Assembly: GCF_039645985.1 (NCBI RefSeq)
Contig: NZ_CP147919.1
Span: 2,790,001 to 2,854,000 of the forward strand
Reading direction: 5' to 3'
DNA: 64,000 bases
From: Sulfurimonas sp. HSL3-7
Lineage (GTDB): Bacteria > Campylobacterota > Campylobacteria > Campylobacterales > Sulfurimonadaceae
Shown here: one piece after another, positions 1 through 64,000 of the stretch
Layout of the letters: each line of letters opens with the position of its first letter
Numbering within the stretch: position 1 is the first letter of the stretch
Program-made: the position numbers and the translations under genes
Notes under the pieces: model-generated
What the model saw: the letters and a program-made list of their open reading frames with translations, nothing else
Database searches by the model: none
Told to the model about the DNA's origin: nothing

Positions 1-9
1 AAATCCGAG

Positions 10-128
10 AACTAGGCGGCGACCTACGTTTCCACACCTGAAAGGTGCAGTATCATCAGCGAAGGGAGGCTTAGCTTCTGGGTTCGGAATGGAGCCAGGC
101 GTTTCCCTCTCTCTATAGCCACCTAGAC
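10..128 (-). rRNA. rrf: 5S ribosomal RNA
   Basis: Read on the minus strand, this is a typical bacterial 5S rRNA: the central CGAACCCAGAAGCTAAG block is present and the two ends pair through CTAGG/CCTAG. It is the last gene of the rRNA operon, about 150 nt after the 23S 3' end. The exact ends are estimated from the terminal helix. Confidence 0.95.
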
Positions 129-280
129 AATCGGAAGTAAAAGCATCGAGATGATCTTACTTCCAACTGCTTGGATATATTGGAGTAGTTAATTATTGTC
201 AGTCAACAGGTTTTGTAACTATAATCGATTCATGCTGCTCATTCGATATATACTGAATAAGGCAGTGATTACGCAATTAT

Positions 281-3196
<2,916 letters not shown>

Positions 3197-3367
3197 AATT
3201 TGCGTATTCACTACCTTATTCAATATACATCAAATAAAGCAGTCAATGAATTAATTGTAGTTACAATTTTGTTGACTTTGACAATAATAAGTTAAATAAC
3301 ATCTAGACTTCTAAAAGTCTAATTCAAATACTTCGTTTAGTACTTGAATTAAACTTCTAACCTCTAA

Positions 3368-3443
3368 TGGTGGAGAATAGCGGGATCGAACCGCTGACCT
3401 CCTGCGTGCAAGGCAGGCGCTCTCCCAGCTGAGCTAATTCCCC
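3368..3443 (-). tRNA. tRNA-Ala (TGC anticodon)
   Basis: A 76-nt cloverleaf on the minus strand. It begins GGGGAATTAGCTCAG, has the anticodon TGC in CTTGCACGC, a TTCGATCC T-loop and an encoded CCA end. It lies in the 16S-23S spacer, the usual place for tRNA-Ala in bacterial rRNA operons. Confidence 0.97.
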
Positions 3444-3466
3444 ATCCGGTCTTCGTGATCTTTACA

Positions 3467-3543
3467 TGGTGGGCCTAGGAGGACTTGAACCTCCGACCTC
3501 ACCCTTATCAGGGGTGCACTCTAACCAGCTGAGCTATAGGCCC
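3467..3543 (-). tRNA. tRNA-Ile (GAT anticodon)
   Basis: A 77-nt cloverleaf on the minus strand. It begins GGGCCTATAGCTCAG, has the anticodon GAT in CTGATAAG, a TTCAAGTC T-loop and an encoded CCA. It lies between 16S and tRNA-Ala, giving the common order 16S, Ile, Ala, 23S. Confidence 0.97.
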
Positions 3544-3661
3544 TAATTAATATGTTCAAATAACATAGATCACTGAAAACTAAGTAAGTAGACACGTTAA
3601 CTCTTCTAAGACGTGAGATTTTCTCTTGAGTTCGTCAATCGAATGCGAACTCGTTACTCTA

Positions 3662-5173
<1,512 letters not shown>

Positions 5174-5446
5174 ATTAATTATGTAAAGACTGCCTAAGCA
5201 GATTACTGATCTTATGCCCAAGATTTTAAAATCATTGGCTATAAAAAATAGTGTCAATTTCAATCTAAGTATTTAAACTTCAACTGAAATAGACGGTTGT
5301 GTTTTTGTGTCTTATAAAGTTAACTTCCAACCCCGAAAGGTCAGTGTCAAACTTACTTAGTTTTCAATGATCTCAAACTTTTAAAAAGCTTCAACTCGAA
5401 GTCTTTCTCGTCTCTCTTTCAAGCGACTCATCGTTTGTGGACGGGA

Positions 5447-5475
5447 ATTATAGACAAATCAAAACCCTATGTCAA
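5447..5475 (-). promoter_or_regulatory. rRNA operon promoter (sigma70 consensus)
   Basis: On the minus strand, TTGACA (5475-5470) is separated by 17 nt from TATAAT (5452-5447). Both hexamers match the sigma70 consensus exactly, about 275 nt upstream of 16S. In a phylum where -35 boxes are often poorly conserved, this marks a strong stable-RNA promoter. The rest of the gene-free stretch 5174-5721 holds the rRNA leader and the region upstream of the next gene; I see no other gene in it. Confidence 0.9.
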
Positions 5476-5721
5476 GAGCTTTTCGCGCGAATTGTCAAAT
5501 TTCTTGAAATTTGTAAAATATGTGCGTTTTATCGTAATACTGTGTTTCTTTATGTTGGAATTAATGCGCCGGTTAAATCCTCTTATATACATTACTTGTA
5601 AATAATCAGATCTATTATGAAACACCAAGCCATTATATTTACCATTTATTGTAAAAAATGCTGTATAGTGCTGAATGAAATCAAGGCCTGTATTACAGGT
5701 TCTATATATAAGGATAATTAA

Positions 5722-6414
5722 ATGGGTCTATATGATCGTGATTATGCTAGAGAAGACTTAAGCAGTTATTCTCAGCGTTCTGAAGCAAAGATCGTCTCTT
5801 TTGTTAAAGAGACATACAAACTTTTTGCTGCCTCGCTAATGGCGGGTGCTGTTGGTGCTTATGTCGGTATCCCTATGGCGGGTGCTATCCACTCCTGGTT
5901 TATTCCACTGATGATCCTTGAGTTCGCACTTCTCTTTGGTCTTTTTGCCGTTAAACGCAAACCAGGGATCAACCTTGCCGTTATGTTCAGTTTCGTCTTC
6001 ATGACAGGCCTTATGCTTGCTCCGCTACTTTCCTATACACTCGGCCTCTCCGGTGGTGCGAGTATTGTAGGTAATGCTTTTGCAATGACCTCTGTCATTG
6101 TTGCAGCGATGAGCTTTTTTGCCATCAAGACGAAAGCGGACGTCACAAGCTACGGCAAACCGCTGATGATCGCTCTTTTTGTTGTCATCGGCTTCTCTAT
6201 CGTCAACATTTTCCTCGGCAATCCGATGCTGAGCGTGATCATCTCTGCCGCCGTCGTTTTCCTGTTCAGCATTTTGGTCGTTTATGACACGCAGAACATT
6301 ATGAACGGTGCTTATGAGACACCGATCGATGGTGCTATCGCTCTTTATCTTGATTTTTTAAATATCTTCACGGCGCTTCTACAGCTGCTGGGTATTTTTG
6401 GAAACGAAGACTAA
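5722..6414 (+). CDS. Bax inhibitor-1/YccA family membrane protein
   Basis: A 230-residue integral membrane protein with about seven hydrophobic segments filling residues 33-228. It ends with the family-typical pattern YDTQNIM, then LYLDFLNIFTALLQLLG. In bacteria the YccA/YbhL family is linked to inner-membrane quality control (YccA modulates FtsH) and to pH-sensitive calcium leak; the role here is inferred from family only. AAGGATAATTAA just upstream supplies a ribosome binding site for the ATG. It stands alone, divergent from the rRNA operon and followed by a hairpin at 6423-6447. Confidence 0.88.
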   Translation: MGLYDRDYAREDLSSYSQRSEAKIVSFVKETYKLFAASLMAGAVGAYVGIPMAGAIHSWFIPLMILEFALLFGLFAVKRKPGINLAVMFSFVFMTGLMLAPLLSYTLGLSGGASIVGNAFAMTSVIVAAMSFFAIKTKADVTSYGKPLMIALFVVIGFSIVNIFLGNPMLSVIISAAVVFLFSILVVYDTQNIMNGAYETPIDGAIALYLDFLNIFTALLQLLGIFGNED

Positions 6415-6422
6415 CTTCTTTC

Positions 6423-6447
6423 AAGAGAGCTTTCCGCTCTCTTTCTC
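6423..6447 (+). terminator. Probable rho-independent terminator
   Basis: An 8-bp stem AAGAGAGC / GCTCTCTT with a TTTCC loop, followed by a short pyrimidine tract, lies 9 nt after the YccA-like gene. The T-run is interrupted, so efficiency may be modest. Confidence 0.55.
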
Positions 6448-6519
6448 TCATTACGACCACTTTCCCCTTAACCGTTCAGTTTATGTTAAAATTTCAATAC
6501 AAACTTCTAAAGGAACAAT

Positions 6520-6729
6520 ATGTCCCGTGCCAATAACTCCAGCGTCGAAATGGACAACGGTCTCAAGATCGCGTTTAAAGCCCGTACCAAAAAGAACAAT
6601 TTCGGCACTGCCGTCGAATTAAATCTATCGAAAGAGGCCGGCAAGCGTAAAGAGGCCGATGCCAAACAAAAAGCGAAGGCAAAAGCCAAAGCCAAAATGG
6701 CCAAAAAATCCAGACGCAAAAACAAATAA
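6520..6729 (+). CDS. Small lysine-rich protein of unknown function
   Basis: A 69-residue protein with a good ribosome binding site (AAAGGAACAAT before ATG). The N-terminal half (residues 1-38) has mixed composition with alternating polar and hydrophobic positions. The C-terminal half is almost entirely Lys, Ala and Arg (KAKAKAKAKMAKKSRRKNK), a tail typical of proteins that bind nucleic acid or ribosomes. It ends one base before the next start codon, so the two are probably co-transcribed. I do not recognise the family; RNA or DNA binding is inference from charge alone. Confidence 0.7.
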   Translation: MSRANNSSVEMDNGLKIAFKARTKKNNFGTAVELNLSKEAGKRKEADAKQKAKAKAKAKMAKKSRRKNK

Positions 6730-6730
6730 G

Positions 6731-7141
6731 ATGTCCGGCTCTTTTGATCCTTCACTCTACCGCGTCATCGACGCCAATCTCAACCGCCTCAAAGAGGGGA
6801 TCCGTGTCATTGAGGATATTGCCCGATACGTATATAATGACAAAGAACTGGCATCGAAACTAAAAGAGCTTCGCCACCGGAGTCGGATCGATGATCTTCA
6901 GAATCTATTGAACTCCCGCGACAGCGTCAACGATGTCCTGCGCCCGACCGTTTCGAGCGAAATGAACCGAGACTCTCTTGAGAGCATCATCATCGCCAAC
7001 TATAAACGGGCACAGGAGTCGTCAAGAGTGCTGGAGGAGATGTACAAGATCATTGAGCCTGAGCTCTCCGAAAACTTCAAATCACTTCGCTACGCCCTCT
7101 ACCAGCTCGAAAAAGAGAATCTTACCACGTCCGACAGCTGA
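6731..7141 (+). CDS. ThiD2-family protein, stand-alone (HMP-P kinase type)
   Basis: A 136-residue protein starting at the ATG directly after the previous stop. Two related motifs, RVIDANLNRLKEGIRVIED (residues 11-29) and ANYKRAQESSRVLEE (about 88-102), together with LKELRH near residue 45, match the ThiD2 domain. That domain is usually found N-terminal to thiamine phosphate synthase in cyanobacteria and Bacteroidetes, and was described as a monofunctional hydroxymethylpyrimidine-phosphate kinase. Here no ThiE domain follows. The longer in-frame upstream ATG at 6659 lies inside the neighbouring gene and is rejected. Some pipelines would name it thiamine-phosphate pyrophosphorylase, which I think is wrong. 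No thiamine gene is nearby. Confidence 0.72.
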   Translation: MSGSFDPSLYRVIDANLNRLKEGIRVIEDIARYVYNDKELASKLKELRHRSRIDDLQNLLNSRDSVNDVLRPTVSSEMNRDSLESIIIANYKRAQESSRVLEEMYKIIEPELSENFKSLRYALYQLEKENLTTSDS

Positions 7142-7149
7142 CCACCCCG

Positions 7150-7845
7150 TTATGTCTGAATGAAGACCACTTCAAACTCCAGATAATCAAGCGGGTACTC
7201 CTCCATCAGTTTTTTCATCTCTTTGTACCCAAGCAGGTTTCTGTTGCCGCTGACGCCGCTGCGTTTGATGTAACGGAACATCTCGCGAACCGAATCGAAT
7301 GCAAGCTGGTAACGCACGATCTCTATATCACCGTTAAAATAGCGTTTAGCCAGTGACTCCACCTCTTCACTGCTTCGCAGCAGCGGGGCTACACCTGCTG
7401 CCTCAAAAAGCGTTTTAAAGGTACTGCCGCTGAAGATCGCCAGGGAGACAGGTTTTTTCAGGGATGCGATATGCCTGAAGACCCTCTCCAGATCCGCTGC
7501 CCACTGCAGCGCCGAAGCGGAGAAGATACGGTCAAAATCGATATGTGAGAGGTGTTCAAACAGGTCATCATCATTGAAATCGCCGTAAATGCACTCGAGC
7601 TGACCGACATTATCGCCCTCTTTCGGATGCAGTTCAAGCATTCTCGGAGCAAAATCCACGCCGACAAAGTGCTCCACCTTCCAATCGATCGCATTGAAGA
7701 GCGCCCCTTTGCCGCAGCCGAGATCCAGTATCTTTTTTGGCTTCTCTTTCAAATCAGCAAGAAGTTTTCGGACAACCTTCTCCTGAATGATGTTGTAGTT
7801 TCCATACTGATCAGCATATCTGGAGAACTCGTTCTGCACTTTCAT
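7150..7845 (-). CDS. bioC: BioC-like SAM-dependent methyltransferase
   Basis: A 231-residue class I methyltransferase. Motif I ILDLGCGKGALF (residues 39-50) binds SAM, and the FSRYADQYGNYNIIQ start is typical of malonyl-ACP O-methyltransferase BioC, which makes the methyl ester that primes pimelate synthesis for biotin. The SASALQWAADLERVF stretch (about 110-124) also fits BioC. In H. pylori a bioC gene sits beside secG/frr/pyrE, as here. The end overlaps znuB by 4 nt, so it is the last gene of the zinc-transporter operon. No other biotin gene is present, so the substrate is a family-level inference. Confidence 0.75.
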   Translation of the reverse strand: MKVQNEFSRYADQYGNYNIIQEKVVRKLLADLKEKPKKILDLGCGKGALFNAIDWKVEHFVGVDFAPRMLELHPKEGDNVGQLECIYGDFNDDDLFEHLSHIDFDRIFSASALQWAADLERVFRHIASLKKPVSLAIFSGSTFKTLFEAAGVAPLLRSSEEVESLAKRYFNGDIEIVRYQLAFDSVREMFRYIKRSGVSGNRNLLGYKEMKKLMEEYPLDYLEFEVVFIQT

Positions 7846-8639
7846 CGGCGATTAACGACCAGGGAGAAGATAAAGATAAAGAGGAGCGTCAGGACGATGG
7901 TCGCACCGCTCGGGAGCGAAAAGAAGTAGGAGCTGCTCATCCCTACGATCACAGCCAACAGGGAAAAAAGCAGCGCCAAGGCCATTGTCTGCGCAAATCC
8001 CTGCCTGAAACGAAGCGCGGCCACCGTCGGAATAACCATCATGGCACCGATCAGCAATGTGCCGACAATCCGGATCGATAGTGCGATGATGATCGCCACA
8101 ATAGAGACCAGCAGGAAGTTCAACAGTTCTACTTTGATGCCGCTGGTTCGTGCCACCTCTTCGTCATAAGCGATAAAATAGAGCTCTTTATAAAAAAAGC
8201 CCAGCAAGGTCAGCGCTGCGACACCGAAAAGGGCCATAATGATCAGATCCTCCTTCGTAACAGAGAGGATGGAACCGAAAAGATAGGAAAAAAGGGAACT
8301 GTTAAAAGCCCCTGCCAGGGAGACGATGATCACAGCCAGGGCCAGAGAGCCCGAGAGCATGATGGCCAGAACCGAGTCGGAGTAGAGATGAAAATGGCTT
8401 CGCAGGTACTCGATGGCCCATGCGCTCAATAACGCTGCCGCAACAGCGATCCAAAGCGGACTTGTCCCCGCGATCACACCGACAGCCACCCCGACAAGCG
8501 CCGAATGGGCGAGTGTCTCGGTAATCATCGAGTATCGGCGCAATACAATAAACGATCCACTGATAGCCGCAAGAACAGCGATAATGATCCCCGCCAGAAA
8601 TGCACGGATCATAAAGTCGTAAGAGAGCATTTCAGTCAT
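7842..8639 (-). CDS. znuB: Zinc/manganese ABC transporter permease (ZnuB-like)
   Basis: A 265-residue protein with about eight transmembrane segments, of the ABC-3 permease family. It contains the typical stretches MITETLAHSALVGVAVG (38-54) and TLLIGAMMVIPTVAALRF (190-207). With the ATPase and the His-rich binding protein upstream it forms a high-affinity Zn2+ (or Mn2+) importer. The ATG at 8639 is preceded by GGAAGGA. That start context is the first of four copies of an 87-bp repeat, so the ribosome binding site and first four codons of this gene occur four times in a row. Confidence 0.9.
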   Translation of the reverse strand: MTEMLSYDFMIRAFLAGIIIAVLAAISGSFIVLRRYSMITETLAHSALVGVAVGVIAGTSPLWIAVAAALLSAWAIEYLRSHFHLYSDSVLAIMLSGSLALAVIIVSLAGAFNSSLFSYLFGSILSVTKEDLIIMALFGVAALTLLGFFYKELYFIAYDEEVARTSGIKVELLNFLLVSIVAIIIALSIRIVGTLLIGAMMVIPTVAALRFRQGFAQTMALALLFSLLAVIVGMSSSYFFSLPSGATIVLTLLFIFIFSLVVNRR

Positions 8640-8975
8640 TGCATTCCTTCCATTTTCTACCTATCAATTTTACTCTGCGAACAGCGTGCGTTCAGCACCC
8701 TCTTCTTGAGATATCATTTCAGTCATTGCATTCCTTCCATTTTCTACCTATCAATTTTACTCTGCGAACAGCGTGCGTTCAGCACCCTCTTCTTGAGATA
8801 TCATTTCAGTCATTGCATTCCTTCCATTTTCTACCTATCAATTTTACTCTGCGAACAGCGTGCGTTCAGCACCCTCTTCTTGAGATATCATTTCAGTCAT
8901 TGCATTCCTTCCATTTCCTACCTATCAATTTTACTCTGTGAACAGCGTGCGTTCAGCACTCTTTTTAGTGATGAT
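8628..8975 (-). repeat. 87-bp tandem repeat, four copies, between znuC and znuB
   Basis: Copies begin at 8628, 8715, 8802 and 8889, an exact 87-bp period. The first three are identical by eye. The fourth differs at a few positions and runs into the 3' end of znuC. On the minus strand each unit carries GGAAGGA plus ATGACTGAAATG, i.e. the znuB ribosome binding site and first four codons. In the three upstream units this start opens an 18-codon frame (8844-8900, 8757-8813, 8670-8726) encoding MTEMISQEEGAERTLFAE and a stop. Perfect identity indicates recent expansion by slippage or unequal recombination. Copy number could affect translation or transcript level of znuB. Confidence 0.95.
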
Positions 8976-9726
8976 GGTGGTTATGGATCAGATGGGCATC
9001 GATACCGTAGAGTTTGCTCATATCTTCACAGCTGATCGCCTCTTTGGGATTATTACACGTCAACAGCGTCTGATTGATGGTAAAGAGACGTCCGATATCA
9101 TCAACGATAACACCGATATCGTGCGTGATGAATATGATCGTCATGTTTTCCTGCCGGTTCAACTCGCGAAGAAGTTTATAGAAACGCTGCTGTGACACCA
9201 CGTCAACGCCGGTGTTCGGTTCGTCTAGGATCAGAACTTCCGGTTTTGAAGCAAGGGCTCTGGCGATCATAACCCTTTGTCGCTGACCGCCGGAGAGCTC
9301 GCCGATGAGCTTGTCTTGAATGTCAAGGACATCCATCTTGACCATGGCCTCGTGAACCGCTACTTTATCTTCCGGACGCATACGCTTAAAGAGACCCTGC
9401 TTCGAAATACAGCCCATCTTAACCACTTCCAACACCGTTGCCGGAAAGTTTTGGTCCAGTTGCGCAGCACGCTGCGGGACATAACCTATTTTGTCCCAAC
9501 GCTTAAAGCGCCCCAAGTCTTGTCCGAACAGTTTAATCTCACCTTGCGTAGGCGTCTCCAGCCCGAGTAGCAGACGGATCAGGGTCGTTTTTCCGCCGCC
9601 GTTTGGTCCGATGATCGCACAATAATCTCCGGGCAGCACACTTAACGCAATATTTTGCAGGATCTTCTGTCCATTCGCTTGATAAAAAAGGTTTTTTACC
9701 TCAAAGACCGGCGGCGTAAACTTCAT
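8965..9726 (-). CDS. znuC: Zinc ABC transporter ATP-binding protein (ZnuC-like)
   Basis: A 253-residue ABC ATPase with Walker A GPNGGGKTT (about 39-47), signature LSGGQRQR (about 144-151) and Walker B VLILDEPNTGVD. It powers zinc import with ZnuA and ZnuB. It ends in a histidine cluster, HLIHNHHHH, which is unusual for an ABC ATPase and suggests cytoplasmic zinc binding or feedback; that is inference. The start overlaps the znuA stop by 4 nt (ATGA). The 87-bp repeat array begins at its stop codon, separating it from the permease gene by about 325 nt. Confidence 0.92.
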   Translation of the reverse strand: MKFTPPVFEVKNLFYQANGQKILQNIALSVLPGDYCAIIGPNGGGKTTLIRLLLGLETPTQGEIKLFGQDLGRFKRWDKIGYVPQRAAQLDQNFPATVLEVVKMGCISKQGLFKRMRPEDKVAVHEAMVKMDVLDIQDKLIGELSGGQRQRVMIARALASKPEVLILDEPNTGVDVVSQQRFYKLLRELNRQENMTIIFITHDIGVIVDDIGRLFTINQTLLTCNNPKEAISCEDMSKLYGIDAHLIHNHHHH

Positions 9727-10655
9727 TCACATTCCATTGCACGGGCAAGCTTCTCAAGGTTGCTCTGCATCCCTTCAACATAGCTCATCTGCGCTTTTGC
9801 CTGCGATGCGGTGATGTTGGCCAGAGGCTCAAGGTAGTCGATCTCAATGCCGTTTTCGCTGGCCAGACTGTGCATCATCCTGTCGCTGACAAAAGCTTCG
9901 AAAAACAACACTTTGATCCCCTTCTCTTTAATGCTTTTGGAAAGATCTGCCATCGTCTGTGCATCCGCCAAAGCGTCCGGTGAAAGACCCGTAAGCGGTT
10001 CGACAGCAAAACCGTATCTTGCCGCGACATACCCAAGGATATTATGATGAAGGATCACCGAACGCACCTTGCACTGCTGAAGCCGCTTTGTATAGGCTGC
10101 ATCCAGATCTGTCAACCCCTGAATATAGCTCTCTGCTCTTTTTTGATACAGGGCACTGTTTTGCGGATCGATCACCATTAACTCCGACATGACCTTTTTA
10201 GCAAGAAGTATCATATTATCGACATCCAGCCAATAATGGGGATCGACCGCGTTGTGGTGATGGTGATGATGTTCTTCGTCATCCGAAGCTTCTTCAGGCT
10301 CTATCAGATGGACATAACGGCTCATATCACGCAGGTTTTCACCTTGCGCCAGATTGGATACCCATGGTTCTAGATCCGCACCGCTGTAGAGGAAAAGCCT
10401 GCTTTTTTGGATTTCGATGATCGTTTTAGGGGTGGGCTCGAAACTGTGCACTTCCACACCGAAAGGAATGACCATCTCCACCTTTATATTATTGCCGCCG
10501 ATATGCTTTACGATGTCATAAAGGGCGAAAGTACTCACAGTGATCTTAGGCAGATGTGAAGCCGGGTTCTTCTCTTTTTGCACCAAAAAAAGCACCGCTA
10601 CAAACAGCGACAGAACAAGCACTAAAAAAGCAACTTTTTTCACATATTTTCCCAT
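9723..10655 (-). CDS. znuA: Zinc ABC transporter substrate-binding protein (ZnuA-like)
   Basis: A 310-residue cluster A-I metal-binding protein with a hydrophobic N-terminal signal/anchor (residues 8-26). Metal ligands are visible as the His of VHSFEP (about 72), the His of DPHYWLD (about 140), the His pair in LHHNILGY (about 204) and an acidic ligand near FFEAFVSD. A loop EEHHHHHHN (about 130-138) is the zinc-sensing His-rich loop seen in ZnuA proteins. This fits Zn2+ better than Mn2+. It is first in the operon znuA-znuC-repeat-znuB-bioC. No lipobox is evident. Confidence 0.92.
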   Translation of the reverse strand: MGKYVKKVAFLVLVLSLFVAVLFLVQKEKNPASHLPKITVSTFALYDIVKHIGGNNIKVEMVIPFGVEVHSFEPTPKTIIEIQKSRLFLYSGADLEPWVSNLAQGENLRDMSRYVHLIEPEEASDDEEHHHHHHNAVDPHYWLDVDNMILLAKKVMSELMVIDPQNSALYQKRAESYIQGLTDLDAAYTKRLQQCKVRSVILHHNILGYVAARYGFAVEPLTGLSPDALADAQTMADLSKSIKEKGIKVLFFEAFVSDRMMHSLASENGIEIDYLEPLANITASQAKAQMSYVEGMQSNLEKLARAMECE

Positions 10656-10687
10656 ATAAAAGCCCTCAAGAGCTTTATTGATGTCTA

Positions 10688-10693
10688 ATTATA
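10688..10693 (-). promoter_or_regulatory. -10 box for znuA operon
   Basis: TATAAT on the minus strand, 33 nt upstream of the znuA start, is the only strong -10 candidate between the divergent znuA and secG genes on this strand. I see no convincing Zur or Fur palindrome next to it. Confidence 0.55.
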
Positions 10694-10748
10694 CCCTAGC
10701 ACCCTGTGATATAGCGCCGCTCTAAAAACTGTTTTCAATTTTTTTCGC

Positions 10749-10754
10749 TATAAT
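10749..10754 (+). promoter_or_regulatory. -10 box for secG
   Basis: TATAAT, 31 nt upstream of the secG ATG, follows a T-rich stretch. The pattern is common in Campylobacterota, where a periodic AT-rich signal often replaces a -35 box. Confidence 0.6.
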
Positions 10755-10784
10755 TCGCCAATTATTCTTTTAGAAGGTCTATCC

Positions 10785-11111
10785 ATGACAGGCATTTTGC
10801 TTATATCTCAAATCGTTTTAGTTGTGATTATTACGATTGCAGTTTTACTACAGAAAAGTTCCAGCATCGGACTTGGCGCTTACAGCGGCTCAAATGAATC
10901 AGTTTTCGGGGCAAAAGGGCCAGGCAGCTTTTTAGCTAAAATGACTTTCTTCTTCGGTTTCCTATTTGTTGTCAATACGGTAACACTTGGCTACTTTTAT
11001 GCGCAAGAGAGCACTGCTTCGGTTGTAGACAGCGTTGTTGAGACGACAGACGTTGCAGCACCTGCGGCACCGAAAGCCACTGCCCCAGCAGAATCAAACA
11101 CTTCAAAATAG
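10785..11111 (+). CDS. secG: Preprotein translocase subunit SecG
   Basis: A 108-residue protein with two membrane segments (residues 2-20 and about 50-70). It has the SecG-typical central stretch SSSIGLGAYSGSNESVFGAKGPGSFLAKMT (given here as family context at residues 26-55). It is the accessory small subunit of the SecYEG channel in the inner membrane. The C-terminal 40 residues are an Ala/Pro/Thr-rich tail. The order secG-(insert)-frr-pyrE resembles H. pylori; here a deacetylase gene lies between secG and frr. Confidence 0.93.
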   Translation: MTGILLISQIVLVVIITIAVLLQKSSSIGLGAYSGSNESVFGAKGPGSFLAKMTFFFGFLFVVNTVTLGYFYAQESTASVVDSVVETTDVAAPAAPKATAPAESNTSK

Positions 11112-11115
11112 AGTA

Positions 11116-12057
11116 ATGCGTAAGCTTTTTTTACTTACGCTTTTACCCCTCTATCTTTGGGCTGACGCCCACCTTTTTGTCTTTCACCGTTTCGGCGATG
11201 ACAGACACCTCTCTACAAACACCTCTATTGAGACACTTCGCGCTGAATTCGAGTATCTGAAACAGAACAATTACGAAGTCATCACGCTCAAACGCCTCCA
11301 CAATGCCTTGCAAAAAGGCGAAGAGATCAGCGACAGATGGGTCGTCCTGACCGTCGATGACAGTTTTAAAAGCTTTTATGAGAATGGTCTTCCTCTTTTC
11401 AAAGAGTACAACTATCCGTTTACACTTTTTGTCTATGTTCAGGGTACGGTGGGACATTACGGTGATTTTATGTCCTGGGACGAGATCAAAGAGAGCGCCA
11501 AATACGGGGAGATCGGATTTCACTCCTATGGCCACCCCCACCTTGTTTCTCTCAGCGATCAGGAGATCAGACAGGACACCGAAAAAGGGCTTGCGATTAT
11601 GCAGAAGAAGCTTGGGTATAAACCAAAATACTATGCCTACCCTTATGGGGAATATGATGATCGTGTACGCCAAAACCTGAAACGCTTCGATTTTGATCTG
11701 ATCATCAACCAAAACGCCGGCGCCGTTGACCGCCAAAGTGATCCGCATGATCTTGACCGGACGGCACTCACCGGTGCCAACACCCTCAAAGCCAAACTTC
11801 GCACCCGAACACTGCCGACAGAGTGGATATTTCCCAAAGCATGGCCAAAAGATGGTAAAATTTCGACTTTGGAAGCTACGCTCCCTGTAGAGGTAAAGAA
11901 AATAGAGTACTACGTCTCTGGCTACGGTTGGGAGGCCCTCCCTGTTCAAGAGGGCAAACTGGCCGCCCGGATAGACAAAAAGTTAAAGATGCGGCGCACG
12001 CGCATCTTTTTAAAAAACGGCAACCGCCAAAGCAGCATCATCTTAGTAAAACCATAA
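11116..12057 (+). CDS. Exported polysaccharide deacetylase (NodB-type)
   Basis: A 313-residue protein with a signal peptide (MRKLFLLTLLPLYLWADA) and a NodB homology domain. The catalytic/metal motifs TVDDSF (about 80-85) and HSYGHPH (about 137-143) are visible, as is YAYPYGEYDDRV near residue 175. Carbohydrate esterase family 4 enzymes remove N- or O-acetyl groups from peptidoglycan, chitin-like or surface glycans; the substrate is not clear. The C-terminal 80 residues look like a separate beta-rich appendage. I chose the ATG at 11116, just after the secG stop, because it starts the signal peptide; an upstream in-frame ATG lies within secG. Confidence 0.85.
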   Translation: MRKLFLLTLLPLYLWADAHLFVFHRFGDDRHLSTNTSIETLRAEFEYLKQNNYEVITLKRLHNALQKGEEISDRWVVLTVDDSFKSFYENGLPLFKEYNYPFTLFVYVQGTVGHYGDFMSWDEIKESAKYGEIGFHSYGHPHLVSLSDQEIRQDTEKGLAIMQKKLGYKPKYYAYPYGEYDDRVRQNLKRFDFDLIINQNAGAVDRQSDPHDLDRTALTGANTLKAKLRTRTLPTEWIFPKAWPKDGKISTLEATLPVEVKKIEYYVSGYGWEALPVQEGKLAARIDKKLKMRRTRIFLKNGNRQSSIILVKP

Positions 12058-12067
12058 GGAGAAAACA

Positions 12068-12625
12068 GTGATAAACGAAATTCAGACAGAATGCGAAGCA
12101 AATATGGAAAGATCTATTGGGCACATGCGCAATAGCTTTAAGACACTACGTACAGGCAAGGTAATGGTATCGGTACTTGACGGTATCAAAGTCGATTACT
12201 ACGGTACGCCGACAGCACTTGACCAGGTAGGGTCTGTCATCGCAACGGATGCGACGACGATTGTCGTCACACCATGGGAAAAACCGCTTGTAGCAGATAT
12301 TGAAGCAGCGATCGCAAAAGCAAACATCGGTGTCAACCCAAACAGCGATGGTGAGAAGATCATCCTTAACTTTCCACCAATGACGGTCGAACAGCGCCAG
12401 GAATCTGTCAAGAAGATGAAAGGGATGGGCGAAGATGCCAAAGTCTCTGTCCGCAATGACCGCAGAAAAGCCAACGATGCGATCAAAAAGCTTGAAAAAG
12501 ACAAAGAGATCACGGCAGACGAGTCAAAAGCAGGACAAGATGCTATTCAGAAGGTAACGGACAAATACATCGCACAGATCGACACAATTATAAAAGAGAA
12601 AGAAGCGGAAATCCTTAAAGTTTAA
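12068..12625 (+). CDS. frr: Ribosome recycling factor
   Basis: A 185-residue protein of exactly the family length. The conserved LRTGK (27-31) and the Arg/Lys-rich [22 protein letters not shown] segment (about 131-152) identify RRF, which with EF-G splits post-termination ribosomes. The start is GTG, preceded by AAGGAGAAAACA and 10 nt after the deacetylase stop, so the genes form one operon. Confidence 0.95.
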
Positions 12626-12635
12626 GGCGCTGCCT

Positions 12636-12722
12636 AAAAACGAAAAGAGTGAATCGTTCAGGAGTCAAGCGAGATGCTTCTCTGTCATCCTTCACCCTTT
12701 TCACTTCACTTTTTCCAAAGGA
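12636..12722 (+). terminator. Long-loop inverted repeat between frr and pyrE
   Basis: GAAAAGAGTGAA near 12640 can pair with TTCACCCTTTTC near 12690 with a single mismatch, leaving a loop of about 36 nt, and is followed by ACTTCACTTTTTCC. It could be a terminator or a processing site between frr and pyrE. Evidence is modest because of the long loop. Confidence 0.35.
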
Positions 12723-12728
12723 AAACAA

Positions 12729-13340
12729 ATGGACGTTAAAAAAATATATATGGACGCTAACGCACTGCTGGAGGGGCACTTTAAACTCTCTTCAGGCAAC
12801 CACTCGCAGTTTTATCTTCAATCTGCAAAGGTCTTGGAGGACCCTAAAAATGCCAAACTGTTAGCCGAAGCTGTTGCCGAACAGATCAAAGAGAGCGGTC
12901 TGGAAGTCGACACGGTCTGTGCGCCTGCACTGGGTGGCCTGATCGCCGGCTTTGCACTTGCCACTGCCCTCGACAAACGTTCTATTTTTGCTGAGCGCGT
13001 CGATGGCAAAATGACGATCCGTCGCGGTTTTGAAGTCGCCAAAGGCGAAAAAGTGATCATCTGCGAAGATATCATCACAACCGGCGGATCGGCTATGGAA
13101 GCGGCAGCAGCCATCGAAGCACTTGGCGGTGAAGTGGTCGGTTTTGCAGCCCTGGCAAACCGCGGTTTCTGCCATCGTCAGAACAGTGATGTGGCGCGTA
13201 AAAGCAATTGTAAACTGCCTCAGAACAGCCCTTTCTTTGCGCTTGAGGACTTTACTTTTGAGATGTACAATCCAGAAGATTGCCCGCTCTGTAAAGAGGG
13301 TAAAAGTGAAGCGATCAAACCCGGATCACGCGGGAATTAA
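12729..13340 (+). CDS. pyrE: Orotate phosphoribosyltransferase
   Basis: A 203-residue type I PRTase that converts orotate and PRPP to OMP in pyrimidine synthesis. The PRPP-binding motif [17 protein letters not shown] (about 101-117) and the N-terminal [16 protein letters not shown] (16-31) are diagnostic. Four cysteines near the C-terminus (including [11 protein letters not shown]) form a CxxC pair often seen in the epsilonproteobacterial/archaeal-type enzyme. AAAGGAAAACAA gives a clear ribosome binding site. It follows frr as in H. pylori. Confidence 0.94.
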
Positions 13341-13481
13341 TCCATACCGTCGCCAAAGGAGCTTGTGCTCATTTGATGATGCCAACGCCAGGCTTGCGTT
13401 CACAGCAAGTTGTGCACCTTTGGTGCGCTTAAATCAACTATTAAACATGCAGAATATTTTTAGACGAAAAGGAAATTCATT

Positions 13482-13838
13482 ATGAGCGATTTAGAACAAC
13501 AGATTGATGCCATTGATACGGAAAATATCAATACAAGCAGTTTTAAACTTGATATGGCGCACCTTCAAAAGGTCCAGCGCACCATCCGTAAAGCGGGGAA
13601 TATCTTCCCTAATGAAAAAGAGCTTGTCGCAACGCTTGAAGAGCAGGTCACGAAAGCCCAGGACGATGAGTCTCTTAACCTCTATTACAATATGGCCAAC
13701 TATTTGAAACAGCGCCTGAAAGAGGTCTCCGTCCATCTGGAAACGCCTCAGCCGGCCATCAATCTTGCCATCACTGACCTCACATGGAGCATCAACTATC
13801 TTCAATGGCTTGTTTCTGAAAACAAAGAGGGCAAATAA
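13482..13838 (+). CDS. Conserved hypothetical protein downstream of pyrE
   Basis: A 118-residue soluble, largely helical, acidic protein with a strong ribosome binding site (AAAAGGAAATTCATT before ATG). No signal peptide, membrane segment or metal motif is visible. The alternation around residues 40-100 suggests helical hairpins. Its position after pyrE matches a conserved hypothetical gene that I recall after pyrE in Helicobacter, but I cannot name the family. The 141-nt gap before it holds two small hairpins (around 13388 and 13405) and no gene. Confidence 0.7.
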   Translation: MSDLEQQIDAIDTENINTSSFKLDMAHLQKVQRTIRKAGNIFPNEKELVATLEEQVTKAQDDESLNLYYNMANYLKQRLKEVSVHLETPQPAINLAITDLTWSINYLQWLVSENKEGK

Positions 13839-13893
13839 ACCCTACCTTATATTACTGCCGGGTCAAAGGCAGCAACGCTTTTAACACGCCCGC

Positions 13894-15507
13894 TCAGAGG
13901 GCGCAGTACATTGTCTTTTCAACCAGGATCCTGGCGACCTCTTCTTTCCCGTTGATCATGACACTGATCGGCATGCCCCGTAACATTCGCTTCTCTTCGG
14001 ATGAGACCACTTTCACAATGATATTGACCGATTTTCCGTAGGGAGAGAGCGCTTCACAAATAAGCTGTTTCTTCTCCGGGTCATCCAGTGTCACAATGAC
14101 AGCAGAGGCCTCTTCAATGTTAAGAGAGTGCAGAATAGCCGGCTTGGACATGTCCCCGTAATAGATCTCCTCACCCACTTTATGCGCTTTTCGTACCCGC
14201 GAATAGTTGTAGTCGACCACAACATGCTCGATCCCCTTTTTCTGCAACTGCCGGGCAACTTTCTGACCCACCTTGCCGTAACCGCAGACAATGATATGGT
14301 TCTTTCGCCCCTGCAGTGCGCTGAGATCACCCTCATCAATTTCACCCTCTTTATAGAGCATCTGCTGAAACCTGCGGCGGTTTGACAGCATGAACGGCGT
14401 AGCGATCATCGAAAGTACGACGACCAGTACAAGCAGTTGCGAAAGTTCAGGATCCAGCAGATGGTTGGCTGAGGCCAAGGCGAAGATTGCAAAGGAGAAC
14501 TCCCCCACCTGCGCCAGCGTCACGGCTGTCTTAAAACCCGTTACCGATTTGGAGCCGAGCAGGATGACACCGTGAATCACGGCTCCTTTGAAGAATAGGA
14601 TAGCGACAAACAGCCCGAATATCTCCATGAAATGTGCTGCGAAAAAAGCCAGATCGATCTTCATCCCGACGGTGACGAAAAAGACGCCCAGCAAAAGGTC
14701 CTTAAAGGGGGCGATGTCGGCTTCCACCTTATGCAGATACCGCGTCTCCGCAATGATCATCCCTGCGACAAAGGCCCCGAGCGAATAGGTGAACCCGGCA
14801 TAATGCGCAAACAGCGATGCGCCTACAACGATGACCAGCACCGATCCCAAAAAAAGTTCCTCAAGTTTGCTGTCCGCCGAAAAGTGCAGCAGCCAGTTCA
14901 TCACCCGTTTCCCGACAAAAAAAAGCAGCCCGATCACAGCAACAGCACTGGCAACTGTCTGCGCAAGAACCATTTTGAGATTATCCCCGTCGTTGGCAAG
15001 AAAACCGATCATGATCAAAATCGGAATCACCGCGATGTCCTGAAAGATCAAGATACCGGTAGCGCGGCGTCCGTAAGGTGCATAGATCCCTTTGTTCTGC
15101 TTCAAATAAGTCAACACGACCGCCGTCGATGACAGCGCCAATGCGGAGCCGATAATGAGCGATGACTTTACCCCGATGCCGAAAATGTAGTAGGCCGCCA
15201 GATAGAAGAGCAGGGCACTCAATCCAACCTGAAGCGCCCCGTTCAGAAAAACAAGCTTCTTCATCGACCGAAGCGTTCCCAGCGACATTTCCAATCCGAT
15301 GGTAAACATCAAAAAGACGATTCCGAACTCACCGACCATCTCCAGTGTATGTGAATCTTTCATATCGTGAAGATCAAAGAGGTAGACGATAATCGTTCCG
15401 GTCATAATATAGCCGATGATCTGCGAAATCCCTAAGCGTTTTAAAATCAGATTCGCAACCACCGAAATGGCCAGAGCCACGATGACATAATTAAGCACAT
15501 TATCCAT
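13894..15507 (-). CDS. KefB/YbaL-type cation:proton antiporter with TrkA-N domain
   Basis: A 537-residue protein with a CPA2 antiporter membrane domain (about residues 1-385, some 12 membrane segments) and a C-terminal RCK/TrkA-N domain. The latter has a Rossmann motif HIIVCGYGKVGQKVARQL (about 400-417). These proteins exchange K+ or Na+ for H+, gated by nucleotide. The stretch FGIVFLMFTIGLEMSLGTL (about 62-80) is typical. I chose the ATG at 15507 because it begins the first membrane segment; an upstream in-frame ATG at 15531 would add 8 polar residues. It is divergent from pyrG. Confidence 0.86.
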   Translation of the reverse strand: MDNVLNYVIVALAISVVANLILKRLGISQIIGYIMTGTIIVYLFDLHDMKDSHTLEMVGEFGIVFLMFTIGLEMSLGTLRSMKKLVFLNGALQVGLSALLFYLAAYYIFGIGVKSSLIIGSALALSSTAVVLTYLKQNKGIYAPYGRRATGILIFQDIAVIPILIMIGFLANDGDNLKMVLAQTVASAVAVIGLLFFVGKRVMNWLLHFSADSKLEELFLGSVLVIVVGASLFAHYAGFTYSLGAFVAGMIIAETRYLHKVEADIAPFKDLLLGVFFVTVGMKIDLAFFAAHFMEIFGLFVAILFFKGAVIHGVILLGSKSVTGFKTAVTLAQVGEFSFAIFALASANHLLDPELSQLLVLVVVLSMIATPFMLSNRRRFQQMLYKEGEIDEGDLSALQGRKNHIIVCGYGKVGQKVARQLQKKGIEHVVVDYNYSRVRKAHKVGEEIYYGDMSKPAILHSLNIEEASAVIVTLDDPEKKQLICEALSPYGKSVNIIVKVVSSEEKRMLRGMPISVMINGKEEVARILVEKTMYCAL

Positions 15508-15596
15508 ATATTTTTCTTTCGGCTTTTTCATATTATACTGACTTATTCCGAGATTAGTTGTGCACAATTTTGAGATGCACATAAGGGCACCTTTGC

Positions 15597-15602
15597 TATA
15601 AT
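15597..15602 (+). promoter_or_regulatory. -10 box for pyrG
   Basis: TATAAT preceded by TTTGC (extended -10 type) lies 27 nt upstream of the pyrG ATG. No -35 hexamer is evident. Confidence 0.65.
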
Positions 15603-15628
15603 CGCGAATTCTATAAAGGGGCTAAATA

Positions 15629-17257
15629 ATGACAAAATATATCTTTGTAACCGGTGGGGTACTTAGTTCATTAGGTAAGGGGATCACGGCAGCCAGTGTC
15701 GGTACACTCCTCAAACACGCGGGCAAAGATGTAGGCATGCTCAAAATCGATCCCTATATCAATGTCGATCCCGGCACCATGAGCCCTCTCGAGCACGGGG
15801 AAGTCTTTGTGACAAAAGACGGTGCTGAAACCGACCTCGACATCGGGAACTATGAACGTTTTCTCGATACCTCCTATCTAAAGACCAGCAACTTTACGAC
15901 AGGGCAGGTCTACTCTTCCGTCATTGAGAGAGAACGTTCAGGCGGTTATCTAGGCCAGACCATACAGGTTGTCCCCCATATCGTCGGCGAGATCGTAGAC
16001 CGTATTAAAAAAGCGGGTGAAGGGCATGACATTCTTGTTGTGGAGCTTGGCGGTACCGTCGGCGATATCGAAGGGCTTCCGTATATGGAAGCGATCCGTC
16101 AGATGAAACATGATGAGGAGGTCGCAGGCACCTTCTTTATCCACGTGACGCTTATCCCTTTTATTAAGGCAGCCGGTGAATACAAGTCCAAACCGACGCA
16201 ACATTCGGTGCAGGAACTTCGCCGTATCGGGATCACACCGCAGATGATCATCGCCAGAAGCGAAAACGATCTTCCGAAATCGTTTAAAAAGAAACTCGCG
16301 CTATCCTGTGACGTCAACCAGGACAGCGTTATACTGGCCCTCGATGCACCGACGGTCTACGCTGTACCGATCAGCTTTATGCAGCAGAACATCCTGGCCC
16401 CGATTGCCAAGGAGCTTGAACTCGGAGAGCTTGTACCAAACATGGAGCAGTGGGATTCACTTGTCAAAAAGATCGTCTCGCCGACCAAACGCACGGTTGT
16501 CGGTTTTGTCGGTAAATATCTTGAACTCAAAGAGTCCTACAAATCACTGATCGAAGCGCTTATCCACTCCGGTGCCCACCTGGACAGCAAAGTTGAAATC
16601 TGCTGGGTAGACAGTGAGAAGATCGAAGAGACCGGCGCCGAATCGCTGCTCAGCGACTGTGATTCTATCCTGGTCGCCGGCGGCTTCGGCAACCGCGGCG
16701 TCGAAGGCAAGATCCAGGCAATCGAATATGCACGCGTCAACAAGATCCCTTACCTCGGTATCTGTCTTGGCATGCAGCTGACTCTGGTCGAATATGCCCG
16801 CAATGTGCTTGGTCTTGCCGATGCGAACTCGGTCGAGTTTAATCCGGAGACGACCAATCCGATGATCTATCTGATCGATGAGTTTATCAATCAGTCAGGC
16901 GACAAAGAGCTTCGTACCCACACTTCGCCGATGGGTGGAACCCTTCGTCTGGGTGAATACCCTTGTGAGACAAAGGAAGATTCGATCATCCGTAACGCGT
17001 ATCACGGCGAAAAACTCATTTTCGAGCGTCACCGCCACCGTTATGAAGCGAATCCGGCCTACAGAGAGCAGCTGGAGCAAGCGGGAATGGTAGTGACTGG
17101 AGAGTCCAACGGTCTTATCGAGACGGTTGAGATACCGGCACACCCGTGGTTCCTTGGTGTCCAGTTTCACCCGGAGTTCACCTCCCGTCTTCAAACCCCG
17201 AACCCTTCGATCCTAGCCTTTGTTAAAGCCTCACTGGAAAATGCAGAGCGCGCCTAA
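15629..17257 (+). CDS. pyrG: CTP synthase
   Basis: A 542-residue enzyme of the usual length that aminates UTP to CTP using glutamine. The N-terminal synthetase domain opens with [17 protein letters not shown] and contains [11 protein letters not shown] (about 140-150). The C-terminal class I glutamine amidotransferase domain (from about 290) has the nucleophile motif GICLGMQ (about 378-384) and the catalytic HPEF (about 514). It overlaps recJ by 17 bp, a pairing also seen in H. pylori, so the two are co-transcribed. Confidence 0.97.
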
Positions 17258-18848
17258 AGTCCCCAGACTCGACTTGGAGTCGCTTAAACGGAAACTTGAC
17301 GAGCGCTTCTCTGACGGTTTTTCCAAACTTTCCGATATTCCGGACCCCGCCCTTTTGCTCAATGCACCCAAAGCGGCTCAGCGCATTGCCGATGCGATCC
17401 GCAGTAAAGAGCGTATCACCCTGGTCGGCGACTACGATGTCGACGGTGTGACCGCGACGGCGCTGACAACCCTTTTTTTCAAAGAACTTGGCTATCCCCT
17501 TGATGTTATCATTCCCAACCGTTTTACGGACGGTTACGGGGTCTCTCCTTCGGTATTGGAAAGGGTTGATGCCGATCTGATCTTTACGGTCGACAACGGT
17601 ATCAATGCCTTTGCTGCCGCAGAGGTGTGCAAAGAGCGCGGTATCGACCTTATCATTACCGACCACCACACACCGTCCGACACACTGCCCGATGTTTATA
17701 CGATTGTCGATCCGAAACTCTCCGATGACACCTACCCTTTCAAAGAGATCTGTGGGGCACAGGTGGCATGGCTCGTACTTGTCCTGGTCAAAAAAGAGCT
17801 CTCTCTGGCGATCAATATGGGCCAATTCCTTCCGCTGCTCGCACTGGCCGTTGTCGCTGATGTCATGCCGCTTATCGGCATCAACCGCGCCATTGTCCAG
17901 CACGGGTTAAACCAGATGATGACAAGCGCCCTGCCCGCATTTACGATCATCAGAGAATTTCTCAATAAATCCTCTCTCAGTGCGGAAGATATCGGTTTTC
18001 AGATCGCCCCCCGCATAAATTCTGCCGGACGTCTGGAAGATGCCTCGATCGCACTGAAGTTTTTAACGGCCGAAACCCCTGAGCGCGCTTTCAAACAGTT
18101 TGAACTGCTCAATCAGCTCAATGATCTCCGCAAAGCGATCGAAGCCGATGTGACCGAAGAGGCGATCGGACAAGTCGCTAAAGGCGATAACGTTCTGGTC
18201 GTTGCGGGGGAGGAATGGAACGAGGGTGTTGTCGGTATCGTCGCTTCACGCCTGGTCCACCGTTTTGGACGCCCCGCGATCGTTTTAAGCATTTCGGAAG
18301 GACGGGCAAAGGGGAGTGCCCGCAGCATAGGAAGCGTCAGTATCTATGAACTTATAAAGTCTCAAGAGGCCCTGCTGACAGGCTTCGGCGGACATATGAT
18401 GGCCGCAGGACTCGCTATGCCTGCGGAGCATATAGCTGCCTTCAAAGAGGGCATCAATGCCACAGCATCCAAAATAGACGAAAAGGACTATGTACCGCAG
18501 GAAGAGCTTATCGGTGAGCTCTCGCCTTATGCGATCAACCATAATCTTCTGCAGCTTCTTGATGCCTACGAACCTTTCGGCGAAGCCAATCCCCGTCCCC
18601 GTTTTCTGGCGAACGAAGCTTACATCGTCAGTGTAAACTATATGGGCAAAGAGCGGGACCACAGCCGTATCGGTATTCAGCTTGAAGGGGGTGTTGATCG
18701 GCATGATCTCATTGCCTTCAAGCAGCGATACCAGATGCCGGCACACCGCAGGATCTCCTGCAGCTATACCATCAGCAAAAATGAGTGGAATGGCAAGGTC
18801 TCTCTACAGCTGATGCTGGATAAGCTGTATGATGGAGTATCAGAATGA
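17241..18848 (+). CDS. recJ: Single-stranded-DNA-specific exonuclease RecJ
   Basis: A 535-residue DHH-family 5'-3' exonuclease acting in recombination and mismatch repair. Motifs: [13 protein letters not shown] (about 62-74), [12 protein letters not shown] (about 112-123), IITDHHTP (about 139-146), a DHHA1 domain with [15 protein letters not shown] and GGHMMAAG (about 355-395), and a C-terminal OB-like region. I chose the ATG at 17241, inside the end of pyrG, as the best start; a longer frame begins 21 nt earlier. It overlaps the following small gene by 4 nt. Confidence 0.93.
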
Positions 18849-19057
18849 AAAAAGAGCTGTTGATCTATCTTCTTACCGTTGTGGTTTCTGCTCTGATAAT
18901 GCACCCGGACCTGCTCTCAACACCGTTGATACGATTCGATACGATGGCTAACCGCGCAAACTACTATCATCCCTTTCTCTTTGGATTGGGTGTCTATCTG
19001 ATGATCGGGATAGTCCGCCTGATTGTTGTCGGACTCAAGAAGATTATGAAGAGATGA
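18845..19057 (+). CDS. Small two-helix membrane protein of unknown function
   Basis: A 70-residue protein with two hydrophobic segments (about 5-23 and 42-62), a short loop containing HPDLLSTP and a basic C-terminus (LKKIMKR). It begins ATGA at the recJ stop, so it is translationally coupled to recJ. I do not recognise the family and no function is proposed. Confidence 0.7.
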   Translation: MKKELLIYLLTVVVSALIMHPDLLSTPLIRFDTMANRANYYHPFLFGLGVYLMIGIVRLIVVGLKKIMKR

Positions 19058-19073
19058 CCGGGCAAACGCCCGG
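19058..19073. terminator. Hairpin between convergent genes
   Basis: A 6-bp GC stem CCGGGC / GCCCGG with an AAAC loop fills the gap between the recJ-linked gene and the YeiH-like gene. It could terminate transcription from both sides, though neither side has a long T-run. Confidence 0.5.
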
Positions 19074-19078
19074 CAGTA

Positions 19079-20179
19079 TTAAAAGGTGGCGACCACCCAC
19101 TGTGTGATGAAGAAACCGCCGACAACAAGCCACAGGAACATACCCCCAGCCGTATAGATCGGCGCAAGACCCAAACCTTTGAACTTTGCGAAACGGGTTC
19201 CCATTCCCAATGCCGTCATCGCCATTGTCAACAAGAAGGTATCGACAACATTGATATTATCGATCACGTTTTTGATCATCATAGCCGTATCTTCCGGTGC
19301 ACTCAACGTATACCCGTGGATCAGTGAGTTCACCCCGGCCATACCGATAAAATAGACTGCAAACCACGGAATGACAAGTTTGAGCTTCCCTGTCTCACCG
19401 CCGGTGCGTTTAGCCGCATAACTCAAAAAGAGCCCCAAAACGATCAGCATCGGTGCGATCATAATGACCCTTGTCATCTTTACAATGACGGCTGTGTTTG
19501 CCATGCTCTGCTCCGCTCCGGGAACCGATGCCGGTACGGCAACGACCTGTGCTACCTCATGGATCGTTCCGCCCACATAGATACCGAACGTTGACGGACT
19601 CATGTGCAGAATGCCGGTTGCCGGCTCAATGATCACGGAATAAAGGACCGGATACAAAAACATCGAAATCGTACCGAAAAGGACCACCATCGAGACGGCG
19701 ATCGCTGTTTTATGCTCTTCGGCCTTAAGGACAGGCTCCGTTGCCAAAACGGCTGCAGCACCACATACAGAAGCACCCGAAGCATTCAAAATCGAAGTGT
19801 CACGGTCCATCTTGAAGATCTTCTGTCCCAGCCATATCCCGATGATCATCGTTGACGAAAGCATTAAAAGTGAGACCATGAAACCCTGGATCCCTACCTC
19901 TGCGATCTGCTGAAAGGTAATTCGAAACCCGTAAAACACAATCGCAAAACGGAGAATCTTCTTACCTGAAAAAACGATACCCGATTCCCATGCACTCGGA
20001 AAGTGGTTGTGAAGCGTATTCGCATAAAAAATACCGATCACGATCCCTACGACCAGCGGCGAAATCCCTAAACTTTGTACGGGTGCCAATTCGGCAATAT
20101 AGGTTGCCGCAGCAGCCACCAAGGCGACAAAAATGATACCGTTGATCGTACCGCCACGTTTCTCTTTCGTAAATGGCAT
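19079..20179 (-). CDS. YeiH/PF03601 family putative exporter
   Basis: A 366-residue membrane protein with about ten to eleven membrane segments. Family features include GIVIGIFYANTLHN (about 44-57), NASGASVCGAAAVLATEPVL (about 131-150) and GGTIHEVAQVVA (about 202-213). The family is often called conserved hypothetical or putative sulfate exporter; direct evidence for sulfate is weak, so the substrate is unknown. It stands alone, convergent with recJ and separated from the PilT-like gene. Confidence 0.82.
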   Translation of the reverse strand: MPFTKEKRGGTINGIIFVALVAAAATYIAELAPVQSLGISPLVVGIVIGIFYANTLHNHFPSAWESGIVFSGKKILRFAIVFYGFRITFQQIAEVGIQGFMVSLLMLSSTMIIGIWLGQKIFKMDRDTSILNASGASVCGAAAVLATEPVLKAEEHKTAIAVSMVVLFGTISMFLYPVLYSVIIEPATGILHMSPSTFGIYVGGTIHEVAQVVAVPASVPGAEQSMANTAVIVKMTRVIMIAPMLIVLGLFLSYAAKRTGGETGKLKLVIPWFAVYFIGMAGVNSLIHGYTLSAPEDTAMMIKNVIDNINVVDTFLLTMAMTALGMGTRFAKFKGLGLAPIYTAGGMFLWLVVGGFFITQWVVATF

Positions 20180-20256
20180 ACCTATCCTTTAAATTTTTTT
20201 CATATTATAAGATAATTATAGTTGATCTATGAAATCAAATAAAGATTTTATAATAT

Positions 20257-21423
20257 TCAGTTTTTCTTGTTATCTTCTTCATCGCCTTTTATCATCACGG
20301 CATCATCCAAAGAGCCGGCACCGATCTTTTTCTGATACTCGACACTTGTTGTAAACATCAGGCGCAGATTGGTAGGGTGTGTCGCGTTTATGTAAGCCGT
20401 CTCTTCGCTTATCTTCCCTTCCAGTGTTAAATAAAACAGTGAATTGTCCATAGGTATGGAACCGAAACTGTTGTGATCAGTCGTCATTGCATCTAAAAGC
20501 TCTGCCTCGCGCGAAGAAGCAATCAATTGCTGTGTGCGCGAACTTTTAAACATCAGCTCTACCGCTGGGATAAGGTTATCCTTAACATCGCGCAGCATAC
20601 GCTGCGATATCACCACTTCAAGGTTTTCAGCCAGATCCATACGCACACGCTCCTGCTCTTCTTTCGGAAAGATTGCTAAAAGTCGGTCTATCGTCTCTTT
20701 AGCATCCAGAGTATGCAGGGTGGTAAAGACAAGGTGGCCGGTATTAACCGCCTGCAGGACATTTCTGGCTGTTTCCAGATCACGAAGTTCCCCGACAATA
20801 ATGATATCCGGATCCTCACGCAGCGCGGAACGCAATGCTGTACCAAAATCAGCAGCATGCTGTCCGATACTTCGCTGTTCAATAACACATTTGTCGTCAT
20901 CATACACATATTCTATAGGATCTTCAATCGTAATGACATGCCGATGACTCTGTCGGTTAATATCTTCTACGATCGAAGCGAGTGTCGTTGACTTGCCGCA
21001 TCCTGTTGTCCCGGTGACCAGGACAAGTCCCCGCTGTAGTTGAGATATGCGAGAAAGTGCACTTGGAAGATTCAGCTGTTCAAACGATTTGATCTGATGC
21101 GGGATCAATCGTAAAACGATCGCAATCCCTTTAAGCTGATAATAGAGGTTGACCCGGAAACGGTGCTTTTCGTCCAGTATGTAGATAGTATCGTAGGCAT
21201 AATCCCGTTTAAACTTATCCATATCTTTATCTAGAAGGTACTCAACAATACGGTCAACGTCGTCACTGCTGACTGATTCGATGCCAAGAGGTATGATTGA
21301 GCCCTTTATACGGGCACGGATAACACTGTTACTTTTAATGTGAAGATCGGTTCCCTCTTTTTCTATCAACTTTTCCAAATATCTATTGAAAATTTCGATC
21401 GCATCATCACTGTTTATCTGCAT
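20257..21423 (-). CDS. PilT-like type IV pilus/twitching ATPase
   Basis: A 388-residue secretion-type ATPase. It has Walker A GTTGCGKST (about 143-151), an Asp box VITIEDPIEYV (about 167-177), Walker B LREDPDIIIVGELRD (about 206-220) and a His box VFTTLHTLDA. PilT/PilU proteins retract type IV pili. The protein is about 20-40 residues longer than usual, with an acidic C-terminal tail (GDEEDNKK). I chose the ATG at 21423 because of AAGGA 8 nt upstream. No other pilus gene is in the window. Confidence 0.82.
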   Translation of the reverse strand: MQINSDDAIEIFNRYLEKLIEKEGTDLHIKSNSVIRARIKGSIIPLGIESVSSDDVDRIVEYLLDKDMDKFKRDYAYDTIYILDEKHRFRVNLYYQLKGIAIVLRLIPHQIKSFEQLNLPSALSRISQLQRGLVLVTGTTGCGKSTTLASIVEDINRQSHRHVITIEDPIEYVYDDDKCVIEQRSIGQHAADFGTALRSALREDPDIIIVGELRDLETARNVLQAVNTGHLVFTTLHTLDAKETIDRLLAIFPKEEQERVRMDLAENLEVVISQRMLRDVKDNLIPAVELMFKSSRTQQLIASSREAELLDAMTTDHNSFGSIPMDNSLFYLTLEGKISEETAYINATHPTNLRLMFTTSVEYQKKIGAGSLDDAVMIKGDEEDNKKN

Positions 21424-21495
21424 TGGAAAATCCTTCATCCGATTTATTATTGTATTCATTATAACAAAAGAGGTGCAAAAAGAAGGTGTAAAGGA

Positions 21496-21512
21496 GGGCA
21501 CCTGTAGTGCCC
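21496..21512 (-). terminator. Hairpin after RNase J gene
   Basis: GGGCAC / GTGCCC with a 5-nt loop lies 14 nt after the RNase J stop codon on the minus strand and is followed by TCCTTTA. It is likely a terminator or transcript end between rnj and the PilT-like gene. Confidence 0.5.
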
Positions 21513-21525
21513 GGGAAAGAGGGGT

Positions 21526-23640
21526 TTAGCTTACAAAGACGTTTGGAACGATAAGCGGATATTTTTTCATTTTACGGTAGATATGTTTACGCACCACGGC
21601 GCGCAGATCATTTTCCATCGCTTTCGCATTTTCGATAAGGCCAGGTTTGAGATTGACCAGGAAGTGTTCGAGTACATCCTCCATTTCCTGAGCAAAAGCT
21701 TTATCCTGCTTATCCGGTACAATACCAAAACTGGTGACACGAGGTTTGGAGATCAGTCGAGAGTCAGATTGTGAGACCTGTGCAATGATCATGACCATAC
21801 CGTCGCTTGCCATCTTCTGACGATCGACAACAACATCATCAGCGATCATATGGTTGTTTTGGTTGTCGATATAGGTCTTGCCTGATTTGACTGTTTTTGC
21901 TTTGCGCATATATTTCGGTGTCACTTCGATCGTATCACCGTCACCCATCAGCAGGATATTGCGCTCAGGTATGCCACACTGCATTGCCGTCTCTTTATGG
22001 CGCATTACGTGGTTGTACTCACCGTGGATCGGCATAAAGAACTTTGGCTGGACCAGGCGAAGAAGCAGCTTCTGCTCTTCGATGCTGGCATGACCGGAAA
22101 CGTGAAGGTCACGGTCGCGGGCGATACGTGCACCTGCTTTTTCCAAGTGGTTCATCATCTGAGAAATACCGCCTTCATTACCCGGAATCGCACGTGAAGA
22201 GAGGATCACCAGGTCTGTCGGCTTGATCTTGATATGACGGTGCTCGCCGATCGCCGTTCTAAAGAGTGCCGAGTTCTCTTCACCCTGTGAACCTGTTGTA
22301 ATGATAAGGACTTCTTTGTCATTCATGCGGCTGACATCATCCGCATCAACAAAGATGTTTTTCGGGAACTCGAGATATTTGTACTGCATCGCCACTTCAA
22401 GGTTGCGCTCCATAGAGCGTCCGATAACACAGACCTTTCGGCCGTATTTGATACCGTACTGGATCGCCTGCTGAAGACGGTGGATGTTCGAACTAAACGT
22501 TGAAAGGATAATACGTCCCTCCGCTTTTGCGAAGACACGGTCAAGCGCCGGTGCAACAGAAAGCTCACTCGGTGTTATCTCTTTGTTATACGAGTTAGTC
22601 GAGTCTGATAACAGACACAGAACACCCTTCTCGCCATAATAGGCATAACGGTGAAGATCGGTCGTATAGCCGTCTATCGGCGTATGGTCGATCTTGAAGT
22701 CACCTGTATGGATGACCGTACCGGCAGCCGTCGTGATCGCTACCGATGATGAGTCGATGATGGAGTGGGTAATGTGCATCCACTCGATCTCGAAATCGTT
22801 TCCTATCTTGTAGACCTTGCGTTTTTCGATCGGTCTGAAGAAACGGCGGGCATCTTTGAGGTTGTGCTCATCAAATTTATTGCCGATCATCGCAAGCGGC
22901 ATCGCTGTTCCGTAAATAGGGAACTGCATCTCTTTGAAAAGGTATGGTACGGCACCGATATGGTCCTCGTGTGCGTGGGTGATGATGACAGCGACGATCT
23001 TGTTCTTAATCTCTCTGACATAAGAAAAGTCAGGGACCAGGATATCGACACCGTGCATCGTCTCATCCGGGAAACTCATCCCGACATCGATCAGTATCGC
23101 TTCGTTGTCCGTCTCCATCACCATCATGTTTCCGCCGATCTCACCGAGACCGCCAAGCGGTGTAATACGTACTTTGGCAGTCGCATTGAGGTCGAGCTTG
23201 TTGTGCGGGTTCAGACGCTCGCGTTGTACCTCTTGGTTGCGCATCGCACAATCGAGAAGAGCCTGATCCGTAGGAGCAGGTGCATGGCGGCGGCGGTTGC
23301 GGTTTTTATTGCCGCCGCTGCTGCTACTGCCCTGACGGTTTTGGGCACTTCCGCCCTGACGGTTTTGATTTGGGCGATTGCCCTTGCTGCGGTTTGGACG
23401 GTTGCGGTTGCGACTCTGATCGCTGTTGCCATCCACCTCTTTTGCAGCCGGCTTGCGGTTGCCGTCAACCTCTTTTTCAGGTGCAACGCGATTACCGTCT
23501 ACTGCTTTCGGCTCACGTGGCTGACGGTTCCCGCTGCGGCTGCGGTTACGGTTTGGGTTATTACGCGGACGATTAGGACGAGTACTTCTTTTCTCGCCTT
23601 GTTCTTCGCTCTTTGGAGCGTTGTTTTGTGAATCTGACAT
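21526..23640 (-). CDS. rnj: Ribonuclease J
   Basis: A 704-residue beta-CASP metallo-beta-lactamase RNase. The N-terminal 130 residues are a disordered basic arm rich in Asn, Arg, Gln and Ser, with a VDGNR motif repeated three times (about 47-75). Catalytic motifs include ITHAHEDHIG (about 217-226), HTGDFKID (about 312-319) and, toward the C-terminus, HVSGHAS and the metal-binding PIHGEY. H. pylori RNase J has a similar long N-terminal extension and forms a degradosome with the helicase RhpA; the same role in mRNA decay and rRNA processing is inferred. It lies next to rsmA as in H. pylori. Confidence 0.95.
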   Translation of the reverse strand: MSDSQNNAPKSEEQGEKRSTRPNRPRNNPNRNRSRSGNRQPREPKAVDGNRVAPEKEVDGNRKPAAKEVDGNSDQSRNRNRPNRSKGNRPNQNRQGGSAQNRQGSSSSGGNKNRNRRRHAPAPTDQALLDCAMRNQEVQRERLNPHNKLDLNATAKVRITPLGGLGEIGGNMMVMETDNEAILIDVGMSFPDETMHGVDILVPDFSYVREIKNKIVAVIITHAHEDHIGAVPYLFKEMQFPIYGTAMPLAMIGNKFDEHNLKDARRFFRPIEKRKVYKIGNDFEIEWMHITHSIIDSSSVAITTAAGTVIHTGDFKIDHTPIDGYTTDLHRYAYYGEKGVLCLLSDSTNSYNKEITPSELSVAPALDRVFAKAEGRIILSTFSSNIHRLQQAIQYGIKYGRKVCVIGRSMERNLEVAMQYKYLEFPKNIFVDADDVSRMNDKEVLIITTGSQGEENSALFRTAIGEHRHIKIKPTDLVILSSRAIPGNEGGISQMMNHLEKAGARIARDRDLHVSGHASIEEQKLLLRLVQPKFFMPIHGEYNHVMRHKETAMQCGIPERNILLMGDGDTIEVTPKYMRKAKTVKSGKTYIDNQNNHMIADDVVVDRQKMASDGMVMIIAQVSQSDSRLISKPRVTSFGIVPDKQDKAFAQEMEDVLEHFLVNLKPGLIENAKAMENDLRAVVRKHIYRKMKKYPLIVPNVFVS

Positions 23641-23694
23641 TTTTATTCCTTGAATAAGCCGCTCAATATGACATTAATTACAGTCAGAGAAGCT

Positions 23695-24474
23695 TTAAAT
23701 ATTTTCTAATAATTTATACAATTGGTGATAGTCTGCTGTCGAAACCTGATGCGGTCGAATTGAAGGAGAAAGTCCCAGCTGCTCTAAAGCAGCGCGGACC
23801 TTCTCCTTGTCGTAACGTGCAGAGAGATTTTTATGAAGTGTCTTACGCGGCTGTGTAAAAGCCGTTTTGAGCATGAGTTCAAACACTTCATCATTCCGAC
23901 TGGCTGTTTTTTTAATGAGCAGAACAGCTGAGTCGACTTTCGGCGCAGGGTCAAATGCTTCCGGCGGTACATGAACCACTATCTCGGCTTCACCCACCGT
24001 CTGGGCAATGACACTTAATGCACCAAAGTTTTTCTCTCCAGGTGCGGCAGAAAACTTCTCTGCCACTTCACGCTGGATCATGACCAGTAGATTGCCGCAA
24101 TGTGGATCTGCAAGGGCCTTCAGGATGATATTTGTGGCTATGTAATAGGGCAAATTTGCCACCAGATCATAGGGTTCATCCAAAAGCTCACTCTGCCATG
24201 CCTCTAGGACATCACCACAATTGATGGTGAGCCGGCCGGTTGTGATCTCTTCTTTAAATTCACGGTTCAAGTACTGACATAAATCGGTATCGACCTCAAA
24301 AGCGACAACACTTTTGACATCCACTAAAAACTTAGTTAAATCACCTAAGCCAGGCCCAATCTCTGCAATGATATTATCATTGTTGGGCATCGCTTCGACG
24401 ATTTTGTAGAGAACACTTCTATCTTTTAAAAAATTCTGGCCAAACTTTTTTTTGGCAACATGTTCGTTATTCAT
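23695..24474 (-). CDS. rsmA: 16S rRNA dimethyladenosine transferase
   Basis: A 259-residue KsgA/RsmA enzyme that dimethylates two adjacent adenines in helix 45 of 16S rRNA. Motifs: KKFGQNFLKD (9-18), the SAM site IAEIGPGLGDLTKFL (about 36-50), and the catalytic NLPYYIAT (about 108-115). It is upstream of RNase J on the same strand, 54 nt away, so the two are probably co-transcribed. Confidence 0.95.
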   Translation of the reverse strand: MNNEHVAKKKFGQNFLKDRSVLYKIVEAMPNNDNIIAEIGPGLGDLTKFLVDVKSVVAFEVDTDLCQYLNREFKEEITTGRLTINCGDVLEAWQSELLDEPYDLVANLPYYIATNIILKALADPHCGNLLVMIQREVAEKFSAAPGEKNFGALSVIAQTVGEAEIVVHVPPEAFDPAPKVDSAVLLIKKTASRNDEVFELMLKTAFTQPRKTLHKNLSARYDKEKVRAALEQLGLSPSIRPHQVSTADYHQLYKLLENI

Positions 24475-24624
24475 AGCTCATTATACTGTGACACTGCTTA
24501 TACAAAACTGATGCGATCTTGTCGAACAAGGCTGAAGCCTCTAAAACAGCGTTGCTGTCGCTATGGAGAAAGCTTTCTTTTCAATGAACCGGATGCAATA
24601 AAACCTTTCGCCGAAATCAACCGC

Positions 24625-24656
24625 TTAACATTCTTGTAACACTCTTTTGATACGCT
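24625..24656 (+). promoter_or_regulatory. TTAACA-type direct-repeat promoter, DUF2202 gene
   Basis: TTAACA (24625-24630) and GTAACA (24636-24641) are 11 bp apart and end 9 nt before TACGCT (24651-24656), a poor -10 box. This is the weakest of the seven promoters in the window that share this geometry, placed 34 nt before the DUF2202 gene. Confidence 0.6.
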
Positions 24657-24689
24657 TCCACAACTTGGTGCACAAGGGGAGAAGATCAT

Positions 24690-25373
24690 ATGAGACATAC
24701 TTTGAAAACAGGTGCCGCCCTGCTCACAATACTCTATCTTTTTACGGGGTGTGACAGTTCGACAACATCGGGAACAACAGACAGTTCCCTTCTCGGCCTC
24801 TCCGGCTACGACAAGATCGATTTGAATACCACGCAGAAAGAGTCACTGGCCTACATGTGGCACGAAGAGAAGTTGGCACACGACCTCTATCTCGCACTCA
24901 ATGCGGTTAACCCCTCTATGCCGCTGGCGATGATCCCGGTGAAATCGGAGATCATCCATATGCAGTATGTCGAAGATCTCGTCGCATGGTACGATATCGA
25001 TGTCACGAATATACCGGATTACAATACCAGCTACTCCGCAGCAGAGCTGGACGCACTGGCGCCCGGAGAGTTCGCGATGGACGAAGTCCAGAATCTCTAT
25101 AATACCCTCTATAACCTGGGCGAGGAAAACCTGACGAGTAGCCTGCAGGTAGGCTGTATAGTAGAGGTCACGGACGTCAATGATCTTAACCGCTATATCG
25201 AGCAGGCCGGAGAGAACCGGGCGCTCATAGACACCTTTGAGATTCTTCGAGCAGGCAGCTACAAACACTATTGGAAGTTCCATGATACGCTTAAAGTTAT
25301 TGATGGCATCGGATGTGCTTTTTTCCGCGACGGCGTTGACTATAACAAAACCGGCGAATACCCGGTCAACTGA
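24690..25373 (+). CDS. DUF2202 ferritin-like lipoprotein
   Basis: A 227-residue protein with a lipoprotein signal (LFTGC, Cys21), so it is probably anchored to a membrane in the periplasm. The main domain matches DUF2202, a ferritin-like four-helix fold. YMWHEEKLAHDLY (about 55-67) and SEIIHMQYVEDL (about 85-96) have the Glu...His spacing expected of a di-iron site. The biochemical role of DUF2202 is not established; iron or oxidant handling is inference. AAGGGGAG lies upstream of the ATG. The promoter carries the TTAACA repeats of the neighbouring putative regulon. Confidence 0.8.
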   Translation: MRHTLKTGAALLTILYLFTGCDSSTTSGTTDSSLLGLSGYDKIDLNTTQKESLAYMWHEEKLAHDLYLALNAVNPSMPLAMIPVKSEIIHMQYVEDLVAWYDIDVTNIPDYNTSYSAAELDALAPGEFAMDEVQNLYNTLYNLGEENLTSSLQVGCIVEVTDVNDLNRYIEQAGENRALIDTFEILRAGSYKHYWKFHDTLKVIDGIGCAFFRDGVDYNKTGEYPVN

Positions 25374-25407
25374 TGACCACCGTCTCCCTCTAAAAAATTC
25401 GCCGCTC

Positions 25408-25439
25408 TTAACGATACGTTAACACCCTTGCGGCATTAT
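25408..25439 (+). promoter_or_regulatory. TTAACA-type direct-repeat promoter, first two-component operon
   Basis: TTAACG (25408-25413) and TTAACA (25419-25424) are 11 bp apart and end 9 nt before CATTAT (25434-25439). The geometry is identical to six other promoters in the window. Its position before the response regulator gene suggests autoregulation. Confidence 0.75.
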
Positions 25440-25520
25440 TGCTTCGGCCGAAGTCTACAATCTACCTAAACCTGATTTTGCTACACTTTGGCCTATTCAA
25501 TACCTCTGAAAAGGCATATG

Positions 25521-26174
25521 ATGGTACGATTGCTACTAGTCGAAGATGACAAGGATCTGGCCGAGACCCTTGTCGAACTGTTGGAGCTCGAGGGCTTTGA
25601 TATCTGCTGGGTCGGTGACGGCGAGGCGGCGCTTGATGCCACACTAGGCCACACTTACGACCTGCTTCTACTCGATGTCAACGTCCCTTTTGTCAACGGT
25701 TTCGAGCTCCTTCACGGGCTCCGTGAGAGCGGTGACGAAACCCCGGCCATCTTTATCACCGCTATGAACGATATCGCCTCGCTTTCGCAAGGATTTGAAG
25801 TCGGTGCAGATGACTACATCAAAAAGCCCTTTGATTTTGACGAACTTACCGTGCGTATCTATTCGCTTATACGCAAACGCCTCAAGATCAAAAACAACAC
25901 CATCACTGCCGGCAGTTTTCACTTCCACATCGATAGCAATGAACTCTACAAGGACAACAACTTTATGCCTCTTACCCCTGCCGAACGGAGATTGGCCGCT
26001 CTGCTCTTCAAGCATATGAATACGACCCTCTCCAAAGAGACCATATTGCTTGAACTTTCCGAGGGTGAAGAGGCCAGCGAAGGCGCCTTGCGCGTACACA
26101 TTAACAAGCTGCGCAAAACAGGACTTCCTATTCAGACCATTAAAGGGACAGGATACCGTCTTGCATCAGCATGA
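25521..26174 (+). CDS. OmpR-family response regulator (pair 1)
   Basis: A 217-residue regulator. The receiver domain (1-115) has the acidic pocket ED9D10, phospho-acceptor D52 in LLLDVNVP, T80 and K101/K102 in YIKKPF. The winged-helix output domain (about 125-217) ends with GTGYRL. It is closely similar in layout to the second regulator at 41513. Two adjacent ATGs (25518 and 25521) are possible; the second has better spacing to AAAAGG. The kinase gene overlaps its end. It probably binds the TTAACA repeats found upstream of its own and six other transcription units; that link is inferred. Confidence 0.88.
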   Translation: MVRLLLVEDDKDLAETLVELLELEGFDICWVGDGEAALDATLGHTYDLLLLDVNVPFVNGFELLHGLRESGDETPAIFITAMNDIASLSQGFEVGADDYIKKPFDFDELTVRIYSLIRKRLKIKNNTITAGSFHFHIDSNELYKDNNFMPLTPAERRLAALLFKHMNTTLSKETILLELSEGEEASEGALRVHINKLRKTGLPIQTIKGTGYRLASA

Positions 26175-27216
26175 AAAACGGTCATTCTGGAAGATTTTTC
26201 TGGCCTATTTCGGCAGTGTCGCCCTGTTGATCCTGCTTGCCGGACACTTCTACTACAAAGAACAGTACCAGCAGCGTATCAAAGACGAACACTTCGCCAT
26301 CATCGAATATGCCAGACATCTCAAAATGAACGAACCGATCGTTTCGGCGGACATCACCCATGAGATCGTCAAAAAAGAGATCAAGCATTTTTCTATGGAC
26401 ACCCTGATCATCAAAGAGAACTACTTTGAGAAGTATATCCCCAATAACTGGCATGAAAGTTATCTCTATATCAAAAAAGACACGCGCCGTTTCAAGGAAC
26501 ATATTAGCGCATTGAAGCAGCAGATCATCGTTGTACAGCTCTTGCTGCTTTCGCTTTTTGCCCTGATCAGTCTGCTACTGACCAATTCGGCGCTGCGCCC
26601 GATGAAGGAGATGATCTTCAGGCTCGACAAGTTCACCAAAGACCTGATTCACGACCTCAACACCCCGCTTACCACCATCAAGCTCAATCTCAAGCTGCTT
26701 GAAAAAGATGCCGCATACCCTGAGAACAAGGCGCTCAAACGGATCGGTAAAAGTGCCTACGAGATCTCGGAACTGCATCAGAATCTCACAGTATTGCTTG
26801 AAGAGGACACGTTCCTGCTTGAAGAGATCGATGTATGCACGATCGCAGCCGAGCTTCTCTGCGATTATGAAGCGATCTATCCCGCACTGCGGTTTAAAAC
26901 AGCGTGTAGCGCCTTAAAAAGCAACCTCAACGAAACCGCCCTGAAACAGATCCTGCACAATCTTCTCTCCAATGCCTGCCGATACAACAGAGAAAATGGC
27001 CATATCAATATTTGGAATAAGGGTAAAACGCTCTACATCCAGGACAGCGGTACCGGCATCACAAATCCCGAACGTATCTTTGAGCGCAACTACTCCGAGC
27101 AGAGCAGCAGCGGCATCGGTCTGGACATCGTCAAACGTCTCTGCGATGCGATGAAAATCAAAATAAGCGTAGACTCATCTGCCAACGGGACGACGATCTC
27201 ACTGACCTTCAGTTGA
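26161..27216 (+). CDS. Sensor histidine kinase (pair 1), TTG start
   Basis: A 351-residue kinase with two membrane segments (about 11-28 and 122-140) and a periplasmic sensor loop of about 93 residues. The H-box is LIHDLNTPLTTIKLNLKLL with H164, followed by a HATPase domain with the N-box NLLSNACRYN, DSGTGI and a short GIGLDIV. The H-box HDLNTP departs from the usual HELRTP. No ATG fits; a TTG at 26161 with AGGATACC 7 nt upstream is the best start and overlaps the regulator by 14 nt. The second kinase in the window uses the same arrangement. Confidence 0.85.
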   Translation: MHQHEKRSFWKIFLAYFGSVALLILLAGHFYYKEQYQQRIKDEHFAIIEYARHLKMNEPIVSADITHEIVKKEIKHFSMDTLIIKENYFEKYIPNNWHESYLYIKKDTRRFKEHISALKQQIIVVQLLLLSLFALISLLLTNSALRPMKEMIFRLDKFTKDLIHDLNTPLTTIKLNLKLLEKDAAYPENKALKRIGKSAYEISELHQNLTVLLEEDTFLLEEIDVCTIAAELLCDYEAIYPALRFKTACSALKSNLNETALKQILHNLLSNACRYNRENGHINIWNKGKTLYIQDSGTGITNPERIFERNYSEQSSSGIGLDIVKRLCDAMKIKISVDSSANGTTISLTFS

Positions 27217-27218
27217 TC

Positions 27219-27992
27219 CTATTTAAGCACATACGCCAGGGTGACCTTGAACTCTTTGGGAAAATCAAATATTGCGCTGTCGACCTCTATCGGAAAGCTT
27301 TTTGCAATCGCCTCAAAGGCGGACTTCTTGAATACTTTTCTTCCTGAAATCAATGTGATATTGCCGACACTCCCATCGGAAGAGAGCTGAAACCCCACCT
27401 TAACACTGCCCTCTATTCCTCTTCTTCTGGCACTTTTCGGGTACGATTTGTTGCGGTTTATTCTTTCTACCAGAGAGGCGAGAAACCTGTCCTGTCTGGC
27501 TTGAAGCAGCTCTTTGTCGAGCTCTTTTTGGATCCTTGTCTCGGCTGCTTTCTCCATCTTCGGTTCGGTGTTTGCGGGGTGCTCGGCCTGCTCCGGTTCT
27601 ACCTTTGCGATCTCCTGCGTTGCGGTCGGCTCCGGGATCGTCTCTGCTGCCTCCTCTTCAAAGGCTTCCGGTACAGGCTCCGGCAGAGGCTCCTTTTTTG
27701 GTATTGCTTTTTCGACCTTCTTCTCGATCCTCTTTTCAACTCTTTTCGTGACCTTTTTTTCGACTCTCTTCTCGATCTTTTTTTCGGCTCTCTTATCAGT
27801 CTTCTTCTCTTTTGGCACATGCTTCTGAACCGGCAACTGTTCGTCGATTACTGAAAAACACACTCTCCCGACATGCTCATCCGGGCTTTTCTTGTCACAG
27901 TAGTTATCGTCATTCGACTGATAGATAATCAAACCGGCAACGGAGAGGTACAGAACCAGAGTAATCAAAAAAGAGCTGACGTGTCTATTCAT
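27219..27992 (-). CDS. TonB-like energy transducer
   Basis: A 257-residue protein with an N-terminal anchor (about 6-24), a long periplasmic linker rich in Lys/Glu/Arg repeats (KKVEKRIEKKVEK type, residues 60-105) then Pro/Glu, and a C-terminal TonB domain (about 165-257). The latter contains YPKSARRRGIEGSVKVGFQL and FPIEVDSAIFDFPKEFKVTL. It transmits proton-motive energy from ExbB/ExbD to outer-membrane receptors. It is the last gene of the ExbB-ExbD-RND-TonB unit and most likely serves the TonB-dependent receptor encoded at 38072-40144. Confidence 0.88.
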   Translation of the reverse strand: MNRHVSSFLITLVLYLSVAGLIIYQSNDDNYCDKKSPDEHVGRVCFSVIDEQLPVQKHVPKEKKTDKRAEKKIEKRVEKKVTKRVEKRIEKKVEKAIPKKEPLPEPVPEAFEEEAAETIPEPTATQEIAKVEPEQAEHPANTEPKMEKAAETRIQKELDKELLQARQDRFLASLVERINRNKSYPKSARRRGIEGSVKVGFQLSSDGSVGNITLISGRKVFKKSAFEAIAKSFPIEVDSAIFDFPKEFKVTLAYVLK

Positions 27993-30900
27993 ATCTTCCT
28001 CTCAAAAAATTGTGGATAACAGGCAGATAAAAAAGATTCAGCAGCGTCCCCCAAAAGAGTCCGAACCCGATCGCTACGGCAAGAGGTTGAAATGTTACCG
28101 CCTGCTGCGTTGCGAAAAACATGAGTGACGACAAGCCTATAATTGTCGTGATCGATGTCAGCATGATCGGTCTAAGCCGCTTGGATGCCAATGTATAGAT
28201 ATCCTCTTTGGCCTGTGTCATTTTAAGTGTCGACATCATGATGATCCCGTCGTTGACAATGACACCGGCAAGCCCCAGCGCCCCTATCAGGGAGGGGAGG
28301 GATATATGTAGCCCCATGACAAAATGGCCCGCATAGACGCCCAGCAACGAAAAAGGAATGACCGACATCACGATCAGGGTCTCTCTGACCGAGTTGAAGA
28401 GGTAGAGGATGGCGATAAAGATCAGGACCAGAGCAAGGAGTGACGCAAGGACCATCTCGATCTCAAGCGTCTCTTTCTGCTCCCGCTCCCCTTTGAACTT
28501 CAGTTTTATACCTTCAGATTTCAGCCTGCTGAACGTTGGCGCAACGCGCTCCAGAACCTCACCCGCAGTTGTCTGCGATGGGTCAATATTGGCATAGAAA
28601 TAGAATGTCGTTTCACCGTCATCTTTGACCAGTCTCTCCAAAGACTCTATTGTCTGAAAATCGCAGACATCTTTGAGCTTTACCAAGATATTGTTTCTCA
28701 GTGGAATCTCCAAGTTTTTAAAGCTCTCCAGATCATCCCGGTAGTTGACCGATTTGACTTTGACATCGATCAGCTCTTTATCGTCAAATATCGTCCCTAT
28801 TTTCATAGATAGAAAGAGCTTTGAGATGTAGGCGCCGACATACTCCTCGGTAATACCCAGCGATTCGCCGTAACTGTTGATCTTCAGCTTGATCTCTTTT
28901 GGCCCCAGCTTGATAGTGTTCCCGTAATGCTTTATACCGGCAAGTCCGCCAAAGACCTCTTCGATCTCCCTGATGGCACGCATCGCTTCTGTATAATCAT
29001 CACTGACGACACCGATCATAATATCGGCTTTCGTGTTTTTCATCCCTGTTTCAAGGACCATCAGGTTTTTTAAATCAAACCGCTGTCTGTAATCCCTCTT
29101 TTTCAGCCACCCCCTCAAGTCTGCCGAGATCGCTTGCGATGATGCTGTTCTTACTTTTTCTCCGCCGTCATCATAGGGGCTCAATACAGGTGTGATATAT
29201 TGCTCAAAAAAATTGGAGGCTCTCTTTTTCTCGAGTTCAATGGAGATATAGCCTACATAAGGGTACATCTCGGCACCGCCCGTTGCACTTCTTCTGTAAC
29301 CTGCAGTCGAACTGACATGCTTGACAGAAAACCTCTCTTTTTCATCGAGAATATCTTTTTCGATGGTCTGGACGACCGCCAATGAATCCTCAAGCGTTGC
29401 CGTGGAGTCGGCTTTGAAGGTAATATTGATGTTCGGCGAGTCAAACTTTTCAAACATGTGAAACCTCGACTCTTTGATGCTCGCGTAGATCAGTACAGGG
29501 ACGATAATGACGAACAGCAGCAGAAAACTTTTCTGGTATCTGATCAGCCCTCTCAAGAGCTTTGCATAGACCTTGTTTATCTTTTGCCATGACAGCGTCC
29601 TGGACTCTTTGCTCAAGGTGTGCGATGCGTGAATCGGCAAAAAGACAAATGACTCCAGGAGCGAGGCGATAATCAGCGCACTGAAAGCGATAGGGATCAA
29701 CCGTATGATCTCACCCAGGGTCCCGCTGAGCATCAGCAGTGGTATGAATGAGAAGAGGGTCGTGACCGAAGCGATCGTCACGGGTTTGGCCATCTCTTTT
29801 GTTCCCAGCAGTGCCGCCTCTTTCGGCGGGTACCCCTTTTCTATGTATTGCTGGATGTTCTCGCTTACGACGATCGCATCATCGACGATGATACCGATCG
29901 CGATCAGGACCCCTATCAGAGAGTTCACATTGATGCTGTAGCCGGTAAAATAGAAATAGATCGCTCCCATGACAAATGATGTCGGGATACCGAGCGCGAT
30001 GATAAAAGCGATACGGGCATTGATAAGCATGACAGTCAGCAGGGAGATCAATATGATCCCAAGCAAAATATTTGAGATGATGATGTTCAGACTGTCTTTG
30101 ATGATGGGCGACTGGTCGACGCGGATATTGTATTGGATAGCTTCGTTGTTTAGACCGGAGATAAAAGTTTTTATCTCGTCTGCTATCTTGATCGCATCGC
30201 CGTTGGGGTTCTGGGAAATCGCGAGTGTTATGGAGTTTTCGGCGTTCATGCTCGCAAGCGTTGAGGAGTCCTCATAGCGTTTTTGGACACGCGCTATATT
30301 CTTCAGCAGCACGTGCTGTTCGTTGATATTTAGAATCGTCTCTTCAAGCTCATCCGAAACCTTTTTGCCGTTATAGGTCGATATATAGTACTTCTCTTTC
30401 TTATTGTCTAGTTGACCCAGCGGAAAGATATTGGAGAGTTCCGACAACGTTTTTAACACATCGCTGAGCGACAGGTTGTAGGCGTTGACCTTTTTCTCGT
30501 CTATCAATATCTCGTAAAACTGCTCCGAATCACCGAATATCGTCACATCGGCCACATCATTGATCGAGAGCAGTCTGCTCTTGAGCTTTTTGGCGTGCGC
30601 GATCAGACTGCCTCTCGGAACGTTTGGCGAGAGGATGGAGACCTGCATGATCGCTCGGGCATGACCGACCCCTCTGATCAGCGGTTCATCCATATCACTT
30701 GGCAGATTCACGGCGATAAGCGAGATCGCATCTTTGACGTCATCGGTTATCCTGCTCTTGTCCTCTCTTTTGTCCAGTTCCAGCGTAATTGAAAATTTGC
30801 CGGGCGATATCACCGAGGAGATGGCGTCGATGCCGTCGATATTTTTGCACTTGTCTTCGATCTCCTGTACGGCGATCTTGTTGAGCAGATCGGCAGAAGC

Positions 30901-31065
30901 ACCTGTGTAGGAGCCCCGTACGGTTATGGAGTCGGGTTCTATCGTCGGCGATATCTCTTTCGGGATCTGTGTGTACGCATAGGCGCCGAGTGCCAAAAGA
31001 AGAAAGAACAGCGTATAGTTGATTTTGTAGTTTTCAAGGAAAAACTTTAACGTTCTGTCAAACAT
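27985..31065 (-). CDS. RND-family permease (AcrB/HAE1-like) without adaptor
   Basis: A 1026-residue resistance-nodulation-division protein with twelve membrane segments and two large periplasmic loops. The TM4 proton-relay motif is present as AIGIIVDDAIVVSENI (about 383-398). The paired motif in TM10, GALGLAGVIVNDGIIM, is the usual second-half counterpart. RND pumps normally work with a membrane-fusion adaptor and an outer-membrane channel; neither is encoded nearby. It is tightly packed between exbD (1-nt overlap) and tonB (8-nt overlap). The substrate is unknown; periplasmic or envelope export, or an uptake-linked role, are both possible. Confidence 0.87.
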   Translation of the reverse strand: MFDRTLKFFLENYKINYTLFFLLLALGAYAYTQIPKEISPTIEPDSITVRGSYTGASADLLNKIAVQEIEDKCKNIDGIDAISSVISPGKFSITLELDKREDKSRITDDVKDAISLIAVNLPSDMDEPLIRGVGHARAIMQVSILSPNVPRGSLIAHAKKLKSRLLSINDVADVTIFGDSEQFYEILIDEKKVNAYNLSLSDVLKTLSELSNIFPLGQLDNKKEKYYISTYNGKKVSDELEETILNINEQHVLLKNIARVQKRYEDSSTLASMNAENSITLAISQNPNGDAIKIADEIKTFISGLNNEAIQYNIRVDQSPIIKDSLNIIISNILLGIILISLLTVMLINARIAFIIALGIPTSFVMGAIYFYFTGYSINVNSLIGVLIAIGIIVDDAIVVSENIQQYIEKGYPPKEAALLGTKEMAKPVTIASVTTLFSFIPLLMLSGTLGEIIRLIPIAFSALIIASLLESFVFLPIHASHTLSKESRTLSWQKINKVYAKLLRGLIRYQKSFLLLFVIIVPVLIYASIKESRFHMFEKFDSPNINITFKADSTATLEDSLAVVQTIEKDILDEKERFSVKHVSSTAGYRRSATGGAEMYPYVGYISIELEKKRASNFFEQYITPVLSPYDDGGEKVRTASSQAISADLRGWLKKRDYRQRFDLKNLMVLETGMKNTKADIMIGVVSDDYTEAMRAIREIEEVFGGLAGIKHYGNTIKLGPKEIKLKINSYGESLGITEEYVGAYISKLFLSMKIGTIFDDKELIDVKVKSVNYRDDLESFKNLEIPLRNNILVKLKDVCDFQTIESLERLVKDDGETTFYFYANIDPSQTTAGEVLERVAPTFSRLKSEGIKLKFKGEREQKETLEIEMVLASLLALVLIFIAILYLFNSVRETLIVMSVIPFSLLGVYAGHFVMGLHISLPSLIGALGLAGVIVNDGIIMMSTLKMTQAKEDIYTLASKRLRPIMLTSITTIIGLSSLMFFATQQAVTFQPLAVAIGFGLFWGTLLNLFYLPVIHNFLRGRYE

Positions 31066-31463
31066 CAGATCCGGGCACCTTGCCCCTCCCTGCGAGTAAT
31101 GATGCCGATATTATTGAACTTTTTCTGCTTTAGCGTATCAAGCAGAACGACAAAAAGATCAAACCTGGCCTCTTTGTCGCAGCTGATGTTTATCGGTGTC
31201 TGAGCGTCATATTTTGCGATACGGGCATCGATCTCTTTCAACTCTGTTCGGGTACCGTCGAAAAACATTTCCCCGTTCTCTTTGATCGTAATCATAATCT
31301 TTTTTTTGTGTTCTTGTTTATCGGCGCTTTTAGCACTCGGAAGCTCAACAGGTATGACCCCTTTGGCGACAAAGGTGGCCGTTGTCAGCACGATGACAAG
31401 CAGGACAAGCATGATATCGATGAAAGGGACGACATTGATCGATTCAAACTTTTTGATATTCAT
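31065..31463 (-). CDS. exbD: ExbD/TolR-family protein
   Basis: A 132-residue protein with one N-terminal membrane segment containing the conserved acidic residue in VVPFIDIMLVLLVIVL (Asp16), the proton-path residue of ExbD. A periplasmic domain follows. It forms the energising complex with ExbB for TonB. It overlaps exbB by 20 nt and the RND gene by 1 nt. Confidence 0.9.
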   Translation of the reverse strand: MNIKKFESINVVPFIDIMLVLLVIVLTTATFVAKGVIPVELPSAKSADKQEHKKKIMITIKENGEMFFDGTRTELKEIDARIAKYDAQTPINISCDKEARFDLFVVLLDTLKQKKFNNIGIITRREGQGARI

Positions 31464-31896
31464 CTTTTTCCTTTTGGATGATCTCCCATTTGGCTATCAG
31501 AACCTCCATCTTCCTGACAATGTGCGTATGAAAGAATATGGCCGGAATGGCGACAGCCAGCCCCATACCCGTTGCTTTCAATGCAAGTGCGAGTGAGGTC
31601 ATGATGCTTTTTGCATCCAGGTCACCGCTCTGGCCCATAACATAGAAGGTGATAATGATCCCGAAGACTGTTCCGAGCAGCCCGATGTAGGGTGCGTTGG
31701 AGCCGAATGAGGAGATGATGCTTGTGTTGTTGGTCAGATCGATCTCCAGTGCCTCTTTGAGTTTGTATTTCTCCAGATCGACCGTACGGAAAAACATCAA
31801 TCTTTCGATCCAGAACCATATCGTGAGGAAGCTCATAAAACCCAGTATCCCGATAACCCCGTAATCGAGGCCATCTTGTAATAATTCTATGTTCAT
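31444..31896 (-). CDS. exbB: ExbB/TolQ/MotA-family proton channel protein
   Basis: A 150-residue protein, short for ExbB, with three membrane segments (about 13-30, 67-88 and 100-125). The family signature SNAPYIGLLGTVFGIIITF (about 65-83) and ALALKATGMGLAVAIPAIFF (about 101-120) are clear. It drives TonB with ExbD. It is the first gene after an internal promoter with TTAACA repeats, so the exbBD-RND-tonB half can be expressed separately from the upstream redox genes. Confidence 0.9.
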   Translation of the reverse strand: MNIELLQDGLDYGVIGILGFMSFLTIWFWIERLMFFRTVDLEKYKLKEALEIDLTNNTSIISSFGSNAPYIGLLGTVFGIIITFYVMGQSGDLDAKSIMTSLALALKATGMGLAVAIPAIFFHTHIVRKMEVLIAKWEIIQKEKDEYQKV

Positions 31897-31922
31897 TATA
31901 CTAATCCTGTTTTTTTAGTTAT

Positions 31923-31954
31923 ATTTTATAAACAGAGTGTTAATTTTGTGTTAA
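31923..31954 (-). promoter_or_regulatory. TTAACA-type direct-repeat promoter, exbB unit
   Basis: On the minus strand two perfect TTAACA hexamers (31954-31949 and 31943-31938) are 11 bp apart and end 9 nt before TAAAAT (31928-31923), 27 nt upstream of exbB. It is nearly identical to the site before the TonB-dependent receptor gene. Confidence 0.8.
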
Positions 31955-31993
31955 TCCCATGTTCCGGTCGCGTTTCGGCCGTGCCTTTCCTCT

Positions 31994-32803
31994 CTATCCG
32001 TTCATCTTTTGATAGTCAAAAGAATCCGCTCCCAGAATGGCAGCACCGTAAGAGGTCGTGATCTGCGGGTGTTCCGGTATAAATATTTTTTTACCCAGCT
32101 CATTCTCTATGGCATTGACAAGCCCTCCATTCAGGGCAGGCCCCCCGTCAAAATAGATCCCCTCTCTGATACCGACCCTTTTGACCAGTTTAACGATTCT
32201 CTTCGCAATAGAGTAGTGCACACCGCAGACGATATCTTCGACATTGTGGTTGTTCCCCAGCAATCCTATGATCTCGGACTCTGCGAAAACGGCGCAGGTA
32301 CTGTTGATCGAAAGCGGGGTGCCGATGGCGTGAAAATGGCGCTCGCCCAGCTCTTCCACACCGATCTCGAGGTTCATCGCACAGGCATCAAGAAACTTTC
32401 CGGTCCCGGCCGCACACCGGTCGTTCATCGCAAAGTTCACGACATTTCCCGTATCATCGAGCGAGATCGCCTTGCTGTCCTGCCCGCCGATATTGATGAT
32501 CGTCTTAATCTCACCGAACTCCCTGGCTGCCGCGACGGCCCCGATGGCATTCGCCGTTATCTCGCTGATGTTCTCGTCCGCCTCTTTGAAGAGTTTCCGG
32601 CCATACCCCGTTGCCACGGTGTAGACAATCTCCTCCTTTGCGATCTTCAGCTCCCTGAGCAGGTCATCGAGCGTCTGGTGCGCATATTTGTAAAACATGC
32701 TGCCGCTACCGCTGATCCGCTGTCCAACCAATGCTCTGTTTTCATCAATGATGGTTATTTTGATGGCCGTAGAGCCTATATCGATACCGGCAAAATAGTT
32801 CAT
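31994..32803 (-). CDS. ATP-dependent activator of a double-cubane/2-hydroxyacyl-CoA dehydratase-like enzyme
   Basis: A 269-residue member of the BadF/HgdC ASKHA ATPase family. The phosphate-binding motif GIDIGSTAIK (6-15) and INIGGQDSKA (about 103-112) are present. The two cysteines that would bridge one [4Fe-4S] cluster across a homodimer are C130 in NDRCAAGTGKF and C170 in NSTCAVFAESEI. Such activators inject electrons at very low potential into a partner, coupled to ATP hydrolysis. The partner is the gene just upstream, which overlaps by 4 nt. Known relatives include HgdC and the double-cubane activator of Carboxydothermus; E. coli YjiL is a homologue of unknown role. Confidence 0.88.
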   Translation of the reverse strand: MNYFAGIDIGSTAIKITIIDENRALVGQRISGSGSMFYKYAHQTLDDLLRELKIAKEEIVYTVATGYGRKLFKEADENISEITANAIGAVAAAREFGEIKTIINIGGQDSKAISLDDTGNVVNFAMNDRCAAGTGKFLDACAMNLEIGVEELGERHFHAIGTPLSINSTCAVFAESEIIGLLGNNHNVEDIVCGVHYSIAKRIVKLVKRVGIREGIYFDGGPALNGGLVNAIENELGKKIFIPEHPQITTSYGAAILGADSFDYQKMNG

Positions 32804-34077
32804 CTTCTCTTCCTGTTCTTTATTTTCAGAGACTCGACAAAGGCTTCAACCCTTGTACTGAGCTGCCCGTGCTGGGACGGGCTGTAGTCACTCTCGATGT
32901 AGAGAATGGAGATCCCCTCTTTCTCCATTGCCTCCAGCACGCTTCGCTGTTCAAGCTCGTAGACCGTACACCCGGCAAAAGCCTGATAGATCACCCCGTC
33001 GGCATTGTGTGACTTTACCAGTTCGATGATGCGCCGTATGCGGTCATCGTTTTTGGTGAAGACAGGGCAGGTGCAGGCTTTCAGGTATTTGTCCGCCAGC
33101 GAATCGATCATATCGTTCACAAACCACTCATCGACAGCGACCCTGTCGTTAAACATCCGGTTCGAGCTGCAGGTCTCGTCCGCAACGATGATCGCGTCCG
33201 ACTCCTCAATGATCAGGGGGATCTTGTAGTTCGGGAAGATCGGGGGCGAACCGGTATAAACGATCCTTGGGCTCACCCTTCCGGCGGCATGCACCTTCTC
33301 TTTTGCTCTCTGTTCAAGTTCCTCGACAAGCGCTTCGGTCGCCTCTATCCAGCTGTCTATTCTGTCGAAGAAAAAAGCGTTTGTGACCAGGAACATATCA
33401 TTGCCGAGGATCGGCACGGCGCTGCTCTTTCTCAGCTCGCTGAGTTGATGGTAAAGCGACTGCGCATAGCCTATTTTTGAGATGGAGGCTCTCAGCTTTT
33501 TTCTGCTCAGTTTCTTGCCCGTTTTGGCAGAGAGGTCAGCAGAAAAGCCCCTGATACTTCGCCGGAAAAACTCCCGGCTGATCTCGCTCTCTTTTGTTCT
33601 CGGAAAATCGACGTCAACCACATCGTAGCCGAACCCCTCGATGGTACTGCCCGCCTTTGTCTTTTGGTCGCAGGTCGTCGGCGAGTAGATCATATCGGGC
33701 CTGTCCGTGATGTTCTTCGATGCCAGATGGCCCACGCTCGCCTTGACCAGCGGGCATGATTTCTGAGGCAGAAGATCGCTGCCGATCTCATCGTCCGTAT
33801 AGAAACCGTTGCAGAGGCGTATCGGCACGCCGTCGAGCGCATAGATGATCTCCGAGGGGATCTGAATACACATCGTCCCGACTTTTACTTTGTCGCTGTG
33901 CAGCGCTTTCTGATGGCAATAGACCTCTTCAAAGAGATCATAGAAATAGCCCATCGCTTTCGGCGGCTCTTTGAAGGACTCTTTCAGGGTGTTCAAGACC
34001 GTTATCGCCTCCATAGCCTTGTGCCGGTTCTGTTTCTCGGCGGGTGTCTCTATCTCGCGGTTGAGCCGGTTACTCAT
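32800..34077 (-). CDS. HgdB/double-cubane-cluster-protein-like reductase component
   Basis: A 425-residue protein of the 2-hydroxyglutaryl-CoA dehydratase D-component family. Nine cysteines are visible at 54, 70, 89, 108, 136, 303, 335, 337 and 370, several in family-type contexts (GTMCIQIP, QKSCPLVKA, YSPTTCDQK, ADETCSSN, CTCPVF). There is only one subunit gene, not the HgdA/HgdB pair. That favours the homodimeric double-cubane-cluster proteins, which carry an [8Fe-9S] cluster and reduce small molecules, over an acyl-CoA dehydratase. E. coli YjiM is another single-subunit relative. It overlaps both neighbours. The physiological substrate is unknown. Confidence 0.82.
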   Translation of the reverse strand: MSNRLNREIETPAEKQNRHKAMEAITVLNTLKESFKEPPKAMGYFYDLFEEVYCHQKALHSDKVKVGTMCIQIPSEIIYALDGVPIRLCNGFYTDDEIGSDLLPQKSCPLVKASVGHLASKNITDRPDMIYSPTTCDQKTKAGSTIEGFGYDVVDVDFPRTKESEISREFFRRSIRGFSADLSAKTGKKLSRKKLRASISKIGYAQSLYHQLSELRKSSAVPILGNDMFLVTNAFFFDRIDSWIEATEALVEELEQRAKEKVHAAGRVSPRIVYTGSPPIFPNYKIPLIIEESDAIIVADETCSSNRMFNDRVAVDEWFVNDMIDSLADKYLKACTCPVFTKNDDRIRRIIELVKSHNADGVIYQAFAGCTVYELEQRSVLEAMEKEGISILYIESDYSPSQHGQLSTRVEAFVESLKIKNRKRR

Positions 34078-35056
34078 CTCTATCTCCCTTCGGTTTTTCT
34101 ATCCCCATTCTCTTTTCAAACCCCTGCCTCGTCGAGCTGAATGCTTTGAGATTCAAAATATCAAAATGCAACGCATCATCCTCGGGACATGCCGCCACAC
34201 ATTTCAGACACAGAATACAGTCATCCCTGAGTATATCCGTGCTTGTCACATCATCCGCAATATCTTTTATCTGCATATCGCAGACACTGTAGCAGTCGCC
34301 GCAACGGGTGCATTTGCTCCCCTCTTTCCTAAGCTTTACGATCGAGGACCTGGCGAAGATGAAGTGCAGGGCGCTCATCGGACAGAAGAAGCAGAAAAAG
34401 CGTTTTTTGACAAAACTACCGGCCAGAAAAAGCCCTGCAAATATCATCCCGATGGCCGTCAGGACCATCGCCGTCTTTGTCGAGAAGTCTATCGCCCACT
34501 GCGAAAAGTCCCCACTGAACATGGGGCTTATGATACGGGCAGGGCATATCTGGCAGAAGGCGGAGGACCACTCGCCTCCGAGAACACCGACACCTATCAG
34601 TAGCGGCACCATAAGCACGATCGCCAGAAAGATATATTTGATTTTTGAAAGTTTCTCAAACTGCTGCTGTGTATAGGTCGAATACCTGATCCCCAGACTC
34701 TTTCTAAGCGCAGTCAGCCAGTCCTGGAATGTTCCAAACGGACAGACATACCCGCACCAGGCTTTGTTCAAAAAGATAAACCAGAAGAGAAAGGTCAGCA
34801 CGCCGAAGAGTACGGCGATCCCTGCGCCGCCGAGCAGGATCTTCGCAGGCATGGCGAGCTGATGCTGCAGAGGCATAAGATAGCAGGCCCCGCCGCTCTG
34901 GGCGTTGTATGGGCAGGCAAAAATAGGCAGTTTGGACCCAAGATCCACGGCAAAATAGCCGCCGTAGACAAAAAGGATGAAAGAGACCAGCTGTATCCAG
35001 AACCGCACTTTGGCAAGGTTCATGTTGTTGATCAGATCTTTTACTTTACGCTTCAT
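34070..35056 (-). CDS. NapH-like membrane polyferredoxin
   Basis: A 328-residue protein with about five membrane segments. It has cytoplasmic-type cysteine motifs CGYVCPFGTFQDW (about 117-129), CQICPA (about 187-192) and CFFCPMSALHF (about 245-255), followed by two [4Fe-4S] motifs CTRCGDCYSVC (about 273-283) and CILCLKCVAAC (about 303-313). It resembles NapH, which passes electrons from quinol. No nap genes are present. Its overlaps with the larger polyferredoxin and the double-cubane-like gene suggest it hands electrons to the cytoplasmic reductase system; that is inference. Confidence 0.84.
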   Translation of the reverse strand: MKRKVKDLINNMNLAKVRFWIQLVSFILFVYGGYFAVDLGSKLPIFACPYNAQSGGACYLMPLQHQLAMPAKILLGGAGIAVLFGVLTFLFWFIFLNKAWCGYVCPFGTFQDWLTALRKSLGIRYSTYTQQQFEKLSKIKYIFLAIVLMVPLLIGVGVLGGEWSSAFCQICPARIISPMFSGDFSQWAIDFSTKTAMVLTAIGMIFAGLFLAGSFVKKRFFCFFCPMSALHFIFARSSIVKLRKEGSKCTRCGDCYSVCDMQIKDIADDVTSTDILRDDCILCLKCVAACPEDDALHFDILNLKAFSSTRQGFEKRMGIEKPKGDRDE

Positions 35057-37385
35057 ATCTCAGCTCGCTAAAGGGTTTTGTCCTGTTTCTGCGGAATCGG
35101 TACACAACCGTTCCCGAAATAAGAAACGCCAGTGTGATCAGCATAAGCGCATAACCGTATGACTCATAGTCGCTGCTGTTCGGATAGAAGTAGACCGGAT
35201 AGGTCAGAATATACGTCTCGTCTGCTCTGGGCGCATGGGTCAATGTGACGAGAAGCTCCCCTTGGTGGCGCTTGTCAAACGCGTTCCACTCCGGAAAATA
35301 GTCTCTGATAATGGTGAACCTGGCGATCCCTTTTTCGTCTGTTCTGATCTTTTTGACCCAGCCGCTCCCCGTCGATACGGTGATCTCCGCGTCGACAAGA
35401 GGGCTGTTTTTGAAGAGTGCCTGAAAGGCAAGCTCGTCGCCCATGGCGTGTCTGTAGAAGAAGCTCTCCTCTCTGTCGTTTTTGATTCTCAGCAGGTCTA
35501 TTTTCGTCCTATCGGTATAGAGCGCTCTTTTTACCTCTTGCGTATAACGTTCTTCACTCCCGTGGCGACCGTTAAGATACTCCAGTTTTGCGACTTTGTA
35601 GAAGAGCTTTCCGTCTCTTACTAGCTCATTTTTGGCATAAATGGTGTAATAACCGTTTCTTGGAACCTCAAAAATGTATGCCGCACCGCTGAGCGGGTGG
35701 TCAACCTTTGCATCTTTCAGATTTTGCTCCGTATCGTAGTAAAAAACCTCGATATCCGTCGCCGGCACCGTTCTCTTCTCTTTGAGATCGTCTCCGTACG
35801 CCAGCCATGATTTTTTTGTCGGAACGGCACCTTTACCGCCGGCGCCATGTGATCCCATACCGCCGCCATACGCCTTTGCTTTTTGCGCGGGATCGCTCAG
35901 CGTGAAGTAGATCGGCGCGTCATCTTTCAGCTTCACGGCCGGCCATTCTGCTGTCGCGGCAGGTTTGGCTCGGTTTGTCCCGCCGTGCATAGTGCTTTTG
36001 GCACCGTGGCTTCCGTGTCCGCCCTGTTTCGCGCCGTAGGTCTTGAAGACATAACCTGAGTAGGCGTTCAGACCGATAAAAAAGAAGATCAGTAACGAGG
36101 CAAAAACATAGCCGAATATCTTTCTTACCCGTGAAGCCTCGATCAGTTTCAGGCGTTTGTAGATCAAGATAAACGCCCAGACAACGCCGATCCATTTGAG
36201 CAGGCCGAAATAACCGAGCCAGCCGTCACCCCGGTGTGCCAACGGCGAGACCTCTGCGACAAAACCGAAAGCCTGCGCAAAACCGGTTACGATCTCCTGG
36301 TAATCATGTGTAAAAAAGCTACCCAGCGTATGGCCCAGCGAGCCCAAAATAAAAAGCGGTGCATAGCCGTAACCCAGTGTCGAAAAGGTGGTCGAATACT
36401 CTTTTTTCAGTGTCTTTGATGCCAAAAAAAGTCCGAGCATGGAGAAAAAGACGGTCAACAGCAGCGCGTAGCCAAAGGCGAATCCGCCCGCGTATTCACT
36501 CATCCCAAAGTATTCGGCCGTCCTGTTCCAGATCATCGTGTCGGCGATGTTGGTTCGGTTAAGTCCATGGGCAAAACTCATCGAGATAGGAATGGAACCC
36601 AGTATAAGGATGTAGGTCCATACCTCTGCATTCAGGGTCTTGAACTTGCTGAAAAGCTGCTCTGAGGGTTTCGTGATCGAAAACTTCACCGCTTCACAGG
36701 CCCCGGCACACTCCATGCAGAGCGTACAGTCATCGGCCTGGTTCTTCTTCGCAAAACTGAAAGGCTTGAGGTTGTACGGGCATGCCGAGGCGCACTCAAA
36801 GGTCCGGCACTCACTGCAGCTGTCGGTATAGGTCTCCAGCTTTGTAAAAGAGAGCTTGTCGTACGCTCTGGTCAGGGTGCCGATAGGGCAGATATATTTA
36901 CAGTAGCTCATCTCTTTGTAGAGGTAGTAGAAGAGAAAAGCGAGCAGCGTCATCCCGCTGAACATCGCCGCTGTCGCAAGCGGCGATTTCCAGAACGAAG
37001 GGAAGGTGTAGTAGATGCCCCACCACCCGATAACGAGCAGAAGAATACCGATGTAGCGGTTCTGCATCCATTTGGGCATCGTTTTTTTAAGCCCGAGTTT
37101 CGTGATATATTTTCCAAAAAAACCGTGCGGACAGATGCCGCAGAAGATCCGTCCGAAGCTCGGCAGCGTCGCCACCATAAAAAGTGCCCAGAAGATGCCC
37201 CAGAAAAGTGCTCCCGTAAAGATATTCTCTTTGCCCGGATGGGCAAAACCGAAATAGAGCGCATAGAAGAAGAATGCCGCTACGACGACTCTGAGCGTCA
37301 TTAAGAAGGTTCTGTTTTTAAACAGAAAGCCCAAAAGAGGTTTGTCAAAAAGATCGTTTTTGTCTCTTTTTATAAAATCTACCAT
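35046..37385 (-). CDS. Polyferredoxin fused to a periplasmic Ig-like/DUF4198-type domain
   Basis: A 779-residue protein. Residues 1-250 are a NosR/CcoG-type polyferredoxin: FCGICPHGFFGK (about 81-92), CKYICPIGTL (about 162-171), CSECRTFECASACP (about 190-203) and CTLCMECAGACE (about 218-229). Further membrane segments fill about 260-450. A Gly/His-rich linker follows, with GGHGSHGAK (about 464) and GGGMGSHGAGGKG (about 515). The C-terminal periplasmic part (about 540-740) has beta-rich sequence like the DUF4198 domains in nickel/cobalt uptake, then a last membrane anchor (about 745-765). The layout suggests electron transfer across the membrane to a periplasmic metal site. CcoG, a relative, is a cupric reductase; the metal here is unknown. 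Confidence 0.75.
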   Translation of the reverse strand: MVDFIKRDKNDLFDKPLLGFLFKNRTFLMTLRVVVAAFFFYALYFGFAHPGKENIFTGALFWGIFWALFMVATLPSFGRIFCGICPHGFFGKYITKLGLKKTMPKWMQNRYIGILLLVIGWWGIYYTFPSFWKSPLATAAMFSGMTLLAFLFYYLYKEMSYCKYICPIGTLTRAYDKLSFTKLETYTDSCSECRTFECASACPYNLKPFSFAKKNQADDCTLCMECAGACEAVKFSITKPSEQLFSKFKTLNAEVWTYILILGSIPISMSFAHGLNRTNIADTMIWNRTAEYFGMSEYAGGFAFGYALLLTVFFSMLGLFLASKTLKKEYSTTFSTLGYGYAPLFILGSLGHTLGSFFTHDYQEIVTGFAQAFGFVAEVSPLAHRGDGWLGYFGLLKWIGVVWAFILIYKRLKLIEASRVRKIFGYVFASLLIFFFIGLNAYSGYVFKTYGAKQGGHGSHGAKSTMHGGTNRAKPAATAEWPAVKLKDDAPIYFTLSDPAQKAKAYGGGMGSHGAGGKGAVPTKKSWLAYGDDLKEKRTVPATDIEVFYYDTEQNLKDAKVDHPLSGAAYIFEVPRNGYYTIYAKNELVRDGKLFYKVAKLEYLNGRHGSEERYTQEVKRALYTDRTKIDLLRIKNDREESFFYRHAMGDELAFQALFKNSPLVDAEITVSTGSGWVKKIRTDEKGIARFTIIRDYFPEWNAFDKRHQGELLVTLTHAPRADETYILTYPVYFYPNSSDYESYGYALMLITLAFLISGTVVYRFRRNRTKPFSELRYEA

Positions 37386-37398
37386 TGTCTACCTTTTT

Positions 37399-38061
37399 TT
37401 ACAGTCTGATCTGACCGTTTACTATCAAAATACCGACAGCCGTCAAAAGCAGCGCTGCCGTGATCTCAATGCCCTTCGTATATCTTTTGAACTCTGTCAA
37501 CAGCCCCCGCACGACATTGGAAAGAAAAAATCCGTAAAACAGAAACGGCACAAGCACCGCACCCGCCCCGAAAGATACCCCCATGCCGACAGCGTTCAAA
37601 ACAGAGCCGCTGTTCGCACTCAATGCGACAAGGGTCAAAACGGGGGCGCACGGGTTTATCGAGACCAGTGCGCCGATCCCGAACAGCCCGAACAGGCTCT
37701 CTGTATGCTTTTTAGGTGCAGTTGGATTGGAGGTGCAGGCTTTTCTCTTGCTGTAAAAGACCCTGTAGAACATAAAAAGGCCCATAACCAATGTCACTGT
37801 CCCCAAAATCCCTTGGAACAGTGCGTTATCGTCGAGTACCGCTTTGACAAATCCCGCACCGCCCAAGGCTAAAACAGCGATCACACTGTAGGTAAAGATG
37901 CGGCCGAGGCTAAAGGGTAAAATGACACGCATAGACTGTTTCACACTCTCTGCGTTGGTCACCAGAAGAGGTGTCAGAAAGGGCATGCAGGCAAACATAC
38001 AGGCCGTACTGCCGTAAGAGAGCCCGACAATAAATAGCGAGAAAAAGGTCATGCTCTGCAT
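37399..38061 (-). CDS. CcdA/TauE-SafE-like membrane protein with paired cysteines
   Basis: A 220-residue protein with about six membrane segments. Cys21 and Cys25 lie in the first (STACMFACMPFLTPL) and a further Cys in NPCAPVLTLV (about 137) in a later one. This resembles the DsbD/CcdA fold, which moves reducing equivalents from cytoplasmic thioredoxin to the periplasm. Pipelines would call it sulfite exporter TauE/SafE or cytochrome c biogenesis protein. Similar proteins accompany CcoG/FixG polyferredoxins in copper handling. It lies 10 nt after the receptor gene and 13 nt before the polyferredoxin. Confidence 0.74.
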   Translation of the reverse strand: MQSMTFFSLFIVGLSYGSTACMFACMPFLTPLLVTNAESVKQSMRVILPFSLGRIFTYSVIAVLALGGAGFVKAVLDDNALFQGILGTVTLVMGLFMFYRVFYSKRKACTSNPTAPKKHTESLFGLFGIGALVSINPCAPVLTLVALSANSGSVLNAVGMGVSFGAGAVLVPFLFYGFFLSNVVRGLLTEFKRYTKGIEITAALLLTAVGILIVNGQIRL

Positions 38062-38071
38062 GCTGGACTAC

Positions 38072-40144
38072 TTAAAACCGGATTCTAAGCCCTGCATAAT
38101 AGGCTCTTGGCGGTGCGACCCGGATCGTCGCATCTGTCTCCATCTCCGCGAGAGCAGAAGAGTTTATGTTCACAAATTGGTAATAGTTTTTGTTCAACAG
38201 GTTGTCGATCCGTCCAAAGATCTCGAACATCTCGTTAAAGCGGTACTCACCTCTGAGGTTCATAACGGCGTATCCGGGCATTTCATGTTCATTCACTTCA
38301 TCTGCGTAGTAACTGCTTTTTGCGTAAACCTCTGCCGAGATCAATGCCGCTTCAGTCGGCTTGTAATGCAGCGTAAAGTCTATCATGTGTTTGGAGGTCC
38401 TCGGAACGCGGTTTCCGGAAAGGTCTTTTCGCGTATATTCAGCTGTTAGTGGTCTATATGGACCGTCAGGATCTTCGGTAACCTGCTGGGATAACACATA
38501 TCTGGTAAAGACCGCATCAAGGTAGGTGTATGCCAGATCGAACGAGAACATCCTGCTTCTGTCACTGTTCATCGAGAGTTCGAAACCCCGGCTTCGCATG
38601 TCGCCGACATTGTCATAATTGCTCTCATTTTCATCGTCGGAAGTGATATAGTTACCCGCAATCCTGCCGATATAATCTTTTCTGTCAAGCTGATAGACCG
38701 ACGCATTATAGGCCAGTGTTGAAACGCTGCCTCGTGCCCCCAGTTCGTAGTTGTAGGTCGTCTCGACGCCGATCTCCGAAGGGATATCAAGAGCAGGATC
38801 AGCTGCCAGAGCGACATTGTTCACACTCATCTGATAGGCGGTCGGTGTTCTGAAGCCTGTCGAGAAGTTGGCGTACAAGGCGTTGTTCCCAGAGAGCGCA
38901 TAGTTTAGTCCGGCGCGGTATGAAGGGACTTTATAGGTCGGACTAACATTGTTCGTACTGTCTGTATTGTCAATATATTCTTGCCCGATATAGTCGTATC
39001 TGAAGTTGAACGTTGTCGTCAGACTTTCGGTCAATTGATAGATCAGCTCGGTATAGACGGCATTGATCGCCTCTTTTGTCTCATAATCGCTGGTCAACGT
39101 TCCGTCGGCAGCCAAATAACGTAACTCATCCGTCGTATTTCGCTGCAGGTCAACACCGCCCATCAGCGCCAATGGACCAAAAACCGTTCGGTATTCGCCC
39201 TTGGCCCCGTCCTGATTCCACACTTCGTTCGCATCATATTTCAGACGTGCCGATTTGTAGCTTTTGTCATCCCGGTACTTGTGCAGCTGCAGCATCAGGT
39301 TCGACTCCTCTCCAAAGTCTTTTGAGTAGCTCGCAAACGCTTTGATCAGGTCACTGTCATAATAGCCGGTGTAGGAGTACTCTCCCGCGCTTTTCGGGTT
39401 TTCCTCCGCTTCGATCGTGCCACTTACGCTGTTGCCATCCCCTGTTTTTCGATTGGTATAATCAAGGCCGACGGTCACATCGCTGGTCTCGTCAATGTAG
39501 TAGGTATATTTTCCGTTAGCCGATTTAATCGTCGAATAGGCATCATCCCAGTAGCCATCGGTGTCTCTATAACTCGCTTGGAGCTGCAGCGCCGAATTCC
39601 CCAAGCTCTGGTTGGTCGTCGCCAACACCCGCTTTGAATTAAAACTTCCCAGCTCACCCTCTATTTTAGAAGCGCTTTTGCCTTTCGGTTTTTTCGTGGT
39701 AATGACGATCGCACCGGCAAGAGCATCGTTTCCGTAGAGATACGACGCCCCGCCCTTGATCACCTTGATCGATTCAATATTATCGAGGTCAACATTGATC
39801 CGACCTGCCGTCTCCTGGACCGGTACCCCGTCAATAACAACCGCCACACCCGGTTTTTCACCCATGTAATTCTGGTTGTCGATACCCCTGATATGTATTT
39901 TTACCTCAGCCGTGCCTACGTTGGAGAGTGTCACACCCGGTACACCGACAAGAATATCACCAAGGGTCTTCGGATTGATCTCTTCAACCTCTTCACCACT
40001 GATAACAGCGACACTCGAGACCTCTGTTTTTGTATCCAGTTTATCGTCGATCGTTGACGATTCGACCTGGATGGTCCCAAGATCTGCGGCAGAAAGGTTG
40101 ATCGCCAATGCACAAACAGCTGAAAAATAGATCTTCTTGTTCAT
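38072..40144 (-). CDS. TonB-dependent outer-membrane receptor
   Basis: A 690-residue receptor with a signal peptide (cleavage near Ala20) and a plug domain (about 40-160) containing VAVVIDGVPVQETAG and IKVIKGGASYLYGNDALAGAI. A 22-strand barrel ends in the aromatic sorting signal GLRIRF. The plug begins with a TonB-box-like stretch near LGTIQVES. The barrel resembles catecholate or vitamin B12/metal-complex receptors, but the ligand cannot be read from the sequence. AAGGGGA lies upstream of the ATG. It is the first gene of the redox operon, so its cargo is probably the substrate or metal of that system. I see no Fur box in front of it. Confidence 0.9.
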   Translation of the reverse strand: MNKKIYFSAVCALAINLSAADLGTIQVESSTIDDKLDTKTEVSSVAVISGEEVEEINPKTLGDILVGVPGVTLSNVGTAEVKIHIRGIDNQNYMGEKPGVAVVIDGVPVQETAGRINVDLDNIESIKVIKGGASYLYGNDALAGAIVITTKKPKGKSASKIEGELGSFNSKRVLATTNQSLGNSALQLQASYRDTDGYWDDAYSTIKSANGKYTYYIDETSDVTVGLDYTNRKTGDGNSVSGTIEAEENPKSAGEYSYTGYYDSDLIKAFASYSKDFGEESNLMLQLHKYRDDKSYKSARLKYDANEVWNQDGAKGEYRTVFGPLALMGGVDLQRNTTDELRYLAADGTLTSDYETKEAINAVYTELIYQLTESLTTTFNFRYDYIGQEYIDNTDSTNNVSPTYKVPSYRAGLNYALSGNNALYANFSTGFRTPTAYQMSVNNVALAADPALDIPSEIGVETTYNYELGARGSVSTLAYNASVYQLDRKDYIGRIAGNYITSDDENESNYDNVGDMRSRGFELSMNSDRSRMFSFDLAYTYLDAVFTRYVLSQQVTEDPDGPYRPLTAEYTRKDLSGNRVPRTSKHMIDFTLHYKPTEAALISAEVYAKSSYYADEVNEHEMPGYAVMNLRGEYRFNEMFEIFGRIDNLLNKNYYQFVNINSSALAEMETDATIRVAPPRAYYAGLRIRF

Positions 40145-40181
40145 ATATTCCCCTTGTCTATAGTAATTTTCAAAGTTGGCA

Positions 40182-40213
40182 AGTTTAATAGGAGAGTGTT
40201 AATTTTATGTTAA
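40182..40213 (-). promoter_or_regulatory. TTAACA-type direct-repeat promoter, TonB-dependent receptor operon
   Basis: On the minus strand two perfect TTAACA hexamers (40213-40208 and 40202-40197) are 11 bp apart and end 9 nt before TAAACT (40187-40182), 38 nt upstream of the receptor ATG. A second copy of the same architecture on the other strand drives the divergent cytochrome gene. Confidence 0.8.
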
Positions 40214-40343
40214 TTTTTTATTATTAGACTAATTTTATTTTTTAAGTAAATCACAATTTTCTACAAAAAATAATCTTTTTACCTATATGAAGATTGAAAA
40301 ACAATATTTTCAAACCATAATCATGAATCTTCACAGTCATGCG

Positions 40344-40375
40344 TTAACATTCTCTTAACAACGTCACACTATGAT
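40344..40375 (+). promoter_or_regulatory. TTAACA-type direct-repeat promoter, cytochrome c gene
   Basis: Two perfect TTAACA hexamers (40344-40349 and 40355-40360) are 11 bp apart and end 9 nt before TATGAT (40370-40375), 25 nt before the cytochrome ATG. With the opposite-strand site at 40182-40213 it makes the 255-nt intergenic region a divergent control region. Confidence 0.82.
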
Positions 40376-40399
40376 TTCGGTACTAAAAAGGATACTACT

Positions 40400-40804
40400 A
40401 TGAAAAAAACAGCCGCCCTACTCCTGTTTGCGACATCGCTCTTTGCCGTTGACGGCTACAAGGTCTATCAGGAGAACTGTAAACAATGCCATATCGAAAT
40501 GATCTCGAAAACCGAGACCCTCAAGACATTTAAGACACTCAAGGCACCGCCGATGGTCGAGGTCTCAAAACAGCTCAAAAGCAATATCAGAATTGGGGAT
40601 GATGATGAAGATGTACACCGTTTCACGGTGCTCTCTTTCATCAAGGAGTATGTCAAAAAGCCCTCTCTGGACTACAGTATGTGCAATCCGGGGGCCATAG
40701 ACCGCTTCGGCATTATGCCGGCGCAGACCCAGCTGAGCGAAGAGGAGCGTCAGGCCGTAGCGGAGTGGATCTACGACCGTTACGAAGGTATCGATTTCAA
40801 ATAA
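40400..40804 (+). CDS. Exported c-type cytochrome, one heme
   Basis: A 134-residue protein with a signal peptide (residues 1-17, cleaved near LFAVDG) and one heme motif CKQCH (about 31-35). A Met for the sixth ligand is likely in FGIMPAQTQLS (about 105). The end, LSEEERQAVAEWIYDRY, is the normal C-terminal helix of a class I cytochrome. AAAAAGGATACTACT precedes the ATG. It could pass electrons between a periplasmic partner of the adjacent redox system and the b-type cytochrome encoded convergently, whose end lies 2 nt away. Confidence 0.85.
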   Translation: MKKTAALLLFATSLFAVDGYKVYQENCKQCHIEMISKTETLKTFKTLKAPPMVEVSKQLKSNIRIGDDDEDVHRFTVLSFIKEYVKKPSLDYSMCNPGAIDRFGIMPAQTQLSEEERQAVAEWIYDRYEGIDFK

Positions 40805-40805
40805 T

Positions 40806-41387
40806 CTAGTCGTCTCCGTGGATCATCTTGGAGACGATCCCCTCTTTGGTCGTGATCTCGTGGCGGAAGACGCCGCCGAGGTGCAGGACGACCAGCCCTA
40901 GAACGCCGTACATACTGATCTCATGGAGTTCTTTGACCCATCCGATCCCCTCTTTTGTAAAACCGAGCGGTTCATAGAAGTAGAGCGTCGCACCGGTCAG
41001 TGCCATCACCATGATCACGAAGCAGAGGAAGAGATGGACGCCACGTTTCAGTTTCTCCTCTTTCGGTGCCCGAAGCAGTTCAAAGAGCGGGAACTTCGCC
41101 TGTTTAGCCAGTATCATATAGATGCGTATCACTATTGAGATACCCAGGAAAAGACCGAAGATATAGTGCCACTCCCACATCGGTGCGCGGATCGCCTTGG
41201 CGATCATCTTCGCCGTCTCAGCCGTTATCTCGGTACCGGTCTCGGCCAGCTTGCTCTGGATCAGGGCAGCATTGGTATGCCAGCTCAAAAAGGTCTTGCG
41301 TAACAAGACGGTAAAAAGCAGCCCTATGACCGAAAGTGCCATCGTCCAGTGCCAAATGCGGTACAACCGTGTGAATTGAGGTTCCAT
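40806..41387 (-). CDS. Cytochrome b561-like membrane protein
   Basis: A 193-residue di-heme b-type membrane protein with four membrane segments. Histidines fit heme ligation in RIWHWTMAL (about 9-17), MWEWHYIFGLFLG (about 71-83), KELHEISMYGVLGLVVLHLGGVFRHE (about 150-175). Such proteins connect the quinone pool to periplasmic electron carriers, as in Ni-Fe hydrogenases and some dehydrogenases. AAGGAG lies 9 nt upstream of the ATG at 41387; an extended frame to 41435 lacks such a site. It converges with the cytochrome c gene and is divergent from the second regulator gene. Confidence 0.85.
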   Translation of the reverse strand: MEPQFTRLYRIWHWTMALSVIGLLFTVLLRKTFLSWHTNAALIQSKLAETGTEITAETAKMIAKAIRAPMWEWHYIFGLFLGISIVIRIYMILAKQAKFPLFELLRAPKEEKLKRGVHLFLCFVIMVMALTGATLYFYEPLGFTKEGIGWVKELHEISMYGVLGLVVLHLGGVFRHEITTKEGIVSKMIHGDD

Positions 41388-41475
41388 ATTATCACTCCTT
41401 ATACTAATCAGATCCATAAATGTACTCTGTCTCATCTAAGCCCAACGTTAAAAACTGCCGCCCAAATTGATACTT

Positions 41476-41507
41476 TTAGCACTCTGCTAACACTTCTGTA
41501 CTACAAT
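41476..41507 (+). promoter_or_regulatory. TTAACA-type direct-repeat promoter, second two-component operon
   Basis: TTAGCA (41476-41481) and CTAACA (41487-41492) are 11 bp apart and end 9 nt before TACAAT (41502-41507). The -10 box ends only 5 nt before the ATG at 41513, so the transcript would start at or next to the start codon. Confidence 0.72.
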
Positions 41508-41512
41508 AAACC

Positions 41513-42154
41513 ATGGCTAAAAAAATACTTTTATTGGAAGACGACACACTATTAGCAGAGACACTGCAAGAGCTCCTGAGCAGCGAGGGGTATGAAGTCA
41601 CACTGGTCCCCGACGGCGGGGCAGCGGCTGATGCCTCGTATGATACGCCGTTTGACCTCTATATCTTTGATATCAATGTCCCCGAGATCAACGGGCTTGA
41701 GCTTTTAGAGGGCCTGCGGGGGGCGGAAGACAAGACGCCGGCTATCTTTATCAGTGCACTGGTCGACCTTGACTCCATCACCAAGGGCTTTGAAGTCGGG
41801 GCCGATGATTACATCAAAAAGCCCTTCTTTCCCGAAGAGCTTCTCCTGCGGGTCAATGCCAAACTGGCACCAAAAGCACCTTCCGCTATCCGATACGGCG
41901 ACCTTGAATTCGACCCCCGGAAAAAGCTGCTTCGTAAAGAGGGGCGGGTGCTTGCGCTCGGCGAGGTACAGGAGAAGCTTTTTGAGCTCTTCATCCATAA
42001 TATCGGTCAGGTCATCGACAAAGATATTCTGATGGAGAGCCTTGAAAAACCTTCGCCGACGGCACTCCGTGTTGCCCTGACCAAGCTCAAACAGACCACC
42101 GGGCTCGACATAAAAAACCTTCGCGGTGTAGGATACATTCTTGAGCCGCGTTGA
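41513..42154 (+). CDS. OmpR-family response regulator (pair 2)
   Basis: A 213-residue regulator paralogous to the one at 25521. Receiver residues are ED10D11, phospho-acceptor D53 in FDINVPEING and the lysines of YIKKPF. The winged-helix domain (about 122-213) ends in GVGYIL. There is no Shine-Dalgarno sequence before the ATG and the predicted -10 box is almost adjacent, so the message is probably leaderless. The kinase gene overlaps by 14 nt. I infer, but cannot show, that it binds the same TTAACA direct repeats as its paralogue. Confidence 0.87.
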   Translation: MAKKILLLEDDTLLAETLQELLSSEGYEVTLVPDGGAAADASYDTPFDLYIFDINVPEINGLELLEGLRGAEDKTPAIFISALVDLDSITKGFEVGADDYIKKPFFPEELLLRVNAKLAPKAPSAIRYGDLEFDPRKKLLRKEGRVLALGEVQEKLFELFIHNIGQVIDKDILMESLEKPSPTALRVALTKLKQTTGLDIKNLRGVGYILEPR

Positions 42155-43196
42155 GCTGGAGTCCTTTCTAAAGGGGTTTCTCCTTTTTTTCGCCTCTTTG
42201 AGCATCCTGATCACAACACTCTTTTACATCAGCTATACCAAAGAGCTCAAGACACTTGACGACACCCTTTTCTCAGAGATGCGCCTCTGCAGTTTCAACC
42301 TGAAATGCGAACGTTATGCGATCGACTTTGTTCCTTTGAAGAATCAGACCCTCTACACCCTTTACAAAGACGACAGCGGCCTTTACAGCTACTTTCCTAT
42401 TCCAGGTGCAAACGATTATCTTATGGAGTTGCACCTCTCTGCCGAAGCGTATAACAATGCACGTCAGGCGCTGCAGGATGAAGCGCTCCTGGAGTTTGCT
42501 GCGGTCATCACGGTCGTCTTGATCCTCTCCGTCATCTTTTCACTCTACGCCATCTACCCGCTTCGAAACGCCCTCTTGCTTACCCGGGAGTTCATTAAAG
42601 ACATACTGCACGATTTCAACACCCCGCTCGCCGCCCTGCGCCTTAACAGCGCTATGCTCAAGCGCGAGATCGGCGAGAACGACAAGATAACGCGTATTGA
42701 ACAGAGTGTACAGAATGTCCTGGACCTTCAGCAGCACCTGCGTTCCTATCTGCATGATCATACCGGCCAGAAAGAGCTTATTGACCTCAAACTACTCATC
42801 AGCGAGAGAGTCTCGATGCTGGAAAAAAGCTATCCCGATATTCACTTCGGACTGACCATAGAAAAAGTCAATATCATGACCAACAGAAAGGCCTTTACCC
42901 GTATCATCGACAATCTCCTGACCAATGCCGCCAAGTACAACAAGCCGCACGGTTCTGTTGATATAATATTCGAACGAAACCGTTCAACCCTCCGTATTGT
43001 CGATACAGGGAAGGGGATAAAAAACCCAAAACGCATCTTTGAACGCTTCTATAAAGAGCAGGAACGCGGTATCGGTATCGGCCTGCATATCGTTAAAAAG
43101 CTCTCCGACGAATTGGGTATTAAAACCAGGGTGGAGAGTGAAATTGGGCAGGGGACCATCTTCAGTCTGGATCTCTCGTCGCTTACAGTCGGCTAA
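42141..43196 (+). CDS. Sensor histidine kinase (pair 2), TTG start
   Basis: A 351-residue kinase, the same length as its paralogue at 26161. Two membrane segments (about 9-31 and 118-138) flank a short periplasmic loop with C50 and C55, a possible redox- or metal-sensing pair. The H-box is ILHDFNTPLAALRLN with H157, then a HATPase domain with NLLTNAAKYN, DTGKGI and GIGIGLHIVKKL. The TTG start lies 8 nt after GGATACATT inside the regulator gene, mirroring pair 1. The cysteines are not present in the loop of the first kinase. Confidence 0.85.
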   Translation: MSRVELESFLKGFLLFFASLSILITTLFYISYTKELKTLDDTLFSEMRLCSFNLKCERYAIDFVPLKNQTLYTLYKDDSGLYSYFPIPGANDYLMELHLSAEAYNNARQALQDEALLEFAAVITVVLILSVIFSLYAIYPLRNALLLTREFIKDILHDFNTPLAALRLNSAMLKREIGENDKITRIEQSVQNVLDLQQHLRSYLHDHTGQKELIDLKLLISERVSMLEKSYPDIHFGLTIEKVNIMTNRKAFTRIIDNLLTNAAKYNKPHGSVDIIFERNRSTLRIVDTGKGIKNPKRIFERFYKEQERGIGIGLHIVKKLSDELGIKTRVESEIGQGTIFSLDLSSLTVG

Positions 43197-43235
43197 CAGC
43201 TCGCTCACACTTCACTAACAGTCGTGTGCGATAAT
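43193..43235 (+). promoter_or_regulatory. Triple TTAACA-type promoter, small periplasmic protein gene
   Basis: Three hexamers CTAACA (43193-43198), CTCACA (43204-43209) and CTAACA (43215-43220) repeat every 11 bp. The last ends 9 nt before GATAAT (43230-43235). This is the only triple site of the series. It overlaps the end of the kinase gene, so the downstream gene has its own promoter. Confidence 0.78.
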
Positions 43236-43262
43236 TCAACTATCAAAAAAAAAGGAAAACAC

Positions 43263-43688
43263 ATGAAAGCAATTACATTAAGCGCAGCAACACTGATGCT
43301 GTTCGGAACCTTGACCCTAGCAATGGCAGCGGATGTTACGACAGAGATGACGGTAGATGAGCAGATCACTGCTATCAAGAACGCCCCGGCACAGGAGCGT
43401 GTCCGACTGATGAACCAGTTTAAAGTCCGTTTGGCTACCATGAATGAAGCGGAACGCGAAGCAGCGATCACGCAGCTTCGTACGCAGACACAAACACAGA
43501 CCCGTACAGCAACAGGCGATGCTGACGGTGAACAGATACAGACACGCACGATGACTCAGGAGCGCAGCCGTCTTAATGAGATGCAACAGACTCAACAGAT
43601 GCAGCAAATGCAACAAATGAATCAACAGCAGATCAGACAAAAAGGGAGCTTGGAGACCAACCCGACACCCAAAAGTATGGGGCACTGA
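43263..43688 (+). CDS. Small exported Gln/Thr/Met-rich protein of unknown function
   Basis: A 141-residue protein with a signal peptide (cleaved near AMAADV, about residue 22). A helical region (about 28-75) contains NEAEREAAITQLR. A low-complexity C-terminal half follows, with TQTQTQTRT (about 78) and a run of QQMQQMQQMNQQQ (about 118). Met/Gln-rich periplasmic tails are sometimes metal-binding, but this is inference and no known family is recognised. AAAAGGAAAACAC gives a good start at 43263; an upstream in-frame ATG lacks a signal peptide. Its promoter has the triple TTAACA-type repeat. Confidence 0.72.
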   Translation: MKAITLSAATLMLFGTLTLAMAADVTTEMTVDEQITAIKNAPAQERVRLMNQFKVRLATMNEAEREAAITQLRTQTQTQTRTATGDADGEQIQTRTMTQERSRLNEMQQTQQMQQMQQMNQQQIRQKGSLETNPTPKSMGH

Positions 43689-43701
43689 TTTTTAGATAAG
43701 C

Positions 43702-43721
43702 GGTACCCTTTAAAGGGTACC
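43702..43721 (+). terminator. Perfect 20-bp palindrome between two exported-protein genes
   Basis: GGTACCCTTTAAAGGGTACC lies 14 nt after the stop of the small exported protein and 13 nt before the next start codon. It could form a tight hairpin that ends or stabilises the upstream message, or be an operator. There is no T-run after it. Confidence 0.45.
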
Positions 43722-43734
43722 ATTAGGAGAATAG

Positions 43735-44583
43735 ATGAAAAGACTACTGTTTACTTTGTCGCTATTACCCCTGTCGGTGTTTGCATACAGCGACTTTGAT
43801 ATGGACGGGGTCGATGATGCGATTGACCGCTGTCCCAACACCCCCTTGACAGAACTCGTAGATATCTACGGCTGTACCACCAAAAACCTCGAAGGTGACC
43901 ACCATTTTGATATTATCGCAGGTGTAAGCCTCTCGCAGTTTAATGAGAACACCTTGAGTGCGCTGGATCCGAACGATACAGATACCGTTACGACAACGCT
44001 GCAGGCTGATTACTACTATAAAAATTTCTCTCTCCAGGCCTCGACATCTTACTTTAATTCGCAAAGCCAAAGCGACAGTAACAGCGGGCAGAACGACTCG
44101 TTTATTGGCGCCTATTATCAACTCTATCCGGTAAGCTCTTTAAACCTGCAACTTGGCGGCGGTCTTCTCCTGCCAACCTATGATACAGGTTACGATAACA
44201 ATAATCTTGACTATATAGTCTCTGCAAGCCTGAGCTACCTTTTTCATAATTTCAACCTCTTTGGCGGCTACAATTACACCTTGATCAACGATGATGATTT
44301 CAGCTATCTTGACAGTAACAGCGACACTGTCGAAATCCGTTATCAGAACACCCAGGCTTTTAATGCAGGTATCGGTTTTTATCCGACAGAGAAACTCTAT
44401 ACCAGTGTCGCCTATAACCGCAGCGACAGCATCTATCAAAATGTCGAGACGATTGAAAGTGCCTCCGCCTATCTCTTCTACTCTATTGACAAACACTGGT
44501 TTACGACCTTCAGTTATGCCTATGGATTAAGCGATTCGGCGAGCGATCATTACGCTGCCTTTCGTCTGGGCTACTACTTCTAA
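43735..44583 (+). CDS. Outer-membrane beta-barrel protein with a calcium-binding-type N-terminus
   Basis: A 282-residue protein with a signal peptide (cleaved near FAYSDF), then a thrombospondin type 3-like DFDMDGVDDAIDRCPNTP (about 19-36) whose spaced aspartates resemble a Ca2+ site. A region of alternating beta strands ends in LGYYF, with the terminal Phe typical of outer-membrane barrels. The TSP3 plus barrel arrangement is often found in OmpA-like proteins, but no OmpA peptidoglycan domain is present. Function unknown. TAGGAGAATAG precedes the ATG. It may be co-transcribed with the small exported protein upstream. Confidence 0.75.
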   Translation: MKRLLFTLSLLPLSVFAYSDFDMDGVDDAIDRCPNTPLTELVDIYGCTTKNLEGDHHFDIIAGVSLSQFNENTLSALDPNDTDTVTTTLQADYYYKNFSLQASTSYFNSQSQSDSNSGQNDSFIGAYYQLYPVSSLNLQLGGGLLLPTYDTGYDNNNLDYIVSASLSYLFHNFNLFGGYNYTLINDDDFSYLDSNSDTVEIRYQNTQAFNAGIGFYPTEKLYTSVAYNRSDSIYQNVETIESASAYLFYSIDKHWFTTFSYAYGLSDSASDHYAAFRLGYYF

Positions 44584-44585
44584 TC

Positions 44586-44630
44586 CCTGAAAGGGGCCCC
44601 TCCCGACAGGGCACCCCTTCTCCTTGCTGA
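44586..44630 (+). terminator. GC-rich hairpin after barrel protein gene
   Basis: AAGGGG-CCC and GGG-CA-CCCCTT can pair imperfectly just after the barrel gene stop codon, followed by CTCCTTGC. It is a likely terminator with a weak T-run. The remaining gap to 44763 has no gene. Confidence 0.5.
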
Positions 44631-44759
44631 TCTTTCTCTGAAGACCGCAACCCCCAATATTACGCATATCGCTTCAAAAGCACTTCACAGCAGATAAAGG
44701 GGCTATTGGAACCCATAATCATCTACTCTCACAGCTTTCTCTCCAAAACATTAAAATAA

Positions 44760-44834
44760 TATTAATAATGATTATTGAAACAAGTAGAGGCTAAGTCTAT
44801 TTCTATATGATTACGATATTAATTATCATTAAGG
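44760..44834 (+). promoter_or_regulatory. Fur-box-like sites before the imelysin operon
   Basis: AATAAT-G-ATTATT (44764-44776) is an inverted repeat matching the core of the Fur box. A second AT-rich half-palindrome, TTAATTATCATTAA, lies at about 44819-44832, immediately before the imelysin ribosome binding site. The pair suggests iron repression of the operon that follows. Confidence 0.7.
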
Positions 44835-44843
44835 AATAATACA

Positions 44844-46226
44844 ATGAAAGTTCACACAAAGATCGGAAGCATGCTGTCTCTGGCAGCCGTATTGGTATTG
44901 AGCGGCTGCGGCAGCGACAGCAGCGATAAGAGCGAGACCTCTATCTCAACTGCACAGAAAAAGACTGTTCTGACCACCTATGCCGATATTGCCGAAACAA
45001 ACTACAACGATGCCCTCTCAGATGCCCAGGCTATGCAGATAGCAATCACTGCCTTTGCCGCAGCGCCCGATGAAACTACCCTGGCCGCTGCCAAAGCGGC
45101 CTGGCTGACTGCACGCGAGTCCTACGGTACGACAGAGGCTTTCCGCCTCAGCGAAGGCCCTATCGATGCCGAAGAGGGTTTTGCGACGATCTACGGAGCG
45201 CCGGAGGGGCAGATTAACGCCTGGCCCCTGGATGAGAATATGATCGATTATACGCAGACAAATAGCTCTTCCGAGCCGACAAGCGGCAACATCATCGACA
45301 CCGCCGATCTCTTCACACCCAACGGCGGCAGCGCCGTTGACGTGACAACGATCACCACGTCGGCTCTCGCGGAGCTCAACGAGAACGGCGGCGATGCCAA
45401 CGTCGCTACGGGCTACCATGCCGTCGAGTTCCTTCTCTGGGGACAGGACCAGGACTATGAGAACTTCCTCAACGACACCATTACAAACGGCGCCCTCAGA
45501 GCGGGTGAACGCCCTCTGGAGGACTTTGACGGCACAAATGCCAACAGCGACCGCCGGCTGGAATACCTGCAGGCTGCCGCCGATCTGATCGTGGAGGACC
45601 TCTCAACAGTTGCCGCGGCATGGGACCACAGCAAGCCGGCCGACTGTACGGTACTGCCGGCGACAGGATGCTACCGCGCCGCATTCCTCGGCGAGCTCGA
45701 TCTCAACGCCACCCTAGCGGGAAATTTCGAGAATATCGCACCAGACACCGCCCTCAAGACGGTTATCTCGGGGCTGGGTGTCTTCATCAAGTCGGAAGTT
45801 GCCAACGAACGCATTGCCGTCGCCGTCTTGACCCCGAGCGAAGAGGATGAGCACTCCTGCTTCTCCGACAACACCCACCGTGACATCGTCTTGAACTATC
45901 AGGGTTTTGTCAACATCCTGAAAGGCGAGTACAGAGGCGTTTCCAAAGGAACCAGCATGTACTCCCTCTTGGATACAACCGGCAAAAGTGCCGTTGACAC
46001 TCTGATCTCGGACATTTCAGAAAAAGTAGCCGCCATCGACAGTGCCGCCAGAACGTCCGAACACTTTGACTACCAGATCAAAGACGGATCGGCCTACAAG
46101 CAAAATATCATCGACACAAAAAACAAGATGCGCAAGCTGGGTGACGAGATGGTCAACGTGGCGGAGGCCTTCGATATCTCATTGTCGGAAGACGATGTCA
46201 CCGATGCAGAAGAGACCGAAATCTAA
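44844..46226 (+). CDS. Imelysin-family lipoprotein (IrpA/EfeO-M75 type), first copy
   Basis: A 460-residue lipoprotein (lipobox VLSGC, Cys22). The imelysin motif GYHAVEFLLWGQD (about 191-203) contains the GxHxxE signature. The pattern TYADIAETNYNDALSDA at the mature N-terminus is typical of the large IrpA-like branch. Imelysin proteins are periplasmic and iron-regulated in many bacteria, with roles inferred in iron uptake; the enzymatic activity once proposed is disputed. AAGGAATAATACA precedes the ATG. It is the first gene of a Fur-box operon with a di-heme protein, a second imelysin, an oxygenase-like protein and a porin. Confidence 0.88.
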   Translation: MKVHTKIGSMLSLAAVLVLSGCGSDSSDKSETSISTAQKKTVLTTYADIAETNYNDALSDAQAMQIAITAFAAAPDETTLAAAKAAWLTARESYGTTEAFRLSEGPIDAEEGFATIYGAPEGQINAWPLDENMIDYTQTNSSSEPTSGNIIDTADLFTPNGGSAVDVTTITTSALAELNENGGDANVATGYHAVEFLLWGQDQDYENFLNDTITNGALRAGERPLEDFDGTNANSDRRLEYLQAAADLIVEDLSTVAAAWDHSKPADCTVLPATGCYRAAFLGELDLNATLAGNFENIAPDTALKTVISGLGVFIKSEVANERIAVAVLTPSEEDEHSCFSDNTHRDIVLNYQGFVNILKGEYRGVSKGTSMYSLLDTTGKSAVDTLISDISEKVAAIDSAARTSEHFDYQIKDGSAYKQNIIDTKNKMRKLGDEMVNVAEAFDISLSEDDVTDAEETEI

Positions 46227-46229
46227 GCG

Positions 46230-47606
46230 ATGAAAACGATTCTTCCGATGGCACTTGCGGCCCTCCTGGCCGCCGGCTGCTCCGACACCGCCACAGAGCA
46301 GCCGGAGAGAGACACTCTAGCTGAAAACCACTACACCCAAGAGAGCGGGAAAAAAGCCTTCAGCCATGCCATAGGCGGCATGGACGGTACCCAGACGGAT
46401 CTTTTCGTTTTGGGCAAAAGCTTTTTCCGCATTCCCTGGGTCGAAGCCCCTTCGGCGACGACCGCGCGCGACGGCCTCGGCCCCCTCTTCTCTGCCAACA
46501 CCTGCAAAAACTGCCACCCCGCCAACGGGGCAGGCACCGCTGTAAACGAGCGGGGAGAGATAAACCGTTCTCTGGTAATGCGGCTCTCGCTTAAGCATGC
46601 CGAAAATATTAATAATGGCTTGGAGATGCAAAACGAAGGTTTTTTGCCTGAGCCTCACTACGGCGGACAGCTGAGCGTCAACGGCATTTTCAGTGTCCCC
46701 TTCGAAGGAAAACCTGAGGTCACCTACAAAACGGTGGAGGGGCGTTACGGCGACGGAGAGACCTTTTCGCTGCGTGCACCCGCCTACCGTATCGACAGTC
46801 TCAACTACGGGCCGCTGCACCCGCAGGCCAACATCGCACCGCATATCGCACTGGCACTGATCGGCCTGGGGGCGATCGAACGCATCGATGCCGACGACAT
46901 CCTCAAACATGAAGATATCAACGACAGTGACAACGACGGCATTTCGGGCAAAGCGAACTGGGTCTACTCTCCCGAGACAAAAAAGATGGAGCTCGGCCGT
47001 TTCACGTGGAAAGCCTCGGCCCCTTCTGTCCGATATCAGACAGCCAATGCGATGAGCAATGATATGGGGCTGACCACCCCGCTCTTTCCGAAAGAGAACT
47101 GTACCGAAAGCCAAAAAGAGTGCAACGAGGCCGCCTCGGGAAGGGATCCTTTTGATGTCCCTCAGGGCCGTCTGGATGCGGTCGCATTCTACATCTCCTC
47201 TCTGCGCATCCCCAAACAGCGTGAGATGGAGAACAAAGAGGAGGCCGGAGAGCTGTTCAGACGCATCGGCTGCACAGGCTGCCATGTCGAAAGCTATACG
47301 ACGGCAGACGGCCTTCATATCAGCCCCTACTCCGACTTCCTGCTACACGATATGGGCGAAGCCCTCTCCGACGGGCACCGCAACTTCAGAGCCGGGCCTA
47401 ATGAGTTCAGGACCCCGCCGCTTTGGGGTGCCGGTCTCTACAAAACGGTCGGCGGCGAAGCCAACTACTTGCATGACGGGCGGGCGAGGAGCATCGAAGA
47501 GGCGATCCTCTGGCATGGCGGTGAAGCTGCACCGTCCAGAGAGGCCTTTAAACACCTTACCAAAGAAGAGCGGGCCCTTCTGCTTGCCTACATAGGAGTA
47601 CTGTGA
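46230..47606 (+). CDS. Di-heme oxidoreductase (DHOR, DUF1111) lipoprotein
   Basis: A 458-residue protein with a lipobox-like AAGC (Cys17) and two heme c motifs: CKNCHP (about 92-97) and CTGCHVE (about 348-354). Regions such as GLGPLFSANTCKNCH, GKANWVYS and TPPLWGAGLYKTVGGEANYLHDGRA match DHOR proteins, related to MauG and bacterial di-heme peroxidases. DHOR and imelysin genes are frequently neighbours, as in Pseudomonas around icmP. It may change the redox state of iron or a ligand in the periplasm; that is inference. It starts 4 nt after the imelysin stop. Confidence 0.87.
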   Translation: MKTILPMALAALLAAGCSDTATEQPERDTLAENHYTQESGKKAFSHAIGGMDGTQTDLFVLGKSFFRIPWVEAPSATTARDGLGPLFSANTCKNCHPANGAGTAVNERGEINRSLVMRLSLKHAENINNGLEMQNEGFLPEPHYGGQLSVNGIFSVPFEGKPEVTYKTVEGRYGDGETFSLRAPAYRIDSLNYGPLHPQANIAPHIALALIGLGAIERIDADDILKHEDINDSDNDGISGKANWVYSPETKKMELGRFTWKASAPSVRYQTANAMSNDMGLTTPLFPKENCTESQKECNEAASGRDPFDVPQGRLDAVAFYISSLRIPKQREMENKEEAGELFRRIGCTGCHVESYTTADGLHISPYSDFLLHDMGEALSDGHRNFRAGPNEFRTPPLWGAGLYKTVGGEANYLHDGRARSIEEAILWHGGEAAPSREAFKHLTKEERALLLAYIGVL

Positions 47607-48685
47607 TGAGAGCACTTTTAACCGCCTTGACACTCTCGGCCGTGCTGCTGATGAGCGGATGCGGCGACAACGCGTACGACGGAGAGACCGGGCTGATCAA
47701 GACCACAGCCGCCGGTTCGGCCTCCCTCGTCTCACTCAACAACCGGGTGCTGCGGGCCAATTCCCAAGCAGCCTCGGAAGCCGCGCAGGAAGCCCTTGAC
47801 GCGATGCATGCGCTGGAAACAGAAGTCAACGAAGAGAGCTATGCCGGGGCAACAGCCTCCTTTGTCACCTTGATGACGGCATGGAAAAGGGTGGAAGCCA
47901 CCTATGTTGCCCAGGATTTCGAAGAGGCCCTGATCGACATGCCCCGCTTCATCGACCAGTTCAATATCGGCAAGAACAGCGATATCCCTGCACAAATGGA
48001 CAGTGTCGTCAACGGCAGCGGCGATGTCGCCGCTGCGCTCTACACCAGCTCCCACAAGACGCTCAATGCCCTGGAGTATCTGCTCTACGGCGATGAGCAG
48101 AACAGTTCGGCCCAGATGGTAACCCTGATGGCGTCGAATCCGCGTTATGCGCAGGCGGCGGCCCTGATCGTTCACTCCCTCCAGGGCCACCTCTCTGTCA
48201 TCAACGACTATTATCAAGAATCCAAAGCCTTTGAAACGGACATTATCACCTCGACAGAGAGCCTGCTCAACGTTCTGATCGACAGCAGCTACAAGCTCAA
48301 GGAGTGGCGTATCGGCGAACCCTCCGGATTTACACTCAAATACGAGGACGATCTGGATCCCGCCCGCGCGGAGTACCACCGTTCCAGACACTCTCTCGAT
48401 GCCGTCAGGGCGATCCTCGAAGCCCATCAGCAGGTGATTGCCAACGGACTCTACGACATCAGCGCCGCTGCCGGTGCAGAGAACGAAGCGACCCTAGTCA
48501 ATACGGTCATCGCCGAGGCACTGGCCGCCTGTGACGCTTTTGAAAACGCCTACGAGGATGATATTGCAGGAGCCCATGCTGCACGCCTTTACGACAAACT
48601 CGACAGCCTCCACGACGCCTATTATGTCTCGCTGATCAACGCCCTCGACCTGACGGCGGAGATCATCGAAGCCGACGGAGACTGA
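47606..48685 (+). CDS. Imelysin-family lipoprotein, second copy
   Basis: A 359-residue lipoprotein (lipobox LMSGC, about Cys18). It is the shorter branch of the family, with SSHKTLNALEYLLYGDEQ (about 149-166) where the usual GxHxxE motif is replaced by SHKTLNALEYLL. I judge it an imelysin/peptidase M75-like fold with an altered motif. The start ATG overlaps the previous stop (TGATG); a GTG one codon earlier is possible. It follows the di-heme protein in an order seen in other imelysin loci. Confidence 0.83.
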   Translation: MRALLTALTLSAVLLMSGCGDNAYDGETGLIKTTAAGSASLVSLNNRVLRANSQAASEAAQEALDAMHALETEVNEESYAGATASFVTLMTAWKRVEATYVAQDFEEALIDMPRFIDQFNIGKNSDIPAQMDSVVNGSGDVAAALYTSSHKTLNALEYLLYGDEQNSSAQMVTLMASNPRYAQAAALIVHSLQGHLSVINDYYQESKAFETDIITSTESLLNVLIDSSYKLKEWRIGEPSGFTLKYEDDLDPARAEYHRSRHSLDAVRAILEAHQQVIANGLYDISAAAGAENEATLVNTVIAEALAACDAFENAYEDDIAGAHAARLYDKLDSLHDAYYVSLINALDLTAEIIEADGD

Positions 48686-48686
48686 G

Positions 48687-49571
48687 ATGATCGGCATCGA
48701 TTACCTCTTCAATGAACACCAGCGCATCTTCTGGCTCTACCTTGCAAGCGCTTTTGTGATCGCCCTTTACTTCGTGTGGCGCAGACCGGAGTATCGTAAG
48801 ATCCTCTTCGCCAAAACCATCTGGTGGCACCGATCGGCACAGCTGGACTATCTCTACTTCTTTGTGATCGCCCTCATCAAAGCCCTGCTGATCGCACCGC
48901 TGCTCTTCAGCGCGGCAGAGGTCGCCCTCGCCATGGTGAAGGGGATGCAGCTGCTCTTCGGCTACCAGCCGATGTTGCGGTGGGAGAAGACGGCCATCGT
49001 TCTGCTCTACACCCTGGCCCTCTTTGTCGTCAGCGATCTCACCCGCTACTGGCTGCACCGCATGATGCATCGTATCCCGCTGTTATGGCGTTTTCACCGC
49101 GTTCACCATAGTGCCGAAGTCCTGAACCCGGCCACCTTTTACCGGGTCCACCCGGTCGAAAATCTTCTTTTCGGTCTGCGTTACGCACTTAGTGCTGGGT
49201 TTGTCAGCGGGATTTTTATCTACTTCTTCGGCGCGCGCGTCGGTCTGGTCGAGTTTCTAGGTGCCAACGCCTTCGTGGTCCTATTTACCCTCGCCGGTGC
49301 AAACCTCCGCCACTCACATCTGCCGCTTCGTTTTCCGGCGGTGTTCGAAAAAATATTCGTTTCGCCCTATATGCATCAGCTCCACCACTCGACGACCCAC
49401 ACCCATACCAACTTCGGCGGTGCACTCAGCATCTGGGACGCTCTCTTCGGGACGCGTCTCATTCAGAAGAGCGAAGATCTTCGCTTCGGCATTGATGAAA
49501 ACGTCAACCACAACAGCGTCCTGGCACTGCTGTTCGAACCCTTTAATCTACATACAGGAACAGAAAAATGA
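48687..49571 (+). CDS. Sterol desaturase/fatty acid hydroxylase-family membrane protein
   Basis: A 294-residue membrane protein with about four to five membrane segments. It has the eight-histidine di-iron signature: HRMMH (about 128-132), HRVHHS (about 142-147) and HQLHHSTTHTHTN (about 233-245). This superfamily hydroxylates or desaturates lipids with O2. The substrate is unknown; sterols are not expected here. It is packed between the imelysin and porin genes (1-nt gap and 4-nt overlap), which ties it to the iron operon. In such an operon a di-iron oxygenase is an odd partner. Confidence 0.87.
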   Translation: MIGIDYLFNEHQRIFWLYLASAFVIALYFVWRRPEYRKILFAKTIWWHRSAQLDYLYFFVIALIKALLIAPLLFSAAEVALAMVKGMQLLFGYQPMLRWEKTAIVLLYTLALFVVSDLTRYWLHRMMHRIPLLWRFHRVHHSAEVLNPATFYRVHPVENLLFGLRYALSAGFVSGIFIYFFGARVGLVEFLGANAFVVLFTLAGANLRHSHLPLRFPAVFEKIFVSPYMHQLHHSTTHTHTNFGGALSIWDALFGTRLIQKSEDLRFGIDENVNHNSVLALLFEPFNLHTGTEK

Positions 49572-50902
49572 AAAAAACACTATTAGGATTGAGCGCCCTT
49601 GCCTCTTTGGCATCAGGCGCGACCAACGAGGCGCTGCAGCAGCAGCTCGACCAGCTCAGAACAGAGATGCAGGAGATGCGTCAGGAGCAGTCAGAAACCA
49701 ACGAGGCGCTGCTCGACGAGATCACGGGCAAGGACGCGGCAGCAGCAGAAGATGAGTATCAGAGCTTCTCCTCTATGGGGGTTGCCGCATCCAAAGTCTA
49801 CCACTCCCGCGACTTTCTCTCGATCGGCGGCTACGGCGAGTATGAGTACAAAAAATATTTTGACTACAAAAACTACGACAGCGATACGGCCAACGCCACC
49901 CGCAACAAAAGCGAGTTCAACATTGTCCGTTTCGTTCCCTATTTCGGCTTCAAGTTCAACGACTGGATCGTCATGAACACAGAGGTCGAATTCGAAGACG
50001 GCGGTGCCCGTTCCGACGACACCAAAAACTACAAATATGCCATCGTCGAGTTCTCCTACCTGGACTTTCTGATCGACAAAGCCTATTCCCTCCGCGTCGG
50101 ACACATTCTCGTCCCGATGGGTCTGACCAACCTCAACCATGAGCCTGTCGCCTACCTGACGACGGAGCGGCCGACGGTAGAGACCCTCATCATTCCCTCC
50201 ACCTGGCATACCAACGGGGCCCTTCTCCACGGGGAGATCGACGGGTTCGAATACTATGCCGGCCTGATCACCTCGCCGGATGCAGGCGCCTTTGTAGAGG
50301 GGCGCTATATACAGCAGGGGCGCCTGGGCGCACGCCAGTTTACCGATGACTTCAGTGGTGTTGTCCGTGCGAGCTATAGCGTCGGCAGCGGCTTCGATAT
50401 CGGTGCTTCGGCACTCTACGGGCAGAGTTCGATATTAAACGAGTCGAAACCCGGTGACACCTTGACAAGCGGCAATGCCGATATCTCGATGGTAATGTTT
50501 GAGGCCCATGCCACCTATAACGCAGAGGGCTTCAATGTGAAAACATTGGCAACCTATGGCGCCCTCGACGGCGACCTGGCCGAACTTCGTACAGCAACCG
50601 GCGAGCAGATCTCTTCCAAAGTCAACGGGCAGTACCTGACCGTCGGATATGACCTCTTTCACCTCCTTTCAACGTCACAAAACTTCTATCTTGTCGGCGA
50701 TATCGAGCGTTTGGATATGGATGCCGACGGGGTGACCGACAACCCCGACAACAACCGTTTTATGGAATACAGCGGCGGCTTTGCCTACTACCCGGACCCG
50801 AAAGTCGTCATCAAGGCCGACTTTATGGTGCGCGACTACGGCAGCAGTGCCAATTTAGCAGATGAACAGGCCGCAACCGTTTCGGCCGGCTTCATCTTTT
50901 AG
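49568..50902 (+). CDS. Porin-like outer-membrane protein with coiled-coil N-terminus
   Basis: A 444-residue protein with a signal peptide (cleaved near ASGATN), an N-terminal coiled coil (about 19-55, LQQQLDQLRTEMQEMRQEQ) and a beta-barrel ending in SAGFIF. SIGGYGEYEYKKYF starts the barrel. The barrel resembles phosphate-selective porin O/P type proteins. It could allow iron or another small substrate to cross the outer membrane without TonB. It overlaps the oxygenase gene by 4 nt (ATGA). Confidence 0.82.
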   Translation: MKKTLLGLSALASLASGATNEALQQQLDQLRTEMQEMRQEQSETNEALLDEITGKDAAAAEDEYQSFSSMGVAASKVYHSRDFLSIGGYGEYEYKKYFDYKNYDSDTANATRNKSEFNIVRFVPYFGFKFNDWIVMNTEVEFEDGGARSDDTKNYKYAIVEFSYLDFLIDKAYSLRVGHILVPMGLTNLNHEPVAYLTTERPTVETLIIPSTWHTNGALLHGEIDGFEYYAGLITSPDAGAFVEGRYIQQGRLGARQFTDDFSGVVRASYSVGSGFDIGASALYGQSSILNESKPGDTLTSGNADISMVMFEAHATYNAEGFNVKTLATYGALDGDLAELRTATGEQISSKVNGQYLTVGYDLFHLLSTSQNFYLVGDIERLDMDADGVTDNPDNNRFMEYSGGFAYYPDPKVVIKADFMVRDYGSSANLADEQAATVSAGFIF

Positions 50903-50912
50903 AGGAGACATG

Positions 50913-52073
50913 ATGAAAAACTTTCAAACCTTTGCAGCCGCAGCGGCGTCGGCACTCCTGTTGAATGCCTGCAACGGCAGCAGCGGCAACGACACAGCTG
51001 ATGTCGCGCTCTACAGCACAAAAGAGGCACTCGGAGCAGCACTCTTTTTCGACACCAACCTCTCCTTCAACCGCACCCAATCCTGTGCGACCTGCCACAA
51101 CCCCGAACACAGTTTCATAGATGACCGGGAGAACATCGTAGAGGGGGCGGTCTCTTTAGGCGACAACGGCACCTCTCTGGGCGAGCGCAACGCCCCGACG
51201 GCAGCCTATGCAAAGTTCTCGCCTCACTTCAGCCTGACCGGAGCACATCCCAAAGGCGGTCAGTTTCTCGACGGGCGTGAGGATGACCTGAAAGGGCAGG
51301 CGGGCGGACCGCCGACCAACCCTATCGAGATGGGGATGCCGAGCAAAGCAGCGACCGTGACGCGCATCGAAGAGAACAGCGACTATGTCGATGCCTTTAA
51401 ACAGCTCTACGGCGATGCCGTCTTCTCCGATGCAGAAAGCGCCTATGCCGCTATGGCAGAAAGCATTGCAAAATTTGAGAAGACAGAGCTCTTCGCCCCT
51501 TTCGACAGCAAATACGACCGCTACCTGCAAGGGGAGTACACGATGACCTCTCAGGAGGAGCTCGGTATGGCTCTTTTCTTTTCCGAGGCCAACACCAACT
51601 GCGCCACCTGCCACCAGCTCAACTCCCAGAGTGAGACGGCCAAAGAGACCTTCAGCAGCTACGAGTTCCACAACATCGGCGTACCGCCCAATACGGATCT
51701 CTACAGCGCAAATACGCCGCTTGCCGGCGGTGTGATCGACGACGGCCTCTTCAGGAACCCCGCCGTCAGTGACGAGGCGCACAAGGGCAAATTCAAAACG
51801 CCGACCCTGCGCAATATCGCCGTCACCGGCCCCTACATGCATAACGGCGTCTTCAGGGGGCTCCGCACCGTGATCGAATTTTACGACCATATGGGGAGCG
51901 GAGACCGGCCGGAGAACCCCGAGACCGGCCTGCCGTGGGGCGATCCCGAGACGAACGCCACCGTCAACCGCACCGACCTGAGCATGCCGGCACTGACTGA
52001 CACAAAGATCGACGCCCTTGTCGCCTTCTTGAAGACGCTGACCGATAAGCGCTATGAGCAGCTGCTCGAGTAG
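50913..52073 (+). CDS. Cytochrome c peroxidase/MauG-family di-heme lipoprotein
   Basis: A 386-residue protein with a lipobox-like LLNAC (about Cys19) and two heme c motifs: CATCHNPEHSF (about 54-64) and CATCHQLNSQ (about 230-239). FDTNLSFNRTQSCATCH, GQFLDGREDDLKGQA and FKTPTLRNIAVTGPYMHNGVF are family hallmarks. It reduces H2O2 or acts like MauG. Two start codons are adjacent; the ATG at 50913 is better spaced from GAGGAG. It is the second di-heme peroxidase-like gene of the operon, which is notable next to an iron-uptake set. Confidence 0.9.
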   Translation: MKNFQTFAAAAASALLLNACNGSSGNDTADVALYSTKEALGAALFFDTNLSFNRTQSCATCHNPEHSFIDDRENIVEGAVSLGDNGTSLGERNAPTAAYAKFSPHFSLTGAHPKGGQFLDGREDDLKGQAGGPPTNPIEMGMPSKAATVTRIEENSDYVDAFKQLYGDAVFSDAESAYAAMAESIAKFEKTELFAPFDSKYDRYLQGEYTMTSQEELGMALFFSEANTNCATCHQLNSQSETAKETFSSYEFHNIGVPPNTDLYSANTPLAGGVIDDGLFRNPAVSDEAHKGKFKTPTLRNIAVTGPYMHNGVFRGLRTVIEFYDHMGSGDRPENPETGLPWGDPETNATVNRTDLSMPALTDTKIDALVAFLKTLTDKRYEQLLE

Positions 52074-52082
52074 GGGGAGGCA

Positions 52083-52421
52083 ATGCTTTATATCAATCCA
52101 AAAGAACGCGACTCTCTGATCTGCTTTCGAAGAGCGCTCTACCACCATCTCAAAGAGAACAGGAAGCGCTACTCCGACCAGAGAGAGCTGGTACTCAAAC
52201 TGCTGCACGAGCAGAGCCATCCGGTCAGCATCGACTACCTGACCCGTCAGCTCGCCGACGGCAAAAAGAGCGCCGGATACGCCACAGTGCGACGCCATAT
52301 CAACTTCTTTGCCGAGATGGGGTGGCTGATCATCATCAACAGGGTTAAAAAAGGGTATCTCCTGAAAAAAGAGTGCCTTTATGATGAAGAGGTGATCGAC
52401 ATCGAACTTCCCCTGCCGTGA
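52083..52421 (+). CDS. Fur-like winged-helix protein lacking the metal-binding domain
   Basis: A 112-residue protein. Residues 15-90 resemble the Fur-family N-terminal DNA-binding domain: KENRKRYSDQRELVLKLLHEQSHPVSIDYL, then SAGYATVRRHINFFAEMGWL (given as positions about 24-53 and 64-83). The usual C-terminal dimerisation domain with His/Cys metal ligands is absent and the protein ends with a short acidic segment. It may be an orphan DNA-binding domain, antagonist or partner of Fur. It follows the peroxidase gene by 9 nt with AGGGGGAGG as ribosome binding site, so it is the last gene of the iron operon. Confidence 0.75.
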   Translation: MLYINPKERDSLICFRRALYHHLKENRKRYSDQRELVLKLLHEQSHPVSIDYLTRQLADGKKSAGYATVRRHINFFAEMGWLIIINRVKKGYLLKKECLYDEEVIDIELPLP

Positions 52422-52473
52422 TCACCGGTATCGGACAGCCACTCCTGCGTATATATATTTACAGCTCGATATT

Positions 52474-52525
52474 TTTTAATAATGATTATTAAAATAAAGG
52501 TCTGTTAAGCTCAACTCCCTATAAT
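52474..52525 (+). promoter_or_regulatory. Fur box and -10 box before the flavodoxin operon
   Basis: A palindrome with 10-nt arms around a central G spans 52474-52494 (TTTTAATAAT, G, ATTATTAAAA), a very good Fur-box match. A TATAAT box follows at 52520-52525. A further half site lies at about 52531-52543. Fur bound here would cover the -35 region, predicting repression when iron is ample. Confidence 0.82.
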
Positions 52526-52559
52526 TATGAGAACAATTATCATAAAAGGAGCTGCTGTT

Positions 52560-52655
52560 ATGCGAATGAACGAGATGGATGGACCCACAGCTTTTCTGGA
52601 TGATCTCTATGTGCTGATACGCGAAATGCTGAAAAACAGGAAGAGGGGTTGCTAA
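52560..52655 (+). CDS. 31-residue protein in the Fur-controlled operon
   Basis: A very small frame starting at ATG 52560 after AAAAGGAGCTGCTGTT (strong ribosome binding site). It encodes 31 residues with an acidic middle (FLDDLYVLIREML) and a basic end (KNRKRGC). It ends TAATG, overlapping the start of the next gene by one base, which supports translation. It has the size of HemP-like hemin uptake proteins but not their sequence. Function unknown. Confidence 0.55.
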   Translation: MRMNEMDGPTAFLDDLYVLIREMLKNRKRGC

Positions 52656-53116
52656 TGTCGAATATCGATCTGATGCTGCACCGCAAGCTCTCCTCTGTTG
52701 ATGCTTCCGGGACCCCGGCCTCCAAAAAGGTAACCTACCGCAGGCTTCTGTGCGAGGCCTTCAACCTCTGTCTCGGCGAAGAGGCGAAAATCCCCCTCGA
52801 CGAGACGATGCTCTCGCGTACGGACCTGCGCACTATTGTCAACAACGCGATCTTCTCTTTTTTCCAGTACCACAGGCTGCGTCCCGAGAAGAGTAAGAAG
52901 GTGACGATGATCTATGCCCAGGAGTCACTTCTCTTTCATCAGTTCTTCAAGCAGTCGACCCACCCGAAGGCCCGCTACTTCGCGAGAGGGGAGCTGTTCG
53001 ATCCCGACTTTGCCCTGCTCCTTGGCTACCGCCACCCGGCGGCCAGGCTTATCGCACTTCTCTTTGACGGAAAACAGGTGAGACTGATGTGTGACCTGCT
53101 CAAAAACAGGGAATAA
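52655..53116 (+). CDS. Unknown protein in the Fur-controlled operon
   Basis: A 153-residue soluble protein that I do not recognise. It contains a basic helical region (about 20-80) with LCEAFNLCLGEE and NNAIFSFFQYHRLRPEKSKK, and a C-terminal part with YRHPAARLIALLFDGKQVRLM. Two cysteines lie at about 32 and 37. Translation is coupled to the 31-residue protein (TAATG) and the flavodoxin start lies 1 nt after its stop. Context alone suggests a role in adaptation to iron shortage. Confidence 0.65.
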   Translation: MSNIDLMLHRKLSSVDASGTPASKKVTYRRLLCEAFNLCLGEEAKIPLDETMLSRTDLRTIVNNAIFSFFQYHRLRPEKSKKVTMIYAQESLLFHQFFKQSTHPKARYFARGELFDPDFALLLGYRHPAARLIALLFDGKQVRLMCDLLKNRE

Positions 53117-53117
53117 G

Positions 53118-53573
53118 ATGCACAGAATAGGCCTGTTTTACGCCTCTCCGGCAGCCTCTACAGCCAATATCGAGAAAGAGCTCGCCGCTCTCGCTCCCCT
53201 TGGAGAGATCGACCTCTGCGATATCGGCACGGCCCCGGCAGAGGCCATCTCCGCCTACAGGCATATGATCATCGGTCTGCCGCTATGGGATGAGGGCAGA
53301 GCACCGGATGCGTGGAAGGCCTATCTGCTGCAGATAGGGCATGCCGATCTTTCGGAGAGGATCGTGGCCTTTTATGGGCTGGGTACACAGGAGGGGTACA
53401 GCGAGACATTTTTAGAGGCGATGACCGCACTTTATGATCTTGTTGCTCGGAAAGGAGGGATCATCGTCGGATCATGGCCGATCGACGCAGCTCCTTCCTG
53501 TGGTTGGGTTCGAAACGAAGGAAGCGGAGAGCTGAAGAGATGGGTGCAGCAGATAGCACCCTATTTTCTGTAG
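53118..53573 (+). CDS. Divergent flavodoxin
   Basis: A 151-residue flavodoxin-like protein. The N-terminal strand IGLFYAS is followed by PAASTANIEKEL in the position of the FMN phosphate loop (normally TGxT), so the loop is altered. IIGLPLWDEGRAPDAW (about 57-72) and FYGLGTQEGYSETFLEAM (about 93-110) match the 50s and 90s loops. Flavodoxin replaces ferredoxin under iron shortage, which fits the Fur box. I chose the ATG at 53118; a frame extending upstream to 53091 overlaps the previous gene. Confidence 0.82.
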   Translation: MHRIGLFYASPAASTANIEKELAALAPLGEIDLCDIGTAPAEAISAYRHMIIGLPLWDEGRAPDAWKAYLLQIGHADLSERIVAFYGLGTQEGYSETFLEAMTALYDLVARKGGIIVGSWPIDAAPSCGWVRNEGSGELKRWVQQIAPYFL

Positions 53574-53659
53574 GGAGCAGGGCGGCAGTATTTTTAGAAA
53601 ACCGCCTTTCGTTCGCATCTGAACGCTGTTTCGGCCCCAGCAGGGTTTTCCGCCGGCTC

Positions 53660-54496
53660 TTATGCGCAAAGCTTTGCCGTATCGATATTGTAGAATCCCT
53701 TTAACATGTTGTAGAGTTCCGGGAAGTGGTGTTTCAGCGAGGCAGGGGACTCAAAAAAACGCTCGGTGACAACCGCGAAGAACTCCGCCTCGTTGCTTGC
53801 CGCATACTCGCCGAGAAGCTTGTATTTTCCCCAGCCCCGGTCTTTGAGTGCGATCGCATTGAGCGTATTGAACTCTCTGTAGAGCACATTGACCCAACCG
53901 TCATATTTCGATCTCTCTATCGGCGGCACCCCGTCGACAACGCCGTCCATCATGTCGATCTCGTGGGCGAACTCATGGATGATGACGTTGCTGTGGCGCA
54001 GATGGTAGGCCTCTTTTTTCGCCTCGTGCCAGGTGATCACGACCGTATCGTTGGCCGACTGCCCCTGGATCAGAAACTCCCCTTTGGTGTAGATGCCACC
54101 GAAGGCTTTTATCTGTTTTGTCACGACGGCGTGCGGGTAGACGATGATCGTCTTTAGGCTCTCGTAACAGCTCTCCGTCTCCTTATGCAGCAGGAGCAGG
54201 CAGGCGTAGAAGGCAATAACCACCTTCATCTCCTCCGTGACATCCGTATGGACACCGACAAACTCCTTAGTATGGATAAACAGAAGGATCGAGCGCTGCA
54301 CTCTCTTCTGGTCGGCTAAAGAGAGTCTATGATAGTAGGGTGTCTTCGAGAGGATCGTTTTGTAGTGTTCGGGGAAGGGAAGCGACTCTATCTTGTGAAG
54401 AAGCCCCTTCTTGCGCATGTCGTAAAGAAGGTAGAGGCCAAAAAGCGTCGCACCCAGGCCCCCGAACACTAGAAGAAGTGCACTTGAATAACCCAT
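53660..54496 (-). CDS. MtfA-like zinc-dependent peptidase
   Basis: A 278-residue protein with an N-terminal membrane segment (about 5-23). The gluzincin-like motif HEFAHEIDMMDG (about 150-161) gives HExxH, and a later acidic stretch includes NEAEFFAVVTERFFESP (about 240-256). MtfA of E. coli binds the repressor Mlc and is an aminopeptidase; the membrane-bound version here is a common form in Campylobacterota. The role is unknown. It overlaps nothing; two small genes lie upstream on the same strand, 2 nt away. Confidence 0.85.
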   Translation of the reverse strand: MGYSSALLLVFGGLGATLFGLYLLYDMRKKGLLHKIESLPFPEHYKTILSKTPYYHRLSLADQKRVQRSILLFIHTKEFVGVHTDVTEEMKVVIAFYACLLLLHKETESCYESLKTIIVYPHAVVTKQIKAFGGIYTKGEFLIQGQSANDTVVITWHEAKKEAYHLRHSNVIIHEFAHEIDMMDGVVDGVPPIERSKYDGWVNVLYREFNTLNAIALKDRGWGKYKLLGEYAASNEAEFFAVVTERFFESPASLKHHFPELYNMLKGFYNIDTAKLCA

Positions 54497-54498
54497 TG

Positions 54499-54711
54499 TT
54501 ACTTGATCAGCCCCAGTTCCGCCAACAGTGGCTTGATGCCGTTTGTCAACTCGATCAGCTCCTGATAAAGTGTTCCCTCAGCCTTATCTTCGAGAATCCA
54601 CTCCTCGATATGTTTGATCGTCTGTGATTTTTCGTCTTCGCTGAGAATGTCGGAGTGCACTACGGCCTCTTTTATCTTCTCCAAATGGGTGTGGTCTTTA
54701 TGTGAGCTCAT
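54499..54711 (-). CDS. Small acidic helical protein of unknown function
   Basis: A 70-residue soluble protein with three predicted helices (about 8-20, 25-40 and 45-66) and no cysteine. It has an N-terminal SSHKDHTHLEKI. It resembles DUF4404-type proteins only loosely. It lies 2 nt before the MtfA-like gene and 9 nt after another small gene, with GGAACAGCG upstream. No function is proposed. Confidence 0.65.
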   Translation of the reverse strand: MSSHKDHTHLEKIKEAVVHSDILSEDEKSQTIKHIEEWILEDKAEGTLYQELIELTNGIKPLLAELGLIK

Positions 54712-54720
54712 CGCTGTTCC

Positions 54721-54930
54721 TTAGTAGTTGTTATATTTGCCCGCAAGGACATCTTCACGAATTGTATCAAGTTTCGCTTGCAAGATATCCAGCAAGATCA
54801 TGGCCGCTTCTTTATTGTCCGCTTCGGGAACATCCCAATCGGTGATCTTCATATTCGTTTTAAAAAGAAGCTGCAGTGCTCCTTCTATCTCTTTTTGGCG
54901 ACTTTTGAGTTCCTGACGTATTGCATCCAT
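54721..54930 (-). CDS. Small conserved-looking helical protein
   Basis: A 69-residue protein starting at ATG 54930, which is 5 nt after a perfect AAGGAGG. It is acidic, with a central ITDWDVPEADNKEAAMILLDILQ (about 29-51) and the end AGKYNNY. No known family is recognised. It heads a three-gene unit with the next small gene and the MtfA-like peptidase. Confidence 0.65.
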   Translation of the reverse strand: MDAIRQELKSRQKEIEGALQLLFKTNMKITDWDVPEADNKEAAMILLDILQAKLDTIREDVLAGKYNNY

Positions 54931-55098
54931 AAAGTCCTCCTTTTCCCTCAATTATACCTCTAAAAAATAATCAAAACAAGCAAAGTTTCTCCTGACGTTC
55001 GCCAATGTCTTCGTTTTCACTGTTTAAGAGGAATGCACCGCTTTCTTTCACTTTTTATATCCGGGAAAAAACTCTTATCGCCTTAAGAGAAGTTGCCC

Positions 55099-55104
55099 TA
55101 TAAT
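55099..55104 (+). promoter_or_regulatory. -10 box for hisF
   Basis: TATAAT lies 26 nt upstream of the hisF ATG, the only strong -10 candidate in the 200-nt gap after the divergent small gene. Confidence 0.6.
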
Positions 55105-55130
55105 TTCACAACTATATAGAAAGCAGCAAT

Positions 55131-55889
55131 ATGGATTACTTCGCAAAACGTATTATTCCCTGTCTAGACGTTAAAGACGGCCGTGTTGTCAAGGGCGTGA
55201 ACTTTGTCGGCCTTAAAGATGCCGGCGATCCCGTCGAAGTGGCGAAACGCTACAACGACGAGGGAGCCGACGAGATCACCTTTTTGGACATCGGTGCCTC
55301 GCACGAAGGGCGTGACACCATCGTCGACATAGTCGAAAAAGTGGCCCAGGAGGTCTTCATCCCGCTGACCGTGGGCGGCGGGATCCGCAAACTCGAAGAC
55401 ATCTATGCCCTGCTGAACGTCGGCTGCGACAAGGTCAGCGTCAACTCCGCTGCAATCAAACGCCCCGAATTCATCAATGAGGGAGCCCAGCGTTTCGGTT
55501 CGCAATGTATCGTCGTCGCGATCGATGTGAAAAAGACGGGCGACCAGTACAACGTCTATCTCAACGGCGGCCGTGTCGATACCGGCCTCAACGCCCTTGA
55601 GTGGGCCAAAGAGGCGGTCGACCGCGGGGCAGGGGAGATCCTTCTCACCTCGATGGATGCCGACGGTACCAAAGCGGGCTTTGACATCCCGATCACCGAG
55701 CAGATCAGCAAGCTGCTCAATGTGCCTGTCATCGCCAGCGGCGGCGCTGGAACGATGGAACACATCAGAGAGGCCTTTGAGCACGGGGCCGATGCGGCGC
55801 TGGCGGCAAGCATCTTCCACTACAAAGAGATCGACATCATGGACCTCAAGCACTACCTCCATGACCACCACATCCCGGTAAGGTTATGA
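55131..55889 (+). CDS. hisF: Imidazole glycerol phosphate synthase, cyclase subunit
   Basis: A 252-residue (beta-alpha)8 barrel with [18 protein letters not shown] (about 8-25), catalytic D11 and D130-type residues in VVAIDVKK, and the phosphate-binding [12 protein letters not shown] (about 200-211). With HisH it makes IGP and AICAR in histidine synthesis. HisH is not in this window, as his genes are often scattered in Campylobacterota. Confidence 0.95.
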
Positions 55890-55962
55890 TGCTTTTTACA
55901 CCGCAACGAACAAACCGCACTCTTATAAGCATGTCACCTGACAATCAAACAGGAGTGTTTCT

Positions 55963-56505
55963 GTGATCATCTGCGCCGGCAACAACGAGACCTTCGAGTT
56001 CGCCACGCCGATGGGCGTCGGCCTGGTCGAAACAGCGATGAACCTGACCCGCCTCTGCCTCTTTGACAAACCCGAATTCCTGCTCTTTGTCGGAACGGCC
56101 GGCTCTTACGGCAAACACAATATCTTCGATATCATCGAGTCTAAAACGGCGGCCAATATCGAGCTGGCATTTTTGCAGAAAAAGGCCTATACGCCGCTCG
56201 ACAATGTCGTCAGTACCCAGACAGAAGGGAAAAAGGACATCATCGTCAACTCCTCCAATTACATCTCCACCGATGCGGAACTGGTCAAAAAGTTCCTGAA
56301 CTTCGGTGTCGAGATAGAGAACATGGAGTTCTTCAGTGTGCTGCGCATTGCCCAGGAGTTCGACATCCCTGCAGGCGGTGTTTTCTGTGTCACCAACTAC
56401 TGCGACGAGAATGCGCATGCGGATTTTCTGAAAAACCACGACGAGGCGAAAGAGAAGCTGACACGCCACGTGAAACAACGCATCAAAGAGCTGACTGCCA
56501 GATAA
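55963..56505 (+). CDS. MTA/SAH nucleosidase-like (PNP/UDP fold) protein
   Basis: A 180-residue protein beginning with a GTG after AGGAGTGTTTCT. It starts directly with IICAGNNETFEFATPMGVGLVETAMNLTR, i.e. it lacks part of the usual N-terminal strand, then FVGTAGSYGKHNIFDI and ENMEFFSVLRIAQEFDIPAGGVFCVTNYCD (positions about 42-57 and 112-141). Family members cleave methylthioadenosine or S-adenosylhomocysteine, or phosphorolyse purine nucleosides. It is about 50 residues shorter than MTAN, so activity is uncertain. It sits between hisF and rlmN. Confidence 0.75.
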   Translation: MIICAGNNETFEFATPMGVGLVETAMNLTRLCLFDKPEFLLFVGTAGSYGKHNIFDIIESKTAANIELAFLQKKAYTPLDNVVSTQTEGKKDIIVNSSNYISTDAELVKKFLNFGVEIENMEFFSVLRIAQEFDIPAGGVFCVTNYCDENAHADFLKNHDEAKEKLTRHVKQRIKELTAR

Positions 56506-56580
56506 AGTTCCTCAAATTTTTCAATCCCTCTGAAGTCCCTCTACGCTATTATTTCAATAATCTATTACGACGAGGCGACT

Positions 56581-57669
56581 GTGGCAGAGACAAAACCGAC
56601 CATCCTTGACTATACCAAAGAGGAACTCCAGACCCTCGTCAAACCCGCCTTCCGTGCAAAACAGATCTTCGGCTGGATCTATAACAGCTTTGTCGACAGC
56701 TTCGACGAAATGCAGAACATCCCCAAAGCCCTCCGAGAAGAGCTCAGCGAAAAATTCATCCTCAATCCGCTCAAGATCCTGCACAAAGAGGAGTCTGCCG
56801 ACGGTACCATCAAATACCTTTTCGAACTCCCTGACGGCAAGACCATCGAGACCGTATGGCTGAAGATGAAAGATGCCCAGTATGACGACGAAGGCAAACT
56901 GCTGCACGAGGCAAAGCACACCGTCTGCGTATCGACGCAGGTCGGCTGCAAGGTAGGGTGCAGCTTCTGTCTGACCGCAAAGGGGGGCTTCACCCGTGAC
57001 CTTACTCCCGGCGAGATCGTCGCACAGGTGCTTACAGTCAAAAAAGACAACCAGCACGCCTCCAACCGCCGCGTCAACATCGTCTACATGGGGATGGGTG
57101 AGCCGCTCGACAACCTCGATAGCCTGACCAAGGCGATCAAGATCTTCAAAGACGAAGACGGTCTCGCCATCTCCGGCAAGCGCCAGACCGTCTCCACCAG
57201 CGGGATCAGTACCAAGATCGACAAACTGGGCGAGGCCGACCTGGGCGTCCATATCGCCATCTCGCTGCACGCCGTCGACGACGATCTTCGCACCGAACTG
57301 ATCCCGATGAACAAAGCCTATAACATCCAGTCCATCATCGACGCAGTCAAACGTTTTCCTATTGACACCCGTAAACGGGTGATGTTCGAGTACCTGGTCA
57401 TCAAGAACAGAAACGACGACCTTCAGTCGGCCAAAAAACTGGTCAAGCTTCTCAGCGGTATTAAGGCCAAGGTCAACCTGATCTACTTCAACCCCTATCC
57501 GGGGTCAGACTACCAACGCCCAAGCCGTGAAGACATGGTTGCGTTTCAGGAGTACCTTGTCAACCACGGTCTCCTCTGTACGATACGCGACTCGAAGGGG
57601 ATCGATATCAGCGCTGCCTGCGGTCAGCTCAAAGAGACTAAAGAGAACGAGAAAAAGGAGTTGGTATGA
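56581..57669 (+). CDS. rlmN: Dual-specificity 23S rRNA/tRNA (adenine-C2)-methyltransferase RlmN
   Basis: A 362-residue radical SAM enzyme. The cluster motif CKVGCSFC (about 123-130) and the two additional catalytic cysteines (one in the C-terminal ISAACGQLK, about 346) are present. [14 protein letters not shown] and [10 protein letters not shown] (about 170-179) identify RlmN, which methylates A2503 of 23S rRNA and A37 of tRNAs. It starts with GTG. Its stop overlaps the next small gene (ATGA). Confidence 0.95.
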
Positions 57670-57764
57670 CCATGCTCGATATTACAGAGATAGGTTTTCT
57701 GATCGTCATTGTTGTTGTCGGTGTCGTAGGCATGATCTACGTCATCAAAAATGACAACGGCTAA
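57666..57764 (+). CDS. 32-residue single-pass membrane protein
   Basis: A short frame beginning at the ATGA of the rlmN stop. It encodes 32 residues with one strongly hydrophobic helix ([17 protein letters not shown], about 11-27) and a KNDNG end. Start-stop coupling and clean hydrophobicity suggest it is real. It resembles other small membrane proteins that regulate larger partners, but the partner is not evident. Confidence 0.5.
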
Positions 57765-57904
57765 AAGCACGCCTTCCAATCCTAAAATAGTGCATTACTG
57801 CAGAGTAGGAAAGGGCGATCACACTGCCGCTTTCTCCCGGCATTAAACAAACGGTTATGCTCTCTTGGTTACAATTATCTAAAACATATTGAGGAAAATC
57901 TATC

Positions 57905-58153
57905 ATGGCAGCAGTAAGAAAAACCAACTCGGAACGTATTTTACGTATTCACCAACTTTGCGAAGAACATTTTGGTTCCGTACGTTTCGTCGGCGTCAAA
58001 TACCACACGAAGATCGGATGGGTCGCAAAAGTACAGTTTGAAGATGACGTTGACTTCGGCAACCTCACTGCCGACGGTAAAGACGCGACCGATGCACTGC
58101 GCAAACTGAAAAACCGTGTTAAAAAGATCATTAAACGTTATAACGTAGTATAA
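57905..58153 (+). CDS. Small basic protein of unknown function
   Basis: An 82-residue protein with a basic C-terminus (LRKLKNRVKKIIKRYNVV) and an N-terminal RILRIHQLCEEHFG. The middle has alternating beta-like residues (SVRFVGVKYHTKIGWVAKVQF). I do not recognise the family; a small alpha/beta fold is plausible. GAGGAAAATCTATC precedes the ATG. It stands alone, divergent in spacing from the ATP-grasp gene that follows on the other strand. Confidence 0.65.
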   Translation: MAAVRKTNSERILRIHQLCEEHFGSVRFVGVKYHTKIGWVAKVQFEDDVDFGNLTADGKDATDALRKLKNRVKKIIKRYNVV

Positions 58154-58282
58154 ATACTTTTTTATCAATAGGCTTTTGTATATCAACCCTTCATACTGGC
58201 AAGTTTAATTACTATTTCAAAGACAACTTGTATCAATAAACATCTGTTCGCAAAAGCCTAGGGTAAAACACAAGACAATTCA

Positions 58283-59500
58283 TTACAAGTCAAAAGTATC
58301 AACCCCTTTTATTTCTACTTGTATATGTGCGTTCATGTGGTCCATTTTTTCAATCATTTCTTGTTCGCTGCGAAATTTCATGATAAATATACCTAAAGTA
58401 CAATCAGAACCTCTAAATTGTTTCACTTTGTCGCCTTTTTTTATATATATTGACTCTTGGATAATATTTTTTCTGATTTCATCGCTAAAACAAATATCTT
58501 TGACTATACCATCCTGCAATGCATGTAAAACATAATAGGCATAAAAACCTTCCGGCTTTTTCATCTTCAAGGAGGAAATATCCTTGCCCAATGCGGCATC
58601 GACAGTATATTTGACCATGTTAACCCCTGTTGCATGATAGACAAGTTCCGGAATCAGATTCCCTCCATTTCTGGCACCCGCCTCAATAATAGTAATATTA
58701 TTATTCTGATCAAATTGGAATTCGTGATTAATTGCACCTGTTTTCATCTTTAATAGAGTCATTAGTCTTTGTAGTTCCTTATGGAATTTGTCCAAAAAAG
58801 GCTTTTCGTAAACGGATGGCAGACTCCCTCCTACCGGAACCATGGGATTACAGTTTTTGTCAAAATGCGTGTTTGTATAACTTGCAAATACCACCTTGCC
58901 GTCAACTAAAAAACTGTCGCCCCCGATCTGATAACCACTTTTTACAAAGAACTCTTCGACAATGACTTTTTTTTCCTTAGAATATTTCATCGCATATTCA
59001 AATGCCGACTTTAATTCGTCCTTTGCTTTGATTTGAGTAACACCTTTGCTGCCTGAAGAGTCAACAGGTTTTACTATAACAGGCAGTGCAACGAAATCAA
59101 GCCACTCTTTTGCCTCGGTATAACCATAAAATGCCTTTGATTCGGGAACACAAAAATTGTGTTCTTTGAGAAAATTTTTGAATAGATCTTTACGGGAAAG
59201 AATCAATACAGAAGAATATGGGTTGGAAGGAAGCCCAAGATAATTGGCAACATAGGCTTGCGTTGGCGCTGCTGGGTCAGAAGCGTAAGCAACGATACCG
59301 TCTATATTCAATCTTTTTGCAAGCGCCAAAACAGCCTCTTTGTCCGTAGTGCTAATATCATGGTATTCATTTGCAAGTTTATGGCCTGGATTTTCCGGTA
59401 AATAATCGCAGGTAATGACATAATGGCCTTGCTCTTTTGCATATATAATAGGTGCGATCTGAGACTGTGATGCTCCAAGAAATAAAATACGCTTCTGCAT
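58283..59500 (-). CDS. ATP-grasp ligase (CarB/PurK-like)
   Basis: A 405-residue ATP-grasp enzyme. An N-terminal pre-grasp domain (about 1-95) starts with RILFLGASQSQIAPI. The central fold has ALPVIVKPVDSSGSKGVT (about 138-155) as the ATP-binding loop and EFQFDQNNNITIIEAGARNGGNLIPEL (about 259-285) with the metal ligands. Such ligases join an acid to an amine or amino acid; the substrate is unknown and relatives are common in surface glycan or natural-product clusters. The gene is AT-richer than its neighbours and stands alone, which suggests acquisition by transfer. Confidence 0.82.
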   Translation of the reverse strand: MQKRILFLGASQSQIAPIIYAKEQGHYVITCDYLPENPGHKLANEYHDISTTDKEAVLALAKRLNIDGIVAYASDPAAPTQAYVANYLGLPSNPYSSVLILSRKDLFKNFLKEHNFCVPESKAFYGYTEAKEWLDFVALPVIVKPVDSSGSKGVTQIKAKDELKSAFEYAMKYSKEKKVIVEEFFVKSGYQIGGDSFLVDGKVVFASYTNTHFDKNCNPMVPVGGSLPSVYEKPFLDKFHKELQRLMTLLKMKTGAINHEFQFDQNNNITIIEAGARNGGNLIPELVYHATGVNMVKYTVDAALGKDISSLKMKKPEGFYAYYVLHALQDGIVKDICFSDEIRKNIIQESIYIKKGDKVKQFRGSDCTLGIFIMKFRSEQEMIEKMDHMNAHIQVEIKGVDTFDL

Positions 59501-60652
59501 TAATATGCCTTTTAATCATTGCTATGATTAATTACCTAATGACTTTGTCCTGGGAGGAGTGTCAAAGATAGAAGAACCCTTATTGGCAACCGTCTTATTT
59601 AGATCAATATCTGTATTCGCACACAGACTCCGCCAGAAATCTACACTTGCATCATTAACAAAAAGCCTAAAAGTATATTCTCTTCAGTGTAGTTTTATTA
59701 GCCAGTACATGCTGCTATAGGAAAACTGATTGTATATCACAAACGATATCAAATATGCTGCAAAAAGGATATTAAAAAATCCAATCGAATATATATTTCA
59801 GTTTTAAATGCGATTCTTGTCGTGTCAACTAAAATACCATCACGTACAACTCAGTCATTATCGGCGGATGATTTAACAACATCATTGGATAACTATCCCG
59901 TTAAATCAATGCAGTGCAAAAATAAGTTGATATGGAAGATGGGTAAAAAAAGAGAGAAAACGGCCAACACACCAGGGAGACCGTTTATGGCCACAATCTT
60001 AACACACTATTCTTATAGACCACTGACATCAAAATCATATAATCTTTAATGACACTCATTATTAAGTCTTGGCTACATAGATAATATATTTTTATTATCA
60101 AACTCCGTTTACAGAAATTCATTATATTTTTCTTAAAAATAGAGCCACTATATTTCGTCATGAAGGCATTAAAATAGATTTTTAATACTACGGGTCATCT
60201 AAAGAAAAAAAACGCTCAAAACCGCTTATTTTCACACGGTGCATAAGATGTGAATAAGAGAGGCCATTTTTAGTAATTTTTTGCTTTTTTTACGGTATTT
60301 CAGATTACTTTTATATTAATAAATACTTAATTTGAAAATTTACACCCATCTTTTTTAAGGCCCGTAAAACAGGGTTTTCTAAACCATATTCATAATAATT
60401 ATCTATATGTAGCAGATCTGAAACAGCCTTCTAAAAAGTTTTTCACATTTCCCAGAGTTTGCAGCGTCTTTCCGGCTGAAAATATCACTTTTTTCCCATT
60501 TTTATGCCACTCCTATTCTATTCACTGTATCGCTTTTAACAAGATATATTTTGCTTGACTTGATGGCACTTCAGTAATCCAAATATGACCCTCGTGTAAC
60601 CTCCAGGCAATATTAAATATCTAAACTGCTTTACTTTCTATCGGAGAAAACT
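59501..60652. other. AT-rich gene-free stretch
   Basis: About 1.15 kb without a coding frame I can support. The largest frame (59822-60049, 75 codons) lacks a ribosome binding site and has no recognisable motif. The composition is clearly more AT-rich than the surrounding genes, with runs of A and T. It probably represents decayed or recently inserted DNA next to two accessory genes. No insertion-sequence ends, tRNA or attachment site were seen. Confidence 0.6.
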
Positions 60653-62386
60653 ATGTTTAGCATTGAAGAGATTTTACAAAGCGAGCATCCCAAAATTTTT
60701 ACTTATCCAAAGCTGATAACCAAACCGGGCATCTCATTTTTGCAACTGCTTTTTCATGAACAGCATATCAATGATTTTTTGCAGAACCATCCTCAGAGTG
60801 GTATCGATTTTATCAATAATGTTTTGGAACACTTGGAGATATCCTATAAAACAGATAACAAAGAGATTCTCAATGTCCCCTCTATCGGTAAATGTATTAT
60901 TGTCGCCAATCATCCTCTCGGCGCACTTGATGCTTTGGTCTTAATACAGATGCTCATATCTGTCCGCCAGGAGAAAAAGATCAAGATCGTAGCCAATGCC
61001 ATGCTATCACACATAGTACAATTAGAAGAGCTTCTCATTCCTGTTGATAATATAAGCGGGAAACTGACAAAAGAGAGTCTGCATGCTATCGAAAACGCTT
61101 TGCAGAATGAAGAACTGGTCATCTTCTTTCCGGCAGGAGAGGTCTCTCGTGCCAATATTAACGGCATATCGGATGGCAAATGGAAAAAAGGGTTTTTGAA
61201 GTTTGCCAAACGTACCCAGTCTCCTATACTGCCTATACATATTCATGCACGCAACAGTTTGACCTTTTATACCGCATCATTGATCTACAAACCATTCGGC
61301 GCAGCACTGTTGGCCCACGAGATGTTCAAATCAAAAAAAAGCGTCTTTGAATTTACTATCGGTGAACTTGTAGCACCGCAAACCGTCTTCAGCATGAATC
61401 TCCCTCTGAAACAACATGCAAAACTGTTCCGAAAGCATCTTTACAAAATTGCCAAAGGCAAAAAGGGATTTTACAAGACCGAACAGTGCATAGCGCATCC
61501 CGAGTCTCGCCAGCTCATCAAACAGGAGCTAAGCAGTGCTGAGCATCTCGGCACTACCACAGACAATAAGCTCATCTATCTTGTCGAGTACCGTGAGGCT
61601 CCAACGCTTATGAATGAAATAGGGCGTCTGCGCGAATACAGTTTTCGAAAAGTAGGCGAGGGTACCGGTCGCCACAAAGACCTTGACAGATACGATGAGT
61701 ACTACCAGCACCTGGTGCTGTGGGATGACCAGGCGTTGGAAGTCGTCGGCGCTTATCGTCTTGGAGAATGCAACTGGATCCTCTCGTGGTCAGGAAAAGA
61801 GGGGCTTTATCTCAATGAACTCTGCAGTATGGATGAACAGCATGACCAGTATCTCTTAGAAGCTGTAGAACTGGGACGAAGTTTTGTCCAGCCCCGCTAC
61901 TGGGGAACGCGCGCACTTGACTATCTTTGGCAGGGTATCGGTGCCTATTTGAAACATAATCCACAGATACGCTATCTTATGGGGCCGGTAAGCATCAGTG
62001 CTTCTTACCCAGCCAGTGCCAGAGATGCTATCGTCTATTTTTACAGCCGCTATTTTGCTCCGATGCAAAAAACGCTTACCGCCCGCTCTCCCTATCGGCT
62101 CTCCAATATAACCAACAAAGAGTTTGACGAACTTTTTGACGACAATGACTATAAAACAGCCTTTGTCCAACTGAAAAACTACCTTGCCGCTTTTGATGTA
62201 AACGTACCGACACTGTTCAAACAGTATTCAGAACTATGCGAAGAGGGCGGTGTCACCTTTTTTGATTTTGGTATAGACAGTGATTTTAATGATTGCGTAG
62301 ATGGTTACATTCTTGTAGACCGGCAGCTGATGAAAGCATCAAAACAGAAACGCTATATCCGTAGCGATACACTGAACGGTGGCTGA
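60653..62386 (+). CDS. olsF: OlsF-like bifunctional acyltransferase (ornithine/amino lipid synthesis)
   Basis: A 577-residue fusion. The N-terminal part (about 40-270) is a PlsC-like acyltransferase with ANHPLGALDALVLIQML (about 87-103) and FFPAGEVSR (about 161-169). The C-terminal part (about 305-490) is a hemolysin/OlsB-type GNAT domain with LREYSFRKVGEGTGRHKDLDRYDEYYQHLVLWDD (about 325-358). This order and length match OlsF, which first N-acylates ornithine with the C-terminal domain and then adds a second acyl chain with the N-terminal domain. CGGAGAAAACT precedes the ATG. Ornithine lipids often replace phospholipids under phosphate limitation. Confidence 0.8.
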   Translation: MFSIEEILQSEHPKIFTYPKLITKPGISFLQLLFHEQHINDFLQNHPQSGIDFINNVLEHLEISYKTDNKEILNVPSIGKCIIVANHPLGALDALVLIQMLISVRQEKKIKIVANAMLSHIVQLEELLIPVDNISGKLTKESLHAIENALQNEELVIFFPAGEVSRANINGISDGKWKKGFLKFAKRTQSPILPIHIHARNSLTFYTASLIYKPFGAALLAHEMFKSKKSVFEFTIGELVAPQTVFSMNLPLKQHAKLFRKHLYKIAKGKKGFYKTEQCIAHPESRQLIKQELSSAEHLGTTTDNKLIYLVEYREAPTLMNEIGRLREYSFRKVGEGTGRHKDLDRYDEYYQHLVLWDDQALEVVGAYRLGECNWILSWSGKEGLYLNELCSMDEQHDQYLLEAVELGRSFVQPRYWGTRALDYLWQGIGAYLKHNPQIRYLMGPVSISASYPASARDAIVYFYSRYFAPMQKTLTARSPYRLSNITNKEFDELFDDNDYKTAFVQLKNYLAAFDVNVPTLFKQYSELCEEGGVTFFDFGIDSDFNDCVDGYILVDRQLMKASKQKRYIRSDTLNGG

Positions 62387-62439
62387 ATCGATCCATATAT
62401 TTTGCAGATCTCATTACTGTTTCATAGAGGAAATAATAT

Positions 62440-62463
62440 TTATTGTTTCACGTGAAACAATAA
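62440..62463. other. parS site 1 (within a 24-bp palindrome)
   Basis: TGTTTCACGTGAAACA at 62444-62459 matches the parS consensus exactly and is extended to a 24-bp perfect palindrome (62440-62463). It is intergenic. ParB/Spo0J binds such sites and, with ParA/Soj, organises and segregates the origin region. The adjacent A-run is coincidental to the palindrome, which has no loop and so is not a typical terminator. Confidence 0.93.
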
Positions 62464-62530
62464 AAAAGGCTGACTTAACAGAACCGAGTATGGAGCTGCC
62501 GCTTCCTGTAAAATATTCTCATTTCTATTG

Positions 62531-63442
62531 CTATGTGGTCATAGCTTCGTAGCACTCTTTTAAGAAATCGGTCTTGGATTTCACTACATAATCGTTGCCG
62601 CCATAACTGAACTCCAACTGTGATGCGTGAAGCAAAAGACGTTTCGCTCCTCCCAATTTAATTCGCTCACTGCTGTCGATATCTCTATCTAGAAAACGGA
62701 CGATATCCGATTCGCTTTGCCCGTATATCGGGTCACCAACGATCGGATGTTTCACGTGAAACAAATGCACCCTTATTTGATGCTGCCGTCCGGTCAAGGG
62801 CTTTGCTTCGACCAGTGTCATATCAAGCTCGGGAAAATATTGGATTGGCGTGATCAGGGTTTCAGAATATTTGCCTTCGGGATGGACACGGACAACCATG
62901 CGCACGATCGCGCTCTCATCTTCTCTGCGAAGCAGGGGTTCTTTGATGTCCATAATCTCTTTGACTTCACCATGGACCAGTGCCAGATATCGTTTCTGCA
63001 TTTTACGCTCTTCAAACATCATCTTGAGTGTGCGTTCGCTCTTTTTATTGTTAGCACTTAACACAAGCCCGCTCGTCTCCTGGTCTATGCGGTGAGTAAT
63101 GTTTGCATCCCTGCCGAAGTGGTGTTTGATCTCATCGATGAGCGAGTAGGGCGTATGACGGTTTTGCGGATGAATTAAAACACCGGACGGTTTGTCAAAA
63201 AGAGCGAAATCGTTAGTAACAAAGATGGGTACCAATCCTCTTGTCTGAGGCTCGAAATCTATCAGCTCAACTTTTCCCTCGAGCTGGAAAGAGTCTTTCA
63301 TCACATATTCGCCGTTACAAAGGAGACGTCCTTTTGAAATCATACGCTGTGCAACTTTATGTGTCATGCCTAATTCACGGATGAGAAAAAGAAAAGCCGG
63401 CGTCTTCTTTTCAACACTGAATTGCTTGATGATAAATGGCAT
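62531..63442 (-). CDS. RluA-family 23S/tRNA pseudouridine synthase
   Basis: A 303-residue enzyme with an N-terminal S4-like RNA-binding domain (about 20-75, MTHKVAQRMISKGRLLCNGEYV) and the RluA catalytic motif THRIDQETSGLVL (about 115-127), Asp about 119. GRQHQIRVHLFHVKHPIVGDPIYG (about 219-242) is the conserved C-terminal stretch. The unusual FHVKHP replaces the common LGHP. In DNA this stretch contains a perfect parS site. The target uridine cannot be read from sequence. It is divergent from purB. Confidence 0.9.
   Translation of the reverse strand: MPFIIKQFSVEKKTPAFLFLIRELGMTHKVAQRMISKGRLLCNGEYVMKDSFQLEGKVELIDFEPQTRGLVPIFVTNDFALFDKPSGVLIHPQNRHTPYSLIDEIKHHFGRDANITHRIDQETSGLVLSANNKKSERTLKMMFEERKMQKRYLALVHGEVKEIMDIKEPLLRREDESAIVRMVVRVHPEGKYSETLITPIQYFPELDMTLVEAKPLTGRQHQIRVHLFHVKHPIVGDPIYGQSESDIVRFLDRDIDSSERIKLGGAKRLLLHASQLEFSYGGNDYVVKSKTDFLKECYEAMTT
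62748..62763. other. parS site 2, inside the rluA-family gene
   Basis: TGTTTCACGTGAAACA again, an exact parS consensus, 304 bp from site 1. It lies inside the rluA-type coding region and encodes LFHVKH on the minus strand, where most relatives have LGHP. The reading frame appears to have been shaped to hold the site. Confidence 0.92.
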
Positions 63443-63497
63443 TTTTAAACCCTTTATTAGTCTATTTCCTGTACTATTTATAGATAAAATGTGGATG

Positions 63498-63547
63498 AAA
63501 TCTCTGGATAAAAAACTGTAAAAAGATGGTCTTTTATCCAGAGATTT
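63498..63547. repeat. 16-bp perfect inverted repeat between divergent genes
   Basis: AAATCTCTGGATAAAA (63498-63513) is the exact reverse complement of 63532-63547, with an 18-nt spacer. It lies in the divergent region between the rluA-type gene and purB, upstream of both. Terminators are not expected there, so it may be an operator or a structured leader. TTATCCAGA within it is one base from a DnaA box, and a further similar 9-mer lies at 63491. Confidence 0.85.
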
Positions 63548-63625
63548 TCGTACGAATTATACCTTAGTCGAATTGATTCTAAGCGGTTGGTACGTATTCA
63601 TCACTCAACAACACAAAGGTACAAA

Positions 63626-64000
63626 ATGGTAGAACGTTATTCACGCCCCGAAATGGCTGAAAAATGGACACAGTATGCTCGATATGCAGCATGGCTAGAA
63701 GTAGAGAAAGCAGCGGTAAAAGCCTGGGCAAAACTTGGAAAGATCCCTCAAGAGGATGCAGACAAGATCGTTAAAAATGCGAAGTTCTCCGTAGAGCGTA
63801 TCGAAGAGATCGAAGCGGTCACCAAACATGACCTGATCGCATTTAACACCAGCGTTGCCGAGAGCCTTGGTGATGAGTCGCGATGGTTCCACTATGGTAT
63901 GACAAGTTCAGATGCAGTTGATACAGGTGTAGCACTACAGATGAGAGACTCTTTAAACATTATCATCGATGATGTTAAGATGTTGATGGAGTCGATCAAG
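63626..64000 (+). CDS. purB: Adenylosuccinate lyase (5' part)
   Basis: The first 125 codons of a purB gene that runs off the window. The conserved MVERYSRPEM start, DLIAFNTSVAESLG (about 69-82) and the signature GMTSSDAVDTG (about 91-101) identify the lyase that acts twice in purine synthesis (SAICAR to AICAR and adenylosuccinate to AMP). AAAGGTACAAA precedes the ATG. The gene is intact as far as it can be read. Confidence 0.94.
   Translation, partial: MVERYSRPEMAEKWTQYARYAAWLEVEKAAVKAWAKLGKIPQEDADKIVKNAKFSVERIEEIEAVTKHDLIAFNTSVAESLGDESRWFHYGMTSSDAVDTGVALQMRDSLNIIIDDVKMLMESIK

Follow-up and report, generated by a model that had tools for sequence, protein, structure and literature searches.

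Why a gene for a TonB-dependent outer-membrane receptor should head an operon that also encodes a double-cubane-type protein and its ATP-dependent activase is the question raised by this locus. Double-cubane proteins (DCCPs) reduce small molecules in vitro and their biological role is unsettled, and a literature search found no paper linking them to TonB-dependent uptake. The locus was analysed within a stretch of 64,000 nt from Sulfurimonas sp. HSL3-7, here called the window, in which a sequence-only reading had suspected an undescribed system. We conclude that this is a real, conserved and undescribed system, for which we infer a mechanism: with about even odds (roughly 0.5), the module takes up metal through TonB, most likely copper held in tight chelates, and brings an ATP-driven reductase of its own from which electrons flow outward.

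The six ORFs on the minus strand from 40144 to 31994 lie where they had been placed, separated by gaps of 10-13 bp or overlapping by 4-11 bp, and their positions together with Pfam and NCBIfam matches bear out the proposed set: receptor, CcdA-like protein, two membrane ferredoxin proteins (PFdx1 and PFdx2), DCCP-like protein and activase, in that order (Table 1). After a spacing of 97 bp from the activase gene come ExbB, ExbD, an RND permease and TonB. The three energising genes had been seen correctly, but the permease gene between ExbD and TonB had been omitted. This permease is a recurrent partner of the module, present in 21 loci of the neighbourhood set; no adaptor protein gene stands beside it at this locus. 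An Rfam search near the operon gave no match and no riboswitch.

Table 1. Features of the module locus and its surroundings (positions in the window)
Feature	Position	Strand	Evidence or remark
TonB-dependent outer-membrane receptor (TBDR), 690 aa	38072..40144	-	First gene of the operon; PF00593 2.9e-43, PF07715
CcdA/DsbD_2-like membrane protein, 220 aa	37399..38061	-	PF13386 3.4e-18; alignment
PFdx1, 779 aa	35046..37385	-	Fer4_5, DUF4198 trace; alignment; structure model and Foldseek
PFdx2, NapH-like membrane ferredoxin, 328 aa	34070..35056	-	NCBIfam; alignment
DCCP-like single-subunit double-cubane-type protein, HGD-D, 425 aa	32800..34077	-	PF06050 1.2e-89; NF040772 321.6 bits
ATP-dependent activase, 269 aa	31994..32803	-	TIGR00241 220 bits, above cut-off; PDB 4eht 3e-60
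ExbB	31444..31896	-	TIGR02805 above cut-off
ExbD	31065..31463	-	TIGR02804 above cut-off
RND permease, 1026 aa	27985..31065	-	PF00873 1.5e-138
TonB-like protein	27219..27992	-	PF03544 2.4e-12; TIGR01352 above cut-off
Box TTAACATAAAATTAACA before TBDR	40197..40213	-	-10 TAAACT at 40187-40182
Box TTAACACAAAATTAACA before ExbB	31938..31954	-	-10 TAAAAT at 31928-31923
Divergent box TTAACATTCTCTTAACA before cytochrome c gene	40344..40360	+	Arrangement repeated in L095
Periplasmic c-type cytochrome, 134 aa, regulon member	40400..40804	+	PF13442/PF00034; box 40 bp upstream
Box TTAACGATACGTTAACA, 1 mismatch, before response regulator	25408..25424	+	
OmpR-family response regulator	25488..26174	+	PF00072, PF00486; true start probably ATG near 25518
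Sensor histidine kinase partner	26050..27216	+	PF02518, PF00512; start codon uncertain
Box TTAACATTCTTGTAACA, 1 mismatch, before DUF2202 gene	24625..24641	+	
DUF2202 protein, regulon member	24690..25373	+	PF09968 1.8e-19

The DCCP-like protein carries nine cysteines (residues 54, 70, 89, 108, 136, 303, 335, 337 and 370), the number read previously, of which seven are invariant across 26 homologues with identities down to 33%. It matches the Carboxydothermus DCCP (PDB 7yyl and 6eno) over its full length with an E-value of 1e-59 and with seven cysteines aligned, and it shares with that protein the HGD-D family, the single subunit and an ATPase partner. It differs in being only about one-third identical, in belonging to a clade of its own whose genes accompany those for membrane ferredoxins and a TonB receptor, and in scoring below the curated cut-off of 350 bits for the NCBIfam double_cubane model NF040772; because of this score the protein is filed as DCCP-like. 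A co-regulated gene elsewhere for a second dehydratase subunit had been named as an observation that would speak against the proposed system, and this objection fails, as the complete genome holds one PF06050 (HGD-D) match, the DCCP-like protein itself, and the same search found no second subunit. The activase, encoded by the adjacent gene, matches BcrAD_BadFG and acyl-CoA dehydratase activase models above the cut-off and keeps the motifs NDRCAAG and STC with the two cluster-bridging cysteines (C130 and C170) that had been noted. The E. coli pair YjiM/YjiL likewise joins a DCCP-type protein to an activase, but the YjiM-type locus L157, on a Klebsiella plasmid, lacks the receptor, ferredoxin and CcdA neighbours that the module has, and in a phylogenetic tree the module DCCPs form a single clade (support 100/100) separate from the YjiM-type proteins.

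A scan of 84,980 species genomes, with flanks of 10 kb for neighbour families, yielded 56 module loci, nearly all from Campylobacterota (Sulfurimonas, Sulfurovum, Sulfuricurvum and Arcobacter) and five from a gammaproteobacterial group (MAGs). PFdx2 directly adjoins the DCCP gene in all 54 loci with upstream sequence. Beyond the TBDR, CcdA, PFdx1, PFdx2, DCCP, activase, ExbB/D, TonB and RND families, no family occurs in the flanks of more than 11 loci; response regulators occur in 11, and every other non-module family in six or fewer. The module genes are thus conserved as neighbours, which supports the earlier proposal of a conserved system coupling TonB uptake to a double-cubane-type reductase and disposes of the objection that the neighbours might not be conserved together. 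The activase is missing from L034 and L035, and the same assembly has a second copy with activase (L043, L055).

The gammaproteobacterial loci consist of a compact core of periplasmic domain protein, PFdx2, DCCP, activase and CcdA; upstream of the module in L060 and L061 stand genes for RND-type efflux and His-rich periplasmic proteins, apparently for heavy-metal efflux. Genera are intermixed within the module DCCP clade, and this branching suggests transfer inside the phylum. The loci assigned to Petrimonas (L015) and Polarisedimenticolaceae (L060) are probably mis-binned, because in the tree the DCCPs of these two loci branch from within Campylobacterota and the gammaproteobacterial group. 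The PFdx2 marker was found in 17 of 298 sampled members of the class. In Sulfurovum mangrovi ST1-3 the module lies on a plasmid, on which the receptor gene is annotated as two ORFs (L133:11803-13982), possibly through a frameshift; the annotated activase and RND genes are unbroken.

The membrane proteins of the module indicate where the reducing power may be used. In the CcdA-like protein, C21, C25, C109 and C138 are invariant in the alignment. The two proteins formerly read as membrane polyferredoxins are both NapH-type, but PFdx1 is a composite with a large periplasmic DUF4198-like domain: its long form comprises a NapH-like ferredoxin membrane part, a second TM part, the periplasmic domain (about residues 490-735) and a C-terminal TM segment, and short forms of 312-374 aa, found in many relatives, retain the periplasmic domain and a membrane anchor only. 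The structure model of this domain (pLDDT mostly 80-95) retrieves Zcp with Zn/Co/Cu and a Ni-bound DUF4198 protein in Foldseek, and its modelled fold is of metal-binding type. In PFdx1 forms of about 900 aa, which occur in several relatives including L043, a domain of the copper chaperone NosL (PF05573, 2.1e-16) is inserted just ahead of the periplasmic domain, and a separate NosL gene adjoins L021.

PFdx2 has 16 invariant cysteines, 12 of them common to E. coli NapH and located on the predicted cytoplasmic side. C48, C58, C168 and C171 are invariant and absent from E. coli NapH, and their loops are probably periplasmic because, judged by eye from the charge distribution, they are poor in lysine and arginine. 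The structure model of PFdx2 is poor (pLDDT 57), and cofactors are not placeable from it. Neither protein reaches the cut-off of the NapH family NF007013 (234 bits), PFdx2 scoring 82.6 and PFdx1 28. The NapH, CcoG and NosR-type ferredoxins share with the module proteins the CxxxCP motifs and the two cytoplasmic-side [4Fe-4S] sites; PFdx2 differs from them by the four additional invariant cysteines in predicted periplasmic loops, and PFdx1 by its periplasmic domain, sometimes with NosL. CcoG, itself a membrane ferredoxin protein, is a reported Cu(II) reductase in work cited in PMC8267372.

These proteins bear directly on the direction of electron flow. It had been proposed that electrons pass from quinol through the polyferredoxins to the activase and the DCCP, so that an imported compound is reduced in the cytoplasm. 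This route has in its favour that NCBIfam names NapH-type proteins quinol dehydrogenases and that the DCCP and activase are cytoplasmic. We nevertheless regard it as improbable, since menaquinol is too weak a reductant to supply the activase unless energy is put in, the module contains no conserved inner-membrane importer, and the core periplasmic domain has a metal-binding fold. Outward flow fits the anatomy better, namely the CcdA-like protein, the periplasmic metal-binding-type domain and the PFdx2 cysteines on both predicted membrane faces. The TonB receptor, this periplasmic domain, what may be a conduit for thiols to the outside and the lack of a dedicated inner-membrane importer suggest reduction in the periplasm, in which case the DCCP and activase would be best placed as an ATP-driven source of low-potential electrons acting via PFdx2 and PFdx1. 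That the DCCP is an electron injector, whose very low-potential electrons strip copper or another metal from over-stable periplasmic complexes by way of the membrane ferredoxins, we hold to be a tentative proposal with somewhat less than even odds.

The metal concerned is suggested by the promoters. A direct repeat of 17 bp, TTAACA-N5-TTAACA, stands ahead of both the receptor gene and ExbB, so that the matching promoter noted earlier for ExbB is confirmed as an identical repeat type. Five matches to this box with up to one mismatch occur in the window, versus 0.27 expected. Across loci, a spacing of 5 gives 84 hits and other spacings give 5-23, and 61 of the 62 gene-preceding hits stand before module, regulator or cytochrome genes. 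A -10 element, which was not part of the search pattern, lies at a fixed distance from the box (conserved A 95%, T 97%). Three of the four exact matches in the HSL3-7 genome fall in the module locus, and near matches precede the adjacent response regulator and the DUF2202 gene; the gammaproteobacterial module loci have no box. Response regulator genes with an upstream box are also found in L020, L044, L050, L051, L091 and L103, and adjacency together with these autoregulatory boxes makes the adjacent OmpR-family response regulator probably the regulator of the box. We take the box to resemble the PhoP box of B. subtilis; phosphate starvation was rejected as the signal, as no phosphate genes were recognised among the box targets checked.

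Elsewhere in the HSL3-7 genome, boxes precede a second DUF2202 gene (L081; PF09968 1.9e-27), two DsbD_2 genes, one of them directly upstream of ccoNOP (cbb3 oxidase), and a full-length OprC/NosA-type receptor (L121), which keeps the GACPNRMD motif, has OprC as its best PDB match (9e-14) and scores 168 bits over its full length against TIGR01778, whose curated cut-off is 472. In G058 the box is followed by a TonB-copper-type receptor, under the same curated cut-off, and then by ccoN. In two genomes in which the module was not found (G016 and G035), the single exact box precedes an OprC-type receptor or a DsbD_2-cco operon, from which it appears that the module was recruited into an older copper-supply regulon. 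The tie of the module to a copper regulon is well supported by these sequence comparisons. Copper is favoured because of the regulon and NosL, so that of the earlier suggestion of an imported and reduced substrate or metal complex, the metal complex can be narrowed to copper; the alternative, that the imported metal serves to build the cluster of the DCCP, is unlikely if that metal is copper.

The regulon also bears on copper defence, in which the module would reduce surplus metal and the RND permease would export it. The permease is indeed found in many loci, and metal-efflux-type genes lie near the gammaproteobacterial L060 and L061, but among the regulon targets seen are receptors for import, the TonB-energising genes and the cbb3 operon, and no CopA/CueO-type genes, which leaves this explanation only a slim chance. 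Alternatively, the DCCP might act on a small molecule, for example a nitrogen oxide, and so replace a copper-dependent reaction under copper shortage, while the receptor imports an unrelated co-regulated nutrient. This would agree with the in vitro activity of DCCPs and with the lack of clade II NosZ in the HSL3-7 genome; it is very unlikely in view of how strictly the DCCP gene is coupled to those for the membrane ferredoxin, the periplasmic domain and the receptor, and of the presence of NosZ in more than half of the module genomes. An obligate link to N2O reductase was likewise rejected, as the HSL3-7 genome has no TIGR04246 NosZ and 19 of 50 module genomes have no match.

Several further genes were observed beside boxes or near the module. 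Small secreted EF-hand proteins with Met/Cys-rich tails are box-preceded in G022 (L126:3578-4000) and G003 (L099) and are possible periplasmic copper-binding proteins. Also in G022, a box precedes an operon for a TolC-like, MacA-like and MacB-like exporter (L125:3599-7873), possibly a ligand exporter in the regulon, and another (L124:2424-5137; also L033:17773-19167) stands ahead of genes for two large membrane proteins that contain c-type haem domains and belong to no named family. Past the cytochrome genes, at 41513-43196 and 43224-44583 of the window, come genes for another pair of response regulator and histidine kinase, for a secreted protein rich in Gln and Met and for an outer-membrane protein; L030 has a similar pair of Met-rich protein and cytochrome b561. 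Near 37.4 kb of L071 in the HSL3-7 genome, a TonB-receptor-like gene is divergent from a ModE-like regulator gene, as judged by eye, possibly for molybdenum or tungsten uptake.

The module receptor has its sole cysteine in the signal peptide, and the mature protein is without cysteine. It scores 29.2 bits in a partial match to TIGR01778 (TonB copper receptor), under the curated cut-off, and lacks the CxxxM site; relatives of the OprC/NosA receptors (PDB 6fok family) in module genomes carry the module's box, but the module receptor belongs to another TBDR subfamily, without the OprC copper-site cysteine. Its nearest solved structures are PqqU/YncD, and a ligand assignment from them was dropped because the matches are weak only. 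Across loci the receptors fall into several subfamilies, but the reductive core does not change, as would fit a single machine that handles more than one metal complex.

Instead of copper, the module may in fact serve another metal, for instance ferric iron. The same architecture would then reduce a very stable ferric chelate, or a complex of another metal, in the periplasm, and the regulon would reflect respiratory demand, as cbb3 oxidase needs haem iron too. The best-scoring families for the module receptor are of siderophore type, and one L021 receptor scores with haemin-type families. Among the rivals iron comes first, as very low potentials are more readily justified when the substrate is a ferric chelate. 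The potentials of ferric siderophores can lie low enough to call for a super-reductant on thermodynamic grounds, and pyoverdine is a known case in which the metal is released by reduction and the ligand recycled through an efflux pump; Cu(II) is easily reduced, and a super-reductant is needed only for very stable complexes. Against this stand the box common to OprC-type copper receptors and cco, the NosL fusions, and the fact that an unsystematic look showed no Fur-type control, and we consider iron unlikely.

In the copper-uptake module that we favour, the receptor, powered by ExbB/ExbD/TonB, would carry a metal chelate into the periplasm. ATP hydrolysis by the activase would push an electron onto the cytoplasmic DCCP, from which low-potential electrons would cross the membrane through PFdx2 and PFdx1, partnered by the CcdA-like protein through thiols. 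The periplasmic DUF4198-like domain, sometimes fused to NosL, would hold the metal during reduction and ligand release; the freed ligand would then be cleared, a task that the RND permease may have, and the metal would supply cbb3 oxidase and, in genomes that encode it, N2O reductase. The neighbouring two-component system would switch the module on through the box, along with other copper-supply genes. The sequences themselves show the module and its conservation, the promoter box that its genes share, the copper genes in the regulon, the metal-binding-type fold and the NosL fusions. We infer that the substrate is copper, that the signal is copper starvation, which way the electrons flow, what the RND permease does and which response regulator binds the box.

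The closest described arrangement is the CrtA/CrpH operon of Bordetella. In B. pertussis, cruR-crtA-crpH is a copper-starvation operon in which a TonB receptor for chelated copper and a membrane reductase serve haem-copper oxidases (PMC12914433, PMC13038864). The likeness lies in the joining of a TonB-dependent receptor to a membrane reductase. However, CrpH is a PepSY_TM haem protein, unrelated to the reductase of the module, and the Bordetella operon is not described as having a polyferredoxin, a double-cubane protein, an activase or a CcdA-like partner; conversely, Pfam gave no PepSY_TM match in any module gene tested.

Overall, one branch of the double-cubane proteins can now be placed in a fixed genetic setting, with a signature of its regulation and a metal as candidate, and each of these is testable. 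If the proposed mechanism is true, it would give a double-cubane branch its first physiological role and reveal a new way to power nutrient uptake, in which bacteria spend ATP on making a super-reductant for metal acquisition. It would also mean that electron chemistry of the nitrogenase-like kind can be made to operate across a membrane, and it would show how sulfur-oxidising bacteria of sulfidic water may obtain copper for cbb3 oxidase and N2O reductase.

Follow-up and report, generated by a model that had tools for sequence, protein, structure and literature searches.

Chromosomal ParABS systems, the pairing of parS sites close to the replication origin and the presence of parS sites within genes are already known. 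The consensus parS sequence, as used in work on ParB and Noc proteins, is TGTTTCAC-GTGAAACA, and the amino acids at the positions equivalent to R173, T179 and G201 decide whether such a protein recognizes parS or the Noc site (PMC7383237). An intragenic location of parS is accepted for Pseudomonas aeruginosa, where nine of the ten sites are predicted to lie within coding sequences (PMC4368675). The closest solved ParB structure for the system described here, the Helicobacter pylori ParB-parS complex (PDB accession code 4umk), depicts the protein on a parS duplex and is silent on the location of parS sites in genes. Sulfurimonas sp. HSL3-7 shares with the described chromosomal ParABS systems an exact consensus site, the proximity of the sites to the origin and their pairing, an adjacent ParA-ParB gene pair, the CTP-binding motif and parS-type reading residues in ParB. 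It differs from them in that its parAB genes are found about 0.97 Mb away from the sites, and in that one of the two sites is dual-coding and occupies an unchanged set of codons from family to family. This also sets it apart from P. aeruginosa: here the same gene and the same codons carry the site in many families, and the effects on codons and residues can be measured, while the accessible part of the P. aeruginosa report contains no such effects (PMC4368675). An exonic parS site that keeps to one set of codons in different families and is accompanied by a change of residues was not found in the literature searched, a search that did not extend to the principal parS survey by Livny et al. (2007), and no relevant paper emerged on parS in connection with pseudouridine synthase, with Epsilonproteobacteria or with Sulfurimonas.

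The window that we analyzed is a 64,000-nucleotide stretch (bases 2,790,001-2,854,000) of the single-contig, 2,872,400-bp chromosome of strain HSL3-7; unless marked as genome positions, coordinates refer to this window. The palindrome TGTTTCACGTGAAACA, for which no strand is assigned, is present at 62444-62459 (site 1) and 62748-62763 (site 2) with a start-to-start spacing of 304 bp, and both copies are identical to the published 16-bp consensus. Since only about 0.0007 exact copies (and 0.83 copies with up to two mismatches) are expected genome-wide from base composition, two exact copies at such a distance are not attributable to chance. The window contains no third parS when up to three mismatches are allowed, and a search of the entire closed genome at up to two mismatches recovered these two sites only. 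Site 1 is intergenic and is positioned 57 bp beyond the stop codon of olsF and 71 bp beyond that of rluA, two convergent genes whose ends, at 62386 and 62531, flank it. Site 2 is exonic and encodes residues Leu-Phe-His-Val-Lys-His as codons 227-232 of rluA, a minus-strand gene (62531-63442), just as the original prediction of two perfect parS sites, one of them embedded in an rluA-type gene, had proposed.

The 303-amino-acid product of rluA is an RluA-family pseudouridine synthase; it matches PF00849 above the cut-off (102 bits) and carries the catalytic HR-D motif as HRID at residues 117-120, with H117, R118 and D120 being invariant. It could not be assigned as an RluA, RluC, RluD or TruC equivalog, as it scores far below the cut-offs of these equivalog models, and the subfamily model TIGR00005 is likewise missed (166 bits versus a cut-off of 192.7). 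The Escherichia coli RluD and RluC structures (1v9f and 1v9k) belong to the same family and can be aligned over the HQIRVH...HP...D..YG motif, but read MAHITHP and TQYAGHP, respectively, where the HSL3-7 protein reads LFHVKHP. In the AlphaFold2 model (mean pLDDT of 89), the residues encoded by the site form the end of a helix (222-229) together with the loop behind it, and they adjoin the conserved HQIRVH and GDP.YG motifs. The neighboring olsF gene (60653-62386, plus strand), which encodes a bifunctional ornithine lipid synthase (NF052615, 773 bits, over the cut-off), is preceded on the same strand by hisF (55134-55886; TIGR00735 over the cut-off), a nucleosidase-like gene of the phosphorylase superfamily (55963-56490; weak matches below every cut-off, and devoid of an exonic parS in HSL3-7) and the dual-specificity RNA methyltransferase gene rlmN (56599-57630; TIGR00048 over the cut-off). 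This hisF-nucleosidase-rlmN-rluA neighborhood is common to several families. The interval between rlmN and olsF contains an ATP-grasp gene and otherwise little that could be recognized, and the G+C content of the region 56001-64000 is 0.43, in comparison with 0.47-0.54 in the remaining window.

Neither parAB nor dnaA is present in the window, as had been stated from the outset, and both are encoded elsewhere on the chromosome. The dnaA gene occupies genome positions 102-1382, just across the contig join. The GC skew, assessed in twenty 20-kb samples, is positive over the first 1.4 Mb and negative between 1.54 Mb and the contig end, and its change of sign therefore coincides with the contig join and with dnaA. 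Because dnaA and the skew flip both sit at this join, the two parS sites are located about 20 kb from the origin. A ParA-like gene (260 amino acids) directly precedes the gene for ParB (281 amino acids) at 1.907 Mb of the genome, and the chromosome hence encodes the cognate protein pair expected of a ParABS centromere. Read from the sequence, the parA-parB pair (L003:157-2915; genome positions of about 1.906-1.908 Mb) is in turn directly followed by two genes resembling the b-type subunit of ATP synthase. ParB has the H. pylori ParB-parS complex as its best solved relative (240 bits), carries the CTP-binding motif as GERRLR and retains the equivalents of R173, T179 and G201 (Caulobacter numbering, read off the alignment); it thus combines the CTP motif with residues specific for parS. 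Nucleoid occlusion by a Noc protein acting at an NBS was considered and rejected: the NBS reads TATTTCCCGGGAAATA and Noc proteins possess Q173 and R201, whereas the HSL3-7 site is parS and its ParB possesses R173 and G201.

The exonic site is widely distributed among relatives of strain HSL3-7. Orthologues of rluA were obtained from 110 of the 121 genomes of the host's family, and all 70 genomes sampled from the order's other families gave rluA matches, a small number of which were weak and resembled paralogues; codon positions were mapped by tblastn on the fetched DNA. In the resulting sample of 184 genomes (four second gene copies were not counted separately), a parS sequence with zero to two mismatches is found at codon 227, always in phase 1, in 144 genomes that represent 41 of 75 genera, and it is exact in 92 of them. 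The distribution of mismatches is bimodal, with either 0-2 or 5-11 mismatches and not a single genome with three or four among the 184. By family, designated here by our codes, the site is present in 106 of 110 genomes of f1, in 12 of 15 of f3, in all of those of f4 (10), f8 (8), f10 (4), f11 (2) and f12 (1), and in one of two of f9; it is absent from f2 (0 of 11), f5 (0 of 4), f6 (0 of 2), f7 (0 of 14) and f13 (0 of 1). In one genus (g6; loci L094, L104, L111 and others), rluA is tandemly duplicated, and both copies have a parS-like sequence with zero to two mismatches at codon 227. A combined motif and exact-parS scan over GTDB species genomes yielded at least 80 loci, a lower bound, and among the matches listed, sites borne by rluA are confined to Campylobacterota-type records or to untyped metagenome-assembled genomes with a similar RluA. 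Matches to the exonic pattern in Clostridia, Streptomyces, alphaproteobacteria and others were discarded, as none of those listed resides in an RluA gene.

The codon usage within the site is exceptional. With the peptide LFHVKH given, and with codon frequencies taken from the remainder of these genes, an exact parS sequence has a probability of 0.0075; among 128 copies that encode LFHVKH, about one exact parS is thus expected, but 91 were observed, and these come from 28 of 34 genera. As shared ancestry inflates this calculation, the rest of the gene was taken as the control. When one copy from each of the 41 site-bearing genera was evaluated in windows of five codons, the third-position entropy was the lowest of the entire gene in the windows starting at codons 226 and 227 (0.24 versus a mean of 1.60); among site-less genera, the corresponding window holds an ordinary rank of 186 out of 285. 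Val230 is encoded by GTG in 38 of 38 genera, while each of the other 26 conserved fourfold-degenerate columns uses all four synonyms, and codons 230 and 231 have invariant third positions in 160 of 160 site-bearing copies. Variants of the palindrome occur at mirror positions (T5C and A12G; C8T and G9A), either singly or together, as for instance in TGTTCCACGTGGAACA. One change in each mirror pair is silent and the other alters a residue (A12G exchanges Lys for Glu, G9A exchanges Val for Met), and both kinds occur. Since variants are thus encountered in either half-site, the symmetry of the DNA is maintained at the expense of the protein.

One might argue that LFHVKH is required for the function of the enzyme and that it resembles parS as a side effect of conservation at the protein level, a proposal that would fit the proximity of these residues to the HQIRVH and GDP.YG motifs and the invariance of all six of them in 31 aligned site-bearing proteins. 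It would leave unexplained, however, why synonymous positions are frozen within the site while the codons for the same amino acids drift freely elsewhere in the gene, and why exchanges of Lys for Glu and Val for Met are tolerated where the DNA remains parS-like. Furthermore, in all 44 site-less copies at least two of the six residues of LFHVKH are replaced, and the only two copies of the 16-mer in the HSL3-7 genome are both next to the origin; we consider an origin of the site through protein function highly improbable. Site-less orthologues nearly always keep the His and have exchanged the Phe, Val and Lys, and they mostly read xxIGHP-like. The suggestion that a conserved LGHP had been converted to FHVKHP accordingly stands with regard to the change of residues but not with regard to the motif of site-less orthologues, which is usually xxIGHP and not LGHP. 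That the protein has been shaped by the parS site which it hosts, as was originally proposed, is strongly supported by the contrast between the IGH-type sequences of most site-less orthologues and a LFHVKH with frozen synonymous positions in the site-bearing ones.

Two further explanations concern the standing of the sites as a centromere. The absence of parAB and dnaA from the window had led to the view that the palindromes are satellite sites; stated more generally, they could be regulatory or satellite parS-like sequences to which ParB or a Noc-like protein binds, with the true centromere positioned elsewhere. The distance of about 0.97 Mb between parAB and both sites would accord with this, but a remote parAB is the rule among the closed genomes of the host's family, where parB is found roughly 0.6-1.05 Mb from dnaA while rluA is only 5-20 kb from it (13 closed genomes). 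With no other site at up to two mismatches in the whole genome, with a sequence that is parS and not the Noc site, and with a ParB that has the parS-type R173/G201 pair, there is hardly any probability left for a satellite role. Judged by these sequence data, the two sites are very probably the primary chromosomal centromere; the expectation that parS clusters at the origin is borne out, the genome does encode ParB, and its sites are not scattered without origin bias. For site 1, the position between the convergent olsF and rluA genes, together with a perfect hairpin followed by a run of A residues, raises the thought that it is merely the stem of a transcription terminator. Yet the fold of this region is not significantly stronger than that of shuffled sequence (z of -1.43), site 1 is missing from the output of a terminator scan, its 16 bases are exactly those of the exonic site, and in the congeners that were read the partner site falls within coding sequence, all of which makes a mere terminator very unlikely; a double role of site 1 as parS and terminator stem may nevertheless exist.

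The partner of the codon-227 site is less firmly placed. It lies 3' of rluA in HSL3-7 and just 3' or 5' of this gene elsewhere, and in the five congeners read and in several other genera it is found on rluA codon 159, where the protein has VSRET instead of the EVKEI of HSL3-7. Genomes that lack the codon-227 site often have a parS within about 175 bp past rluA (G186, G311, G312 and G345). Members of f2, f3, f5, f8, f9 and f11 carry an exonic parS of its own in the nucleosidase gene (NVSRET or similar), and in f7 parS is exonic in a gene for a KpsF/KdsD-type sugar-phosphate isomerase. This latter site is on the same codon (amino acid 207, VSRET) in three genera (L005-L007, L009-L011, L023 and L024), and in one f8 locus (L182:2622-3290) an exact parS is present inside an endonuclease III (nth)-type gene. 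In the families f2, f5 and f7, which are without the rluA site, parS occupies other positions near the origin; rluA is at least 240 kb from dnaA in each of the four f2 chromosomes checked, and their parS is found at a different place, no more than 65 kb from dnaA. Conversely, the rluA site is the only parS at up to two mismatches in a single-contig f3 genome (G012). A tree of rluA (108 rows, motif columns removed, unrooted) requires at least nine changes of site state; repeated loss (or gain) of the site must therefore have occurred, and codon 227 is a position at which it can be dispensed with.

Our proposal is that the two palindromes very probably constitute the chromosomal centromere of strain HSL3-7 and that selection acting at the DNA level keeps the site within rluA where it is. 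We infer that ParB binds these sites in HSL3-7 and that they function in segregation. ParB dimers would load at both palindromes and then spread onto the flanking DNA, and ParA would move the ParB-bound DNA such that the origin region would be the first part of the replicated chromosome to segregate. A requirement of ParB loading for the 16-mer near the origin would freeze the overlapping rluA codons, and these would give the enzyme LFHVKH, and not an xxIGHP-type sequence, where its conserved HQIRVH helix ends; the partner site would be free to shift over a few hundred bp. For the order as a whole, it is likely that one exonic centromere at rluA codons 227-232 was inherited through most lineages and dictated the residues there, and that its loss was followed by other residues, with parS often retained nearby (within a few hundred bp) or in another origin-proximal gene (nucleosidase, KdsD-type or nth), so that centromeres would drift by local turnover inside coding sequence.

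The conservation of the exonic site at the same codon and phase across the order, about which the original prediction had asked, provides a rule for finding the centromere in this group of bacteria, either through rluA itself or through the neighboring hisF-nucleosidase-rlmN genes. The same 16 bases that serve ParB also serve a conserved enzyme, which makes the locus a clean natural experiment on how the demands of a DNA-binding site and those of a coding sequence conflict, and the pairs of LFHVKH and xxIGHP sequences would permit the effects on DNA and on protein to be separated through synonymous recoding. The case shows how a bacterial centromere keeps its position for long periods, and how it comes to shift.
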